NCBI GenBank assembly: GCA_963969365.1
Contig: OZ017750.1
Span: forward strand, 3,162,001 to 3,226,000
Reading direction: 5' to 3'
DNA length: 64,000 nucleotides
Origin: Asterochloris sp. CNOR1
Lineage: Eukaryota; Chlorophyta; Trebouxiophyceae; Trebouxiales; Trebouxiaceae
In this document: piece after piece, positions 1 to 64,000 of the stretch
Position numbering within the stretch: position 1 is the stretch's first letter
How the letters are laid out: every line of letters begins with the position of its first letter
Notes under the pieces: model-generated
Databases searched by the model: none
What the model was told of the DNA's origin: nothing
The model's input: only the letters and a program-made list of their open reading frames with translations
Translations under genes and position numbers: made by a program

Positions 1-1
1 G

Positions 2-3000
2 CACAGTGGACTGCATCGGGAGGTGGTGGGAGCAGGGCAGGCAGCGCAGACGGGGCTGCAGCTGGCGCCAGAGGGCAGCAGCGTCAGCCGGGCTGCAGCA
101 GAGCGCTCTTTGGCATCCACCCGGCCTGGTGGAGGCACAGGTGAGCAGAGGGCTGCGCTCTAGAGCTGTCTGCCAGAGCAATGTCTTCAGCCCAACAGAG
201 TCACAGCTGCAGTTGAGAGGTGCACGAGCAATGCCTGTGCCTGCAATCAGAGTCAATATGGTGTCCCTGTGGACCACACTGGCTCAAAGATGCATTGCAT
301 AGCGTTGCGTGGCGTTGCGTGGCTGCTGCTCAGCCTGCTGCAGTGCTCCTGCACAGTCTTTTCCAAATGTCCACAGGGAGGCGGGGCCTGCCTGCGACGA
401 GGCAGGTGTTGGCTGAACTGCTGCACGCCAAGGCAACAGCAGACCTTGCAGCAAGTCGCAGCGGGGCAGCCCCCCAGCCCCTGGCAGCCTTTGCTCTGCA
501 GCACCTGGGTCGCCAGCACGGCCTCGAACAAGGGCAGCAGCAGTGGCTGCAGCTGGCGGCAGCTGTGCGGCAGCACTGCAGCGATGTTGCAGTGGCCGCC
601 TTCGGAGTTGCCTGTGGGCTCATGGCTCCGGAGGAGGCGCCAGCAGCGCAGGCAGGGGCGCTGCTGTGGGCGCAGGGCCATGACCTCTCGCAGGCAAGCC
701 GCTGCCGCCTTGCTGTTGGATCTGGAGTGAGTGTGCTGTCTATTTGCTCAACAAGAGGTGCTGCTCATGTCAAGCGGCATGACCTTTTGCGGGCAGACCA
801 CTAGTGGCATCTTGTGAAATCCTGGTGCAGGCAGGCTGCCACGATGGTCTAGGACCAGACCTGTTGGGTTTCCATTGCATGAGGTGTTTACTTGCAGCAG
901 AAGAAGCTCAGCTTGTGGCACTCTCACTGCAGCATTCTACTGTCGCAGTCTGCCTGCATGCCAGTCTGCCGACCACTCCCCTGCCAAGGACTTGGCAGGC
1001 GCAGTCTCACCTGCCCACCTCTGGGCCGAAATCACAGCCCTCCTTTGGATTGACCCAGGCTGCACCCTCGTCTCTGCTGTCCAACCTGCCCAGCAGTCCT
1101 CTCACACAGCGAAGGTGTTCCTGCGCTGCCCACTGCAGGCATTGTACAACTTGCCCACCTCCCAGCCTTCTCTGCAGCAGTCTGCCTGGTGGGCCGAGGC
1201 CTGGCTGGGCGACCTCCAGATGCGGCTGCATCCCAGCCTGGCAGACCTCACCCACTTTGGCAGCCAGCCTGACGGCCTGAGCCCCGCAGCAGCAGCCATG
1301 GCCTGCATGCACCCAGTGGTGGAGCAGGTCATGGCTGACCTGGCAGGCACGCCGGGGATGGAGGCAGTGCTGGCCTGCACCGAGGGAGCAAGCTTTGGGC
1401 GCATTGCTGCGCGCGTGGAGCTCGGGGTCCCAGTGTCCCAGAATGAGGTGGGCAGTGTTGCGGAAACAAGTTGGCGGTGGTCTCCTGAACGGCCGGAGAA
1501 AACGGGCAGGGAAAGTGTTCATGTGTCAACAGGTAAGGTGGGTTGGAGTTGCAATGTTGCTGAATGAGGTCAGGCCCTCTGGGCAGGAGCTGCCAAGGCC
1601 TGCAGGTCAGGTCTCTGAGACACTTGCTCCACTGCTCCTGATAACAGCATGTCAAGCATTCAAGCCTGAAAGTGGCCTAAGTCTCAAGCTGGGGGTCCCT
1701 TGTGTCCCCTGAGGGTGGGCCGGTGAACTGGCAGCTGAATTTGTGCAGGCATGCAGAGTTGATGGCAGGCGCTGCCTGTATGAGTGCAACCTGCTGCAAT
1801 GAACAGAAGCTTGCGCGGCAGACTGGCATCAGCGGCAGTGCTGCAGTGCTCACTCCTGCTGCCTCCGCGATCGACAGCTGCCAGTGAATTCAAGCATGCC
1901 TTCAAATCTTCAATCCTGTGTGATGGCCTGCAGGCTCCTGAGCTGTATGCAATGGCGATGGCAGCTGCTGGTGCCCTGGGGGTCACAGAGGCGCCCGAGC
2001 TGTGGCTGCAGCCCAGCGCTCAGGCAGCTGTGCACTACCTGCGCATGCCCCTCCGGCGGTTCCATGGCTTGGATGGGGACCTGGGCTTTACAGTGAGTGC
2101 GCCGCATGTCTCAAAAAAACAACCTCAGCTGGTCCTGCCATGTATGCCTTGCGAGACTATATGCATTGACACTTCATGACAGCCTGCATGACCTGGAAGA
2201 TCGACCAAAGACGCATGCATCACAAAGGCATACGTTGTATTGCCTCTGGTGCAGCAGCGCCGCCGTACTCTACTGCCGAGTCCATACGCTCAGCTCTGCA
2301 ATGGGCGTTTGTCTGTGAGCTGTGTGCCACATAGGCAGCACATGCGCAGCAAATAGACGAAATAAGTCGGTGCACAGACAGCGCTTGTCTTTCTTCCGCT
2401 GCTCTGCAAACAAATCAGCATGTTGAGTTTAGGGCTGGCGGACAGGCTTCTGTCCTGTTGTGCAGGAAAAATTTGGCCTGCAAGGGGACCTTCTGGCTGT
2501 GCCTGAGCCGCAGCAGTCAGCGCCAGCACTTGTCATCACAAGTGCTGCAGTGGACCTTCTGAATCCCACGGAGCTCAAGGCCACCGTGACAGCTGCCCTG
2601 GCCTGCCATGTGGCTGGAGGTGAGTGGCATGTAGCAGCAGCGTGCAACAGCACACCACTGGGCATCGCACTGCCCACTGAAAGATGCCAGCAAAACTAGA
2701 AAACCAATTGATTGTGTAAGCACCCTGCTGCGCTGAGGCTGACCGATGCATGATTCAGGCAGGTTGCATTGTGGTGTACAGCAGCATTGTGATGGCGGTC
2801 TCCTGCTTTAAGACTGAGTGCATTGCTGGAATGCATCCTGCTAGTGGCAGCAGAGAGTGCCCTCTATCGCGTGCCAAAGTTTGATCATATGCAAGCAGCT
2901 CAGAGCACTATTTGATACGACCCATCCATGCTCTGATGCAGGTACGCAGAGCCTGATGCCTGCCACGCAGCCAGACAGCCAGCCGACAGGAGCAGCAGCG

Positions 3001-3725
3001 CGCAATGCAGGTGCTGCTCCGGTATCGCTGCTGCAGGGCAGGAGCCAGCAGCCAGTCCTCTCGATTGCAGCTGTGGCCACTGCAGCCAGCATTGCACTGC
3101 TGGCCCCTGGCCTGCTGCTGCAGCAGCTGCCGCCTGAGCTGCACCTGGTCTGGACACCGCTGCTGCTGCCTATGCTGCAGCGGGCTGCTAGTTACCTCCA
3201 CCTCACCACAGACAGGTGAGGTTTGACAACCTCCGTTTTACCTGCACTGCCACCAATGTGTAGGCGAGTCTTCAACTCTGCGGTTGAAGTGACGGTTCTG
3301 CACCTGCCCACGGGCTCAGATAGCCTGTGAAAGTATGCCATTCTTCATGACACCTGGAGCGGTGTGCCTGCAGGTTGACATTGAGAGCCATGCAGGATGA
3401 TGAGGCATGCATGTCCGCTGCTGTCAAGATGAGCCTAGGGTCCCAGTCTCTGGCCTCCCACGTGGACATTGCAGCCCTCATCCTTCAAGTGAGACGGAAC
3501 TGTTTGTCACAGGCTGTCCTGCAGTGGTGGCATCATGACTGATTGAGCTGAACAGAGGCTTGCTGGTGGATGCAGGCAAGGCGCCTCAACAATGTACAGA
3601 CAGCTGACATACTGCAGGCCCATACGAGTGACGCTGCAGCAGCCACCAGCAACAGTTTGCTCATGCTGCGTGTGCGCGAGATGCAGCGCTGGTACACAGG
3701 CACGAGTGCAACCCCTGACCAGTGA
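2..3725 (+). CDS. M48 peptidase-like protein, catalytically degenerate, 5' partial
   Basis: Multi-exon gene entering from the left edge. The 3' half follows the plastid M48 (PGM48-like) metallopeptidase family closely. Readable exons are about 1886-2092 (APELWLQPSAQAAVHYL, like the APDLYVRQSPVPNAYTL block), 2466-2619, 2942-3215, 3374-3488 and 3576-3725, ending TGA at 3723-3725. LTTDRLTLRAMQDD matches the family's LTCDRAALLVAQDP, and LLMLRVREMQRW matches the C-terminal LPVLRAREIDEW. The zinc site is gone: where the family has HELGH the protein reads ALACH, and the downstream Glu ligand (SAELTCDR in the family) is replaced in ASYLHLTTDR. Exons 2-140, 377-726 and about 1000-1452 are open and Ala/Gln-rich; they probably form the N-terminal part, but I recognise nothing in them. 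A hydrophobic segment at 3060-3130 could be membrane-associated. Inferred role: an inactive pseudoprotease. Exons before 1450 are uncertain. Confidence 0.62.
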
Positions 3726-3984
3726 TGTATGCAGTCAAGCTGTCCAGTTGCAGTTCCAGCTCATAAGTTGACATTGACCTTTGGAGATTGTGTTTTCCAC
3801 CCAAAGCTCTCACTTGCTTGTGCCCACCTTCCACTAAAGTACGACAGTCCTCATCATGCTATCAGTGCTTCACATTCAGTGCTTCAAAATCAAAGAATCA
3901 GCAGAGCGGGGGGAGCCCAGCTGTCATTCAGGCAGACTACCTGCTAGTTCAAAGCAATAAGCTGCTAGGGGAAAGGGCTACCAT

Positions 3985-5221
3985 TCAGGCAGAGGGCTTC
4001 GGCTGCAGGCCAAAGCCCAGGTCTGACATGAGCACATCTAAACGGGCAGGGTCAGAGAGGTACAGGAAACCAACCTGCAAGGAAAGTGGCCAGCATCAAC
4101 TTGTGTCTAAGGAGTGCATAAATTCCACTGAAATCTGCTTGTGCCGGCTGCCCAAGCAGTTTCTTGCTCCTTGCTCTGTGCTCAAGACAGGCTGCCTAGC
4201 TGAGCGCAAAAGCTACAGAGACCCTGAGGCTACAGGCTGGTGCCACTCACCAGGCACTCAAGTGCAGTGGCATTGCGGTAGGTGAGCGTGTGGGCCCCAC
4301 TGCGGGACAGCCTCTTGGGGATGGTTATTTTGGCGTTCTTGCCCCACTTGATGATCTCGCGCTCATGATCAGTCAGCAAGGGAGTGGCCTGCAGCTGCTC
4401 CAAGTACCGCTCCTGCAGGGGGAGCAACTGCAGCGCTGCATTGGGGGCCTTTCAGCAGAGCAGCCTCATGCAGTGGGGCGCCCTTTGCTGCGTTAGATTG
4501 TGCCGGGGAGTGCCTCACGCAAGCCTGGGCCAGGAGCTACCGCATTTCCCAGGCCTGGCCCCCAGTAGGACCCTTTTGCATGGGCCCCGCATGGTGCGCC
4601 CAGTCGCAGGTGGGAGCAGCTTACAGGGTCTCCTGGCGGCCCAGGCCAAGAGGCTTGTGGTCACAACACCCCTGCGAAACTTGGAAGGGTGGCCATCCTG
4701 CGGCTTGTCACAATTTCACAAACCAGACGTCCGCCTGAGGTGCAGGCCTCACCTGGGACTCTGCCCGAACCTCACGAATGACTGCATTGTAGTACAGGCC
4801 CGGCTTCTGTGGCGGGTGAAAGTGCCGTCGTCGTGTGTATAGCTGCAGCAGTGGCAACCAAAGGTTGGTAACTGAAACAATCACATGCCGGGCAAAAGCA
4901 GGGCCTGCACACCTCCCAGACAGAGTCACCAATAAATGCAAGGGACACCGCGTTCCATTTGGCTCTTATTTCGCTTCCAGATAGAAGAGGTGAAGGAAAG
5001 ATGGTTGGTGAGGTCTCTGCAGCACCGAGAACAATAGGCTGGACAACATTCATGATACAGCACATGGCCCATGTCAATTTTAGCTTGCCTGGGCTGGCGA
5101 CTGTGCCAAATCCCTTTGACAGGCAGACAGCTCGTAGGCCGGATCTCCCTGGACACAACGCAGGTGCTCTGTGCCGGCAGGGGTGATCTAGCAGCCGCAG
5201 CTGCACTCTCGACATCTGCAT
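3985..5221 (-). CDS. Mini-ribonuclease III (single RNase III domain), probably plastid-targeted
   Basis: Four exons read 5' to 3' on the minus strand: 5221-4913, 4842-4753, 4412-4251 and 4074-3985. They sum to 651 nt, giving 216 residues plus TGA, with all junctions in phase 0. The domain is the dsRNA-cleaving fold of bacterial/plastid mini-III, which trims 23S-type rRNA ends and intron RNA. Visible signatures are LAFIGDSVWE (the family's LAYIGDAVYE box with the catalytic Asp), LYTRRRHFHPP, IIKWGKNAKITIPKR (usual RGRNAK) and ATALECLVGFLYLSDPARLD (usual TALEALVGYLYL). No dsRNA-binding domain follows, as expected for mini-III. The first 45 residues are Arg/Ser/Leu-rich with few acidic residues, like a transit peptide. 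The start is the ATG at 5221, 91 bp from the divergent start of the PKA-R-like gene. A short extra intron inside exon 1 cannot be excluded. Confidence 0.88.
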
Positions 5222-5312
5222 GGGCTGAGCTTCATGCTGTGCCCATCGCTGACCTCTCCCTTGACTGGCCTGTCACAGAGCAGAAGTGAAGCATCTGGCT
5301 GCCTGATTCTAA
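5222..5312. promoter_or_regulatory. Compact divergent promoter between mini-III and PKA-R-like genes
   Basis: Only 91 bp separate the two proposed start codons, so both 5' UTRs and core promoters must overlap here or extend into the partner gene. No clear TATA box is visible. Either gene could have an additional upstream non-coding exon. Confidence 0.45.
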
Positions 5313-7620
5313 ATGCATGGGCATGTGAACCTGATCCTGCACCATCCCCATGGAGCCAGCTGCAGCTCGCACAAACACTTAAAAGATGCGCATGCACCCC
5401 TGGGTTTGGTAGCAGGCAAGGCAGAAGAGCAAGATGCTGTGCCGGAGCTTCCAGTCCAGACCGGGGGACTTGTGGAAGGCATGCCTGCCGGGTACAAGGC
5501 CAGGAGAAGGCATTCGGTGGGTGTCAGGTTGTAACGCCCGCCCGCCTGGCCGATGTTGCGGATGTCAAGCACCTCTGGTGGCGTGCAGGTCAGCGCAGAG
5601 GTGGCAAGCCTGGCCCTGGGGCAGCCAGTGCAGCTGCGCATGGTGGAGAAGGATGCTGCGGCAAAGGGGCGCATACAGGCTGCCATGCAGCACAGTTTCC
5701 TTTTTGCTGGTGAGGCTGGACCAACCTGCATGCTGATCCAGGCCTGGCCAGCATAGCTGTGCGCTCGCTGCATGCACTGGCCGCTTGTGCAGAGCCCTTG
5801 CGTGCGCAGGTCCTGACTCAGTCCCGCGCCTGCAGAGCTGGATGACACACAGCAGGCAGATGTGATTGAGGCCATGTTCAGGCGTGCCGTGAAGCAGGGC
5901 GAAGTCATCATCAGGCAAGTCCTCCATATGTGTGCTGCAGGAATGTGGTGTGCCTTGGCCTGTGGAAGCCTTAAGGTCTCGTGTCGCATCTAGCTCTGCT
6001 GCAGCGGAGAGTTGCAGGCTTGCAGAAACAGGCACAGGAGCTGGCTGGTGCACTCCACCCAGCAATCGAGCCTGCAGCGTGCAGAGCCGCCGCCATCACT
6101 GCAGGGGGTGTGCAATGCGGACCCTGATAGTCTACCAGACCCCTTGGTGCCGTGCTTCTCTGGACAGGGAGCGTGATCGTTCTGTGCTCCGCCTTGTGGT
6201 GTACGTCACAGACTGTTGTGGGAGTGTCCACGTCCTGCACCATGAGGTGCACAGCAGCCTCCTGTGCGGAACAGCTGCACACCTGCAATCCTGCGCCTGC
6301 AGGGAGGGTGAGGACGGCGACAACTTCTGGATGATTGAGAGCGGGATCTACAAAGCTGTGAAGCAGGCGTCCCAGGATGGGGAGCGCCTGCTGTTCAGAT
6401 ACGAGGGCAAGGGGGCGTTCGGGGAGCTGGCGCTGATGTACAACTGCCCGCGAGCGGCCACAGTGGTGGTGAACAGCTGGCCTCAAGCTGTGGTGCACTG
6501 TGGCTGCAAGGCCCACTGCAAGACTTCAGTGCACTTTTGTTGTGGCTCAAGAGCAGTGCAGGAGTCACTGGCCAGACCTGAATGCCGTAGATGTGTGGGT
6601 GGGGCACTCCTCATGGTCCAGGCAGGGATGCAATGCTTTCTGAGCTTCAGCAGACCTCTGATCTGGTCAGACAAAGGGTTGGCCCCATCCATATGTAAGG
6701 TAGCTGCACCCATTCAGCTGCTGCACCTTCTGCCAGCCTCACAGGTTCGTGGACCGTGCTGCAGGCCGAAGCGGAGGGCGTGTTGTGGGGCCTGGACAGG
6801 GTTACCTTCAGGAACATCATTTTGGTATCCACCATGCAGAAGAGGGAGCATTATGAAGAGACGCTGGCAGGCATGAGCCTGTTAGGGGACATGACGGCTG
6901 AGCAGCGTGCTGTCATTGCTGACTGCCTTTCAGCAGAGGTCTTCCAGGTCAGAGATGCACTCCTGAGCCTCCCGGTTGTGCACCTCAGGCAGCGCATGCC
7001 GGCCGCAACGGGATCAAGGCTGCCTCACCTGGCTGCATGCAACAAGCTCTTGTCTCCTGACGGTGATGTCAGTCATGCAGGATGGGGAGACGATCCTGAG
7101 GCAGGGCGAGGGGCTCACAAGCACATCCAAGTTTTATCTTGTGGAAAGCGGCACTGTGGAATGCTGGAAGGATTTCACAGTGAGCATTTGGCCCAGCCTG
7201 GCAGAAGCCAATGGGGCAAGCAAGAGCCACCTGCTGGCGCAATGCATGGTCTCCGAACCTTACCCTCTTAGCCTGAAATGGCGTGCTGAATGTTGCAGGG
7301 CACCAGAAAGCTTGTCAAGACCATTGAAGCAGGGGGTTTCTTCGGTGAAGTGGCCCTGGTCAAGAAAATTGACAGCAGGGCAGCAGATTGCATAGCTAAG
7401 GGGCGCGTAAAGGCAAGCTACTGTTTTCAAAAAATTCATATTGTTCAGGGCCGGTTCTGAGTTCCAGCAAGACCTGGTGCAGGCGCTGTCAATGGGACGC
7501 GATGCGTTTGAGAGACTCATGGGCCCGACAGAGCAGATATTGTCCAAGCACCTTGAGGAGTATGAGCGCATCAATGTAGCTGCCAGCAGCTCTGAAAGCA
7601 GTGCAGCCCAGGTGGTCTAG
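5313..7620 (+). CDS. cAMP/cGMP-dependent protein kinase regulatory subunit-like protein (two cyclic-nucleotide-binding domains)
   Basis: Eight exons: 5313-5516, 5589-5709, 5836-5914, 6303-6468, 6765-6947, 7081-7179, 7299-7406 and 7483-7620. They total 1098 nt, a 365-residue protein ending TAG. An N-terminal linker carries KARRRHSVSAE, the R-R-x-S inhibitor/substrate site that occupies the kinase catalytic cleft; here it is a serine, so the type that can be phosphorylated. Domain A has the phosphate-binding cassette FGELALMYNCPRAATV with its conserved Glu and Arg. Domain B has FGEVALVKKIDSRAADCIA, where Glu and Arg remain but the P-R-A-A-T core is altered. The C terminus (ALSMGRDAFERLMGP) matches the family's closing helix. 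There is no kinase domain, so the protein would act in trans on a cytosolic kinase. No dimerisation/docking helix is evident at the short N terminus. Intron 3 starts with GC (see findings). An upstream first exon is possible. Confidence 0.9.
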
Positions 7621-7707
7621 GACTGGCAGCGCTGCCACACTATGCAGCGCTACTATGGCTGGGCGCATGTGGCAGAGGCAGCCCGACAGCTGTGCGACAG
7701 CGACAAA

Positions 7708-10089
7708 CTAGTCAGTGGGCAGCTGTGCGGCCACCAGGGCTTGCAGTGCAGCCAGGCCGCCCCTCTTTTCTAGCTCAACTATCTTCTCTGCAGCTATGAA
7801 CGCATTGCTCTGCCTCTCAGCTAGCACAATTGCTACAGCTGCTGCCCGTATGCTGCCGCCTGAACAGCGCGCCAGGTCGAACAGATGGAATGACTCCATT
7901 TCAAGGGACAGCGCTGATGGATGCTGGGCCGCCAGCAGCTGTAAGAGGTCCTCATTCCTGTCGTCGAAATCTGTTGTTGACCGACCCTGCAAGCAGGCCG
8001 CCAGTCCCTTGTCAGATGGCTAGACTGTCACAGTGAGGACACACGTTAACTTTAGCAGCAGGTCTGGGCAGCTGCATTGCAATCAGACTCTGCAAGCAAC
8101 AGCATGCCAAAACGCTCAGATGGCTGAGTGCGGGGCAGCAGAAGTGGCTGCTGCCTTCCCACAAAAGGCACCACGCAGACTGGCAAAGTGAGCTGAACAG
8201 CACATCGTTCTGCAGCCCTCGTTGTAGCGCAGAGCCACATGTCATGCACAAGCAGCTCTGTTCACGGAAACATGCACGGGAGCAGTGACCTGCACCTGCG
8301 AGCTGTAGAAGCTGTCTGCTGACACGTTCAGCCCCTGCAGTATGGAGGTCTCCCTGCTTGCTGCCGCTTGAAGCTTCTCAAGTAGCAGCCCCGACAGCTC
8401 AGCATCGCTGGGGACAGGCTGGGAGATGATGTATGGCGGCCGAGTCCCCTGGCTGCCGGTGGTGGCTGCCCCATGACTGCTCAGGCGGTCGGCATCAGCC
8501 TGCTCTGTGCCCTGGCTCCCTGCCTCTGAGGTTTCACCCCGCGAGCCAAAAGCATCAGGGTCTCGCCTACAGAAGTCACATTCATGAGGACTTTGAACGC
8601 CTGCCTTTTAAGGGGAAGCCAGGGGAGGTTGTGCAGTGCCATCGGTGCTGTCCGGCAGGGCAGCAAGTCCTATAGCCATCACGCGCATGCCTGCATGAGG
8701 AACGCCTCCCAAGGCAGCAGCCATACATGCTGTGAGCAGTGGCGGTGTGCAGCCGGAGACTAGCTGTTCAACCCTCCACTCCACACTGGGACAGCTGACA
8801 CACAGCAATGCCTGAACTCTTGAAGATGTTGGCTCCCTCCTAGCTGCAGGTATGCCGACATCTGCCGCCCTGTGGCTGCAGCATGGCCACTGGCTGCAGG
8901 TGATCTGCTGCCAGCTATCTCTCAACCATTGCGGCTTGAGGTCATTGCTCTTGGATGAAGTCAATGCAGTTCCTTGGTTGGCACGGAACATGGCAGACGG
9001 GATTGTGAGCTTCACAGCACCAGCACACCCCTGGGCCAGCCCTGTACGCCTGCCTCAGGGACCCTCAGCCCACTCCCACCTGACGCTAATGGAGCCCTCG
9101 GTGGCCACCACCAGGCTGCCAAGGGATGCAGGCGGCTGCAGTCCGCCGCAGGTGCCCACCCGGACAAAGGCCATGGGGCCATCAACCACTGCCCTGCAGA
9201 AGCATGCACAACTGCCTGAACTTCTGGACCTTACAGCTGGGCTGGCAGGCTGTCCAGGTGCACCTTGAAACGCCTCCACCTGCAGTAGCATGTACATGTA
9301 GCAGAGATCAGCTTTCAGAAAAGGCATTCAGTCCAGCAGGTGTAAATCCTAAGCTTCACGTCTAGGGCTGTGCAGCAAGGCATACACAGCATGCAGCAGC
9401 ATGCTCTGTGCCAAGCTGCATACAGGAGCACATATTCTGGGATGGTAAAATGCAGCCTCTCCCTTTGCCTGCTGCTCTGCCAGTGCCCTGAGCTCACGAA
9501 CTGCAGGGTGCTTGTGGCTCTGAAGGCAGTGCCTGCCTCAATCTGCAGCATGCTCGGTGCACAGCATGGCTTGCCTGCATTCTCTCACCACGAAGTCCAT
9601 GTTGGCTGCCCCCATCAAGGTGCTCACAATGCTGACAGGTGTACCTTGAAAGCCGCCTGCAGCATGCGGGCCCACGATTAGAAGGCACTTGCACCCCTGT
9701 TCCTACACCTGACCGCATCAGCTTGCCCACAATGCTGACAGCTGTGTCCTGAACGCTGCCTGCAGCATGCGGACCCTTCCCGAAAAGGTGGCAGTCCCCC
9801 TCTGTGACTACAGACGTCAAGGGGCAGCCCTGCCAGTGTTGCGGAGCAGCTGGCGCTGCTCCAAAGAAGTCTAAGGGCACAGTTGTAGTGCTCCAGTCAT
9901 AGTGCTCCGATGTCCCAATGGTGGGCACAGGCCTGGTAGCATGGCCATGGCACCTGTGATGGTCAGGAAACCTCTGCCGGACTCCAGCTGGAAGAGGCTC
10001 TGCTGAGAGTCCAGCTCCTCAGCCAGAAGGATGGCTCGCTTGGTGCTTCCCACAGATAGGATCCTGTTGGCGACCTCCCCTGGCTGCAT
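7708..10089 (-). CDS. Uridine/nucleoside phosphorylase-like protein (PNP_UDP_1 family)
   Basis: Readable minus-strand exons are 10089-9954, 9656-9575, 9193-9080, a poorly resolved one or two near 8850-8820, one at about 8440-8296 and 7986-7708 (stop TAG). The family phosphorolyses uridine or related nucleosides to base plus ribose-1-phosphate. Signatures are GEVANRILSVGS (phosphate-binding N terminus), ESGRGFLTITGG, VRVGTCGGL (the conserved RxGTxGG strand), LNVSADSFYSSQG, FDDRNE and LSLEMESFHLFDLA (the ribose-binding ExE region). SNAFI near the C terminus also matches. The intron after DFVVREC begins GCAAGC and only this donor keeps the frame. A second partial copy of exon 2 sits in intron 1. 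I start at the ATG at 10089 because it directly precedes the domain; a 5' exon toward 10250 is possible. Confidence 0.82.
9714..9775 (-). repeat. Partial duplicate of phosphorylase exon 2 inside intron 1
   Basis: Read on the minus strand, an acceptor (gcatgctgcag) is followed by a block resembling the start of the true exon 2 (9656-9575): GSVQDTAVSIV against GFQGTPVSIV, after which the two diverge and a GT follows. About 55 bp aligns, including the acceptor. It looks like a tandem exon duplication in decay or a minor alternative exon. Confidence 0.6.
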
Positions 10090-10838
10090 ATGCAGGAGGG
10101 AGCACCATCTGCTGAGGGGACGCTTCAGAAAAGTGTGAGCCAGCAATGAGGAGAGTAAAGCAGTGTGCAGGCGTCAACAATTGGGTTGGTCTTGCAACTG
10201 ATGATGGTAGGGCTGACCACAAATGGCAGGCACGGTGCCATTGCAATGGCTCACCCTGGTTGCCAGATGATAGGTTCTGCCCTCGCTGTCCCGAGGAAAG
10301 TTTGCATCATGGAAAGATGTCCTTGGCTGTTTCACTGTCAGAGTAGACTCTGCTGAGTCCTCTGCCCTGACAATGCAGATCCTGCATCACAGTGGGGAAG
10401 GAATTTTGCAGCATGTCAGCAGAGTATGTGCAAAGGGATTTCCTCTGTTTGATAGGTTGTCTCCAGCTTGCTGTAGTCTCCTGGTTGCCTTGCAGAGACA
10501 ATCCAGGCGAGACTGTCTTCATCATAAGCATGAAATGCACCTGCAGGGTTTGACCCTGAAGCTCCTCCCAGCAGGATGAAGAACATTGCATTTAAGCTGC
10601 CGCAGATCTCTAAAAGGAGGGCGATCCATGGCGACTTCAAGCACACCACCTCGATGTGGTTTCCAAGCTTGACTTTGACCAACTACCAACTGCTGTGGTA
10701 AAAATTTGGCCTGTTTCGCAAAACCTTGCAAAGCCGACAATTTCAACATCTGTCTAAAGGCACCTGAAGCAAGAACTTAGGTGTTTCGTGTACTGCTGAT
10801 CTTGTCCCTTCAACCTGCTTGCTTCACTGTGAATCGTC
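10090..10838. promoter_or_regulatory. Divergent intergenic region between phosphorylase and formate dehydrogenase
   Basis: About 750 bp lie between two divergent start codons. Open frames exist on both strands (for example minus 10591-10307) but none resembles a known protein, keeps a coherent composition or joins to a neighbour. I read it as upstream regulatory sequence and 5' UTRs, possibly with a short 5' exon of the phosphorylase. No clear motif seen. Confidence 0.4.
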
Positions 10839-13800
10839 ATGAGGGTCATGGGCAGCTTTCGGCCAAGCCCCTGCGGGGTGCTGAAGGCTCAGAGAGCTGT
10901 CATGCAGCCAAGGCTGGCCCGCAGTGCCAGGCTGCAATGCATGGCACAGCAGAAGGAGAAGGTTGTTGCTGTCCTATACAAGGTGGGGCGAATCCATGCA
11001 AGTTCTATGAGCATGTCATGTTCAAGGTGTCTGCACAGAGCCTGTTGGCTGGCAGAGTGCCACATCGCTGTCAGGTGCTCCCTGGCTGTCATGGTGATGT
11101 CAACGTGCCAAGATGCATGCCTGACTGCCCTGTCGTCATCCTGCAGGCAGGGGAGGCTGCAGAGAACAAGGACCTGCTTGGCTGCGTGGAAAATGAGCTG
11201 GGCCTCCGCAAGTTTATTGAAGACCAGGTACGCAGCGCCTGTGTGTCTTGGCTCCCCTCAAGAGCAGCTTTGCTAAGAGAATCTCCTATGCAAACAAGTA
11301 AGCAGTTGTAGTGCCTATAGCAAGTGAATAAGTGGTACATCCTTGCTTTGCTACCTGCGGTCAGCATAGCAAAGAATGGTTTGCTGCATGCCCTCCGAGG
11401 GATCCTGCATAACTGGGCACCACCTCTTCAGCTGGGACATCCTCCTGTCATGTCGCTGTGGCTTGCTTTGTTCTGTGGTCAAGTGTAGCCATTGCTGGGC
11501 TGCATAGCAGTGGCTTGTGGTGCAGGGTCACGAGTACATTGTGACTGACTCCAAGGAGGGCGATGGCAATGAGCTGGACAAGCATCTGAAGGACGCCACC
11601 ATCCTCATCTCCACCCCCTTCCACCCAGCCTGTGAGTGTCACAGGCTGTGAGCGCGTTGCTGGATTGCTTGCACTGCCTTGGTACAGATGCTGCAGACCC
11701 CATGCACAGGCCCGCAAGCAGGCAACACTGTGAGCTCTCAGGAGGGGCCCTCCAGGTCCCTTTGGTCAGGTTGAGCCAACCAGCACTTGAGCTGTTGCCG
11801 CCATTGTGCAGCTGTGAGGCCCACTGCAGAGCCTCATCAAGCAGGGCTGAAGCCACCTTTTGCCTGGGTGCCTGCCTCAGCTCAGGCCAGCAGAGTTTCA
11901 TTGCATCCTGCTGGCCTCTGCAGACTTGACAAAGGAGCGTGTTGAGGCTGCCAAGAACCTGAAGCTCAGCATCACCGCTGGCGTCGGCAGCGACCACGTG
12001 GACCTCCATGCAGCGGCTGATGCCGGCATGACCGTTGCAGAGGTCACAGGTGGGCAGAGGCAGAGGACTGCTGGACTGCTCTGTGGAGGCCGCATGCAGG
12101 ACGGAGACTGCTGGGCGTGAGACCCATTATGGGCCATAGCTGAAGCGGCATGGTGAAGCACTCCTGGTAGTGAACTGCACGCAACCGATGCTGTTGCTGG
12201 TCAGGCGGGCAGTGCTGATCACCTGACAGCTGAATGGACGTCCACGGCAGGGCCGATCTGCCCCGACATCTGCCCGAGCCCATGCAGCGATTATGGCTCA
12301 GCTGCAGCTCAAGCCAGGCCCTGTTGAACAAGATGCTGCCCTCTGCATGCAGGCTCCAATGTTGTCTCAGTGGCTGAGCACAATGTGATGCTCATCCTGA
12401 CCATGCTGCGCAACTTCCTACCGGCCCACGAGCAAATTGCGTCAGGTGGCTGGGACGTGGGTGCCGCTGCCCAGAAGGCGTACGATCTCGAGAACAAGGT
12501 GGTCGGCATTGCGGGGGCCGGGCGCATTGGGCAGCTCACCATGGAGCGGCTCAAGGTGAGGCGAGATGTAGGGTTGAGTGAGGTGGGGCCTGTCAAGCTA
12601 CTGGCGGGCACATTCGGCAGCCCACAATGGAGCGGGTCAAGGTGAGGCTGGGAACTAGATGTAGGGTTGGGTGAGTTGGGGGGGGGGGGGGGGGGGGGGG
12701 GGAGGGAGACCCTGTCAGGCCACTGGCGGGTGCATTCGGCAGCCCACAATGGAGCGGGTCAAGGTGAGGCTGGGGGCTGCCAGGTCGGGGGCTCAGCAAG
12801 GCGTGTGTGGCAGCAGGGAGGCTTGGTGTGCATCAGCCTTAGGCTGCTGAATTTTGAGCGGTTCAAAAGTGAGACTTGGCACAGGCTGTTATGCTGAGCC
12901 ACTTGGATTAGGACTGCCAGAGGTGGCGCAGTGGCCTTGAGGCTTGCAGGCAGTGGTGTGCCGCAGCAGCCTCAAGCAGCTGAACAGGGAGCAGTTCAAG
13001 GTGCGGCTGGGGGCAGGAGTCGGGGGCAGGTCAGACGCTGAAGCTGCTGGGTTGCACGGGCTTCGTGTGGCAGGGAAGCATGGGTGCAGCCGCCTGGTGC
13101 AGCTCATCAGGGACTCACTTGACTGTGGTGGTGAGCATCGATGACCCACTGCGTCACTGCCCTTTTGAGGTCATGCGCAGCAACCTGGTCAAGGGCTGCT
13201 GGGCGCATTAACATATCCTCCCAGTAACCCCAGGCATCTCCCCGAGTGTGAGCCCACTGCCTGCAGGGCTTTGGCCTGAAGGAGCTACGATACTTTGACT
13301 ACAAGCACCTGCCTGAGGAGAAGGAGAAGGAGCTCAATGCCAAGTTTGCCGAGCTGGACGACCTCATCCACAATGCGGACGTGATCAGCGTGTCCCTGCC
13401 CCTAACCGACAAAACAAAGTGAGGAGGGATTTGTATGGTATTGCCTTGCCTTGCAGGGCAAAGATATTTCGGGAAGGACACCTGGCCAACATGTCTTGTC
13501 AGGGAGCTCAAATGATGTTCATGGCTGGCATCACTTCCTTTTCAATGCTTGCCTTCTGTGTTGCACATAGCCTCTGCTCAAGCATCAGCGAGGGGCTGTG
13601 TGGCCCTGGCTGATGTCCTTTGCACCATGTTCTGCATTGAGAGAGTGCCTCCACGTGTGTTCAGCAGCCAGTATTCACGTAGGAGTGTCAGCAGTCAGCT
13701 GTGAGCTGGCTAGTCTTGTAGTCACTCTCTCTGCACATATGACACAAGAGAAGCAGCATATTCTGGCACTCAAGCCTCCTCCGCAAGCTGTAGGGGGATG

Positions 13801-14531
13801 TTCAACGATGACGTCATTGGGAAAATGAAGAAGGGTGCCATTCTGATCAACACTGCCCGTGGCGCCATCGCTGACACAGATGCAGTGGCCAGGGCGCTCG
13901 AGTCTGGCCAGCTGGGCGGATGTGAGTCTGCTGCGGTGCTCCCATTGATCTTATGGCTGTTGGGGGTGGTTTGCTGCAGATAAGGAGAGCAGGAACTTAC
14001 TGCGGGACTCCAGGCAGCTTGCAGTGTTGACGTGCTTTGCAGGCCATCTGCTGCTGCTGCATGGGGCGCCTGAACAAAATGTGTTGCAATGCAAGAACAT
14101 AGGCAATGATGCTGAGGGACTGCCTGGCTGCAGATGCGGGTGACGTTTGGCCAGAGCAGCCTGCTCCCAAAGACCACCCCTGGCGAACAGCGTAAGTGGT
14201 GAATTCTCCTCGTTTAGTTGTTGTCTTGAGGGGTTGACCATTCCGATCCCAGATCAGTGAAAACAATTTCTGCCTGCAGCCCCAACAATGGCATGACCCC
14301 CCACTACAGCGGCACCACACTGGATGCCCAGGCCCGGTATGCAGATGGCACCAAGAAGATGCTGGACGCCTGGTTCAAGGGGGAGGCCTTTGAGGATAGC
14401 TGGTACATTGTTCGGGAAGGTGGGCCACTTCTGAGCAGGCTGCAAATGGCCATGTGGCTTTCTCCTGCAGCACTGTTCGTGACTGGTCTCTGCTCCCCTG
14501 TGCAGGTGAGTTGGCCCCGCAGTACAAGTGA
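10839..14531 (+). CDS. FDH: NAD-dependent formate dehydrogenase (plant/mitochondrial type)
   Basis: Ten exons: 10839-10982, 11147-11227, 11526-11631, 11924-12049, 12353-12555, 13267-13418, 13794-13921, 14134-14191, 14280-14419 and 14506-14531. They total 1164 nt, encoding 387 residues. The enzyme oxidises formate to CO2 with NAD+. Landmarks in order: VVAVLYK (N-terminal strand), [46 protein letters not shown], the Rossmann loop [13 protein letters not shown] ending in the NAD-selecting Asp, [14 protein letters not shown] with the catalytic Arg, [16 protein letters not shown], and [19 protein letters not shown] with the catalytic His. The first 40 residues are Arg/Ala/Ser-rich and acid-free, like a mitochondrial presequence. 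Intron 5 is long and full of degenerate copies of its own donor region. A zinc alcohol dehydrogenase lies two genes away; a shared C1/aldehyde role is only speculation. Confidence 0.95.
12590..13010 (+). repeat. Degenerate tandem copies of the exon 5 3' end and donor within FDH intron 5
   Basis: The true exon 5 ends near 12537-12555 (gggcagctcaccatggagcggctcaag^gtgagg). Similar blocks recur at about 12611-12650 and 12729-12770 (ggcagcccacaatggagcgg), with weaker echoes at 12855-12875 and 12985-13008. The first two retain a GTGAGG donor. The unit is roughly 110-120 bp and grows less similar downstream. Confidence 0.75.
12679..12702 (+). repeat. G24 homopolymer
   Basis: Twenty-four consecutive G in FDH intron 5, on the transcribed-strand complement. 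It could form a G-quadruplex in DNA or pre-mRNA, and its length is likely variable or error-prone in sequencing. Confidence 0.9.
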
Positions 14532-14827
14532 GCCTACCTCAGCTGGATGGAAGGGTACTCAGACTCTTCCCGGGAAACTCAATCCTGACCACGTAGGGTG
14601 GCACACCCCGCCTACAGCTTCCAGGCCCCTGATTGCTGATTTCACAGCCTCAGTGACATGATCTTAGACGAGTTGGACAAAGATACATGATGTTGTGATG
14701 TCGTAAACAGCTTGCACAAAATCAGATCAAGAACTTGGAATGACCAGGTAGATAGCACACTGGTGAGTGTCAATGACTGCACCGACATGCCTTGGATGGC
14801 CGAACCACAATGTGTAAAACCCTAGAA
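14532..14827. other. Convergent 3' region between FDH and the thioesterase
   Basis: About 300 bp between two facing stop codons. No gene is visible. A TGTAA pentamer, the usual green-algal polyadenylation signal, lies on the plus strand at about 14814-14818 and might serve FDH. Confidence 0.4.
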
Positions 14828-17303
14828 TCACAGCTTGGCATTTGCACCAGCCTGTTGTTGCTTCCCTTGAGGTTGTCCAGGGTATGGGGCGCCCCCCGCA
14901 GCGTACTCTGTGTGGCTGCCCAGTGCGATGAGCTCCTGACTGCTGGCATTCCTGCATGCGAGTCCAGTGGTGATCGCACTCAGCCCAGCAGGCAAGAAGG
15001 CCATGTAACACAGCTCAAACTCAGCTCTGACATCATTTGCCAGAAACCTGCAGAGCCAGGCTGCTTGAGGGTGGAACCTCACCTGAACTCGATGGCGGCT
15101 GAGGTCAGGGTCTTGCCCGTCTTCACCATACTAGCCTCACACAGCAGGTCCTCGCCCACAGGCAGGCTGCCACAGAACTGGACATCAATGCTGACGGTCA
15201 CGCACTGGCGCTGTTCCACAGTGGCCAGCACAGCAGTGGTGAGCAGGTCGACCAGCGCTGGCAGGACGCCTGGGTGCATCTGACGGCGGCTGTCCACCAG
15301 CCACTCCCGGACTGGCAGGACAGAGGAGCCGGTTCCTTGTGACATCTCCAGATCCTGCATGGAATGGGAGCTGGAAGGTGGCAGTGCAGGCATGCACACA
15401 GGGTTGGCATGGCAGAAGATGCTGACGTCAGGTCTCTGCGAGAGCAGGGCTGCTGGCAGCATTCAGGCCGCAGCACTGGGCACTGCAGCCATGCCTGCAA
15501 GACCTGAGCAGAGCTGTTGCATGCAGAGCAGAGCCTCCAGACGAAGAGCAGGTGCCCTCTGCTTGGCGCACTAAGACCCACCCCTGACGTCGGCGCCCTT
15601 GTGGTGGGTGCATGCCACAGCCGCACCTTGAGGCCCCAGCCCACAGTTGTATCCCAGTTGCGCGGCTCCTCTGGGGTAAACTCCCCAGCAGTCTGCGCAG
15701 CTGCAGCCTGCAGCGCCTGGCCCGCTTTCAGCGCCTGGCGGTCCACTGCTGACCTCGCGTCACCGCCCTGTTGGTGGCCATCTGCTTGGCCTGCTGGACC
15801 TGCAGTCTGGGGCTGCTCCTGGCTGCCGCTGTCATCAGCGTCGCCAGCAGGCTGGCTCTGGTGCACAGGCACAGCCTCCCGGCCTGCCTGCTCAGCTGTG
15901 CTGCTGTTGGGATCTCTGCCATTTGACCCATCCTGCTGGCTGCCAGCCTCTGCAGGCTGCTGAGTCTCAGCTGGGCCCGCTGTGCCCCCCTCCCCGCCCA
16001 TCTGGCCCAGCATGACCTCAGCGCGCTGCCAGGCAGCAGCGGCTGTGGCGGTGAGAGCCTCCCGCGCTCGCTGCAGCCCCCGCCGCGGGCTCATGTTGTC
16101 GCCTGAGCCATCTGCTGCCGCATCCTGTCCCTGGGTAGCCTTGAAAGGAGGGGAGGTGCCTTCAGACTCCCCACCTCCAGACCTGCTGCCCTGGCCCGGC
16201 AGCCCAGCCGCGTGCCCGCTGCTGCGCATCACCTGGAGGGCCTGCATGCGAGCGGCAGCAGCTGTGGCAGCCACTGCCTGCTGGGCGCGCTGCAGGGCGT
16301 CTCTGCTGCTGGAGGCCGCAGCAGACAGTGCTGCAGACACGCGGGCTTGCAGGCGCGGAGGGGTGAGCTCTGTGTACAGGCCGCGTGAGATCAGGCGCCC
16401 GCTGTTGCTGTTGATGATGCGCACCTCTGCTGCGGAGACGCTGCCTCCAACTGCGGCAACCATGGGTGGACATTACTGAAGTTGCAACACTACAAGCTGA
16501 TGTGGGATCGACTTCCAGGCAGATAGCTGCAAGGTGGGCAGGCAGCATGCAACCTAGCGGCAGCTTGGACTACACAATGATCTCCTGCATGCTAACCAAG
16601 TTGGCTGGTGTGCCCAGCACCTGAGCAATGAAGCACGGAGCCATGCACTGTTGGGCTGCAGCGAATGTCAAGCACCATTAGTAACGCATCTTACCTGCAG
16701 CTACATTGGCCTCGATCTTCGCCATGACGCCGCCAGGCATTGCACTGAGGCACTCCAGGTGGCAGCTGACAGCAATGCCAGAGCTCGCACCCACAGTCTC
16801 AAGCGCTGCAGCAGCAGACAGTGAGGGCTTGAGCATATGGAGGGGCAGCTCTAGCTGGACCAAAGGCTTCGCTCCAAAGCTTGGCATGTGTGCTGGGTCT
16901 GCTATGAGTCACCTGTCCGCCCCAGGAGGCATGTGAGCGAGCCCATACAGCCTCCATTCAGTCCGCCATAGTTGTTCTGCAGCATTTGGGACACTCATGT
17001 GGAAACAGGAAATCGCACTGCATGGATGCATGCCAATGCAAAACCACCCTGAATGGCCATTGTTGAGCAGCTGAGGCTGGTGCTTCAGCAAATCTGCAGC
17101 TGGTGTGAAGTAACGATTGATGCTGGGCTTGCCTGCAATCTGGGAGAGACCCTGACTTCACAGGTGCACTGCCCGGCACCAGTTTTGATCGCCTGAAGCC
17201 CGAAAATCGCTGCAAAGTGCTGTGTGCTTTCGGGATTGAAGGTATCGCCTGCTTGCCCCACCCATTGGTGCAGCAACTCCTTGGCAGCTTGTGAAGTGCC
17301 CAT
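14828..17303 (-). CDS. Double-hotdog acyl-CoA thioesterase-like protein with a long low-complexity linker
   Basis: Six minus-strand exons: 17303-17133, 16976-16913, 16805-16695, 16450-15627, 15354-15083 and 14942-14828. They total 1557 nt, 518 residues, with consistent phases. The first hotdog domain (about residues 1-150) has the PaaI/ACOT13-like order: IKTGAGQCTCEVRVSP, the turn NNYGGLNGGCMGSL (usual N-x-x-G-x-x-H-G-G), then MPGGVMAKIEAN and RLISRGLYTEL. A second hotdog (about residues 385-505) has HPGVLPALVDLL, VTVSIDVQFCGSLPVGEDLL and LIALGSHTEY. A 200-residue Ala/Gln/Ser/Gly-rich linker lies in between. In domain 1 the usual catalytic HGG reads NGG, so activity or substrate is uncertain. 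Intron 1 begins GCAAGC. The start ATG at 17303 is 125 bp from the divergent ADH start; no transit peptide is obvious. Confidence 0.8.
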
Positions 17304-17428
17304 CTGAGCGGTCAGCGATAGCCTGGATGCCTTCAGGAGTGCGAAGTTGCATGTAAATGTCAGACTGGCTACGACCTACTTTTGATTGGGCTGAATAAGC
17401 ATCTGGAATAGCATCTGCAGCTTACATC
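17304..17428. promoter_or_regulatory. Compact divergent promoter between thioesterase and zinc-ADH genes
   Basis: Only 125 bp separate the two proposed ATG codons. No TATA box or recognisable operator is evident. Co-regulation of the two genes is possible but inferred only from spacing. Confidence 0.45.
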
Positions 17429-20400
17429 ATGCAGGCTGTCCGCAAAGCTGGATCTCATGTGGTAACACTTGCAGAGGGCCAGCATGCGCTTCTATCCCAA
17501 AGCACAGCATGGCTTGGGGCTCACAGAGGTTTTGCAGCAGCACAGTATGATCCAGAGGGCCAGATGTCTGCAGTCACTTTCCTTGGACCCAGGGACATTC
17601 GTGTGACCAAGAAGCCCATTCCAAAGCTTGCATCCCCAACGGTGAGAAAGGTGGCAGAGCCAGCCTGCACTCAGCCCAAGGCTTGCACATAGAGGCTATC
17701 ACTTTCCCAACAACAATTTCGTGGAAATGCAATTTAGTGTTGACTCCTCATGCCATGCTCTGCAGGACGTTGTTGTGCGCACATCTATGGCCAGGTAGCT
17801 CTGCCAAAGTGCCACCTGTGCTGTCTCAGCACAGAGGTGTGCAGGATGCTGTGCAAGCTCTGTGAACCAACCAGCAGCGCTATGCATGCTACAATGCCCA
17901 CAAGTGTGCATGCTGCCACATTTGGCAGTCAGGCCCCGGAGGTGTGCAGTCACCACGCGTGAGAAAATTGGTGTCTGGCCTGCAGCATATGCGGCAGCGA
18001 CATGCACCCCTATGCTGGCAGAGGCGTGCCCCTGGACTCTGGCATCACATTCGGCCACGAGTTCACAGGTCAGGTGGTGGCTGCAGGCTCAGAGGTGAGA
18101 GGGATGGCTCCCCCCAGCAAAGTGCAGTTCCACGCCATTGCCTTGCTCTTATGCTTAGCAGTGAACTGCTGTTGTGGGCACCTATGCCCTGCATGGCTGT
18201 TGCATGCACGCTCGTGCTGCCGAGCTCCGGCTCAAGCTTGCCCATGAGGGGCTGCACTGCTGCACAAAGGCATGGCACCCAGCTCACTTTCGAAGCTCTC
18301 CGCTGCAGGTTAAGACAGTGAAAGAGGGCAATCGAGTGGCTGCCTCCTTCACAGCTCAGTGCGGCTGCTGCTGGCACTGCACACACGAGCTCACCTGCCG
18401 CTGCCCTCATGGCGGGCGCTTTGGCTGGATTGTCAAGGGCCAGGGTTTTGAGGGCTCCCAGGCAAGGCTGCCAAATGTTGCTGTGGCCATGTATGGCTGA
18501 TTGCCTTGCTGACTGTGCGTTGCACGTCGCAGGCTGAATTTGTGCGGGTGCCCATGGCAGATACAACTCTCCTGCCCACCCCTGACAACGTGACTGATGA
18601 GGAGGCACTGCTGCTGGGGGATGTGCTCACAACAGGCAAGCCTGTGGGCTGCAGCCCCCTTCACCGCATGTGCCCCCACTCAGCAACCCACTGAGCGCTT
18701 GCACCAGCATTGCACTGCCTCCTGATCTGCTGCTTTGGACTGTGTGCTCACCTTGAGAACAGTCCAGAGCTGCAGCCTGAAGCGATGGTGCTGCACAGGC
18801 TGGTTCTGCGCCATCAAAGCCGACATTGCTGAGCTGGCCAAGAGGCACCCTGGGGAGGGCATTGTGGCGGGCGTCATTGGTTGCGGCCCCGTCGGGCTGA
18901 TGGCCATCCTGGCTGCCAGGGCACAAGGAGCCACCAAGGTGAACTCTGCTGCCATCCTGTCAGCCCCAACAACTTGTGAAGCACACAGCAAGAGAGCAGG
19001 AGCAGGGCAGCAATCTGCTGCCATGGAGTTTCTCTAACAGGAGACCAGCGCCTTCTCCCCAGCAGCTCCCATCAGGCAGGTGTTTCTGCATGCGCCCGGC
19101 AGCAGGTCCCCGCTCATACACAATTTGCCATGATGTGAGATACCCTGCAGTGCCTGGCCTGGTGGCCTTTGAGAAGTAGGAGCCAGCTGAGGTACCAAAA
19201 AAGCTGTTGGACTCCTCCGGCACCAAATGCCAATCCACATGGCCGGACTGCAGGTGTTTGCCATCGACACCGTGCCTGAGCGCCTCAAGCTGGCAGCTGC
19301 CCTGGGCGCCATCCCAGCTGATGGCAGGGACAAGCAGGGGGTGGTCACTGCAATCAAGGAGGCCACTGATGGACGAGGGGCAGATGCTATGCTGGAGGCA
19401 GTGGGGGCCCAGGGCACAGTAGCACTGGCCTTTGAGCTGCTCAGGACTGGAGGTGAAGCTGTGCAGTGATGACCTGCAAGCCTGGCACAGGTTTGGATCT
19501 GGAGGGCAATCCCTGGCATCTGCTCCCTGGATGTATTTGAGTGTGCCTGTCTGCCCAGCAGCATTGTGCTAGGGGAGCAGCAGGCAGTATAGCAAGAGGC
19601 TGCTAGCAGCAGCAGCAACTCTGCGGCTGGACTGACCCTTTCTCAGAGGGTTGCAGTTTCTGTGCAGGTGTGATCTCATCTGTTGGTCTTCACACAGATG
19701 ACAAGTTCACTGCTTTCACACCATGGGTGAGGATGCTCATGTTCCTGCCTCGATGAAGTGGCTTGACCTCACTGCACTCAGCTCCTTCTTGACACCCAGT
19801 CTGCTGCCACAGGATGGCTACAACAAGCAGATAACGTATCGCAATGGTGAGAGCGCTGCCAGCAGCAGCTCTGCTCCTGCTGTTTGACACCCTGCTTGCT
19901 GCCCTGCTGCTGCTGCTGCCTGCATTCGGGCAGCGTGAGTCACGAGCAGTGCTGGCCCCAGTGCCTAGCCTGCAGGCAGATCTGTGTGATGCGTAGCACA
20001 AGCAACACGTAGCACGCGCAAGAAGCGCAAGCAAAAACCACTTGTTCTCCAATGTGCTGCCGACCGCATGTGTTGCTGCTGCGGTGCAGGCCGGTCCCCT
20101 GCCAGGGTGTACATGGACGACATCATGAAGCTGCTGGAGGAGAAGAAGTGGGGAGACCCCTTCCCAGGCTCCAAAATCTTCAGCCACAGGGTGAGGCCTT
20201 ATCTGCTTGGGCCAATCTGTTTTTCTTGCTGGTGCCACTCACTGCTGAGTCCTGGCATGTGAGCTGTGCTACAGGTCGACATGCACGATGAGGCGGCTGT
20301 GAGGAATGCCTACAAAATCTTCGAAGGTGAGCTGGCAGTTGTTGAGCCAGCCCATTCTGATGCAGTTGGCAGATGGGATTTCATGGGGCCCTCCATTCTG

Positions 20401-20475
20401 TTGTTGCACCTCACCTGTCATCGCTCTGCTGCAGAGAAGCTTGACAACTGCACAAAGGTGCTGCTGATCCCCTGA
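17429..20475 (+). CDS. Zinc-containing alcohol dehydrogenase (medium-chain dehydrogenase family)
   Basis: Twelve exons: 17429-17641, 17766-17794, 17986-18094, 18309-18461, 18533-18635, 18799-18938, 19254-19452, 19668-19726, 19813-19846, 20090-20190, 20275-20326 and 20435-20475. They total 1233 nt, 410 residues. Family members oxidise alcohols, polyols or aldehyde adducts with NAD(P). Visible are the catalytic-zinc Cys in SICGSDMHPY, the signature GHEFTGQVVAAG, a structural-zinc loop in the classic C-x2-C-x2-C-x7-C spacing (CGCCWHC then THELTCRC), the nucleotide loop GVIGCGPVG, VFAIDTVPERL, and GADAMLEAVG. About 45 residues precede the GroES-like fold (which starts MSAVTFLGPRDIRV) and could be an organelle-targeting extension. 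Two introns, after GFEGSQ and after DVLTTG, begin with GC. Substrate cannot be told from sequence; formaldehyde- or threonine-DH-like relatives are alternatives. Confidence 0.9.
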
Positions 20476-20968
20476 CGCTGTGTTTCACCTGAGTACTCAG
20501 CTACTACTCATTAGCTCTACAACAATGCATGTTGATCACAAGTACTATGCAGCTCTGCTTGGCAGAATCAGCTGCTGAGCAGGTCAAGCTTCTGAAAATT
20601 TAACTGTGACTGCTGGACTGGATCGGTAACACCCAGGTTGCTTGCAGCAGTGTTGGCATGATGTACTGGACCCACTCAGCGCCTGAACATCACATTCTGC
20701 CATGCATTTGCAGTCAGATCAGCTCTTCAGCTCACTGCTCAGTTTCAAAGGCTCTTGAGCAACCTGTTACAGTTTGTGATTGAAAAGCTCTTGTCTGAGC
20801 ACCCGATTGTGTATGAATTATTTGTCCAAACTTGATAATTCAGTTGCTGCTAAAACTGACCGGCTGGTCAAAAGAAGCAAGACATCGATGCCATGCCCGA
20901 GCTCGGCTGATATAGCAATCCTGATAGTCGTTGATATCCCGTCAACAGCGTGTCAATAAGCAAGAGAC
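20476..20968. other. Intergenic region after zinc-ADH
   Basis: About 490 bp, somewhat AT-richer than its surroundings, with no supported gene. It should hold the ADH 3' UTR and the promoter of the next plus-strand gene. No repeats seen. Confidence 0.5.
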
Positions 20969-23900
20969 ATGCCGGTGCAGATGTCAACAGGTGAGAGTGC
21001 GTTGCATGCTGCGATGGTGCATTAGTGAGGCAACCTGAGTGTATATTGTTGTAGGGGCAGTATGCGCAGCACCGCACCTAACTGGCAGGGTGCCTGGCCC
21101 ATGATGAAATGAACTGCTGATCCCTGCATGGCGCGCTGTGCAGAAGACCAGGTGGACCGCGCTCTGCGGCTGTACGCCAAGAGCCTGGGCCTGCCCGAGG
21201 CTTATGCAAGTGCTCTGCACCTGTACATGGGCAATCAGGCCGACACTGAGGTGGCCCTGGACATCATCGTGGAGCCCAGCAGCTACAGTGGCAGCATCGC
21301 AGCGTTAAGCGATTGGCAATGTGAGTAGCCATGCAGCTGCCCTGTTGTGCTGCTCTGTGTGTACTTGTGGTGGGCTGGCCATGGCTGTCGTGAGCAGATG
21401 TGCGGAGGCAGACCTCTACATGTGGCCAGCTTGCCTTGATTCCCTTCAGGCATGGGCAGATGCTTGCCTGCTTCCTCTGCCTCCCCTTCTGCTGCAGGCT
21501 GTCTACCTCATGTGTCTTGCTGCTGCCAGGTCTGCAGATGCTAGACCTTTTGAGGGACCCCAGCCAGCTGTCCCTTGAGGTGGCTGTGCTGCCCTGTCTG
21601 CAGATGCTGCAAGTGTTGAGGGGCTGATGGCAGAGATGGGGCATGCAAGTGTTGAGGGGCTGATGGCAGAGATGGGGCGGCGTGATGCTCAGCGCATAGT
21701 CAGGGGCCTCACCGTCATGGGCAAGCAGCCAGTGGTGCTGCTGAGCAAGGTGCTGGCGGCCTTGGAGCCGGGGCGACATGCAGGTGGGCAGTACGGGCAC
21801 CCTTCTCATGCAGTGTAGTGTCCCGGGGTGGCACCTTGCGGAGTGGTCTGCCAGGTCTGCTGTGTGTGCTCATTAGGCTGCATGTGATTATGTGACTTGA
21901 CAGGGCATCATGTGCCCCTGGTGCCCACTTGCTACATGGCGCCCTGCAAGCTGCACAGGCCTCCGCATGAACAGCTCCTCTGTGCTTGGGCATGGCTGTG
22001 CTGTCCACTCGCTCTGCCAGGACTCTCCAGACAGTCTTGCCAAATGCCAGAGCCTGATTTGTGTGTCCTGCAGGAGCAAAGCACGCAGTGATCGAGCAGG
22101 TGCGGGCGCCAGTGGCACCGCCCAAGCAGCTCAAGGCCTCCGGTGAGTCACCACTCGCTCAACGAGAGCTGTGCAGGGCTCTTTACCATCTGCAGGGCCA
22201 CTGCCCATGTGCATGGCTTGGTGAGATCTTTGCCGCGAGTTGTGCCAGTGCCAGGTCCACTGGTGTCGTTCTGCATGCTCTACAGGTATGTCAAACACCC
22301 AAATGTGTTGGCTTGCTGCACGGCAGGTCACAAAGAGGCGTCCAAGAGGCAGCAGACAGCTGCCACAGGGCGCCCAACTGCTCGCGGCAGGGTCATCACT
22401 GCTTCCAGGAAGCACGCTGTGATCGAGCAGGTGCGGGCACCAGTGGCACCGCCCAAGCAGCTCAAGGCCTCCGGTGAGTCACCACTCGCCCCTGAGAACA
22501 AGTACTGGCACGATGATAGCTGTGCAGGGCTGTTTCCCATCTGCAGGGCCACTGCCCAGATGCATGGCTTGGTGAAAGTTTTGCCATGAAGTGTGCCAGT
22601 GCCAGGTCCACTGGTGTAGTTTTGCATGCTCTACAGGTATGCCAAACATGCAAATGTGTTACCTTGCTGCACAGCAGGGCACAAAGAGGCGCCCAAGAGG
22701 CAGCAGATGGCTCCACAGGGCGCCCAACTGCTCGCAGCAGGGTCATTACTGCCCCTAGGAGATCTTGGACGCTGACTCACAGGACAAGCAGCACACACAA
22801 ACAGATCCAAGCAGGTACACTTTTGACAGCCTGCTGGGGTGCCCCAGATGCAGCTGCAGCCAGCCACTGCTACCCTTCAAAGCCTGTGCTGCTAAGTTCT
22901 GCCTGGACATCTTGCTGCCTCTGGTGCCTTTCATTGGCCTTCTGGATTGCAGCAAGGTCCTTGTCTGCAGCCACTGCTGAAGACGTGGAGCCACCTCCCT
23001 GCATGCGCTGCCCACCTGCACCATGCTGATGTGCCTGCAGGGGAAGGCTTGGCTGCTGGCAGGCAGGGCCCTGCTGCCCAGCCCTCGCAAGCCAGCCCCC
23101 ACTTAGCAGCCAAGAAGGTACCAAGACATCAGGAGCTCTCGGCCAAGCAGAAAGCAATGTTTGACCAGGCTGCAGGTGGGGCTCAAGCACAGCTGTCTAC
23201 CACAGCATGGCACCTGCAGCTCTGCATGACAGAGCCTCGGGGCAGGCAGGCATTCCATGTGCATAACGGGCTGTTGGCCCCATGTGCATGATGACAGTTG
23301 GCTCCATGTGCATAATGGGCTGTTGGCTCCATGTGCATAATGGGCTGTTGGCTCTTTGATGTAGACTTACTGTCTGAAGAGGCCTGCTTCATCTTATGAT
23401 TTAGGCGCATCACCAAAGGCAACATGTATGCTGCTGCAGCTGCCGTTAATTAGCTCATTGCGTCTGCGGCGCCCACTGACGTGTGCTGCACTTCAGGCGC
23501 AGGCGTCAAGGCGGACGTCAACCCTTTTGCAGAACTGTCTGATGAGGAAGACGGTGCCTCTGGCACACAGACAGGTGGGTCACTGTTGTTGACTATGCAA
23601 ACTGTTCCCAGGCTGTATGCATGATGCTTGCACTGCCAGGCCCTGTTCCCCATATGAACCGGATCTGCATGTGGACTCCCACGTGCTTCCAGCGCTGTTG
23701 AGTAGCTGTGTCATTGGTCAGCCAGGCATGGTGGCAAAGTGCCTCTGGTGCCGCCATCCTGTGCAATCTAGCCCTAGAAGTGTCAACAGGGCGGCTACAT
23801 CAAGGAAATTAACATAAATGACCTGTTGTGACAGTGCGTGCCCTTCACAGCTGCAGGTGCTGAGGAGGGCAGCCATGCCACAGATAATGCTGGCAGCTGC

Positions 23901-24743
23901 AGCAGCACTACCGTTGCAGGTGCGGTGGCAGAGCCTGCAACTGCAGAGCCAGGGGCAGAGCCAAGTGTTGCTGTGGAGGAGCTGGCCACTGCCTGCAGCA
24001 GTGGCCCCAGCGCGCAGGCAGCAGCACAGGCTGCCATTACCCTAGCTGTCGCTGAGCCTGTTGCGATCCCCTTGGTGCTGAGCAGCGCAGCGAGCAGCGC
24101 TCCCACTGCTAAGGAGGCTGAGGAGTCCAGCAGTCAGGCCGCTGGCACCTTCAACGCTGTCACCGTCCCCTCAGCAGCGCAGCGCACAAGAACCCCTGGC
24201 AGCCAGGCTGCCAATGAGCCTTCTGCTGACCATGCAACTGCTCCTCCAGCTGCTGGCACGTCTGAGGGCCCAGGCACCAGCTCTGGCAAGGGGCCACTGA
24301 CCAGCCCTGTGCTAGAGACAAGGATGATGCGGCCAGGCAGCCGAAGCCCTGCCCACTCGATGCTCGCCGGCATCAGCAAGGAAGGCAGTGAGGCTGCCAG
24401 CAGTGTGGCTGAGCCTGCTGCGCAAAAGCAGCGGCCGACTGCTGCTGAGGCCACTGCCACGCCCGCTGAGGAGCTAGTGATCGACATGGCAGCTGCCGAG
24501 CACGCTGAGCGCCAGCCAGTCAGAGCAGCAGACACAGCAGGCGTCGGCACACTGCCAGCGCAGCAGGACCCAGCTGGGGGTGGAGGCAAGGCCAGCCTCA
24601 CAGACGCTCGGGGTGCCACCTCAGAGCCTGCCACCACTGGTGGTGACAGCAGGCCCAACCAGGCGACAAGCAGCCCGGCAGCTGGTGCTGAGCACCACTC
24701 TGGAGGGCCTCTCCCCGATGCTGAATGGATTGGTGACCCCTGC
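20969..24743 (+). CDS. Unrecognised tandem-unit protein, unit 1 (conserved head plus Ala/Ser-rich tail)
   Basis: First exon 20969-20990 (MPVQMST) splices in phase to 21144-21320 (EDQVDRALRLYAKSLG up to ALSDWQ). Later pieces include a segment at about 21607-21780 (RRDAQRIVRG, VVLLSKVLAALEPGRHAG), an exon at about 22080-22140 (KHAVIEQVRAPVAPPKQL), a repeat of it at 22410-22471, an exon near 22760-22820, one at 23041-23175 (AAKKVPRHQELSAKQK), one at 23498-23572 (VKADVNPFAELSDEEDG), and a long Ala/Ser/Pro/Glu-rich exon from about 23864. That last exon runs open into the head of unit 2. A 33-bp in-frame tandem duplication is seen at 21609-21676. I do not recognise the family. Composition suggests a folded head and disordered acidic tail. 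Whether units 1 and 2 form one protein or two is unresolved. Confidence 0.5.
22082..22740 (+). repeat. Tandem duplication (about 330 bp) of an exon-intron block inside unit 1
   Basis: The block from the KHAVIEQVRAPVAPPKQL exon through the following intron and the HKEASKRQQ exon occurs twice in succession (about 22082-22411 and 22412-22740). Unit 2 carries it only once (about 25637-25990), so the duplication arose after the two units separated. Confidence 0.7.
23255..23355 (+). repeat. Short tandem repeat, unit about 28 bp
   Basis: Four imperfect copies of a unit built on catgtgcataatgggctgtt separated by ggctc. It lies in an apparent intron of unit 1 and is absent from the matching place in unit 2. 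Confidence 0.8.
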
Positions 24744-27700
24744 ATGGCGCGCTGCTCAGAAGAAAAGGTGGACCGCGCTCTGCGGCTGTACGCCAAGAGC
24801 CTGGCCCTCCTAGAGGCTTACGCAAGTGCACTGTACCTGTACATGGGCAACCAGGCTGACGCTGAGCTTGCCCTGGACATCATCGTGGAGCCCAGCATCT
24901 ACAGTGGCGGCATCGTGGCACTGAGCGATTGGCAATGTGAGTAGCCATGCAGCAGCCCTGCTGCGCTGCTCTGTGTGTACTTGTGATGGGCTGGCCATGG
25001 CTGTCGTGAGCAGATGTGTGCAGGCAGACCTCTACATTTGGCCAGCTTGCCTTGAATTCCTTCAGGCATGTGCAGATGCTTGCCTGCTTCTTCTGCCTGC
25101 CCTTCTGCTGCAGGCTGTCTTCTTCAAGTGTCTTTCTGCTGCTAGGTCTGCAGATGCTAGACCTTTTGAGGGACCCCAGCCAGCTGTTGCTCGAGGTGGC
25201 TGTGCTGCCCTGTCTGCAGATGCTGGAAGTGTTGAGGGGCTGATGGCAGAGATGGGGCGGCGCGATGCCCAGCGCATAGTCAGGGGCCTCTTTGTCATGG
25301 GCAAGCAGCCAGTGGTGCTGCTGAGCAAGGTGCTGGCGGCCCTGGAGCCAGGGCGACATGCATGAAACCCTTCTCATGCAGTGCAGTGTCCCTGGGTGGC
25401 ACCTTGCGGAACCATCTGCAAGGTGCTGTCAGTGCTGATCAGGCTGCATGTCATTCTGTGAGCTGACAGGGCATCCCTGGTGCCGACAAGGCTGCATGGC
25501 ATTCCGCAGGCTGCACCGGCCTCCACATGCACAGCTCCCCTGTGCTTGTACGTGCTGTGCTATTCACTGTGGCATCATTGGCACTCTCAAAATGGCCTTG
25601 CTGGATGCCAGTGCCTGCTTCGTGTGGTGTGCAGGAAGGCAGCATGCTGTGACCAAGCAACTGCCAGCGCCGCTGGCCCCACTCAAGCGGCTCCAGGCCT
25701 CAGGTGAGTCGCCACTCACCCCTGAGAGCAGAAACTGGCTTGACAACAGCCGTGCAGGGCTGCTTCCCATCTGCAGGGCCACAGCCCATATGCATGCTTT
25801 CGCGAGATCTTTGCCACGGAGTTGTGCCAGGTCCACTGGTGTAGTTGTATGTGCTAACGGGGTACGCCAAATGCCACCTACTATTGCCTTGCTGCACGGC
25901 AGGGCATCAAAAGCCGCTCAAGAGGCAGCAAAAGGATGCCACAGGACGCCCAGCTGCTGTACCAGGGGCAGTGATGCCCCCACGACATCGCAGACGCTGA
26001 TCCGCAGCCAGAGCGACACACAGACATGGGTCCAAGCAGGCAAGTCACTGACAGCCTGCTGGGATGCCCCAGATGCAGCTGCAGGAAGCCAGTGCTACCC
26101 TTCTGGAGCACAGCAAGATCCTTGTCTGCAGCCACATGCTGAAGACGTGGAGCCACCTCCCTGCATGAGCTGCCCACCTTCATCATGTGGATGTGCCTGC
26201 AGGGGAAGAAGTGGATGCTGGCAGGCAGGGCCTCAATGTCCAGCCCTGGCAAGCCAGCGGCCAGTCAGCAGCCAAGAAGGTACCAAGACATCAAGAGCTC
26301 TCGGTCAAGCAGAAAGAACTGCTTGACCAGGCCGCAGGTGGGGCCCAGTCACACCTGTCCACCGCAGCATGGCACCTGCCGCTTTGCGTGACAGAGCCTC
26401 AAGGCCAGCACTTGTTGCAGCAGGCAGTCTGCGAGCGAGTTGGGCTGCTGTCGTTTTGGTTCAGACGTGTCACCTCAGGAGGCCTGTCATATCTTATGGC
26501 TAAGGCACAGCACCATAGACAGAGCCCTGCATGCGGGCATAGAGCATGCTGTTGCAGCTGGTTGTATCGACTCATGGCATGTGCAGTTCTCACTGACATG
26601 TGCTGCACTGTTGGCGCAGGCGTCAAGGTGGACGCCAACCCTTACGCAGCTCTGTCTGATGCGGAGGACAGTAACAATGGCACACAGACAGGTGGGCCAC
26701 TGCTATTGACTCTGCGTACTGTCTCCACCCTGTATGCTGAATGCCTGCACTGCTACGCCACTTCCCCCCAACATAACTGATCTCAATGTGAACTTCAATT
26801 CATTTCCAGCTGTCGGGTAGCTGTTTTAATGAACAGCAGGCATGTTGGCTAAGCGCCTTTGATTTGGCCGGCATCCTGTACAGTAACTGAGCTGGTGTGA
26901 CAGTGTGTGCCCTTCGCAGCTGCAGGTGCTGAGGAGGGCCGCCATGCCACAGAGGATGCTGACAGCAGCAGCAGCCACACTGCTACATGCGCTGTAGCAG
27001 AGCCTACCGCTGCAGAGGCAGAGCCGACCGCCGCGGGCAGTGGCCCCGGTGCGCAGGCAGCAGCAGAGGCTGCCATCACCCTAGCTGTCGCTGAGCCTGT
27101 TGTGATCCCCTCGACGCCAAAGAGTGCAGTGAGCAGCGCTGGCAATGCCGAGGAGGCTGAGAACCCCGGTAGTCGGGCCGCAGGCACCTTCGGCGCTGTC
27201 ACTGTCCCCTCAGCAACCCAGTGCAGAAGCACCTCTCCTGGGGCTGCCCAGGCTGCCACTGCTGAGGCAGCTGCAGCAGGGGATGTGCGGGGCAAGTCCT
27301 GGTGCTACACCTGGCTGCAGCACGCTCTTGAGCAGGAGGCCATCGCAGCGCAAAAGTCCAGCACAGGAAGCAGCCAAAACAGCGCCAACAGCAAGAAAGC
27401 GGCTGGCAGCAAGGCTGCCACTGGCAGCAAGGCAGCCACTGCCAGCCAGGCTGCCAATGAGCCTGCTGCTGACCATGGAACTGCTCCTCTTGCTGCTAGC
27501 ACGTCTCTGAGGCCAGGCACCAGCTCTGGCAGGAGGCCACCAACCATTGCCATGCTGAACACCGGGATGCTGCTGCCAGTCAGCAGAAGCCCTGTCAAGT
27601 CGGCGCTTGCCGGCATCAGCAAGGAAGGCAGCAAGGCAGCCAGCCTTGTGGCTGAGCCTGCTGTGCAAGAGCAGCAGCCCTCTGCTGCTGAGGGCAAAGA

Positions 27701-28387
27701 GTCCAACATCAACACAGGGCATGAGGAGAGCAGCAAGTCTGCTGCTCAGTCTGTTGCCGACACAGAGGCTGTGATGCCGAAGCAGCGCCCCTCTCTCACC
27801 AAGGGCAAGCGCAAGGCAGGCAAGACTGGCAAGGGCAAGCGCAAGGCAGGCAAGGGAGCCAGCAGCCCTGCCGGTGAGCCCACTGCCACGCCCCCTGAGG
27901 AGGTAGTGATCGACATGGCAGCTGCCAAGGACATTGAGCGCCTGCCCGTTGGCGCAGCAGATGTGGCAGGCGTGGGCACACTGCCCGCGCAGCAGGGCCC
28001 AGTTGGGGATGAAGGCAAGGCGAGCCTCACAGGCGCTGAGGCTGCCACCTCAGAGACCGCCACCATTGATGGTAACAGCAGGACCGACCAGGCCACAAGC
28101 TGCCCAGCAGCGGGTGCTGAGCACTCCCCTGGAGGGCAGCAGTCTGCCAGACTCAAGGATCTCACCTGCAAGAAGGCAAACAGCAGCATTCATGCTGCGT
28201 CTCCCAGGCAGCTGACCTCCAACAATGATGTGGCTGATGGCCCAGCTGCACATTGCAAGCCTGCCGGCAAGCCAGACGCCGCCACCCTGAAGCTGCCAAG
28301 GGTGGTCAACATAGTCACCGAGGGGTCTCACCACCCCACAGCCAGGCCAGGCTGCCAGGCAGATGTCAGCCCACAGACCACGGGTGC
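24744..28387 (+). CDS. Unrecognised tandem-unit protein, unit 2 (paralogous copy of unit 1), 3' end replaced
   Basis: Begins at the ATG of MARCSEEKVDRAL, which lies in an open frame continuing from unit 1, so it may be an internal repeat or a separate start. Head and downstream exons parallel unit 1 with about 80-90 percent similar residues: 24757-24937, about 25200-25365, 25640-25703, 25903-26037, 26210-26330, 26615-26690, then an Ala/Ser/Lys-rich exon from about 26921. Differences: the donor after LEPGRHA is lost and the frame meets TGA at about 25364; the unit-1 exon duplication is absent; the donor at 26038 reads GCAAGT where unit 1 has GTACAC. The tail contains two adjacent KGKRKAGKTGKGKRKAGKG blocks, a nuclear-localisation-like basic patch. 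At 28388 the sequence switches abruptly to the inverted duplication, so the native 3' end is probably missing. Likely decaying. Confidence 0.45.
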
Positions 28388-29941
28388 CTTGACGTGGCTT
28401 GTGCTTCTTGTAGCTATTAGCAACGAGTTTAACTCAGATAACCCCAACGCGTATATAGCTGACGATGCACAGCCTGTGAGGTTGCCTGGGCTTTGCCTTA
28501 CCTTTTTTAACCTGGACAGAAACACAGGCCTCTATGGTACAGACACCTTTTTGGTAACTACATGCAGGCAAGTGTCTTGCATACAAGTGTTATCAGCGTT
28601 ACCTGGACCATGCCATAAAATTCTGCAGCTCACTTACGATCACATCACATCACACATGCAGACTGGCGCTTAGTGGCGGGACCTGCCAGGGGCACAACAA
28701 CCCTCGGGCATCCGTTGTGCCTGGCACCGACATCTTTTTTCCAACACCCTTACCCACTGTTGACAAGCCCAAACTGTTGGGCAGCGTACTGTGGCATACC
28801 TGGTTGGCAATATAAGGCCTGGTACCTTCGATTTTCAACCAGTGTGGCAACAGGTCAGACTTGCGCACCGCCAGCTGAGGGTGACGCCGGCACTACAGCT
28901 GGTTGTGATATCACTAATAGTGAACTCCACATATGTCAGCCAATTCCATATGTTGTATCACCCACTGATGACAACAGCTACTGTGCCCCCACATCGGTGG
29001 GGTAAGCATGTTGTTGCGTGTATGCTGAGGTCAATGCCATCTGATGGCAAATCGTCCCATCTTCAGGTCTTTGGAAACAGGCTCTATAAGCTTGTCCTTT
29101 TCGACACACCCAACTGCAATTCTGTCTGTGATATTCCTAATGCCAACCCCATCGAACTGCCTGACGAAGTCGTCAGGTATTCAGTGGTCTCAGTGGACGC
29201 TGAAATCAGCCCCCAGGTGGTGAGCACCTGTGCTTCTGCCTGATGGATGAGCACATTGGCTCAGCCCCAGTGGAGTGACTACACAAGAGAAGCTTGTCTT
29301 GCAGGGGATCCTCCAGGATTCCAGAGTTTTAATGGGTACAGCCTTCCCGTTGCTACCAGAGACAATCTTGTCTCGGCGCGGGCTGGTTGGCCTGATGGCT
29401 CAGCAAGTCCTAGGGTTGCAAGTGAGCTACCTCCAATCAGCCATCATCATGCGCATCTGCCCATGCTGACACATGCAAATGCTTTCTGCAGGCGGATCGT
29501 TGCCAGTTGTAGCAACCCCTACACCGGAGCCTACATCATTGCCGCAAGGTCAATTGTTTCACGTTGTCTCACCCTGCCGTAGCTTCGTGCTACGCACAGC
29601 TTCATGCGGTTTTGATTGTGTTGCGGACAACTTTGGAGCCATCGGTACAATAGGTACTTAAGAAGGTTGATGATGTCGATCGATGGAAAATCGAGGTCAG
29701 CCCAAACACTAACCAAGACCCCCAGACCAACAGCGTCTGGATCCAAAATTGCCTTGAGTTAGCCCTATGGCTCCGCCTGCATGTGATAGACAGATCACAG
29801 TCGGCACGGGCAACACGGAACCAGACTTTGGCCATTGCCTCCTACCAGCTGTTTATGTACAACAGGCCTGCCTTTGTGGCGCCTTTCTTGTTGCTCAGTC
29901 ACTCGCATGAGTCAAAAGCTGCAATGCACCACAGCTTTTGA
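28388..29941 (+). pseudogene. 5'-truncated copy of secreted Cys-rich protein gene
   Basis: Corresponds to exon 2 through the stop of the gene at 54513-52716. It begins inside intron 1, so the exon carrying the signal peptide is missing. The acceptor cttcttgtag and the following NSDNPNAYIADDAQPV exon are intact, and the last exon (DRWKIEVSPNTNQDP, LAIASYQLFMYNRPAF) ends TGA at 29939-29941. Upstream sequence from the tandem-unit gene runs open into this region, so a chimeric transcript is possible. Function unknown. Confidence 0.6.
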
Positions 29942-30859
29942 TATCTCCGAGATCTCCTTTGGTAGTAGCTGGCGGCATGAGCACAATGCTGTTCTGTCAT
30001 TTCAGCACCCTGTACATGCCCGCATGCCCAACGATCAACATTGGCAGCCTTTGCATGTTTTGCCTGTTGCCGCTTCTCGGCTGGTAAAATCCTTGAGCAC
30101 TGGATATATACACCTTCTCCCTTCTCAGCAAAGCTGACGAGCGAGATCAAGACATGCCTCGTCAAGCAAACAAAATGGTCAGGGTGAATATTGCACTCTG
30201 AGACAACCAGGTGGCTGCAATATATGTTGCTCCCACAGTCTGAAGTCTACCGTGTGCGCTCCCGCAGCCTGTTGCGTTTTGCTCCAACGCTCTAGAGCTG
30301 GTGGCTTGAACATACTAAGGCTATGTTGCTCCCACATTCTGAAGAATTCATGAAAGAAGTTGATGAGCTTCCCTCCTGACCGACACCCCATTCTCAGCTG
30401 GCCACCATGCCATACCGCTGCCCTGCCTGCCAGCACTTCAGTGAGCAGCGGCCACACTTCGTGGCACACATGAAGCCGCGCAAACGCAATTGCAAGGGGT
30501 GGGACCGCTTGACAGACGCTGGGAAAGACCCAGACAGCAACCGCATCACAAAGCAAGAATATGAGGAGGCACTGGCTGAAGCAAAGGCGCAGAAGGTGTG
30601 TGAGTGGCATTCCCGCTCACCAAGGGCCTTGGCTTCCGCAGGCCCACATCTCTCACTGCCCTGCGAAGGAAGCGGGAGGAGGAGGTTTAGGCCAAGCTGA
30701 GTGCTCAGGCATCAGCAGCTGTGTCAGAGCCATCACGCATCTGCTTCAAGGACATTGTGGTGAGCAGAGGATGTACTTTGTTACGTGGGCAGGTGAGTTC
30801 TGCAAAATCCCAAAAGCCAGGGAGGAGGGGCTCATGTCATCACGTTATTGTCCTGCTCT

Positions 30860-31640
30860 ACATCAGTATGTTGACGCAGCCAGTGCCTCCTCATATTCTT
30901 GCTTCGTGATGCAGTTGCTGTCTGGGTCTTTCCCAGCGTCTGTCAAGCGGTCCCACCCCTTGCAGTTGCGTTTGCGCGGCTTCATGTGTGCCACGAAGTG
31001 TCCCCGCTGGTCACTGAAGTAGTGGCAGGCAGGGCAGCGGAATGGCATGGTGGCCAATGAATAACGGGGTGCCGGTCAGGAGGGCAGCTCATGGACTTTA
31101 TTTATGAATACTTCAAAACTTTCATCACTCAAGAAGTCCAGGTGGGGCACGAGCACCATGACTGAGCTCTGCCGCGAAGTAGGCCTTTGAGTTTCACGCC
31201 TTGTCGCAGGGTTTTTACATGGCTTAGTTTAGGTCGCAGGGTGTCACATTGCCTGTGATAATATGACCTAAAGAAAGCCATGTAAAACCCTGCGACAAGG
31301 CGTGAAACTTGAAGGCCTGCTTCTCGGCAGAGCTCACTCATGGTGCTCATGCCCCACCTAAGACCTCTTGAGTGATGATAAATTTAAGGTATGCGAAAAG
31401 AAAGTCAATGAGCTTTCCTCCTGACCGGCACCCCGGCTTCACTGGCCACCATGCCATTCCGCTGCCCTGCCTGCCACCACTTCAGTGACCAGCGGGGACA
31501 CTTCGTGGCGCACATGAAGCCCCTCAAATTCAACTGCAAGGGGTGGGAACTCCTGACAGACGCTGAGAAAGACCCAGACTGCAACAGCATCACGAAGCAA
31601 GAATAGGAGGAGGCACTGGCTGCAGCAAAGGCGCAGAAGG
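30860..31640. repeat. Quasi-palindrome with two extra inverted zinc-finger exon copies (left arm)
   Basis: Arms of about 380 bp face each other around 31250. The outer parts are copies of the zinc-finger exon: minus 31057-30863 (MPFRCPACHYFSDQRGHF) and plus 31451-31605 (MPFRCPACHHFSDQRGHF, which meets an in-frame TAG). The inner parts (31136-31232 and 31270-31372) share a motif with ccttgtcgcagggttttaca. With the exon at 30407 this makes three copies of the finger within 1.3 kb. A mirror-image copy lies at about 41350-42130. Confidence 0.75.
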
Positions 31641-31809
31641 TGTGTTGTGGAAGCTGGCATTCCGCTCACAGAGGGCCTTGGCTCCAGCAGGCCCACAGCT
31701 CTCACTGCCCTGCAGAGAAAGCGGGAGGAGGAAGTCCAGGCCAAGCCGCGTGCTCAGGCGTCAAGCAGCTGTGTCACAGCCATCACGCATTCGCTTCAAG
31801 GACATTGAG

Positions 31810-32410
31810 GTTCTGACTTGTCATATGGGCGGGTGAGTGCTCCAAAATCACCAAATTCCAGGGGAGGAGGGGCTCATGTCTTCCAGTGATTGTCATGCTC
31901 AACACGGTCTGTGCTGAAGTAGGTGAAGCTTCAGTGGCTGAGCATCACCAAACTCACCAAAATCCAGGGGACGGGGGCTCATGTGCTCATGTCCATCCCT
32001 TTTGCTCAACATCAAGTTGTGCTAGGACGAACAAAGCTGGTCTGGGCAGGCATTTGTCACCATGAACACCAAGAGCCAGAAGAGGAGGGCTCCTGCGGGC
32101 GCGTCAATCCTTCTTGACTGACTTCAGTCTGTGCTGAAGCAGACAGAGCTGAACTCTGCAAGCACCACCACACTCACCAAAAGTCAGGGGAGGGGGACCT
32201 CATGTCAGGAGGGGTGGGGGCTTGTATGCCCTTGTTATGTGCTCCTGTCCATCCCTTCTGCTTGACATGAATCTGTGCTAACCCATCTTCCTGGCAAATA
32301 CAGCTGGTCTTGACAGGTGAGCACCACCAAATTCACCAAAAGTCAAGGGGGGAGGGGCCTGCATGCGCGTGCCAATCCTTTCTGCTCAGCATTAGTCTGT
32401 GCTCAGGCAG
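31810..32410 (+). repeat. Degenerate tandem repeat of an exon/intron-boundary-like unit (left arm)
   Basis: Four or five units of roughly 110-190 bp share a core of the type caccaaactcaccaaaatcc followed by agggga and a G-rich run with ctcatgt, and a second core near gtctgtgctgaagcagacag. No coding frame is maintained. The inverted counterpart is at about 40600-41170. Confidence 0.6.
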
Positions 32411-32570
32411 ACAGAGCTGGCTGCTTTCTTAGAGCAGGCTACGATGAAGTCTAAGCAAGGCAGCAGCGAGAGGATCAATGGCAACATTGAACTCTTACTT
32501 AGAGCTTTTCAATCTCACTCCATAGGAAAGCAGGCCATGATGAAGTCTAAGCCAGGCAGCGGCAAGAGGC

Positions 32571-33128
32571 TGCACCGCCCTTGTACCACCCCATGAGGAC
32601 ATTAGCCTCATCAATGCAGATGACAGGCAACGGGCTGGTGTTCGATACTCTTGTGCTTTTGAGTTTGTGCAGGCTGTCATAGGCTTTGATGACATCATTC
32701 AAGCTGGAGGGTGCTTCTTCCTCAAAAATCTTGCTTGCCGCACTTTGCAGCAGCAACAGTTGTTCCAGGTCACCAGTTGACTTGTTCATCTTGAGGACTC
32801 CAGATCTAACAACAGCTTCTGCTACTTTGCCTGCGGTCTTGCCCATCTGCTCCAGCATGCGGCGTACCTCGGGGAGTTGCTTTGCCCCCTGCTCTTTGAG
32901 TACAGCTGCCATGACGCCACCATCAGTCAGCTTCTGAGCCCTTCCATCCACAAATGCTAACAGGGCCTTGTGCTTCTTCCTCCCCTGCAGCACCTCCTCC
33001 AGCAGCCGCGACTTGCCACTGCTGCGAGGCCCCACAATCACTAACACACCTTCAGGATCCCGCTTGGGCTTAGCCAGCAGGAGGGACTGCTCCCATTCCC
33101 TGTCACAGAAGTCAGAGCTGGAGAGGGC
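32571..33128 (-). pseudogene. P-loop ATPase (STAND/AAA-type) gene fragment truncated by the duplication
   Basis: One open exon, acceptor gttgcag at 33135-33129, then ALSSSDFCDREWEQSLLLAK. It holds a Walker A motif GPRSSGKS near residue 32 and a Walker B PVICIDEAN near residue 173, followed by LMGWYKGG, after which the left duplication arm begins at 32570. This is about 185 residues of a single ATP-binding domain of the kind that loads or senses ligands in STAND or archaeal-type ATPases. Upstream exons toward 33300 were not resolved. The 3' part is missing from the window, so the gene is probably dead, although the remaining frame is open. Confidence 0.65.
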
Positions 33129-33499
33129 CTGCAACACACAAAGCTGTCAGCAGCATCCAAAACAGGTAGTTGGTGGCTGCACATACTCTGGCCTGCACAT
33201 TGAACTTCAATGAATGAGGCCTGAACCTGCAAGGCATGAGGCAGGCGTTTGCTGCAGGTCAAGACATGCCTTCAGCTCTCTTAGGCATGTACCTGAGTCC
33301 TGGGCACCCGCAGTGGGCGTGCAGTCTGGGACAGGCACAGATCTGGCCACCACGAGGCATCTGCAGACAAAGCCTGCCATAGGAGGCCATGCCAACAGCA
33401 AGCAAGCAGATCGGCGCAAGCCGTGCAGAACTGCTGAAATTTCTGTTTGGTCAGTTTGCCAAGTTCAAACTAGCCTTCCGACCTAATTCCTAGGTCCAA

Positions 33500-34600
33500 A
33501 ACCCTAGCGCGCCAAAGTTCCCCAGATCCATCTTCATGCAGCACTACCAAGTGCCATCTGCTCAGTACAGCAGCTACATCAACCATGTCATCAACCTGGG
33601 GCTGGCTGGGGACTACATAGCACAACTGCATGGCAGTTGCTCCCCAGACAGCCCCCGTTCTCTCAGAGCGGCCATTAATCAAGCCTGCAGACACCTGTCT
33701 GGCGTGGTGGATGATCTCCAGCCAGTGCCGGTCTCTGCCCTTGGTGATGCTGCCTCAGGTGCCTCTTCCCGGTGTTCAGCCCCCAGCATCAGCCAAACCC
33801 ATCCCATGGATGCCTCTGGCTTCACAGGCCAGCTATGGCGTTACTCTGCCGCCTCAGTCCCTCAGTGCGCTGAGCGCCTCGGATGAGAGGGACTCCTCTT
33901 TGTTCGAGAAGCAGGTGTGTAATCAATTGCCTTTCAGCTTGAGCGCCTTTATGCTGTTCAGACTGTACCTCCCCTTGTGTGAGCTGCAGGTCTGGAAGCT
34001 CTCAGAATTTCAAACAGTCCCAGAAGCATTTGAGGCGTTCTCCAAGATCTCAGCGGTGCATTCAGACTTCCGCAGGTGGCATGGCAGCAAGAAGGAAGCA
34101 AGGGCCAGCAGCACGGCCTTCTCAAGATTCAAGAATGGCCTTGATGCTGAGGTCAGAAAACGCATGGCTGCCTTGGGAAGCACCATGGCTGCTGTTGTCG
34201 GGGCTTTAGAGATGGAACGTGAGCGCATTCCCCGGACCAGGACAGTCAGCTCATTGCAGCAGCTATGCAGCAAGTACAGCAGTGATTCTAAGCTGCTTGG
34301 CAAGCGTTGACAGAGCGGCTGAGCCAGCTTTTGATTCTTTACTGATCTGCATTGACATTTACAACCGCCATTTCCCTGCACAAGTTACATTTCTCTGCTG
34401 AAAGTCATATCTTACTGAACACTGTAACAATTCACTCAGAAAGTCAGATTTCACTCCACAAGATCAGATCTCACGCGGGGGGGCAAGCCTTCAAGGCTTG
34501 CCCCCTGACAGACTACACTTGAAACACTCTTGGTCTACATGAATCGATGATATGCCTTCCCGCGTAACCCTTTTCTCTGGGCCAATCAAACATTTTCTGG
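33500..34600 (+). mobile_element. Crypton-like tyrosine-recombinase element, internally deleted copy
   Basis: Matches the two ends of the longer element at about 55550-58848 in direct orientation. The 5' part (from gcgcgccaaa, then MQHYQVPSAQYSSYINH) joins at about 33745 directly to the 3' part (equivalent to 57985 onward), removing about 2.2 kb with the recombinase core. It keeps the C-terminal GCR1_C-like region (RRWHGSKKEARASSTAFSRF) and the 3' hairpin. Similarity ends at about 34600 in ttctggcta. Non-autonomous. Confidence 0.75.
34477..34505. repeat. Hairpin near the 3' end of the left Crypton-like copy
   Basis: The stem gggggcaagcc pairs with ggcttgccccc across a 5-base loop. The same structure is a perfect palindrome in the right copy (58721-58748). 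Confidence 0.85.
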
Positions 34601-34961
34601 CTAGCCACTGCACAACAAAGTTCCACTACACTTGAACTCCACTTGAAGACATCAACCTGAGGGATCTGGCCTGACCAAAAGATGTCACTCATGTGGTGGC
34701 TTTTTGGACCTGGCACTGGCTACACTTGACTCCCTGGTGGCACAAGAGGACCTCCTGGGCCCTTGAAAAGGGCTGCACTCGCACAATCTGTGCATCTGTT
34801 ACAAAGTCATACGGTGTGGTACGTGGACGCACCTTCCACACCTGTGCTGTGGCATGGTGATTCAGACAAGTTCATGATCTTGTAAACAAGCTTGCATCAT
34901 CTGGCCTTCATCACATCAGCAATACCTGCTGCTGGCAGACTGTAACTGATACATGCCCTTG
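34601..34961. other. Unassigned sequence between the Crypton-like copy and the CACTA element
   Basis: About 360 bp with no supported gene and no match elsewhere in the window that I could find. It ends with the TTG target duplication of the CACTA element (34959-34961). Confidence 0.5.
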
Positions 34962-37900
34962 CACTAGCAGACCAACCCTGCACACTTTATGCACACGTAA
35001 ATGAGCCAATTAGTGTGCCTGATTGCAGGGGAACAAGTGTGCAGAAAGTGTGCATAAAGTGTGTGCTTTGTGTGCCTTGATCGTGTGCAGAAAGTGTTTA
35101 CATTGTGTGCAATGAAGTGTGCAATAAGTGTGCAAAAAGTGTGTGAACAAGGCAAAGTGTGCTTGGAAAAGTGTGCTTCATTGTGTGTCAGACTGGCTAG
35201 GAGCCAGCAGCATGCATATGCCATGCATGGCAGCTAGCAGGGCTGCAGGTATCTGTGACAAGAAACACAAGGGACCGTCCCTTGTCGGACTACCATCAAA
35301 GGCTAGCAAGTTGAAGTTCTATAAACTGCTGACATCACTTGATGCAACAGCTGCTTCTGCATCTGAAGGGACATCACGAGGAGGCATGCGCCTACGTCGA
35401 GTGCGCTTAGGGAGTGGGGCTGCCTGCAGTGCAGAGGCACTTCTGCATGATCAGGCATTGTGCGCTGCCAGCTTTGCTGAATGCATGAGGTCCAGGGTTG
35501 CCTTGTCCATGCACAACTGTGAAAGTGTTAGACACGTTGGGTCGCTAAGTCTCGTAGTGCAGCACATGTAGCCCAAGCAGTAGCGCACAGTGCGGTAAGG
35601 GAGGGACTCATCAATGAGTAGCATTGGAAATTCTGTGGCAGGTTTCATGACAAATGCGCACCTTTGGATTGTTCTCGTTGCCGGAGGGACGCGTCTTGCC
35701 CTTTTTGCTAACAGGCTCTGCGTTCAAGGCCCTTAGAGTTCTATCAGAGCCTGGAAATGCCTGCAGGGCAGAGGCAACTGTGTTGCCTAGCAAGGCCGTT
35801 ACACGCACGTGAGTGCACTGATTGCAGTGATGGTGGAGGCAGCTACCGTGCCGTGACTGTGCACAACAGGTGTTGGCATCACGTCCACAGGCACACAGTA
35901 CCTTAGGGATGTTCTCTTGGTCAGCGCGACGCTTCTTGCCCTTTTTGGCGGCGGGCTTTGTAGCCTCCTCAAGCGCATCGCACATAGCGCGAAGTCCAGA
36001 GGCTTTCAGTCTTGCCTGATTCTCTGCCTGCTTGTTCAAGCAAGATTGCGCGTACTCTGTCAGTGGCTCCTCCTGTACGTGCATGACCAGCCAGGCTTGA
36101 AGCAGTTGTGGCAGGAGGCTGCAGTTATCACCTCGGAAGAGCATTGTGAGTGCTTGTCACATTCAGCGACACTCTGGAGATTTACAGGGGACCCTGGGAC
36201 TAATGGGACCTTGATAGTCCCAGGCTGGCCAAGGATGCCCACTTAAAAGCGAGCAACTTTGCTCTGTTATCTGCTATTCTTCACCTGCACAAGCACTTGG
36301 CCACCTCTAGAGGCAGATCTGCGCCCGCCGTGACTGCTAGCAGCGCTGCGCCCACCAGCTGTCTGCCAGTTGGTCTGTGTCCCACCTCTGCCAACACTCT
36401 GCAGTGATTTGCAAGGCATTGTTGCTGACACTCAATGATGCAGCACAAGTAGCCCAAGGGCCAGCGCACAGTATTGTGAAGGGACAGACTCGCTACTGAA
36501 GAAGACTGCAATTGCTTGCGAGCTCTGCCTCAATATCTACAGAGAACATCCCACCTGGCGAGCACGTGCCACGCCCCCCTCGTCCTCACTCACAGTGAGG
36601 CTCTTCCCTGCGTTGCTAAACTGCAGGGCAGGCAAACACTGGATAGGAGCCAGCAGTATGCATAGCAACTAGCAGGGCTGGCATCTGCACAAGAACACAT
36701 AAGACACTGTCAATTGACTGTGCAAAGTGCAGGCCTGGCTGAGGGCTGGAACTGGCACTGTAGCCTAGAAAGGTGTTCAAAGTCACAGCACATGTCTAGA
36801 AGCCATACCGGGTCATCGCCACTGCCAGCGGACTGTCCCAGCTCTGCCAGCGCTGCAGTGCCAGCCAGCAGGTCTGCGTTACCCAGTTGCCCTGCCACAG
36901 GTTGACCAGGCTCAGGGGCCAAAGGAGCTGCCGCCGTAGGCTGCTTTAGCGGCGGCGGCTCTGACCTCTGCTCCAACTGCAGCCAGGAGGCATTATATTG
37001 GGACAGAGTAGGCGGCAGCAGGGCAGAGTAGCGAGTTTGCACCTGTGAGTGACCACGAGGCAACTCACATGGGCATGACAAGCACCTGAGATGTATTGCC
37101 TGCAGGAGGTGCAACAGTCAGCTCACCATGGCCTTCAACCCTGGGCTAAAGGTGCCCGCCTGCCACTCCGCTCTGATGAGCGCAACTAGCCCTGAGGATG
37201 CTGAGAAGAACTTCTCGACCTGCTGCAATTGGTTGCAACAGCCACTTGGGAGGCTTCTCGGGCTGGCTCTGGCCATCCTTGCTGCAGCTGGAAGATCTGC
37301 CTGCCAGCCTGAGATTGTTGTTTCTTATAGTGCTGCAGGCGCAGACAGAAGCGGTTGGTTTGTTTGCTTCATGACACAAATGCAGCAACACAGGCTGGCT
37401 GCACATTGTAGCTCAAGCATCCATTGCCACCATACGTAGGTATCCCAGCTGCATGCACTAACCCCACCTTGTGTAGTGCTTCTCCATCGTGGCCTCTGTC
37501 TGCACATCAAGTGTCTTGTCAACCTTTCGACAGGTTTTGTATTTGCGCAAGGTGCACTTGCTGGCACACTTCAAAGCTGCACGAACCAGGTCACGTTGCG
37601 CTTTAGTAAGGCCCTCCTGCTTCACCTGCACTCAGAGCAGCTTATCACAATGCTGCACTGTCACAGCAGTGCATCTGGAGGCGACAGACATGCAAGCTCA
37701 TCTCGCACATGCAGCTGCGCACCTGCACCCACTGTCCTTTCGTCACTGGCTGTCCTCCCACCTCACCATCCTTGAGGTGCCTGGGCATATACAACATCTC
37801 CTCCTTGAACTTCTCATGCCACGGCTGCAACTTCTTGCCTGACTTGGAGCGCTGGCTGCCTGGTGGGGGGCCCAAGGCTGTTGCTGGGGTGCAGGCCACC

Positions 37901-39448
37901 TGGGCTGTGGGATGACGAAGCTGCATCTGCTGAGATGCTGCAGTACAGTTGACTGTCCAGTCAAAATGCACAACTCCTGCAGACACCCATAGCTGAAGCT
38001 GTAGGCGTTTGCCCAGACAGTGGCTTGAGCTATATACCAATTTGCAGCCTGCAGGACAAGGTGTGAGAGACAAGAGGTGGCCACAGCCTGAACATGGAGC
38101 AGCAAAAGTGTCAGCTGCAGCCATAATGGCATGCTGCAGTCCCTTGCTGATGTCTGGCAGCCATTGGGTGAGCTGCTGGCTGCTTTCAAGTGTTGAAGCC
38201 CCTTTACTCCCAAAGCTTTTATGCAATGCGGTGCTCAGCAAAACAGCAGACGTCTGCGTGGTCACAACAACATGGCTGCCACTTGAACTCGCAGCTCACC
38301 TTCTACCACCTGGAGGCCAAGCTCTGGCCCCTCATCCTCACCAGCCAAAAGCTTTCGCAGCTTGTTCGGCATCGCTGCATGGCCATGCGCTTCGCCAAGC
38401 GAGGTGAAACTGACTGTGCCAAGCAGGCTGGCTTGGCTGAGGCAGAGAGCAGCCGCTACATCCGCCAGGAAGTCATCGTTTGAACAATGGGTATTGAACC
38501 GGACACAGCGTGACTGCCCTGATAGGCCTGGGCCTTTCAATGCAGTCCCTATGCTGCTCGGCATGCTATGGGCGGGGGGCTCCAAAGGCAGGACCCCCCG
38601 CAATGTTCCGTATAGGGTATATTAAACAAGGAAAAGTCTTGATGCCACCATGTGACCACCATGTGACCCGCTTTGTCTGGCAGGCCAGCGGACATGGCTG
38701 ACAGCGAGGACCTGACCTCAGAGGATGAGATCTCATCTGTTATGAGCTATTGACAGAGGCCTCCTCTGGTGAGATCAAGCTCCTTTCAGACTGCAATGCA
38801 ACAATTGGTTGTTTGATCTGGTGTCTGCCTATAGACCCCAGCTCAGAGCCTAGCAGTTCTCCGGCGCCTGACAGCGATGACAGGGAGTATGAGCTCGGTG
38901 AGATGAAGGCCAAGGCTTTGCCAGGCTTTGAGATTGCCAGAGTGCCACTCAGCACTGTGCGTAGCCCTTTGTGATGCTGTCAGGGGCTGCAAGAGCGAGG
39001 ATGTCGCATGTAATCTCGCGCTCCATGGTATGTTGGCAAGGCTGCAGCAGCAGGTGGTATCCTGCGCCTCAGTCTGGGTCACGCATGAGCGTTGCCTGAC
39101 AGCCCAAGGGTCTGCAGGCATGACTCGAATACCAGGGCAGGAGTCATGCAAAGCCATCTATAGGCATGCAGGCTGGAAGCATGCACATGCTGGCTGGAGG
39201 TCTCACCTCAAGCCTCGATCACGATCCAGACTGCAAGCTTGTCAGAAGGGCAGTCGAAAAGTTAAGTGCCTGCTTCCAGTCTATACATGGGTGTCTGACT
39301 GAACACTGTCAGGAAGTCAGGGCCTCTGTGCCCCTTAAGCTAAGCTGTCATGTGTGGCATTAAGTGTGCAGGGCCCTGCACACAATTGCTTGTCAAGGCA
39401 TATGTGTGCCAAAAGTGTGCTTAAAGTGTGCAGGTTGGTCTGCTAGTG
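34962..39448. mobile_element. CACTA-superfamily DNA transposon, 4.49 kb
   Basis: Terminal inverted repeats begin CACTAGCAGACCAACC at 34962 and, in reverse complement, CACTAGCAGACCAACCTGCA at 39448. A 3-bp target duplication TTG flanks both ends (34959-34961 and 39449-39451). CACTA start and 3-bp TSD are diagnostic of the superfamily. Subterminal arrays of the 8-mer aagtgtgc fill 34980-35190 and 39350-39430, the usual transposase-binding arrangement. Internal coding is fragmentary. A minus-strand piece at about 38130-37680 has paired cysteines (PCSGCGHLL, CPAGC) and KKLQPWHEKFKEEMLYM. Another at 36050-35650 repeats a KKGKxRxxxxENxPKV motif. A plus-strand acidic start is at 38694 (MADSEDLTSEDEISSV). 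I see no convincing TNP2 domain, so it may be non-autonomous. Confidence 0.85.
35650..38480 (-). CDS. Unrecognised multi-exon coding remnants inside the CACTA element
   Basis: Several minus-strand open segments look coding by composition: about 38470-38290, 38130-37680 (Cys pairs, then LKDGEVGGQPVTKGQW), 37060-36800 (PPPLKQPTAAAPLAPEPGQP) and 36070-35640 (KKGKKRRADQENIPKV and KKGKTRPSGNENNPKV, a duplicated exon). I cannot link them into one frame or name a domain. They could be a Kyakuja/Zisupton-like or captured host gene. Low confidence throughout. Confidence 0.25.
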
Positions 39449-39643
39449 TTGCTGGCGCGCGGCCAGCCGTCCATCCAGGAGGTGGGTACTTCCCAACCAG
39501 ATTGATGAATCCCTCCTCATAGTGCTGCCTCAGCTTGGCAATTGAAAGGTTGCCACCTCCAGGTTGTAACTTCCTGACAGGCTCAAGCAGCCTGAATCGA
39601 TAAAAGTCAGAACTAAAAATTCATGACGAACCACCAGTTCCTC

Positions 39644-40591
39644 TTACAGGCATCCGTTGGGCCCTTGCAGGTACTTCATGGAGCGCTTCCGCTGGATAGT
39701 CTGCTGCTCCTTTGGGAGGGCCTTGAACTCGTCCTCATCATAGGCAGGATTGCGAATCAGGTCGCCTTCCTTACGCATTGGCACAGTACCAAAAGAGCTC
39801 TCGGCCAACACACTCGGCAAGGCGCTCCCTGTGCAACCCACACTCTCTGCGGCAGCTTTCAGCAGACTTTGGCATTCCTCATACGTCTTGCATTCACATT
39901 CTGGAGTTCCTGCCTTGATAGCTTCTGTGGCCACCTGCACCGCAGTGCCTTGCTGCCCAGCACCATTTCTGGCGCCCCCATGCGAGATCTCCCACTCTCC
40001 ACCGCACTTGAACTCCACTGTCCTGTGCTCAGGATCCTTTGGGCGGTGATTCTCATGGTCGTTGTTGTTCACGTATAGCGACCTGTAGTCGCCAAGCCCC
40101 TTCAAGCCGTGAGCCGGTCCAGCCTCTGCTTTCAACTCATTGATAATCTTGACCTCCACCAGCCCACTCTCTGTGCCAAATATGAGTGCCATGGAGTCAA
40201 CGATACGAGCTTTGACAGCGCTGTAGGTCTTGGGAGCCTCAGACATCACTAGGAAATGTACATGCTTGTTGCATGGCTTGTGGTGAAGAGTGCCTGAGCA
40301 CTTTTTGATGTTGTGTCCAAAGACACCCTTCAGAGCCGCCATGCTCTGTCGCGAGACCTGAGGCAGCTGGTCTTCATTTATGGCGATGTGGTTGACAACA
40401 ATCTCAAGGTTGCGGTCTTGCCTCTTGCCGCTGCCTGGCTTAGACTTCATCATGGCCTGCTTTCCTATGGAGTGAGATTGAAAAGCTCTAAGTAAGAGTT
40501 CAATGTTGCCATTGATCCTCTCGCTGCTGCCTTGCTTAGACTTCATCGTAGCCTGCTCTAAGAAAGCAGCCAGCTCTGTCTGCCTGAGCAC
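39644..40591 (-). CDS. C-terminal part of the zinc-finger gene (right, fuller copy), unrecognised
   Basis: A 315-codon open frame. Its 5' 170 bp (40591-40420) lies in the right duplication arm and repeats the KSKQGSSER / KSKPGSGKR exon motif; the rest is unique to this side. It contains KHVHFLVMSEAPKTYSAV (an H-x-H strand reminiscent of HUH or primase-like folds), RSLYVNNNDHENH, EHRTVEFKCGGEW, and ends KYLQGPNGCL. The first codon of the open stretch is GTG, so it is an exon rather than a full gene. Its natural 5' exons appear to be the zinc-finger exons at 52250 and 42380-42230, now separated by the 9.66-kb transposon. Function unknown; replication-initiator-like is a weak guess. Confidence 0.45.
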   Translation of the reverse strand: MLRQTELAAFLEQATMKSKQGSSERINGNIELLLRAFQSHSIGKQAMMKSKPGSGKRQDRNLEIVVNHIAINEDQLPQVSRQSMAALKGVFGHNIKKCSGTLHHKPCNKHVHFLVMSEAPKTYSAVKARIVDSMALIFGTESGLVEVKIINELKAEAGPAHGLKGLGDYRSLYVNNNDHENHRPKDPEHRTVEFKCGGEWEISHGGARNGAGQQGTAVQVATEAIKAGTPECECKTYEECQSLLKAAAESVGCTGSALPSVLAESSFGTVPMRKEGDLIRNPAYDEDEFKALPKEQQTIQRKRSMKYLQGPNGCL

Positions 40592-40599
40592 AGACTAAT

Positions 40600-42130
40600 G
40601 CTGAGCAGAAAGGATTGGCACGCGCATGCAGGCCCCTCCCCCCTTGACTTTTGGTGAATTTGGTGGTGCTCACCTGTCAAGACCAGCTGTATTTGCCAGG
40701 AAGATGGGTTAGCACAGATTCATGTCAAGCAGAAGGGATGGACAGGAGCACATAACAAGGGCATACGAGCCCCCACCCCTCCTGACATGAGGTCCCCCTC
40801 CCCTGACTTTTGGTGAGTGTGGTGGTGCTTGCAGAGTTCAGCTCTGTCTGCTTCAGCACAGACTGAAGTCAGTCAAGAAGGATTGACGCGCCCGCAGGAG
40901 CCCTCCTCTTCTGTTTCTTGGTGTTCATGGTGACAAATGCCTGCCCAGACCAGCTTTGTTCGTCCTAGCACAACTTGATGTTGAGCAAAAGGGATGGACA
41001 TGAGCACATGAGCCCCCGTCCCCTGGATTTTGGTGAGTTTGGTGATGCTCAGCCACTGAAGCTTCATCTACTTCAGCACAGACTGTGTTGAGCATGACAA
41101 TCACTGGAAGACATGAGCCCCTCCTCCCCTGGAATTTGGTGATTTTGGAGCACTCACCCACCCATATAACAAGTCACAACCTCAATGTCCTTGAAGCGAA
41201 TGCGTGATGGCTGTGACACAGCTGCTTGACGCCTGAGCACGCGGCTTGGCCTGGACTTCCTCCTCCCGCTTTCTCTGCAGGGCAGTGAGAGCTGTGGGCC
41301 TGCTGGAGCCAAGGCCCTCTGTGAGCGGAATGCCAGCTTCCACAACACACCTTCTGCGCCTTTGCTGCAGCCAGTGCCTCCTCCTATTCTTGCTTCGTGA
41401 TGCTGTTGCAGTCTGGGTCTTTCTCAGCGTCTGTCAGGAGGTCCCACCCCTTGCAGTTGAATTTGCGGGGCTTCATGTGCGCCACGAAGTGTCCCCGCTG
41501 GTCACTGAAGTGGTGGCAGGCAGGGCAGCGGAATGGCATGGTGGCCAGTGAAGCCGGGGTGCCGGTCAGGAGGAAAGCTCATTGACTTTCTTTTCGCATA
41601 CCTTAAGTTTATCATCACTCAAGAGGTCTAGGTGGGGCATGAGCACCATGAGTGAGCTCTGCCGAGAAGCAGGCCTTCAAGTTTCACGCCTTGTCGCAGG
41701 GTTTTACATGGCTTTCTTTAGGTCATATTATCAACAGGCAATGTGACACCCTGCGACCTGAACTAAGCCATGTAAGAACCCTGCGACAAGGCGTGAAACT
41801 CAAAGGCCTACTTCGCGGCAGAGCTCAGTCATGGTGCTCATGCCCCACCTGGACTTCTTGAGTGATGAAAGATTTGAAGTATTCATAAATAAAGTCCATG
41901 AGCTGCCCTCCTGACCGGCACCCCGTTATTCATTGGCCACCATGCCATTCCGCTGCCCTGCCTGCCACTACTTCAGTGACCAGCGGGGACACTTCGTGGC
42001 ACACATGAAGCCGCGCAAACGCAACTGCAAGGGGTGGGACCGCTTGACAGACGCTGGGAAAGACCCAGACAGCAACTGCATCACGAAGCAAGAATATGAG
42101 GAGGCACTGGCTGCGTCAACATACTGATGT
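40600..42130 (-). repeat. Right-arm copies of the degenerate tandem repeat and zinc-finger quasi-palindrome
   Basis: Mirror of 30860-32410. The tandem repeat is at about 40600-41170 and the palindromic finger copies at about 41350-42130, including plus 41942-42126 (MPFRCPACHYFSDQRGHF) and its inverted partner near 41550-41390. Confidence 0.75.
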
Positions 42131-42400
42131 AGAGCAGGACAATAACGTGATGACATGAGCCCCTCCTCCCTGGCTTTTGGGATTTTGCAGAACTCACCTG
42201 CCCACATAACAAATTACATCCTCTGCTCACCACAATGTCCTTGAAGCAAATGCGTGATGGCTCTGACACAGCTGCTGATGCCTGAGCACTCAGCTTGGCC
42301 TAAACCTCCTCCTCCCGCTTCCTTCGCAGGGCAGTGAGAGATGTGGGCCTGCGGAAGCCAAGGCCCTTGATGAGCGGGAATGCCACTCACACACCTTCTG

Positions 42401-42425
42401 CATCTGAAGAGTGCAGATGGCACAG
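42401..42425 (+). repeat. Left TIR of the 9.66-kb transposon
   Basis: Twenty-five bp, itself partly palindromic (catct...agatg). Matches the inverted right end with one mismatch at position 14. Confidence 0.9.
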
Positions 42426-43024
42426 TTGTGTAGGGCACTTTGCACAAGTACGTAAACTGTACCAGCACATCAGCACACAGCTGTGCAATGCCTTGCACAT
42501 GTACAAGGTCGTGGCAGAAAGCTGTGTGCAACTTTGCAGGGCTGCTTATAGTGTACGGTAGATCACATATGCAACATGTGTACAAAGACGTGCTTGTGCA
42601 GTGATGACAGTTTATTGTACATGTACTTTGTTATGCGGTCTTGTACACATAGGGTTAGCTTGCACAAATTCGTACAGCGAAAGCTGTACACAATCGTGTA
42701 CGTAGACAATGGTGTACAATTTTGACATGTCTTTGCGGGTCAAGCAGCACCCAGCCCAGACAAGCAAGTTCAGCACCATCTGAGGAGACCTGCTTTGCAG
42801 TTTCGCTGTTAAGGGAGGTGCAACCCTGCGACTCCCCATCCGGGACTATTTAGACCTCAATCATTGAATAGCCCGAAGCCTTCCTGAAAATACAGCCAGC
42901 TTTTGGGCCCTCGTGACAGGTGTGTGACAGTTGTTCCTACCAGTGGCAGGACATTCTCTGCAACGGCTGGAACCACCCTGGCCCAGCCCACAACTGTCGT
43001 TGAGGGACTTAAAATTCGGCTTCA

Positions 43025-46000
43025 TCACTTCACATAGTGGTTGAAGTAAAAGTGCTGAGGGGATGTGGGGTCTGGCTGAATGTAAACAGGCCTGATGATC
43101 CTGTCTGCAAGTATGACATCATAGTGTGCCAGTTCTGTGCGTCGTTCCCTGAGGGTTGCCCACTTGAGGCGCTGCATGCTCCTCAGCGGGTGGGGGTTAT
43201 TGCGACTGTCCGCTGCATCATACCAGTGCACAAATGCTGCTGCATTCATCTGTCCGCTGTGGTTGCTTCTGTAGCTGAAGAGTAGTCTGAGCTGTGCAAA
43301 CCAAGTCTGGTCAGCATCACCCCTGCAGCTCCAGTGTGATCTGGTTCATTGGCAGCAGCATGCAAATTGGAGCAAGCAGCATCATGGCATGGCTGGCAAC
43401 ATGACCTGGCTTCGGACAGAGGAGCATGCCTGATCAGGAACACCAACTTGGCAAGTGCAGTGCGACCCTGTCATGCGACCAAGCAGGCTGCCTTTGTCAA
43501 CCACATGACAAGCAGTTGTTGAGGTCAGACCTGACTGCAACGTCATCAAAACTTGGGTGACCAGGGCTGCCAAAGCTTGGCGTAGACCTCAGCGTGGCTC
43601 CCACCATATCATCTCCCACCCTGCGCTCATAGGCAACACCCAAAGCTGTGCACGCCTTTACCTGCAAAGCATGCAAGGCACATGCAACATGCAGACATAA
43701 GACTTGAGACCAGCAGTGGTGTGCATTGCGTACAGCATGTCCGACGTTTGGTCGAACTGCCGGGTCAGCGCAGAATCTGGACCAGGGACTCCCAGGAGGC
43801 ACTCCTGCCCCTACAGGGGGCTCCCCTGCCCCCACACCTGTGCCACATGTTGGAGTGTCAGCTGATGCTGCATGGTGTGCGCATTCTGCTCACCTTTGGA
43901 TAGCTCAGCTTTGGCAGCCTTGCCAGCAGTGTAGCCTCAGGGTCCCGTGGATTCCGCTTGGGGTAACCCGCTAGCATCAGGCAGACTGCCTTGTAGAGCT
44001 GTCGTAGCTCTGGCTGTTGTTGCAGCAGCTCAAGTTCTGTGTCACTGAGAGAGTCATGTCTGTACTGTGCATCCTGATGAAAGGACCGGTAGTCAACATC
44101 CTGGCCTCTGACGGTCATCTGTGGCCGGCCGTACTTGAGCGCCTTCTGGGCCTGCATGAGGCTGAAAACATTGTCAGTCATGACACTGGGCATTGTCGAG
44201 TCACTTGAAGTCATGACTGCTTGTTTGGCGGATTCAAAACAAGCAGATAGTTGCTGTTTGCCTGACTCCCTCACAATGTTCTCAATTGGGGGGGGACACA
44301 GAGCAGGCTGAGCTGCCACAGGCTGAGCAGACTTGCTTGCTGGCCTGTCACGGCACTGCATTCACTGATGCTAGAACTGCACTCACCACGCTCATAGCCC
44401 TGGGCCCAGGCGCCTCATACATGTCCTCTTGAGCTTGCCGCACACCATCCAATCGCCTGACCTGCTTGCTGATCTGCATTACAGGATGCAGTGGCAGTAG
44501 AGAAGCATACAACACCATGGGCAACACAGGGAAGCTCATGCCTTCAGCCTGCCGAAGCAGGCCACTGGCTTGGGCCCTGCCTAAGTCGCACTGCATATTG
44601 CAGGACATTGCCAGGCAGCTGAGGAGAGAGCGCACAAGACATTCACCTAAGCAACATGCTGGAAGCAGCACAAGCACACTCAGTAGCAAGCTTTGGGATC
44701 TCAGCATTGTGGTCAGCGGGCTTACATAATGCTTCAGCAGCACCTGAGAACATGCAGCCCTGCATGAAACTCCTGGCTTCTTGAAAGTGTCAACAATTGT
44801 GTCTGGATGCAGCTGGTGCCATGCAGTGTGCAGACCTGGCTCATCAGGGTAGCCTTGTGGTTGTTCGTGAACAGCTTAGCTGCTTTAAAGTCCTTGTGAC
44901 TGCGCTCCCCATAGGACGCACTCGCTATGGGGACGCTGCCGAACTCGCGAATGAGCTCCTCGAACTTGTACATGTCATAGAATTTGGGGAAGGCCCAGGA
45001 CTTGCCGCCCAAACCCACAGCCAGGCTCTGAAACCTGCAGTGTGCACGCACTGGGTACCAAGGCACAGACGTGGAGGCTGGGCAATGCTGATTGCTGACC
45101 CAGAGCTACAATCTAGCAGCACTGATGTAAAACGAGACTGCCCAGCCACCACAGGCAAGTATGTGCTGGCATGTAGCAGTGCGCCATGAGAGACGCTTGG
45201 GGAGCTGGTCAAGGCTGGCATGCCGTGCACTCGTCGTGTGATGCTGGGGCTACCTGACCCTGGCGTCTCTTACAGCTGCGAGGCTGTGCTCAGTGTGTTG
45301 CCGCATGTCTCTGAGGTCGCTCCACTCCATCAGAGCTGCAGCAAGATTCACAGTGGGCCGTAATGTACACTTAGTAAGGTATGCAAGCGCACTGAGGGCA
45401 GGCAAAATGCCTCTCCGAGAGGCCCTGGCCTGCAGATAGTTTCAGCATGTACAGGCTGGCCGCTAGTGATGAGCGAGGAGGGCTGCTTTCCACTGCTTGC
45501 AGGCAGGCATGCGCAGGCACGTTGCCACAGTAGCAAGCAACTTCTGCAAAGCAGTCTTGCACCTGTGAAAGCGTGACAGTAGGGCTCCATGTCCACCAAG
45601 CCAAGCAGACACACCGGCATACAAGCCCCCAGGCTCTGCCGCTGTGCTGCTGTGACGTTCTTGGCGCAGAGGCAGAAGGAACCTCCTTGAAGCGCTCTTT
45701 GACGGTGTATTACTGGCCACTGGCGTGCAGTGCCTGCTCAGTGACGTCAAAAAGGTGCTTAATCAGGCCACAGCTCGTGTTGTGCATTGCGTCAGAGAAG
45801 ATGAGGTGATGGCAGTCAACATCAGTGTTGAAGCCATGTAGGCAAGTCTGCAGCGCAAGGTTGAGGGATGTCAGCATCACAGCACACACAAAGACTCCCT
45901 TAAGATACCAGCTTGCAGAGAAATGAGTTGAGAGGCGTCAGCTCAATTGCCAATCTCGTAGGGAATCGTTGCAAATCTGGTCCACCATCATGAGGTCAAC

Positions 46001-48406
46001 AACATGTATTTGTGCACCCAATGGAAGGCAACAGGGCAGCAGGTCTTCAGGTAAGCATGGGGACTTCACCATGTTGGCTTCATGGAGAGAGACCGCATCA
46101 AGCGTCTGGAGTGCCGCTTTTTCCTTGCCCTTTGCCAGCAGCGCCCTGGCAGACTTGACCACCTTGCAAGACAGTAGGGCATGGATTATGGGCTGCCAGT
46201 GCAGGCTACATCACCAGGGCAATCACCTGCCAGACTGGGACCAAATGGACCGCAGTAGTCCGAGGCTGGGACCATTTGGACCTCAATAGTGCCAGCATGT
46301 ATCTGCAGACTGACCTGCTTCATGGCTGCTTCTGCTCAAAGGTCTGGTTGTACTTGTCCAGACTCTCCCTGTGGACCAAATCGCATGGGTCAGAGTAGGA
46401 GGCAGGGTGGTGCTTGATGTTCAGCAGGGCATTGGCAGCCTTGCGGTCGGCAATCCAGAATGCCAGCAGTGGGTAGCAATGCCTTTCAATGCCCTCTGCA
46501 TCCGTAAGCCTGGTGCCCCTGCACGGCACACGAGATTGTAGTTCCTGCTTGGACTGCTCTCCAACCAAATCAGGATGCAGTGGCTGTTGGCCCCAAGCGA
46601 TTAAGTCAAGCATCCTCTGGCATGGGCACATACAGAGTGTGAGAGCATACGCATTCTGCCAGAAGCAAACTGCAGCAGCTTTGAACAATACACTGGGATG
46701 TGCCACCTGATCTTTCTTACCGGTAACTTGCCTCCTTCCAAATAGCCAAAAAGACCCTGATGCATGCAGCATCCAGACGTCCCTGAAGATCTGAAATCAG
46801 GCTGCAACACAAGGGGGAGTATGTCAATTCCAGAGTGCATGCAGAGGTGCAGCAGAGAACCCACAGATGTCATCTGAGACAAGAGAATCTCTCTGCAGAG
46901 GGCTTGAGGACAGAAGCGTCAAGACCCACCCTGCGTCCCTTTTATCGTCTAGGTTGCTGCCTGGGAAGCTGCTGGCATCCACAGAAGGTAGCAGTGCCAC
47001 GCGGCGGTAGCCGTCGCGTGACAGCATGTGGCTAAGGGGTTGAAGGGGGCAAAATACTACGACAGGGTATGCTTTCCCCTCGCCATCACGCTCAAGAATG
47101 GTCCCATCATTGTAACCAATCCAGGGACACACATAAGCCCCCAGACGCTCCTGCATTTGGTGAGCGGGACAGCAAATGGTTTGCAGCGGTGCCAGTGCAA
47201 CTGGTGTTGACACAGCAACTTTTGTCTGCAGTGAAGGGGCCAATGCAGCTGGTGTTCAGCACAGCAGTTTCGTCTGCGTTCAATGATTGGGCTCAGTGCA
47301 GTGTTCAGCCAAATTAAGACATACAGGCCTGCCTGGTTGCGTCTCAGCCAATTTGCGTTCTGGAATGTGCTCCAGACTCTGTCTCCAGCTTCTGAAAAGC
47401 AGTGGTCGCCATCCCAAGCAAGAGGCCCTGCCTGCACATGCATGTCGCCATTGCAAAGCAACAACGGTAGTGTGACTGGTATGATTCACATGCAGAGTTG
47501 CACGCAGTCTGCACTGCTGCGCTGCTAGACAGCAGAAAGAACTGCCACGGTGCTGCCAGACTCTAGGATCAGGTGAATGCACACCTTCCTACTGCGCACA
47601 AGCTCCGCCAGCGGCTCCAAGGAGGAGCGGTATGAAAAGTCAAACGTGTACTCAGTGCCTTTAACAAGAATGTTTACAGAGGCAGACATCCAGTCCTGCA
47701 AGAAGTGCACAGCCTCAAATGCTAGCTTGTGGAGCAAGCCATGTGCTAGCGCATGTACTGCAACAAGCCGCAGGACTGTGAGAGAGGCTCTGAGAAACTA
47801 GCAACTACCGACCTGGGCTGCGACACTGTCTACATACTGGTTGAACTCCTGGACATTCCTCCACGGCACATTATGTGGGTTGAAGTTAGGACGTGCAAGT
47901 AGGCGCAGCACTGCATCCTTGGAGTCAGTCGGCAGCTTAACGAGAGCTTCCATGAGAAGCCTATAATCCTCTGGCAGGCTGCCAATGGGATTGTCTTCAT
48001 AACTTGTGTCGCCAGGGAGCCCAGGCAGGGGCTCAGCTGCCAAAACAGCAGGTTTGAGAGCCTGCTCATACTGCCTGGTGAGGGGGTTCAGCAGCAGGTC
48101 ATCTGCAAGCTGCTGCTGAGGCTGGGGCTCTGCCTGCTGTTGCAGTGAATGCTGTTGCTGGTCTGGTTGCTGTGGACCCTCCCAAGCATCGGCACCTGTG
48201 TCTGGCAGATCATCATTTCCATCATAGAAATGAGCAGTGTCATCAGCTGGTGGTGGATCCGGGACCGATGATGAAGTCAATCGCGTGGAAGCAAGGGCCC
48301 TTCGCTTGCGGCACTTCTGTAACGATTGGTGCACTCCCAGCCCGTGCTCTGAGAAGGGGCCCTGACCGGGACACCAATCACAAATGTGCGTGCCCTTCGC
48401 AGGCAT
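43025..48406 (-). CDS. Plavaka/TNP2-like transposase of the 9.66-kb element
   Basis: Multi-exon gene. The N terminus from the ATG at 48406 has a C2H2-type finger (HICDWCPGQGPFSEHGLGVH, then C), a Gln-rich stretch and PHNVPWRNVQEFNQYV. Following segments are 47737-47540 (YRSSLEPLAELVR), about 47180-46950 (WIGYNDGTILERDGEGKAYP, VVVFCPLQPLSHMLSRDGYR), about 46600-46330 (RHCYPLLAFWIADRKAANAL, the family's yP-x-x-x-x-x-AD block), about 45850-45720 (FSDAMHNTSCGLIKHLF, the LH-x-LDLG-like core), about 45050-44840 (SYGERSHKDFKAAK, with TNNHKATLM), about 44360-43900, near 43600 (ATLRSTPSFG) and 43249-43025 (HFYFNHYVK, matching the family's FYVNxYV end). It cuts and pastes the element via its TIRs. Exact exon borders and intactness are unverified. 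Confidence 0.75.
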
Positions 48407-48482
48407 TCGCAAAGTTAACAAACATGGCGTATTGACCTGGCACTCTTTGACCAACGGGACTGATCATTATCACCATCCCAGC

Positions 48483-51160
48483 ATGAGTCAAGCAGGACCT
48501 AGGAGGCCTCCAGACCCCACCTCCTTGCTAAAAGGGAAAAAAGCGCGGAAGACAGGGAGCTGCTCAACACCCGGCGGGTCCACGGTACGCAGCCTTCCCG
48601 GGATTCGTCAAGCAGTCCCGGCAGATGTCCAGGGTTTGACCATTGAATGGGCATCTTTGCTGTGCAGACGCAAAGCGAGGCCACTGGCGTGCTGCAGGAA
48701 GCAGTGAGTCCACAGACTGCCTTTTTGACTGCACCATGCATTGCCAAATAAGCTTAGGGTGCTTTGCGCATTTTTTATCTGAACTGCAGCAGGGGACCAG
48801 GTGTGGTCATTGCCCCGATGGTCTCCAGTGGCCAGATTGGACTTCTAAGGCTGCTCTATTGGCATCAGGAACATGCAAAGCCAGACAGCGGTGTACCCGT
48901 GCAGGTGTCACCTCGCCGTGGTGGTGGTGGCACAACCCAACATCCCTCCGGCAGGACAACCACGGTCGCGCCTGTGCTAGAGCATGAAGAGTTGCCTAGC
49001 CCTGAAAAGGAGCCAGGTTGGCCTCTGACTGTCTTTGCACGGTTCAGGACTGTGCACTCTGTCCACTTTACAGTGCACCAGCCCGCCCTTGCAAGCCACC
49101 ATGTTGTTCATCTCCAGGTGCTATATTGCTGGTGTGCTCTGCAGACAGTGCATTTGAGGACGAACCAGAGTTCAGGTTAGCCCGCAAACAGTATGCGCTG
49201 CTAAGAATTCATGTGAAAGAGGCACGACAGCTGGCAGCTACCCTTGATCGCCTACCAGACCTGTTCGCAGAGGTCATCCAACGCGACAAGGTATGGCTTA
49301 CAGCAGTCCTGCCTAGCTGCTGCATGCACTCTGTGTGCGGACTGGCTCCGACCTCTGCTTTCATGCTTCAAGCGAGGGTGGTGCTCTCCTGACTGAAAGC
49401 ATGAACTTCAGGGTTCGGAACCTGATTGCTTCTCCCAAGCTTTTGCCCAGCAACGCAGGGCATTGCTTTTGCTCCTGTAGGCTGGCTCAGGCAACACCAG
49501 AACCAAGAAAGACGACAAGGGGGTGAGGCACCCATGTCCTGTCGCATGCCCATCAGTGATTGCTGCCACTGTGAACTTGTAAAGGAGCCAGGCCATCGGG
49601 GTGCTCATGTCAGCACCTGCCTTGGCGTTGCGCAGCTGCCTGTACAGGCCGCCTGTACAGCCGGGCTGGAGGTGGCCACGCAATACGCCATTGCCCTGGA
49701 CTGAGCCAAGCAATTTGTGGGTGCTTATTACAATTCTTGTGTGTGTGTCTTGCAGCTGAAAAAGGACTTTGATGGGAAGTGTGAGGCATACATGATGAGC
49801 AACACCTTCTTTCCTGATGAGCGGGATTATGAAGTGGTAGCAGCCATGGTGATGGGCTTTGGAAGGGATGCCAACGCTGCCAGGCGCACCAATGCGGACC
49901 AGCTCGTTCAGCTGCGTGACCGGGTGCGTGCCGCTGCAGTGCATTTTAAGCACGGATCTTCCAGTACAAAGCAATGCGCGCTTGGCTGCAGATCTCCATT
50001 GTGTTGCACTGAGGGGCTTTCAAGCTAGATGTCCTGCAGGCGGTCAGGTCTTGTGGTTGCCGTACTTTCATAGCATGTCTAACACTTACCTAGTGCACCC
50101 TTATTGCTGGGAGCGTCCCAGCAAAGTTGGACAGACATCTGTTGCATATTTTGCCAGGCTGCATGCGCTGCAGCTTGCCAAGCCTTGCCTCCTGCAGCTC
50201 AGCACAGGAAAAGTAATGCATTGGGGTGGGCACCATGATGCCGTTGGCTGTTATGCCGTGCAGGGCAGCAGCAAGGCCAGAGAAGTGCGAACCGCACTCA
50301 GCAAAAGGATCAAGGACGCCATGAGCGACGCCTTCTGCTGGTACCAGGATGCTACCATGGTGGCCATGTGGGGCCCATCAGTCTACTACTGGGAGGAGGT
50401 GGATGGCTCCAAGGAGCTGCAGATAGATCATGAGGTGGCCCTCGCGTTTGCCCAAGGCAAGTTCCCTGGTGTCATGCAGACATGCCCCGGCAGTGACTGT
50501 CAAACCGCTTGCCAGCTGCCTAGCTTGTCAGGGCAGCACTGTTTGCACTGCAGCCTGCTGACCAAGCACACACCTGCAGTGGGGTTTTGATGAATATTGC
50601 TTCTAGCAATATTTGACCGCCAGACCTGCGGTACGCGCAGGTGGGACCTGGAGCACTTACAGAGAGCCGGGCAGCAGCGATTCTGGGGAGCAACAGGTGG
50701 ACATTGACCCCTACGGCTTTCCTCCATTTGTGGACACAGTACAATCCGTGCTGGACCGCCTGCCAGATGAGGATGGCAGGGTCCCAGTCACGGCTGCGGA
50801 GATAGCGTACTTGGGACTCATGGTGAGCAATCAGTGCCTCACTAATTGGTGTCTCTCATTGGCGGGCCCATGCTACAACCCAGGCTAGTGCCTCTTCAGG
50901 ATATGTGTGGGCTGCTTTGTGCCACATGATGCCACCTGCCCCCAGCATTGCACAGCTTTGCGGCCATGCTTTGCAGGTTCAGTTCCAGCTGATATCTGAC
51001 ACTCCCAGAGCTGCCCTGCCACAGCGCAACAATGAGCAAGGTCCCCTGAAGGACATGCATAAGATGTTGTTGGATGATGCTCAGCACAATCTACCGTTTT
51101 CTCGCCGCTTCAAGATGCGTTGCTGCCCTGACGCCGAGCAGACGCCTCAACAGGTACCGC
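48483..51160 (+). CDS. Accessory gene of the 9.66-kb transposon, unrecognised
   Basis: Opposite-strand gene starting near the ATG at 48483 (MSQAGPRRPPDPTSLL). Coding-looking exons are about 49145-49290 (FRLARKQYALLRIHVKEARQ, a helical Arg/Lys-rich stretch), 49756-49920 (FFPDERDYEVVAAMVMGFGR), 50268-50465 (YYWEEVDGSKELQIDHEVAL), 50642-50824 (DPYGFPPFVDTVQSVLDRLP) and 50977-51152 (FQLISDTPRAALPQRNNEQG). Plavaka and CACTA elements often carry a second gene (TNP1/TNPA-like) that binds subterminal repeats, so that role is the best guess from position. No domain recognised. The 3' end is unresolved. Confidence 0.5.
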
Positions 51161-52004
51161 TGATGCCCCTGCTGCAGTGCTGTTGCCTCAGCCTCTGTCA
51201 TGTGCGGCACCTGGCGGCACTCTGCAGCACCTGCTGCAACTACTGTTGACGCAAGGTTGCACCTGCCCTGCTCGTCTGGGACAAGGACCAGCATACAGCT
51301 TGCTGCACTGCTGCTGCCTCAGCCTCTGCCATGAGACGAATCTGGCAGCACTCTACAATGCATCAGATATTGATGCGCTGAGTCTACAGCATTGCCAGAC
51401 TTGCTCCAGCATTGTCAGTCAGGCATGCGTGACGCCTTGCCTCTCAGCATTGTGTAATGTGTGTGGCTGCAGGCGCGCCCTCGTAACCATTCCACTGTGC
51501 AGAGCAGGCCTGCCCCGGGTTCACAAGTGCAGCCGTCAACGGGAAGGCGCAACAATGCTGCTGCTTACATTGGCACAGACCTCAGCCCCTGAAGTTTGGG
51601 AAGCCCTCATAAGACCCAACCCCAGATGTGTGCGCACCCTAACTTCATCTGGCTTTTGGCAGCCACGCTGGCTGCACAATGTCTGTGTGAACAAACAGGC
51701 CACTGGGCTTTACTAGTATGAAAATTGCCAAAGTCAATGTAATGTCTTTGCACTACCTGCATCCTGGAGCTTTGGGTGCCCTTCTTGTACAGTCTCTCGC
51801 ATGGCTACGGAACATCTCACCACTTGCAGCTGTACAGCTTTGTAAAAAGACTGTACACGTGCCATATCGTACAAATATAGGTAGGTACCTTTTTGTACAG
51901 TTCGCAACTGAGGCTGTAGGGGTACCAAAGCTTGCATGCACAGCACGGGCAGCAGACTGTACCACACTGTACCGGCACCTTTTTGTGACGATGCAGACAA
52001 ACAC

Positions 52005-52250
52005 CTATAGGTTTGTACCCATGCATGTCTCCCACAGACCTGTGCCATCTACACTCTTCAGATGCTGCGCCTTTGCTTCAGCCAGTGCCTCCTCATATTC
52101 TTGCTTTGTGATGCGGTTGCTGTCTGGGTCTTTCCCAGCGTCTGTCAAGCGGTCCCACCCCTTGCAGTTGCGTTTGCACGGCTTCATGGGTGCCACGAAG
52201 TGTGGCCGCTGCTCACTGAAGTGCTGGCAGGCAGGGCAGCGGTATGGCAT
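52005..52250 (-). pseudogene. First exon of the zinc-finger gene (right copy), interrupted by the transposon
   Basis: Starts MPYRCPACQHFSEQRPHF at the ATG at 52250 and runs through EEALAEAKAQ to the CTG target duplication at 52067-52065, where the 9.66-kb element begins. The exon resumes at 42397 on the far side of the element. Compared with the left copy it has HFVAPMKPCKRN for HFVAHMKPRKRN, which changes the His of the presumed finger, so decay here is likely. Confidence 0.65.
52040..52064 (-). repeat. Right TIR of the 9.66-kb transposon
   Basis: Reverse complement of the left TIR with one mismatch. It is followed by the CTG target duplication and then the continuation of the interrupted zinc-finger exon. 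Confidence 0.9.
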
Positions 52251-52715
52251 GGTGGCCAGCTGAGAATGGGGTGTCGGTCAGGAGGGAAGCTCATCAACTT
52301 CTTTCATGAATTCTTCAGAATGTGGGAGCAACATAGCCTTAGTATGTTCAAGCCACCAGCTCTAGAGCGTTGGAGCAAAACGCAACAGGCTGCGGGAGCG
52401 CACACGGTAGACTTCAGACTGTGGGAGCAACATATATTGCAGCCACCTGGTTGTCTCAGAGTGCAATATTCACCCTGACCATTTTGTTTGCTTGACGAGG
52501 CATGTCTTGATCTCGCTCGTCAGCTTTGCTGAGAAGGGAGAAGGTGTATATATCCAGTCCTCAAGGATTTTACCAGCCGAGAAGCGGCAACAGGCAAAAC
52601 ATGCAAAGGCTGCCAATGTTGATCGTTGGGAATGCGGGCATGTACAGGGTGCTGAAATGACAGAACAGCGTTGTGCTCATGCCGCCAGCTACTACCAAAG
52701 GAGATCTCAGAGATA

Positions 52716-54513
52716 TCAAAAGCTGTGGTGCATTGCAGCTTTTGACTCACACGAGTGACTGAGCAACAAGAAAGGCGCCACAAAGGCAGGCCTGTTGTAC
52801 ATAAACAGCTGGTAGGAGGCCATGGCCAAAGTCTGGTTCCGTGTTGCCCGTGCCGACTGTGATCTGTCTATCACATGCAGGCGGAGCCATAGGGCTAACT
52901 CAAGGCAATTTTGGATCCAGACGCTGTTGGTCTGGGGGTCATGGTTAGTGTTTGGGCTGACCTCGATTTTCCATCGATCGACATCATCAACCTTCTAATG
53001 TACCGATGGCTCCAAAGTTGTCTGCAACACAATCAAAACCGCATGAAGCTGTGTGTAGCACGAAGCTACGGCAGGGTGAGACAACGTGAAACAATTGACC
53101 TTGCGGCAATGATGTAGGCTCCGGTGTAGGGGTTGCTACAACTGGCAACGATCCGCCTGCAGAAAGCATCTGCATGTGTCAGCATGGGCAGATGCGCATG
53201 ATGATGGCTGATTGGAGGTAGCTCACTTGCAACCCTAGGACTTGCTGAGCCATCAGGCCAACCAGCTGGCGCCGAGACAAGATTGTCTCTGGTAGCAACG
53301 GGAAGGCTGTACCCATTAAAACTCTGGAATCCTGGAGGATCCCCTGCAAGACAAGCTTCTCTTGTGTAGTCACTCCAGCGTACTGGGGCTGAGCCAATGT
53401 GCTCATCCATCAGGCAGAAGCACAGGTGCTCACCACCTGGGGGGCTAATTTCAGCGTCCACTGAGACCACTGAATACCTGACGACTCCGTCAGGCAGTTC
53501 GATGGGGTTGGCATTGGGAATATCAAAGACAGAATTGCAGTTGGGTGTGTCGAAAAGGACAAGCTTATAGAGCCTGTTTCCAAAGACCTGAAGATGGGAC
53601 AATTTGCCATCAGATGGCATTGACCTCAGCATACACGCAACAACATGCTTACCTGAACGAAGTCCACCGATGTGGGGGCACAGTAGCTGTTGTCATCAGT
53701 GGGTGATACAACGTATGGAATTGGCTGACATATGTGGAGTTCAGTATTAGTGATATCACAACCAGCTGTAGTGCCGGCGTCACCCTCAGCTGGCGGTGCG
53801 CAAGTCTGACCTGTTGCCACACTGGTTGAAAATCGAAGGTACCAGGCCTTATATTGCCAACCAGGTATGCCACGGTACGCTGCCCAACAGTTTGGGCTTG
53901 TCAACAGTGGGTAAGGGTGTTGAAAAAAGATGTCGGTGCCAGGCACAAAGGTTGCCCGAGGGTTGTTGTGCCCCTGGCAGGTCCCGCCACTAAGCGCCAG
54001 TCTGCATGTGTGATGTGATGTGATCGTAAGTGAGCTGCAGAATTTTATGGCATGGTCCAGGTAACGCTGATAACACTTGTATGCAAGACACTTGCCTGCA
54101 TGTAGTTACCAAAAAGGTGTCTGTACCATAGAGGCCTGTGTTTCTGTCCAGGTTAGAAAAGGTAAGGCAAAGCCCAGGCGACCTCACAGGCTGTGCGTCG
54201 TCAGCTATGTACGCGTTGGGGTTATCTGAGTTAAACGTGTTGCTAATAGCTACAAGAAGCACAAGCCACGTCAAGCGGGTGATGTTTCAGAGCAGAGCGC
54301 AAGATTCAGTGTGTCACCTGAACTCAGCAACCCTCCGCAACTAGAGACACCAGTATCTGGATCAGTTACAAAGAGTTGGTAGTGTGAAGCGTCCACGGTA
54401 TAATCATCACAGAGGACAGGGGTGGCAAGTTGAGCAGTTATAATAATCAGTGCCACCTGCACAGCATAGGCACTGAGCTTCTTTTGGCCGGCCCCAAGCT
54501 TTACCATCTGCAT
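52716..54513 (-). CDS. Secreted cysteine-rich protein, unrecognised (fuller copy)
   Basis: Exon 1 is 54513-54318: ATG, then a hydrophobic signal peptide (YAVQVALIIITAQLATPVLC) followed by DDYTVDASHYQLFVTDPDTG. It splices in phase 1 to 54249-54120 (NSDNPNAYIADDAQPV, GLCLTFSNLDRNTGLYGTD). Further segments are about 53945-53650 (IPGWQYKAWYLRFSTSVATG, CAPPAEGDAGTTAGCD), 53590-53450 (VFGNRLYKLVLFDTPNCNSV), about 53350-53270 (DPPGFQSFNGYSLPVATRDN) and a last exon from about 52990 to TGA at 52716 (DRWKIEVSPNTNQDPQTNSV, LAIASYQLFMYNRPAFVAP). Paired cysteines and an N-terminal signal suggest a cell-wall or surface protein. I do not recognise the family. Confidence 0.55.
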
Positions 54514-55549
54514 GTGTTGTTGCTTCAGCCAAGAAGACGGAAAGCACAGCACACACTTGCTACGAGTGACAACTTGCCTGACTGTACTTCCTTGATCCTG
54601 TCATGGTTGCACGGCCTGCAAGTGGCCCGCGACTTGCAAGTGGCTGACGGCGCGTCACAAACACCTACAGTAAGAAACATCACTTGGTGGTGTGCGAGGC
54701 TACATAACAGGAATGACTCTCTGAGTGTATCACAAAGCTGTTGGTGACACCTTAGGGATCCCCCTGGGTAGGGCAGTCCGGACTGCATACCATTACAGGT
54801 GACACCCCAGCCGGTCTTCTATGTACGCAACTGGCTTGGTGAGACGCAAGGGGGTAAGGGGGCCATCAGATACCCTTTGCGGCTTGAACGCTACGAAGTG
54901 GGGTAGCTTTATGGACAGAGTCCCTCTGTACATGTGACCCATAGAGCAGCTACCTTTTCCAAGTTCACCAGCAACAGGGCCAAGTGGCGCAATTGCATTT
55001 GAGAGGACTAGTGATCAGCAGCAACTGCTGAACAAGGGGCCATTGGTTGCATGCAAGTCGCAAGACAACAAAGCCGGTCTTGCATAAGGTGGTGCGGAGA
55101 GTGCCAAGCCTCAGATGCCAGCGAGACAGTCATGCGAACGCCACCTGGACTCCCATGTCAGACACAGACCGACTCTTCAGGCAGTTCTGTTGCTCACCTG
55201 ACTGTGCCTGACTGGTTGGCCTTTGCGAGGCTGCACCTGTGGCTTTTGAGCTGGGGCACCTTGGCAAGACCTGCAACGCAACAGCAGATTCTGGTGGCTA
55301 GTGAGGTCGCGTCACAGCAATAATTCCGTGAGTGCATAACGAGTGGTCGAAAGAGCATCAGCACACGCAAGCTAGGCCTAGAACCACCACTGCTGCCGTG
55401 GGGCAAGCTAGGCTGATACCGGAACATACCGGGTGCGTGCTGTCGATTGGCGGCCTGCTCGTGGAATGAGTTTGTGGAACTTGTGGCGTTGCGGATAAGT
55501 TATAGGTCACAGGCCATCTGACACCCTGTGACCTAAGCCTAAGTCTCAA
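54514..55549. other. Unassigned sequence between the secreted-protein gene and the Crypton-like element
   Basis: About 1 kb. Open frames are present but none looks coding with confidence. A short inverted repeat, aggtcacagg...ccctgtgacct, is at about 55505-55534, and a related gtcgcaggg motif sits at the centre of the quasi-palindrome near 31233. The promoter of the secreted-protein gene should lie near 54520-54700. Confidence 0.4.
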
Positions 55550-55582
55550 CCCTTAAAGCGCGCCAAACTAGAGTAGACCTTC

Positions 55583-58553
55583 ATGCAGCATGACCAGGTA
55601 CCTTCTGCTGAGTACAGCAGCTACATTAACCATGCCATCAGCCTGGGGCTGGCTGAGGACTACATTGCACAACTGTGCGCCAGCTGCTCCCCAGACAGCC
55701 CCCCTTCCCTCAGAGCAGCCATTGATCAAGCCTGCAGACACCTGTCTGGACTGGTGGATGATCTCCAGCCAGTGCCGGCCTCTGCCCCTGGCGTGCACAG
55801 TTTAGAGACTTTGGGCCAGCAGAATGGAGCACCAGTCTCAGACGCAGCAGTTGGCTTGGAAGCAGTCATGCCTCACACTCCTCAGGAGGAAGCCCGTATC
55901 CTACAGCTCACCCAGCTCATCAACGCCCGTCATGGTGCGGCTAAGCCACAGAACACAGTCCAGGCTGAAAAATCAGCTGCCAAGCTCTGGAGGGTAGGCG
56001 CTGCATGGCCTTTACTCCTGTTCTTATGGCGCCCTTGAGACTTCCGAGGCCATGTCACTCACACACATGTGGTCCTGCAGAGATACTGTGAGCAGGAGGC
56101 GCACCGGTACCCTGATGGCGACCTCATGTCTCAGGCAAAGATTCTTGAGTTCTCGATGTGGCTCGTGGATAAGGCAGTGCAGCAGAATGGTGCTCGCTAC
56201 TCGTTCAGCAGCGTGGGGTGAGAGGCCCCTCCACTGCTGTGTCTGAGCTGCGCTCATGTCCTGCCCTCCCCAACCTTTGGCCTGGTGCATGCAGTGATTA
56301 TCTATGCCACTTCAAGGAAGTCCGCAGAGAGCAATACTCACGGGGCCGCATCATCTCGGATGTACCCGCACCCCTGGATATTCAAGCAGTCAGGGACTTG
56401 CTCCGTGCACGTGGCAGGGAGATGCTCAAGTGGCAGCTCAGGTGGGTACCAGCCTGGTCAGGGCATGTTGTGCAAACAGAATGATGGCGTGTCTGATCCC
56501 AGGTTGTTGCTTGCATCTGCAGGTGGATGCCGCACTGAGCGCAGGGCAGCTTCGCCAGTCCCTGCAAACAGCTTTCCAGCAGAAGCAGTGGCAGTGGGCC
56601 TACCTGCTGAGGATGGCAATGACTTTCATGCCAGCCACACTGGGCCGCTCTGATGACCTGCGCAAGCTCCCCTGGAGCTGCCTGGCACTGAGGACACAGG
56701 ATAATGCATTATCACATATGTGGGCCCAGTGCCCTCTGTGGCAATCCTCTTTGGTAGCATGCAGGGGAAGACTGTGAAGCCTGGTCAGGTGGATGTTCCT
56801 GGTGTCGTCAGGTATGCGCATTCAGGCTGTCAGACGCAGTTGGGCAGTGTGCTGCAGTGTGTTCTCAGTCATTATGCCTCCTCTGCCCCAGGTACCGAGA
56901 CCACCGCATCTGTCCTCAGGCAGCACTTGCTGACCTGGCTGTCGTCACCTTCCAAAAGGGGCATCAAACTTGAGGATCTGGCCAAGTTCATTGTTGTCGC
57001 CCCTAGCATGCAGGGGAACCAGCCCATTAGTGGAGAGACTCTCAACGTCACCTTTGGCAGGTATTTGAACTTGCTGGTGAGCCAGTGCATCAGTGCTGCA
57101 GCTTTGGATCACAGCTGTCGGTGACATCTGTGACTTGCTACGCCGCAGGCGTGCCCTGTGGCAGGCTTGATGGGTACTCAGCAAAAGTTGCAGTCAGCCA
57201 CAAATTCAAGAAGCATGGTGTGGAGGCGGCGAAGAGCGTGGGCATCAACAAAGCGGAGATCATGATGGCGGCGAGGTAGGCAACTCAGGCCATGCTGTGC
57301 ATTCTGAGTATTGTCCCCAGCTGGCTGACCAGTGTTTTGCCTTGCAGGCATGAGTCTGACACCACAGACCTGTATTGCATCTTTGATCCAGACACAGCCC
57401 ACAGGCTGGCTGGGTGGGGACGGGACTGGCACGAGAACCATCGTTTGGGTCAGGCTGAGTTGAAGGTAAGGTCACTGCAGTGCCAAATTTCTCACGCAAA
57501 TCACCAAATCAGGGGAGGGGGGGACTGATCTGATTGTGTCTTGCAGGCTGAGGAGGATGTGCTGGACCGCATCATTCCAGGCTTGACAGTGCTCCTGCGC
57601 CAAGCTGGCATGCGATGCCACCCTGCACATCCTTTGCTGGCGCCCTTACGTGCCATCGACCACCTGCGGCAGGTGTTTGTGCAGAATGCCAGCTTGACAA
57701 TTCAGTCATATGGGGACCAGTGGCTTCGCACCATCCCGCCAGCCGCCAATCGCCTTCTGCGGAGCACTGTAGGCAAGCAGCTGCGGCAGGAGACGTGGGA
57801 CAAACATGTTGCTGCTGAGGCGATTCTCAGCGACAGGAATTTGTTGTTCACCAACCCGACGGTGAGCGCTGCAGCCCCTAGGTGTTGTAGTCACACATGC
57901 GTTGCTCTGAATCTTTGCCCTTCCATGTTGCAGGCTTTCTTCTTCAAGACGCTGAGTGGAAAAGGAGGCCACGCCTCTTGCCCCAGTGGTGATGCTGCCT
58001 CAGGTGCCTCTTTCCGGTGTCCAGCCCCCAGCATCAGCCAAACCCATCCCATGGATGCCTCTGGCTTCACAGGCCAGCTATGGCGTTACTCTGCCGCCTC
58101 AGTCCCTCAGTGCGCTGAGCGCCTTGGATGAGAGGGACTCCTTTTTGTTCGAGAAGCAGGTGTGTAGTCAATCGCCTTCCAGCTTGAGCGCCTGTATACT
58201 GGTCAGACTGTACTTCCCCTTGTCAGCTGCAGGTCTGGAAGCTCTCAGAATTTCAAACAGTCCCAGAAGCATTTGAGGCGTTCTCCAAGATCTCAGCGGT
58301 GCCCTCAGACCTCCGCAGGTGGCATGGCAGCAAGAAGGATGCAAGGGCCAGCAGCACGGCCTTCTCAAGATTCAAGAATGGCCTTGTTGCTGAGGTCAGA
58401 AACCGCATGGCTGCCTTGGGAAGCACCATGGCTGCTGTTGTCGGGGCTTTAGAGATGGAACGTGAGCGCATTCCCCGGATCAGGACAGTCAGCTCATTGC
58501 AGCAGCTATGCAGCAAGTATAGCAGTGATTCCAAGCTGCTTGGCAAGCGTTGA
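55583..58553 (+). CDS. Crypton-like tyrosine recombinase with GCR1_C-like tail
   Basis: Multi-exon plus-strand gene from the ATG at 55583 (MQHDQVPSAEYSSYINHAIS). Segments in order: about 55583-55994; 56080-56217 (YPDGDLMSQAKILEFSMWLV); 56291-56440 (GDYLCHFKEVRREQYSRGRI); 56523-56700 (MAMTFMPATLGRSDDLRKLP, containing the first active-site Arg region); 56740-56810; 56892-57075; 57149-57275 (VSHKFKKHGVEAAKSVGINK, the H-x-x-R/K box, then IMMAARHES); 57349-57465 with DLYCIFD, the presumed Tyr nucleophile region; 57547-57860; 57935-58159; and 58232-58553 (LRRWHGSKKDARASSTAFSR, a GCR1_C-like DNA-binding tail). The HxxR position reads HKFK, so Lys replaces Arg. It would catalyse single-strand-transfer integration and excision. 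Confidence 0.65.
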
Positions 58554-58720
58554 CAGAGCGGCTGAGCCAGCTGTTGATGGATTACTGATCTGCATTGACA
58601 TTTACAACCGCCATTTCCCTGCACAAGTTACATTTCTCTGCTGAAAGTCATATCTTACGGAACAGTGTAACATTTCACTCAGAAAGTCAGATTTCACTCC
58701 ACAAAATCAGATCTCACGCA

Positions 58721-58748
58721 AGGGGGCAAGCCTGCAGGCTTGCCCCCT
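58721..58748. repeat. Perfect 28-bp palindrome at the 3' end of the Crypton-like element
   Basis: Two 14-bp half-sites (agggggcaagcctg and its complement). It could fold as an RNA hairpin terminator-like structure or be a recombinase-binding inverted repeat. It is conserved as a looped hairpin in the left copy. Confidence 0.85.
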
Positions 58749-58842
58749 CGACAGACTACACCCGAAACACTCTTGGTCTACATGAATCGAAGATCTGCAT
58801 GTCCGCGTAACCCTTTTCTCTGGGCCAATCAACCACTTCTGG

Positions 58843-59217
58843 CTAAAAGATGTGCCTGCAGGATGGGCACGGACACGAGCAAACGAACTCTGAGATGCCT
58901 GCTGCAACCCAGCACATGGCAGCAAAGCCCCTGTTTGTGGTGAGCTCCTGCCTGTGCACGCATTGCTTGTGCCTATGCCCTAGGCGGCGGCGCCAATCTT
59001 GGAGTGCATCCCTTGAACCAAGGGTCTGCGTGTCCTCCTGCACTGACCTCACTGCTTGCTTGTATGCTCTGCAGGCTGGCATCATGGGCGCATGACACGC
59101 CACTGCTGCATCAAGTCTCTCAACAGAGGTTAGCAATCGCTCAGCAAGCTGCATGACTGTAAGTGGGTGTGTTGGATGCTGAGCTCCTAATGACCACACG
59201 CTCCCATGCTGCTGCAT
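58843..59217 (-). CDS. Possible gene fragment abutting the Crypton-like element
   Basis: Open frame from an ATG at 59217 (MQQHGSVWSLGAQ), with a helical stretch VMQLAERLLTSVERLDAAVA and SRDALQDWRRRLG. It ends next to the element boundary, so it could be the remnant of a host gene interrupted there, or chance. No family recognised. Confidence 0.2.
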   Translation of the reverse strand: MQQHGSVWSLGAQHPTHPLTVMQLAERLLTSVERLDAAVACHAPMMPACRAYKQAVRSVQEDTQTLGSRDALQDWRRRLGHRHKQCVHRQELTTNRGFAAMCWVAAGISEFVCSCPCPSCRHIF

Positions 59218-59571
59218 AACAGCTGATATCGTTTCTCCGCCATCTGGACTTCCAAGTGCCTCAAAGCCCCACTGACATAATCATGCCAGTCTGCTGCTTG
59301 AAGCTCTGCTCTGACATTCCACCATTGCATCCATCAGTTGACACCGCTGTGTGGCAAGAACAAGGCCAATCTATGTCAAGGTGCTGGTTGACTCCTGTTG
59401 ACCCCTTTGGTGCTGCTTAAACCCCAACAATTTCTGGAAATGCTGGCTGCCCCCTTTTGGTGCTGATCGCCACCCGTCAGCCCCCAGTGATTCTGGTACA
59501 CCCTGGGCAACCAGTGTTGCTGCAATTGCCACAGAGCCATTTGTTGTAAAAGAGGATTACTAGTACTCAGG
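59218..59571. other. Gene-free stretch before the F-box gene
   Basis: About 350 bp. It contains two imperfect copies of a roughly 60-bp unit (ccctttggtgctg...ccccaacaatttctgg and ccccttttggtgctg...ccccagtgattctgg) near 59400-59490. Otherwise nothing recognised; it should include the F-box gene's 3' UTR. Confidence 0.45.
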
Positions 59572-60643
59572 TTAGGGATGACTCCTGAAGACTATGGCAA
59601 AGTCTTCGGGCAGAACGACAGCAGGTACACAAAATTCAAATAGGTGTAAAACAAGCTTGGTGACACTTGGGGGGAGTGAGAGCAGGGTAGTAGGGCGCAG
59701 CTGATTCACTGGGGGGAAACCTTCATAGAATTCAAAGTTCAGCACAAGGGTTTTGAGCTGGGCCAAGGAAGCCAAGGTAGCAAGCTGCTCGTGCAGTGCC
59801 ACAACTGGACCCACAGAGAGGTGGAGTTCGGTAGGGAGTGGTGTTGCATCTGCAAGGCCGAGATCACGGGGACCTAGTGAGGTACATTCAGGAGGCTGGG
59901 ACTTGTAGACCCCTTGTGCAACAAGCAGACGCAGCGCAGGCAGATGGGGCAAGGGCCCGCCTGTGAGAATTGCCTGGTTGAAGCGAAGCTCTGTGGAAGC
60001 TGTCAGGTATCCCAAGTCCGGCAGCGACACTCTGCCACCACGCTTGTGGTCCAGGACAAGGAGGGAGGTTGGGAGCATGGCGCAGAAAGCCTCAAAATCC
60101 CGCGACTGCCAAAACAGCTGCAGGCAGCAACGTGCATGCTCACATCAGCTTTGCAGGTCAGGTCAGGCATCAGCCCTGCAGCTGACTTTTGACCAGCCTT
60201 CTCCATACGGATCAAAGGGCTGAGCCCAGTTGAGCTGGAGACGCTGTAGCCGTGGGAGGCTGCCAGAGATGAAGGCAAGGATCATGGCGATGGCCTTGGT
60301 GCCCTGCGGCCCATCGTTATAGAAGAGCACCCATACATCCCTGACAGCTGCCCTCTTAAGGGGTATCAGGGTGACACGTCATCATAAAGATGACCTGTCA
60401 AATCCAGCACAGACTAGAAGGCCTTCGCTTCGCCACCCTGCCATGCCTTGCACACACAGGTGCATGCCAGCAGATCCCTGGGGTGGCGTAGGGTGGTGCA
60501 AACAGAGACCAGCAGGTCCTCTGGGAGGTCTGTCAACCTCTTTGGAGGCTTAGCCTGCAACACGCCATGCAGCAAGGCATGAGCAAGAGCCGCCAAAAGA
60601 AGCCCTGCGGCCGGAAAACGTACAGACCTACCTTCATGCTCAT
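59572..60643 (-). CDS. F-box/leucine-rich-repeat protein
   Basis: Minus-strand gene. A tiny proposed first exon (60643-60632, MSMK) splices in phase to 60555-about 60436, the F-box: KPPKRLTDLPEDLLVSVCTT, then HPRDLLACTCVCKAW. Exon 3 (about 60351-60200) reads RAAVRDVWVLFYNDGPQGTK, ILAFISGSLPRLQRLQLNW. The last exon (about 60116-59572) holds degenerate leucine-rich repeats: LPTSLLVLDHKRGGRVSLPD, LPHLPALRLLVAQG, LATLASLAQLKTLVLNFEF, LPPSVTKLVLHLFEF, ending TAG. F-box proteins recruit substrates to SCF ubiquitin ligases through Skp1; the LRRs would bind the substrate. Exon 1 is inferred only from frame and a GTAGGT donor, so the true start may lie further upstream. Confidence 0.7.
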
Positions 60644-61773
60644 GTCAAAAGACTGTGAGGACCACCAGCAGGTCTCCTGCCTGGAAGGGATGTTGGTGAC
60701 TAGCCTGCAGGCATGAAGAAACAATGAGCACAGGTGGCATCCTGGACTGTCCAGCGTGCAGAGCCTCCAGAGCGTTGCTGAATGCGCATCTGCAACCTCT
60801 TGCGCCTGATCTGCCCGGGCCTGAAGCACCGTTGCCTCTTGTGCCTCCTATTCAAAGGTGGGAATGTGTTTTGACTCACCGCTCTGTGTGCCTGCAGTCA
60901 GCCCACAGCGCAGGCAGGTGCACCCCTACGTTCTCTGCCTGGAAACATCCACTTGGGTGCTGTTGCTGCGGTCGCTACGAATTGGGGCTTCCACTGGCCA
61001 GGGCCACAAAAAGGTTGCTGTCCAGAATCCCACCCAGTTTGACCAGGTCAGACTTCGATGTGCGCATTTGGCGGTCCTGATGCATACGAGAAGGTTGCAG
61101 GGAGGTGTTGTTGAGATAGAGCTGTCCCTTGGTCTCTCTCTAGGCAAGCTCTAGTCAGATCTCCACCTGCAGACGAAGGCAATGCTGGAGACACAGCGAC
61201 AGGCCGCAATAGTGCACCCCAAGAGCATGTCCACACATCAAGTGGTGCAGCAGAGGACAGCGTCCACAGGGAAGCTTGTAAGGCAAAGGGACGCGTCGTG
61301 CAGCTCATGCTTGCTAAGGGGAGCCTGGAAGCAATGCCTGGATGCGCTGGATGGGCTGGAGGGCTGTGTCAACCACACCCAGAATCGAGTGAGGGGTCCG
61401 GGCCGGACATCTGCATGATGCCGAGCTTGAGGCCCCACAGTGTGGTGCTGGAGCATCATGACATCGACACTGGTAAGGTATCCCAGGCCCCTTGTCGTTG
61501 CGCGCCTGAATGATAGGGGCTACCTGACTGGCCGTCTTACCAGCATGAATTGTGCGCCAGGTCTCATCACAATCAGAGCATGACGGCAGGTGTATTAGCC
61601 GACAGTCTCATCAGGTCCCACAGGTGCAGACCTTGGCATGTTTAGCCAGATCACAGCCGCCTTATCATCCAGGTTTCTTACCTGGGGCTTGATGTGACTA
61701 GCGCATCTTTAGTAGGTCTTTGCAAGCATGTCCTACATGCAGAGGAGGATGCACACAATAGGCAAGAGTGTGA
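60644..61773. other. Region without a confident gene
   Basis: About 1.1 kb. Several medium open frames on both strands (for example plus 61182-61418, minus 60829-60640) have mixed composition and no recognisable domain. A piece of an F-box 5' exon or a small gene may be hidden here, but I cannot support one. Confidence 0.35.
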
Positions 61774-64000
61774 GTGCCTGGCCTGCATATTATGTGCACC
61801 AGCTCACGCACCGGAGTGGGCTTCATGGCCATCATGACCCCCATAAATTCTGGCAAAGGAAATTTGGCAGCAGCGATGCAAAAGGCTGAGCGCCACTGTA
61901 GGCACACTGGCAGGTGGGTGCATATGGCTAGTAACTCATATGGCAGTGCACTTTGCGCGATCTTGCTTTCCCCATCTGCAGGACACTGGCAGAACAGTTG
62001 GCCCTGGATCATGATGGGCGACTCAATTGCGAGTATATCACAGACCAGAAACTCTGGCGACAGTGGTGCGACCACATGGGCTGGAACCACCTGGTGGTGG
62101 ACGCCTCCGAGTACATGCGACCTGAAGGCTCCAGGCACACCCCGTTCCAACCTGTGCCATCTGCACCTGGGCAGGACATGCTGAGGAAGGTGGAGGCCTG
62201 GTTCTTTGAAGTCCGCTTGCAGATTGCCGCCCTGGACGGTGGCAGGCTGAGCGTGTGCAGCCTGGACAAGGTGGGTGCACTGCTTTTATTGATCCATCGA
62301 CCAGGTTGTCGATGCTGCATACTTCCTTGCTCGGCGCCTAGCGTCTCAGCCGCACCAGTGCACATTTCCAGTCCAAGCTGAATTCTGCAGGCCATCCCCG
62401 CCATCAAGAACCTCTGGCGCAATCAGGTGGCACAGAACCTGGCGCAGCACAACGTCGAGCTGTGGCAGAAAAACTGGGGGGAGTACCCGATCTTCAAGTC
62501 CCTGAAGGCCGTGTATTGCAAGGAATACACGGCTGAGAGGAACGGTGGTGCGGGCCGTCGCCGAGGACCTCTTGTTTAGGCAGGAAAATGGCGCAGGCAA
62601 CAGCAGTGGGATTGCCTACCTCCTGGCTCTGCGGGCTTCGCCTGACCGCAGCGGAATCACTGCGGACAGACGGCTGCAGAACGCGTGCATGGAGATGAGC
62701 CCCCTGTATGAACAAATACTGAAGCTGATTCTGGCCTGTGGTCTCACATGTTGCACGCTGTTGGGCACAAACCTTTGCCAGGAACAGACAGTCTGTTTCT
62801 GCCTGCAGGAGATACCCACAGCCCCTCACAGGGCCTTGCAACTCACCCAGATCGTCATTAACGACAGAAATGCTCACGGGAGCACAAGCCCTGTGTGCTG
62901 GCCCGCGCTCTGGAGACCTGGCGTTGCCCAGTGTCCGCTTTTGGGGAGCAAATGCTAGCACAATATGCAAGCGTCACAGAACTGCTCGCCGCCCAGAGCT
63001 CTGCACAGCTCAGAAAGCACATCATCTTCTCCCGCAAGGACGACTTCACCAAGACCATGGCTCTGGATCCAATGCGAGAGAGCGTCGCGGCTGCAATGGA
63101 GGCGGCTGGCCACATGTGCAGGCCTGACAAGCACCAGGCCATGACAGAGGAGGAACCCCGCCTGCGCATTGCTAGCAGGATCTTCCGTGGCCTCCGCCAC
63201 TCTGTGGCCAGGGAGCTGGCCTTCAAGCATCCCATGGCGGCAGACAACCTCAGCATCCTCCTTCACCACAAGAGCAGCAGGTGACTCTGGCTGCTAGCCT
63301 CTTGCCTCTCCAAGTGCAACCTCAGCAACAGCAACGCCATGCAACACGCCTTTTGCCTGCAGTGGAACAAATTATGAGGCCATGACCTCCTACGTAGGCA
63401 ATCTACTCGGGCTGGCCCTGTGGGTTGGCGGATGGGATGACTACATGCACGAGTACAGGTGAGTGCCTTGCGCGTGTTCCTCAGCACGCTTGTCTGCAGA
63501 GGCCGCTTGCTTGACTCCGAAGATCTACCCCTGCCGTGCTGGAGAGCATCACAAACCTCTCCATCAATCTCTCAAAACTCATGCAGGAGCATTGACACAA
63601 TGTTCTGAAAAGCTGAGCCCAGAGGAGATACAGGACATGTCAGAGATCCTCTGCATGCCTGTGCACGAGGCCCCTCGCTTTGCGCAAAACCTGCGCAGCA
63701 CAGAGACTGCTTTGCTGGAGGTCATCCGCCCTGGCCTCTCCAGCCTACCAGATAGGCCAGGGCTGTCCTTCCACGACGCAACTGTCTTCAGGCTAGTCAG
63801 GCACACTGCCAGGGTGGCATTGCGCGACTTCCCTCTCAAGATCGACCCAGCAGTGTGGGGCGAGCGCTATGAGCAGCGGATCAATAGGATGGCCCCAGGG
63901 CTGCTGCAGTTGCCTCTCTGGGCGGCCTACAGTAGACAGGTCAAGTGGGTGGCTGACCGCATGCTCGCAAAGCGCGTCCAGGTCACCCGCTTCAAGAAGG
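61774..64000 (+). CDS. Unrecognised multi-exon gene running off the right edge
   Basis: Exons readable by frame and splice motifs: up to about 61917 (MAIMTPINSGKGNLAAAMQK), joining in phase to 61981-62269 (TLAEQLALDHDGRLNCEYIT, LWRQWCDHMGWNHLVVDASE, VEAWFFEVRLQIAALDGGRL), then about 62391-62541 (AIPAIKNLWRNQVAQNLAQH, FKSLKAVYCKEYTAER), about 62600-62730 (IAYLLALRASPDRSGITADR), about 62810-63281 (HIIFSRKDDFTKTMALDPMR, RIASRIFRGLRHSVARELAF), 63361-63459 (YEAMTSYVGNLLGLALWVGG) and about 63600-64000 (HTARVALRDFPLKIDPAVWG). The predicted protein exceeds 500 residues, is mixed alpha-helical and soluble, without signal peptide or membrane segments. I recognise no domain; a transposon-derived gene is possible given the neighbourhood. 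The 3' end lies outside the window. Confidence 0.45.

Follow-up and report, generated by a model that had tools for sequence, protein, structure and literature searches.

GC-AG introns in neighbouring genes of a probable green-algal genome

Host genes and their GC-AG introns

The window, by which we mean the whole stretch of 64,000 nucleotides that was analysed, contains six genes with introns supported by homology. They are a mini-ribonuclease III-like gene (approximately 3985..4850, minus strand; two introns counted, both GT), a PKA regulatory-subunit-like gene (homology-supported part approximately 5650..7620, plus strand; six introns, two of them GC), a uridine-phosphorylase-like gene (approximately 7600..10100, minus strand; four introns, one GC), a formate dehydrogenase (FDH) gene (homology-supported part 10950..14421, plus strand; eight introns, all GT), a thioesterase gene with two hotdog regions (approximately 14900..17420, minus strand; four introns, one GC) and a zinc alcohol dehydrogenase (ADH) gene (from 17564 to approximately 20300, plus strand; nine introns, two GC). 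Pfam matches within the host genes comprise cNMP-binding, PNP_UDP_1, ADH_N with ADH_zinc_N, and 4HBT, and matches in the PDB include zinc ADH (4cpd), uridine phosphorylase (6k5g), the PKA regulatory subunit, FDH and THEM2. Homology of the thioesterase is weak (E values of 5e-7 to 3e-6 against the PDB; 23.5 bits in NCBIfam against a cut-off of 36.6), and its 4HBT match covers the second hotdog region rather than the one that carries the GC intron. Among the PDB chains listed for FDH, the best three score 461, 452 and 452 bits, two of them labelled mitochondrial, and the others reach at most 401; we take these three to be plant enzymes. Four FDH loci, 53-54% identical, were also seen in viral_contigs and were left unused.

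The five GC donors of the original prediction were all found at the expected coordinates and strands, and a sixth, at 7413, was added. The PKA-R-like gene contains the introns 5915..6302 (CAG/GCAAGT..TGCAG, where the slash marks the junction; phase 2, 388 nt) and, absent from the prediction, 7413..7482 (AAG/GCAAGC..TGCAG, phase 0, 70 nt), both on the plus strand. On the minus strand, 9194..9574 lies in the uridine-phosphorylase-like gene (CAG/GCAAGC..TGCAG, phase 2, 381 nt) and 16977..17132, which has the weakest homology support, in the THEM2-like thioesterase gene (CAG/GCAAGC..TGCAG, phase 0, 156 nt). The ADH gene carries 18462..18532 (CAG/GCAAGG..CGCAG, phase 0, 71 nt) and 18636..18798 (CAG/GCAAGC..CACAG, phase 1, 163 nt) on the plus strand. 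The usual donor of GC-AG introns is AG/GCAAGT, and the predicted form AG/GCAAG is present in all six, each with a CAG acceptor. In a scan of the GC introns alone, a U2-like CTNAY branch motif lies close to the 3' end in one of the six. AGGCAAG occurs 39 times in the window against 25.7 expected, and one of 100 shuffles reached an equally high count; by itself this motif count is little proof of GC donors.

Donor placement by spliced alignment

Donors were placed by a donor-blind spliced protein-to-DNA alignment, in which all 16 donor dinucleotides were equal in price, the flank matrix was generic and an AG acceptor was required. The homologues used were 3 of 184 sequences for ADH, 1 of 20 for uridine phosphorylase, 2 of 85 for PKA-R, 2 of 164 for FDH, 2 of 4 for THEM2 and 2 of 5 for mini-RNase III. 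The GC site was chosen with every homologue, namely 2/2 at 5915, 7413 and 17132 (minus), 1/1 at 9574 (minus), and 3/3 at both 18462 and 18636. A narrowed region was needed for the intron at 17132, whose loss chiefly removes the first exon from the alignment. Over a robustness series of 24 settings, half of them with a flank matrix trained on GT introns alone, and with mini-RNase III represented by one of its two homologues, the GC site was picked in 72/72 cases at 18462, 64/72 at 18636, 24/24 at 9574, 48/48 at both 5915 and 7413, and 42/48 at 17132. The FDH gene served as a negative control, its GT-only score being equal to the blind score with both homologues, and no GC donor was required there.

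The original prediction had held that the reading frame closes only if these introns begin with GC, and this does not stand, as GT rivals at 18477, 9562 and 5930, 12-15 nt downstream of the GC donors at 18462, 9574 and 5915, keep the frame too. These rivals nevertheless fit worse, at a penalty of 36-50 half-bits. Across the six introns, barring the GC donor costs 16-50 half-bits when GT is permitted elsewhere and just 8-26 when any dinucleotide is permitted, the smallest of the latter penalties being 8.0 at 7413, 10.9 at 18636 with one homologue and 11.8 at 9574. When flank information was removed, the alignment still picked GC at 18462, 9574 and 7413; GC was picked by 0/3 homologues at 18636 and by 0/2 at 17132, where the region was wider, and at 5915 both homologues favoured CAA/GTCCTC...GGAG/, a frame-keeping GT-AG pairing.

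A homology-free gene-finder gained 22.3 lnL units when GC donors were permitted, compared with 6.1 for the best of the 14 other dinucleotides. Under loose settings it merged the window into one false gene; tighter settings gave usable exons with genes still merged, and its use was therefore restricted to relative likelihoods. Three of the GC donors in its output, at 694, 5499 and 50457, were rejected because no homologue covers them. A fourth, at 7216, which competes with ACA/GTGAGC at 7180 and was picked by one of two homologues in the blind test, was not accepted. A further candidate in the original prediction, at 26038, falls within a predicted intron of a gene that is duplicated in tandem, and is not established as a GC donor.

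Donor flanks and the share of GC donors

GC donors make up 6/33 homology-supported introns in the six genes, or 18% (CI 7-35%), a share that may be inflated because this small, one-window sample was raised after GC donors had been noticed. The blind test gave 32 distinct donors, of which 22 are GT, seven are GC (the six and 7216) and three are others (CC at 17660, TG at 19454 and CA at 7221). Three of the 33 introns (7180, 19453 and 19727) come from GT-only runs, and without them the count is 6/30; with 7216 taken as GC it would be 7/33. Three GT introns joined the count later, at 4250 and 15082 with both homologues and at 4752 with one of two, the other homologue giving a TC donor at 5264. 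One thioesterase run gave a further donor, CG at 15757, which was left out. The earlier figure of five in roughly 35 is thus better given as 6/33, and its reading as high holds within the window, where the share is well above 1-2%. The probability of 6/33 is 2.5e-6 at a rate of 1.2% and 0.038 at the 7.7% of Chlorella, and the count is compatible with the 22% of M. pusilla.

Within the first 30 introns, AAG occupies positions +3 to +5 in all six GC donors against 2/24 GT donors (Fisher p = 5e-5). Among all 33, eight donors have the strongest flank, G-N-AAG, and GC accounts for six of them but for none of the other 25. The proposal that AAG compensates for the C by giving U1 as much pairing as possible elsewhere is upheld as far as the enrichment goes. 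The offset itself appears partial, for the modelled U1 duplexes of GC donors are weaker on average (-6.3 against -8.3 kcal/mol, p = 0.012), although their range of -4.8 to -7.4 falls within the -4.6 to -11.6 kcal/mol of GT donors.

Origin and significance of the GC donors

The sequence itself shows the donor positions, their AG/GCAAG setting, CAG acceptors, colinear proteins and an in-frame stop on retention. Taken together, this makes it very probable that the six are true GC-AG introns of the U2 type, carried by nuclear genes of a eukaryote, a green alga being the likeliest, in whose genome GC donors are commoner than the usual 1-2%. An artefact of eye or alignment, with nearby GT donors truly used, could draw on the frame-keeping GT sites downstream of 18462, 9574 and 5915 and on the homology that alone favours the GT site at 5919. 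We consider this improbable, given the half-bit cost of the GT rivals, their flank scores of -15 to +2 (the GC donors score +14 to +17), and the same picks being made with a flank matrix from GT introns only. Sequencing or assembly error turning T into C at +2 is more improbable still: one assembly is the sole source of the C, yet errors should strike all donors equally, and all six fall among the 8/33 with AAG at +3 to +5, a clustering with a chance of about (8/33)^6 = 2e-4 for a class that was defined after looking.

The suggestion that GC donors mark regulated introns, alternative or retained, is also unlikely, if somewhat less so than artefact or error. In the PKA-R-like gene a GT donor 4 nt downstream, together with an AG 4 nt downstream, would yield an in-frame variant. 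Against a regulatory role, all six introns lie between conserved protein segments and retention of any of them produces an in-frame stop (four are not a multiple of three in length); moreover, the flanks of the GC donors are near-perfect rather than weak, and the GT rivals picked in GT-only runs are poor donors. Nor do the six resemble U12-type introns, since their donors match the U12 form at 1-3 of 7 positions, and a search of all six for a strong U12 branch site found none, the best matching 5 of 9 letters of the branch motif. Removal by the minor spliceosome is therefore the least credible alternative, even though high numbers of minor introns have been reported in some green algae (PMC10639083).

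Both GC-AG introns and algae with many of them have been described before. The U2 spliceosome removes most GC-AG introns (PMC7072748), and those of plants, animals and fungi share their GC...AG ends with the introns described here, whose removal would likewise fall to the major spliceosome. Their share averages about 1.2% in plants (PMC6310983), against 18% of 33 introns here. A raised share like that of the window is reported for several algae, with 7.7% in Chlorella sp., 22.2% in Micromonas pusilla and 39.6% in Aureococcus, and only 2.7% in Micromonas RCC299; those rates are transcript-based and ours is homology-based and from one window (PMC3033335). The putative U1 RNAs examined in that study have a normal 5' end, and its three GC-AG-richest species are also the three highest in genomic G+C, at 69.5% to 65.9%. 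The window has 56.3%, against about 66-70% in those species, and G+C pressure alone is therefore an incomplete explanation. Frequent lineage-specific non-GT donors also occur in the copepod Eurytemora affinis and in Oikopleura, for which a variant U1 has been proposed (PMC7072748); there the dinucleotide is GA, whereas here the likelihood test clearly favours GC alone. An Rfam scan of the window at gathering scores gave no match and no U1 gene, and a tRNA scan found none. Eukaryotic relatives were sought in viral_contigs (by exact exon pattern, FDH, PKA-R protein and alignment, and repeat pattern) and in genome_contigs (by PKA-R alignment and repeat pattern), and none was found. Our literature search found no paper on GC-AG splicing in Trebouxiophyceae, and the available text of the Coccomyxa genome paper and of the Auxenochlorella paper gives no GC-donor rate.

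We propose that a T-to-C change at intron position +2 would be tolerated in donors whose other positions all pair with U1 (AG/G_AAG), and that such changes may persist because the remaining pairing keeps these donors within the strengths spanned by the GT donors that this alga normally uses. Drift close to neutrality, together with mutation or gene conversion biased towards C, would suffice, making a regulatory role unnecessary. The share in the window is far above 1-2%, and the genome therefore seems to tolerate GC donors, as originally suggested; the accompanying idea of regulated splicing gains no support. It is conceivable, if rather doubtful, that either pyrimidine can stand at position +2 in donors that are otherwise complete, so that donors with weaker flanks (mostly GTG-type) must keep T and full-flank G-Y-AAG donors are mostly C, at moderate G+C, with donor strength held in the mid-range and GTAAG largely replaced by GCAAG.

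A GT-only gene-finder would predict wrong structures for four of the six genes checked by homology, and a GC donor model is therefore needed to annotate this alga. Should the genome as a whole show this rate at about 56% G+C, high G+C would be weakened as the sole cause of GC-AG-rich algae. A genome in which full-strength donors are mostly GC would, if confirmed, offer a system for asking what the +2 U-A pair is needed for.

Genes of the first 20 kb and their GC donors

Neither a match at Rfam gathering scores nor a tRNA was found anywhere in the window, and sequence searches did not find eukaryotic relatives of the contig. The first 20 kb are occupied by intron-rich genes, which Pfam and PDB matches identify as mini-RNase III-like (−), PKA regulatory-subunit-like (PKA-R, +), uridine-phosphorylase-like (−), formate dehydrogenase (FDH, +), a thioesterase with a THEM2-like region (−) and zinc alcohol dehydrogenase (ADH, +), together with one gene that has no assigned identity. 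In the thioesterase gene, two hotdog regions flank a 424-codon open stretch (15201-16472, −) that includes an alanine-rich low-complexity region.

The original prediction placed five GC-AG introns here, and their donor sequences are indeed present, at 5915, 9574 (−), 17132 (−), 18462 and 18636. PDB homologues were aligned to the DNA with a purpose-written spliced protein-to-DNA aligner, at first with splice signals off and all 16 donor dinucleotides priced equally. GC was picked with all three homologues at 18462, with the one used at 9574 (−) and with both at 7413 (+), the last being a further GC-AG intron of the PKA-R gene; it was not picked at 18636 (none of three), nor at 17132 (none of two) with a region spanning both hotdog parts. 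At 5915, both homologues favoured CAA^GTCCTC, paired with an acceptor shifted 4 nt downstream. In this stretch (5915-6306, +), donor GT and acceptor AG each follow their GC-AG counterparts by 4 nt, and using the shifted pair would swap one residue (E to Q) with the frame intact. In a second run, a generic donor/acceptor matrix blind to +1 and +2 was used, and the thioesterase region was cut down to its first hotdog part. Every homologue tried now preferred GC at 7413 as well as at the five sites of the prediction; the 32 distinct donors were 22 GT, seven GC (that at 7216 being unreliable) and three others.

Restriction to GT lost 16-88 half-bits in the four genes other than FDH, whereas for FDH, which lacks GC donors, the scores with its two homologues (989.0 and 968.0) were identical to those with all 16 dinucleotides. 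Barring each GC donor singly, with GT allowed elsewhere, cost 26-39 half-bits at the ADH sites, 50 at 9574, 36 at both 5915 and 7413, and 16-18 at 17132; with any dinucleotide allowed elsewhere the cost was 8-26, smallest at 7413. Twelve of the 24 settings tried took their donor matrix from GT introns alone; over all 24, every GC site was picked in at least 42 of 48 runs. The stronger claim that the frame closes only with GC goes too far, as three cases have a frame-keeping GT donor 12-15 nt downstream; these rivals have poor flanks and make the protein longer than its homologues.

A simple gene-finder, which places introns without homology, had GC donors withheld in training and took its coding statistics partly from homology-picked exons. 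It fuses genes and its single calls are unreliable; we used only the comparison between dinucleotides, in which permitting GC gained 22.3 lnL units (best GC share 15% on a coarse grid) and any of 14 others at most 6.1.

Duplications and repeats

The possible additional GC donor at 26038 corresponds to AGCAG^GTACAC at 22815 in the paralogue. Both sites lie within predicted introns of a duplicated gene; one frame stays open in each copy, and the copies differ by single-base indels. This tandem duplication (21098-28137; 75-91% identity, spacing about 3-3.6 kb) is rich in low-complexity sequence, and the product predicted from the second copy matched no Pfam family.

In an FDH intron (12556-13266, +), the end of the exon before it recurs in incomplete form together with the donor, as ATGGAGCGG..CAAG^GTGAGG-like sequence near 12640 and 12762; these copies resemble duplicated splice donors. 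In the phosphorylase gene (9560-9810, −), two similar tandem copies around VSIV(S/G).LM can be seen by eye; just one runs on into the conserved NMDFVVREC, which suggests an exon duplication. Within 28388-64000, long stretches recur almost unchanged in inverted orientation (28388-30592 against 54275-52065, 97%; 30589-32570 against 42401-40420, 99%), alongside additional copies of about 210-860 bp; these copies probably represent a large mobile element, or several. A stretch near 63 kb looks tyrosine-recombinase-like by eye only, and no Pfam family was found for its predicted product.

Donor form and U1 pairing

All six GC introns have an AG^GCAAG donor and a CAG acceptor (TGCAG in four, CGCAG and CACAG in one each), and retention of any of them introduces an in-frame stop; a U2-like branch motif was found near the end of only one. 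GT donors are mostly GTG (19 of 24 have G at +3); AAG occupies +3 to +5 in 6/6 GC versus 2/24 GT donors (p = 5e-5).

It had been proposed that AAG offsets the C through U1 pairing. Duplexes modelled with a standard U1 end and plain, non-pseudouridine bases point to partial but not full compensation, because pairing of the GC donors is weaker on average (−6.3 versus −8.3 kcal/mol, p = 0.012), a gap that a fixed register narrows (−5.3 versus −6.1). Watson-Crick pairs with U1, out of 11, number 7.3 for GC and 6.5 for GT donors (p = 0.06). Modelled with U at +2, the six GC donors reach −9.5 to −12.1, among the strongest, and GT donors given C average −4.5. By these models, the AAG flank would put GC donors at the lower end of the strengths at which donors work. 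Most simply, C at +2 would be tolerated solely where the remainder of the donor is complete; removal would be by the major spliceosome, and GC donors may be near-neutral.

Frequency and comparison with other lineages

Across six genes, the homology-supported introns comprise 27 GT and 6 GC in all, a GC share of 18% (CI 7-35%, n = 33): two of nine in ADH, one of four in uridine phosphorylase, two of six in PKA-R, one of four in the thioesterase, and none of eight in FDH or of two in mini-RNase III. The share is 6/30 once three introns seen only in GT-only runs are dropped, and the true value may be lower than 18%, because the finding arose from GC donors having been noticed. At least 6/33 has a probability of 2.5e-6 at the plant mean of 1.2% quoted in part of PMC6310983, and of 0.038 at the 7.7% of Chlorella sp. 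Among the other shares in the relevant part of PMC3033335, the source of the Chlorella value, the 22% of M. pusilla is compatible with our count and the 40% of Aureococcus seems too high (P of at most 6/33, 0.0075).

GC-AG introns are well known among non-canonical introns, and passages of PMC3488318 and PMC7242645 summarise their links to alternative splicing. Sections of PMC3033335 report that Aureococcus and M. pusilla reach extreme shares, term the origin of these an enigma, describe the putative U1 ends as normal and link GC-AG abundance to high genomic G+C, weakly beyond three species. What is seen here is probably one more lineage rich in GC donors. The three most GC-AG-rich species described there have high genomic G+C, whereas that of this window is moderate (56.3% over 64 kb); this moderate G+C, and the dominance of C among donors with the full G-N-AAG flank, are the less expected features here.
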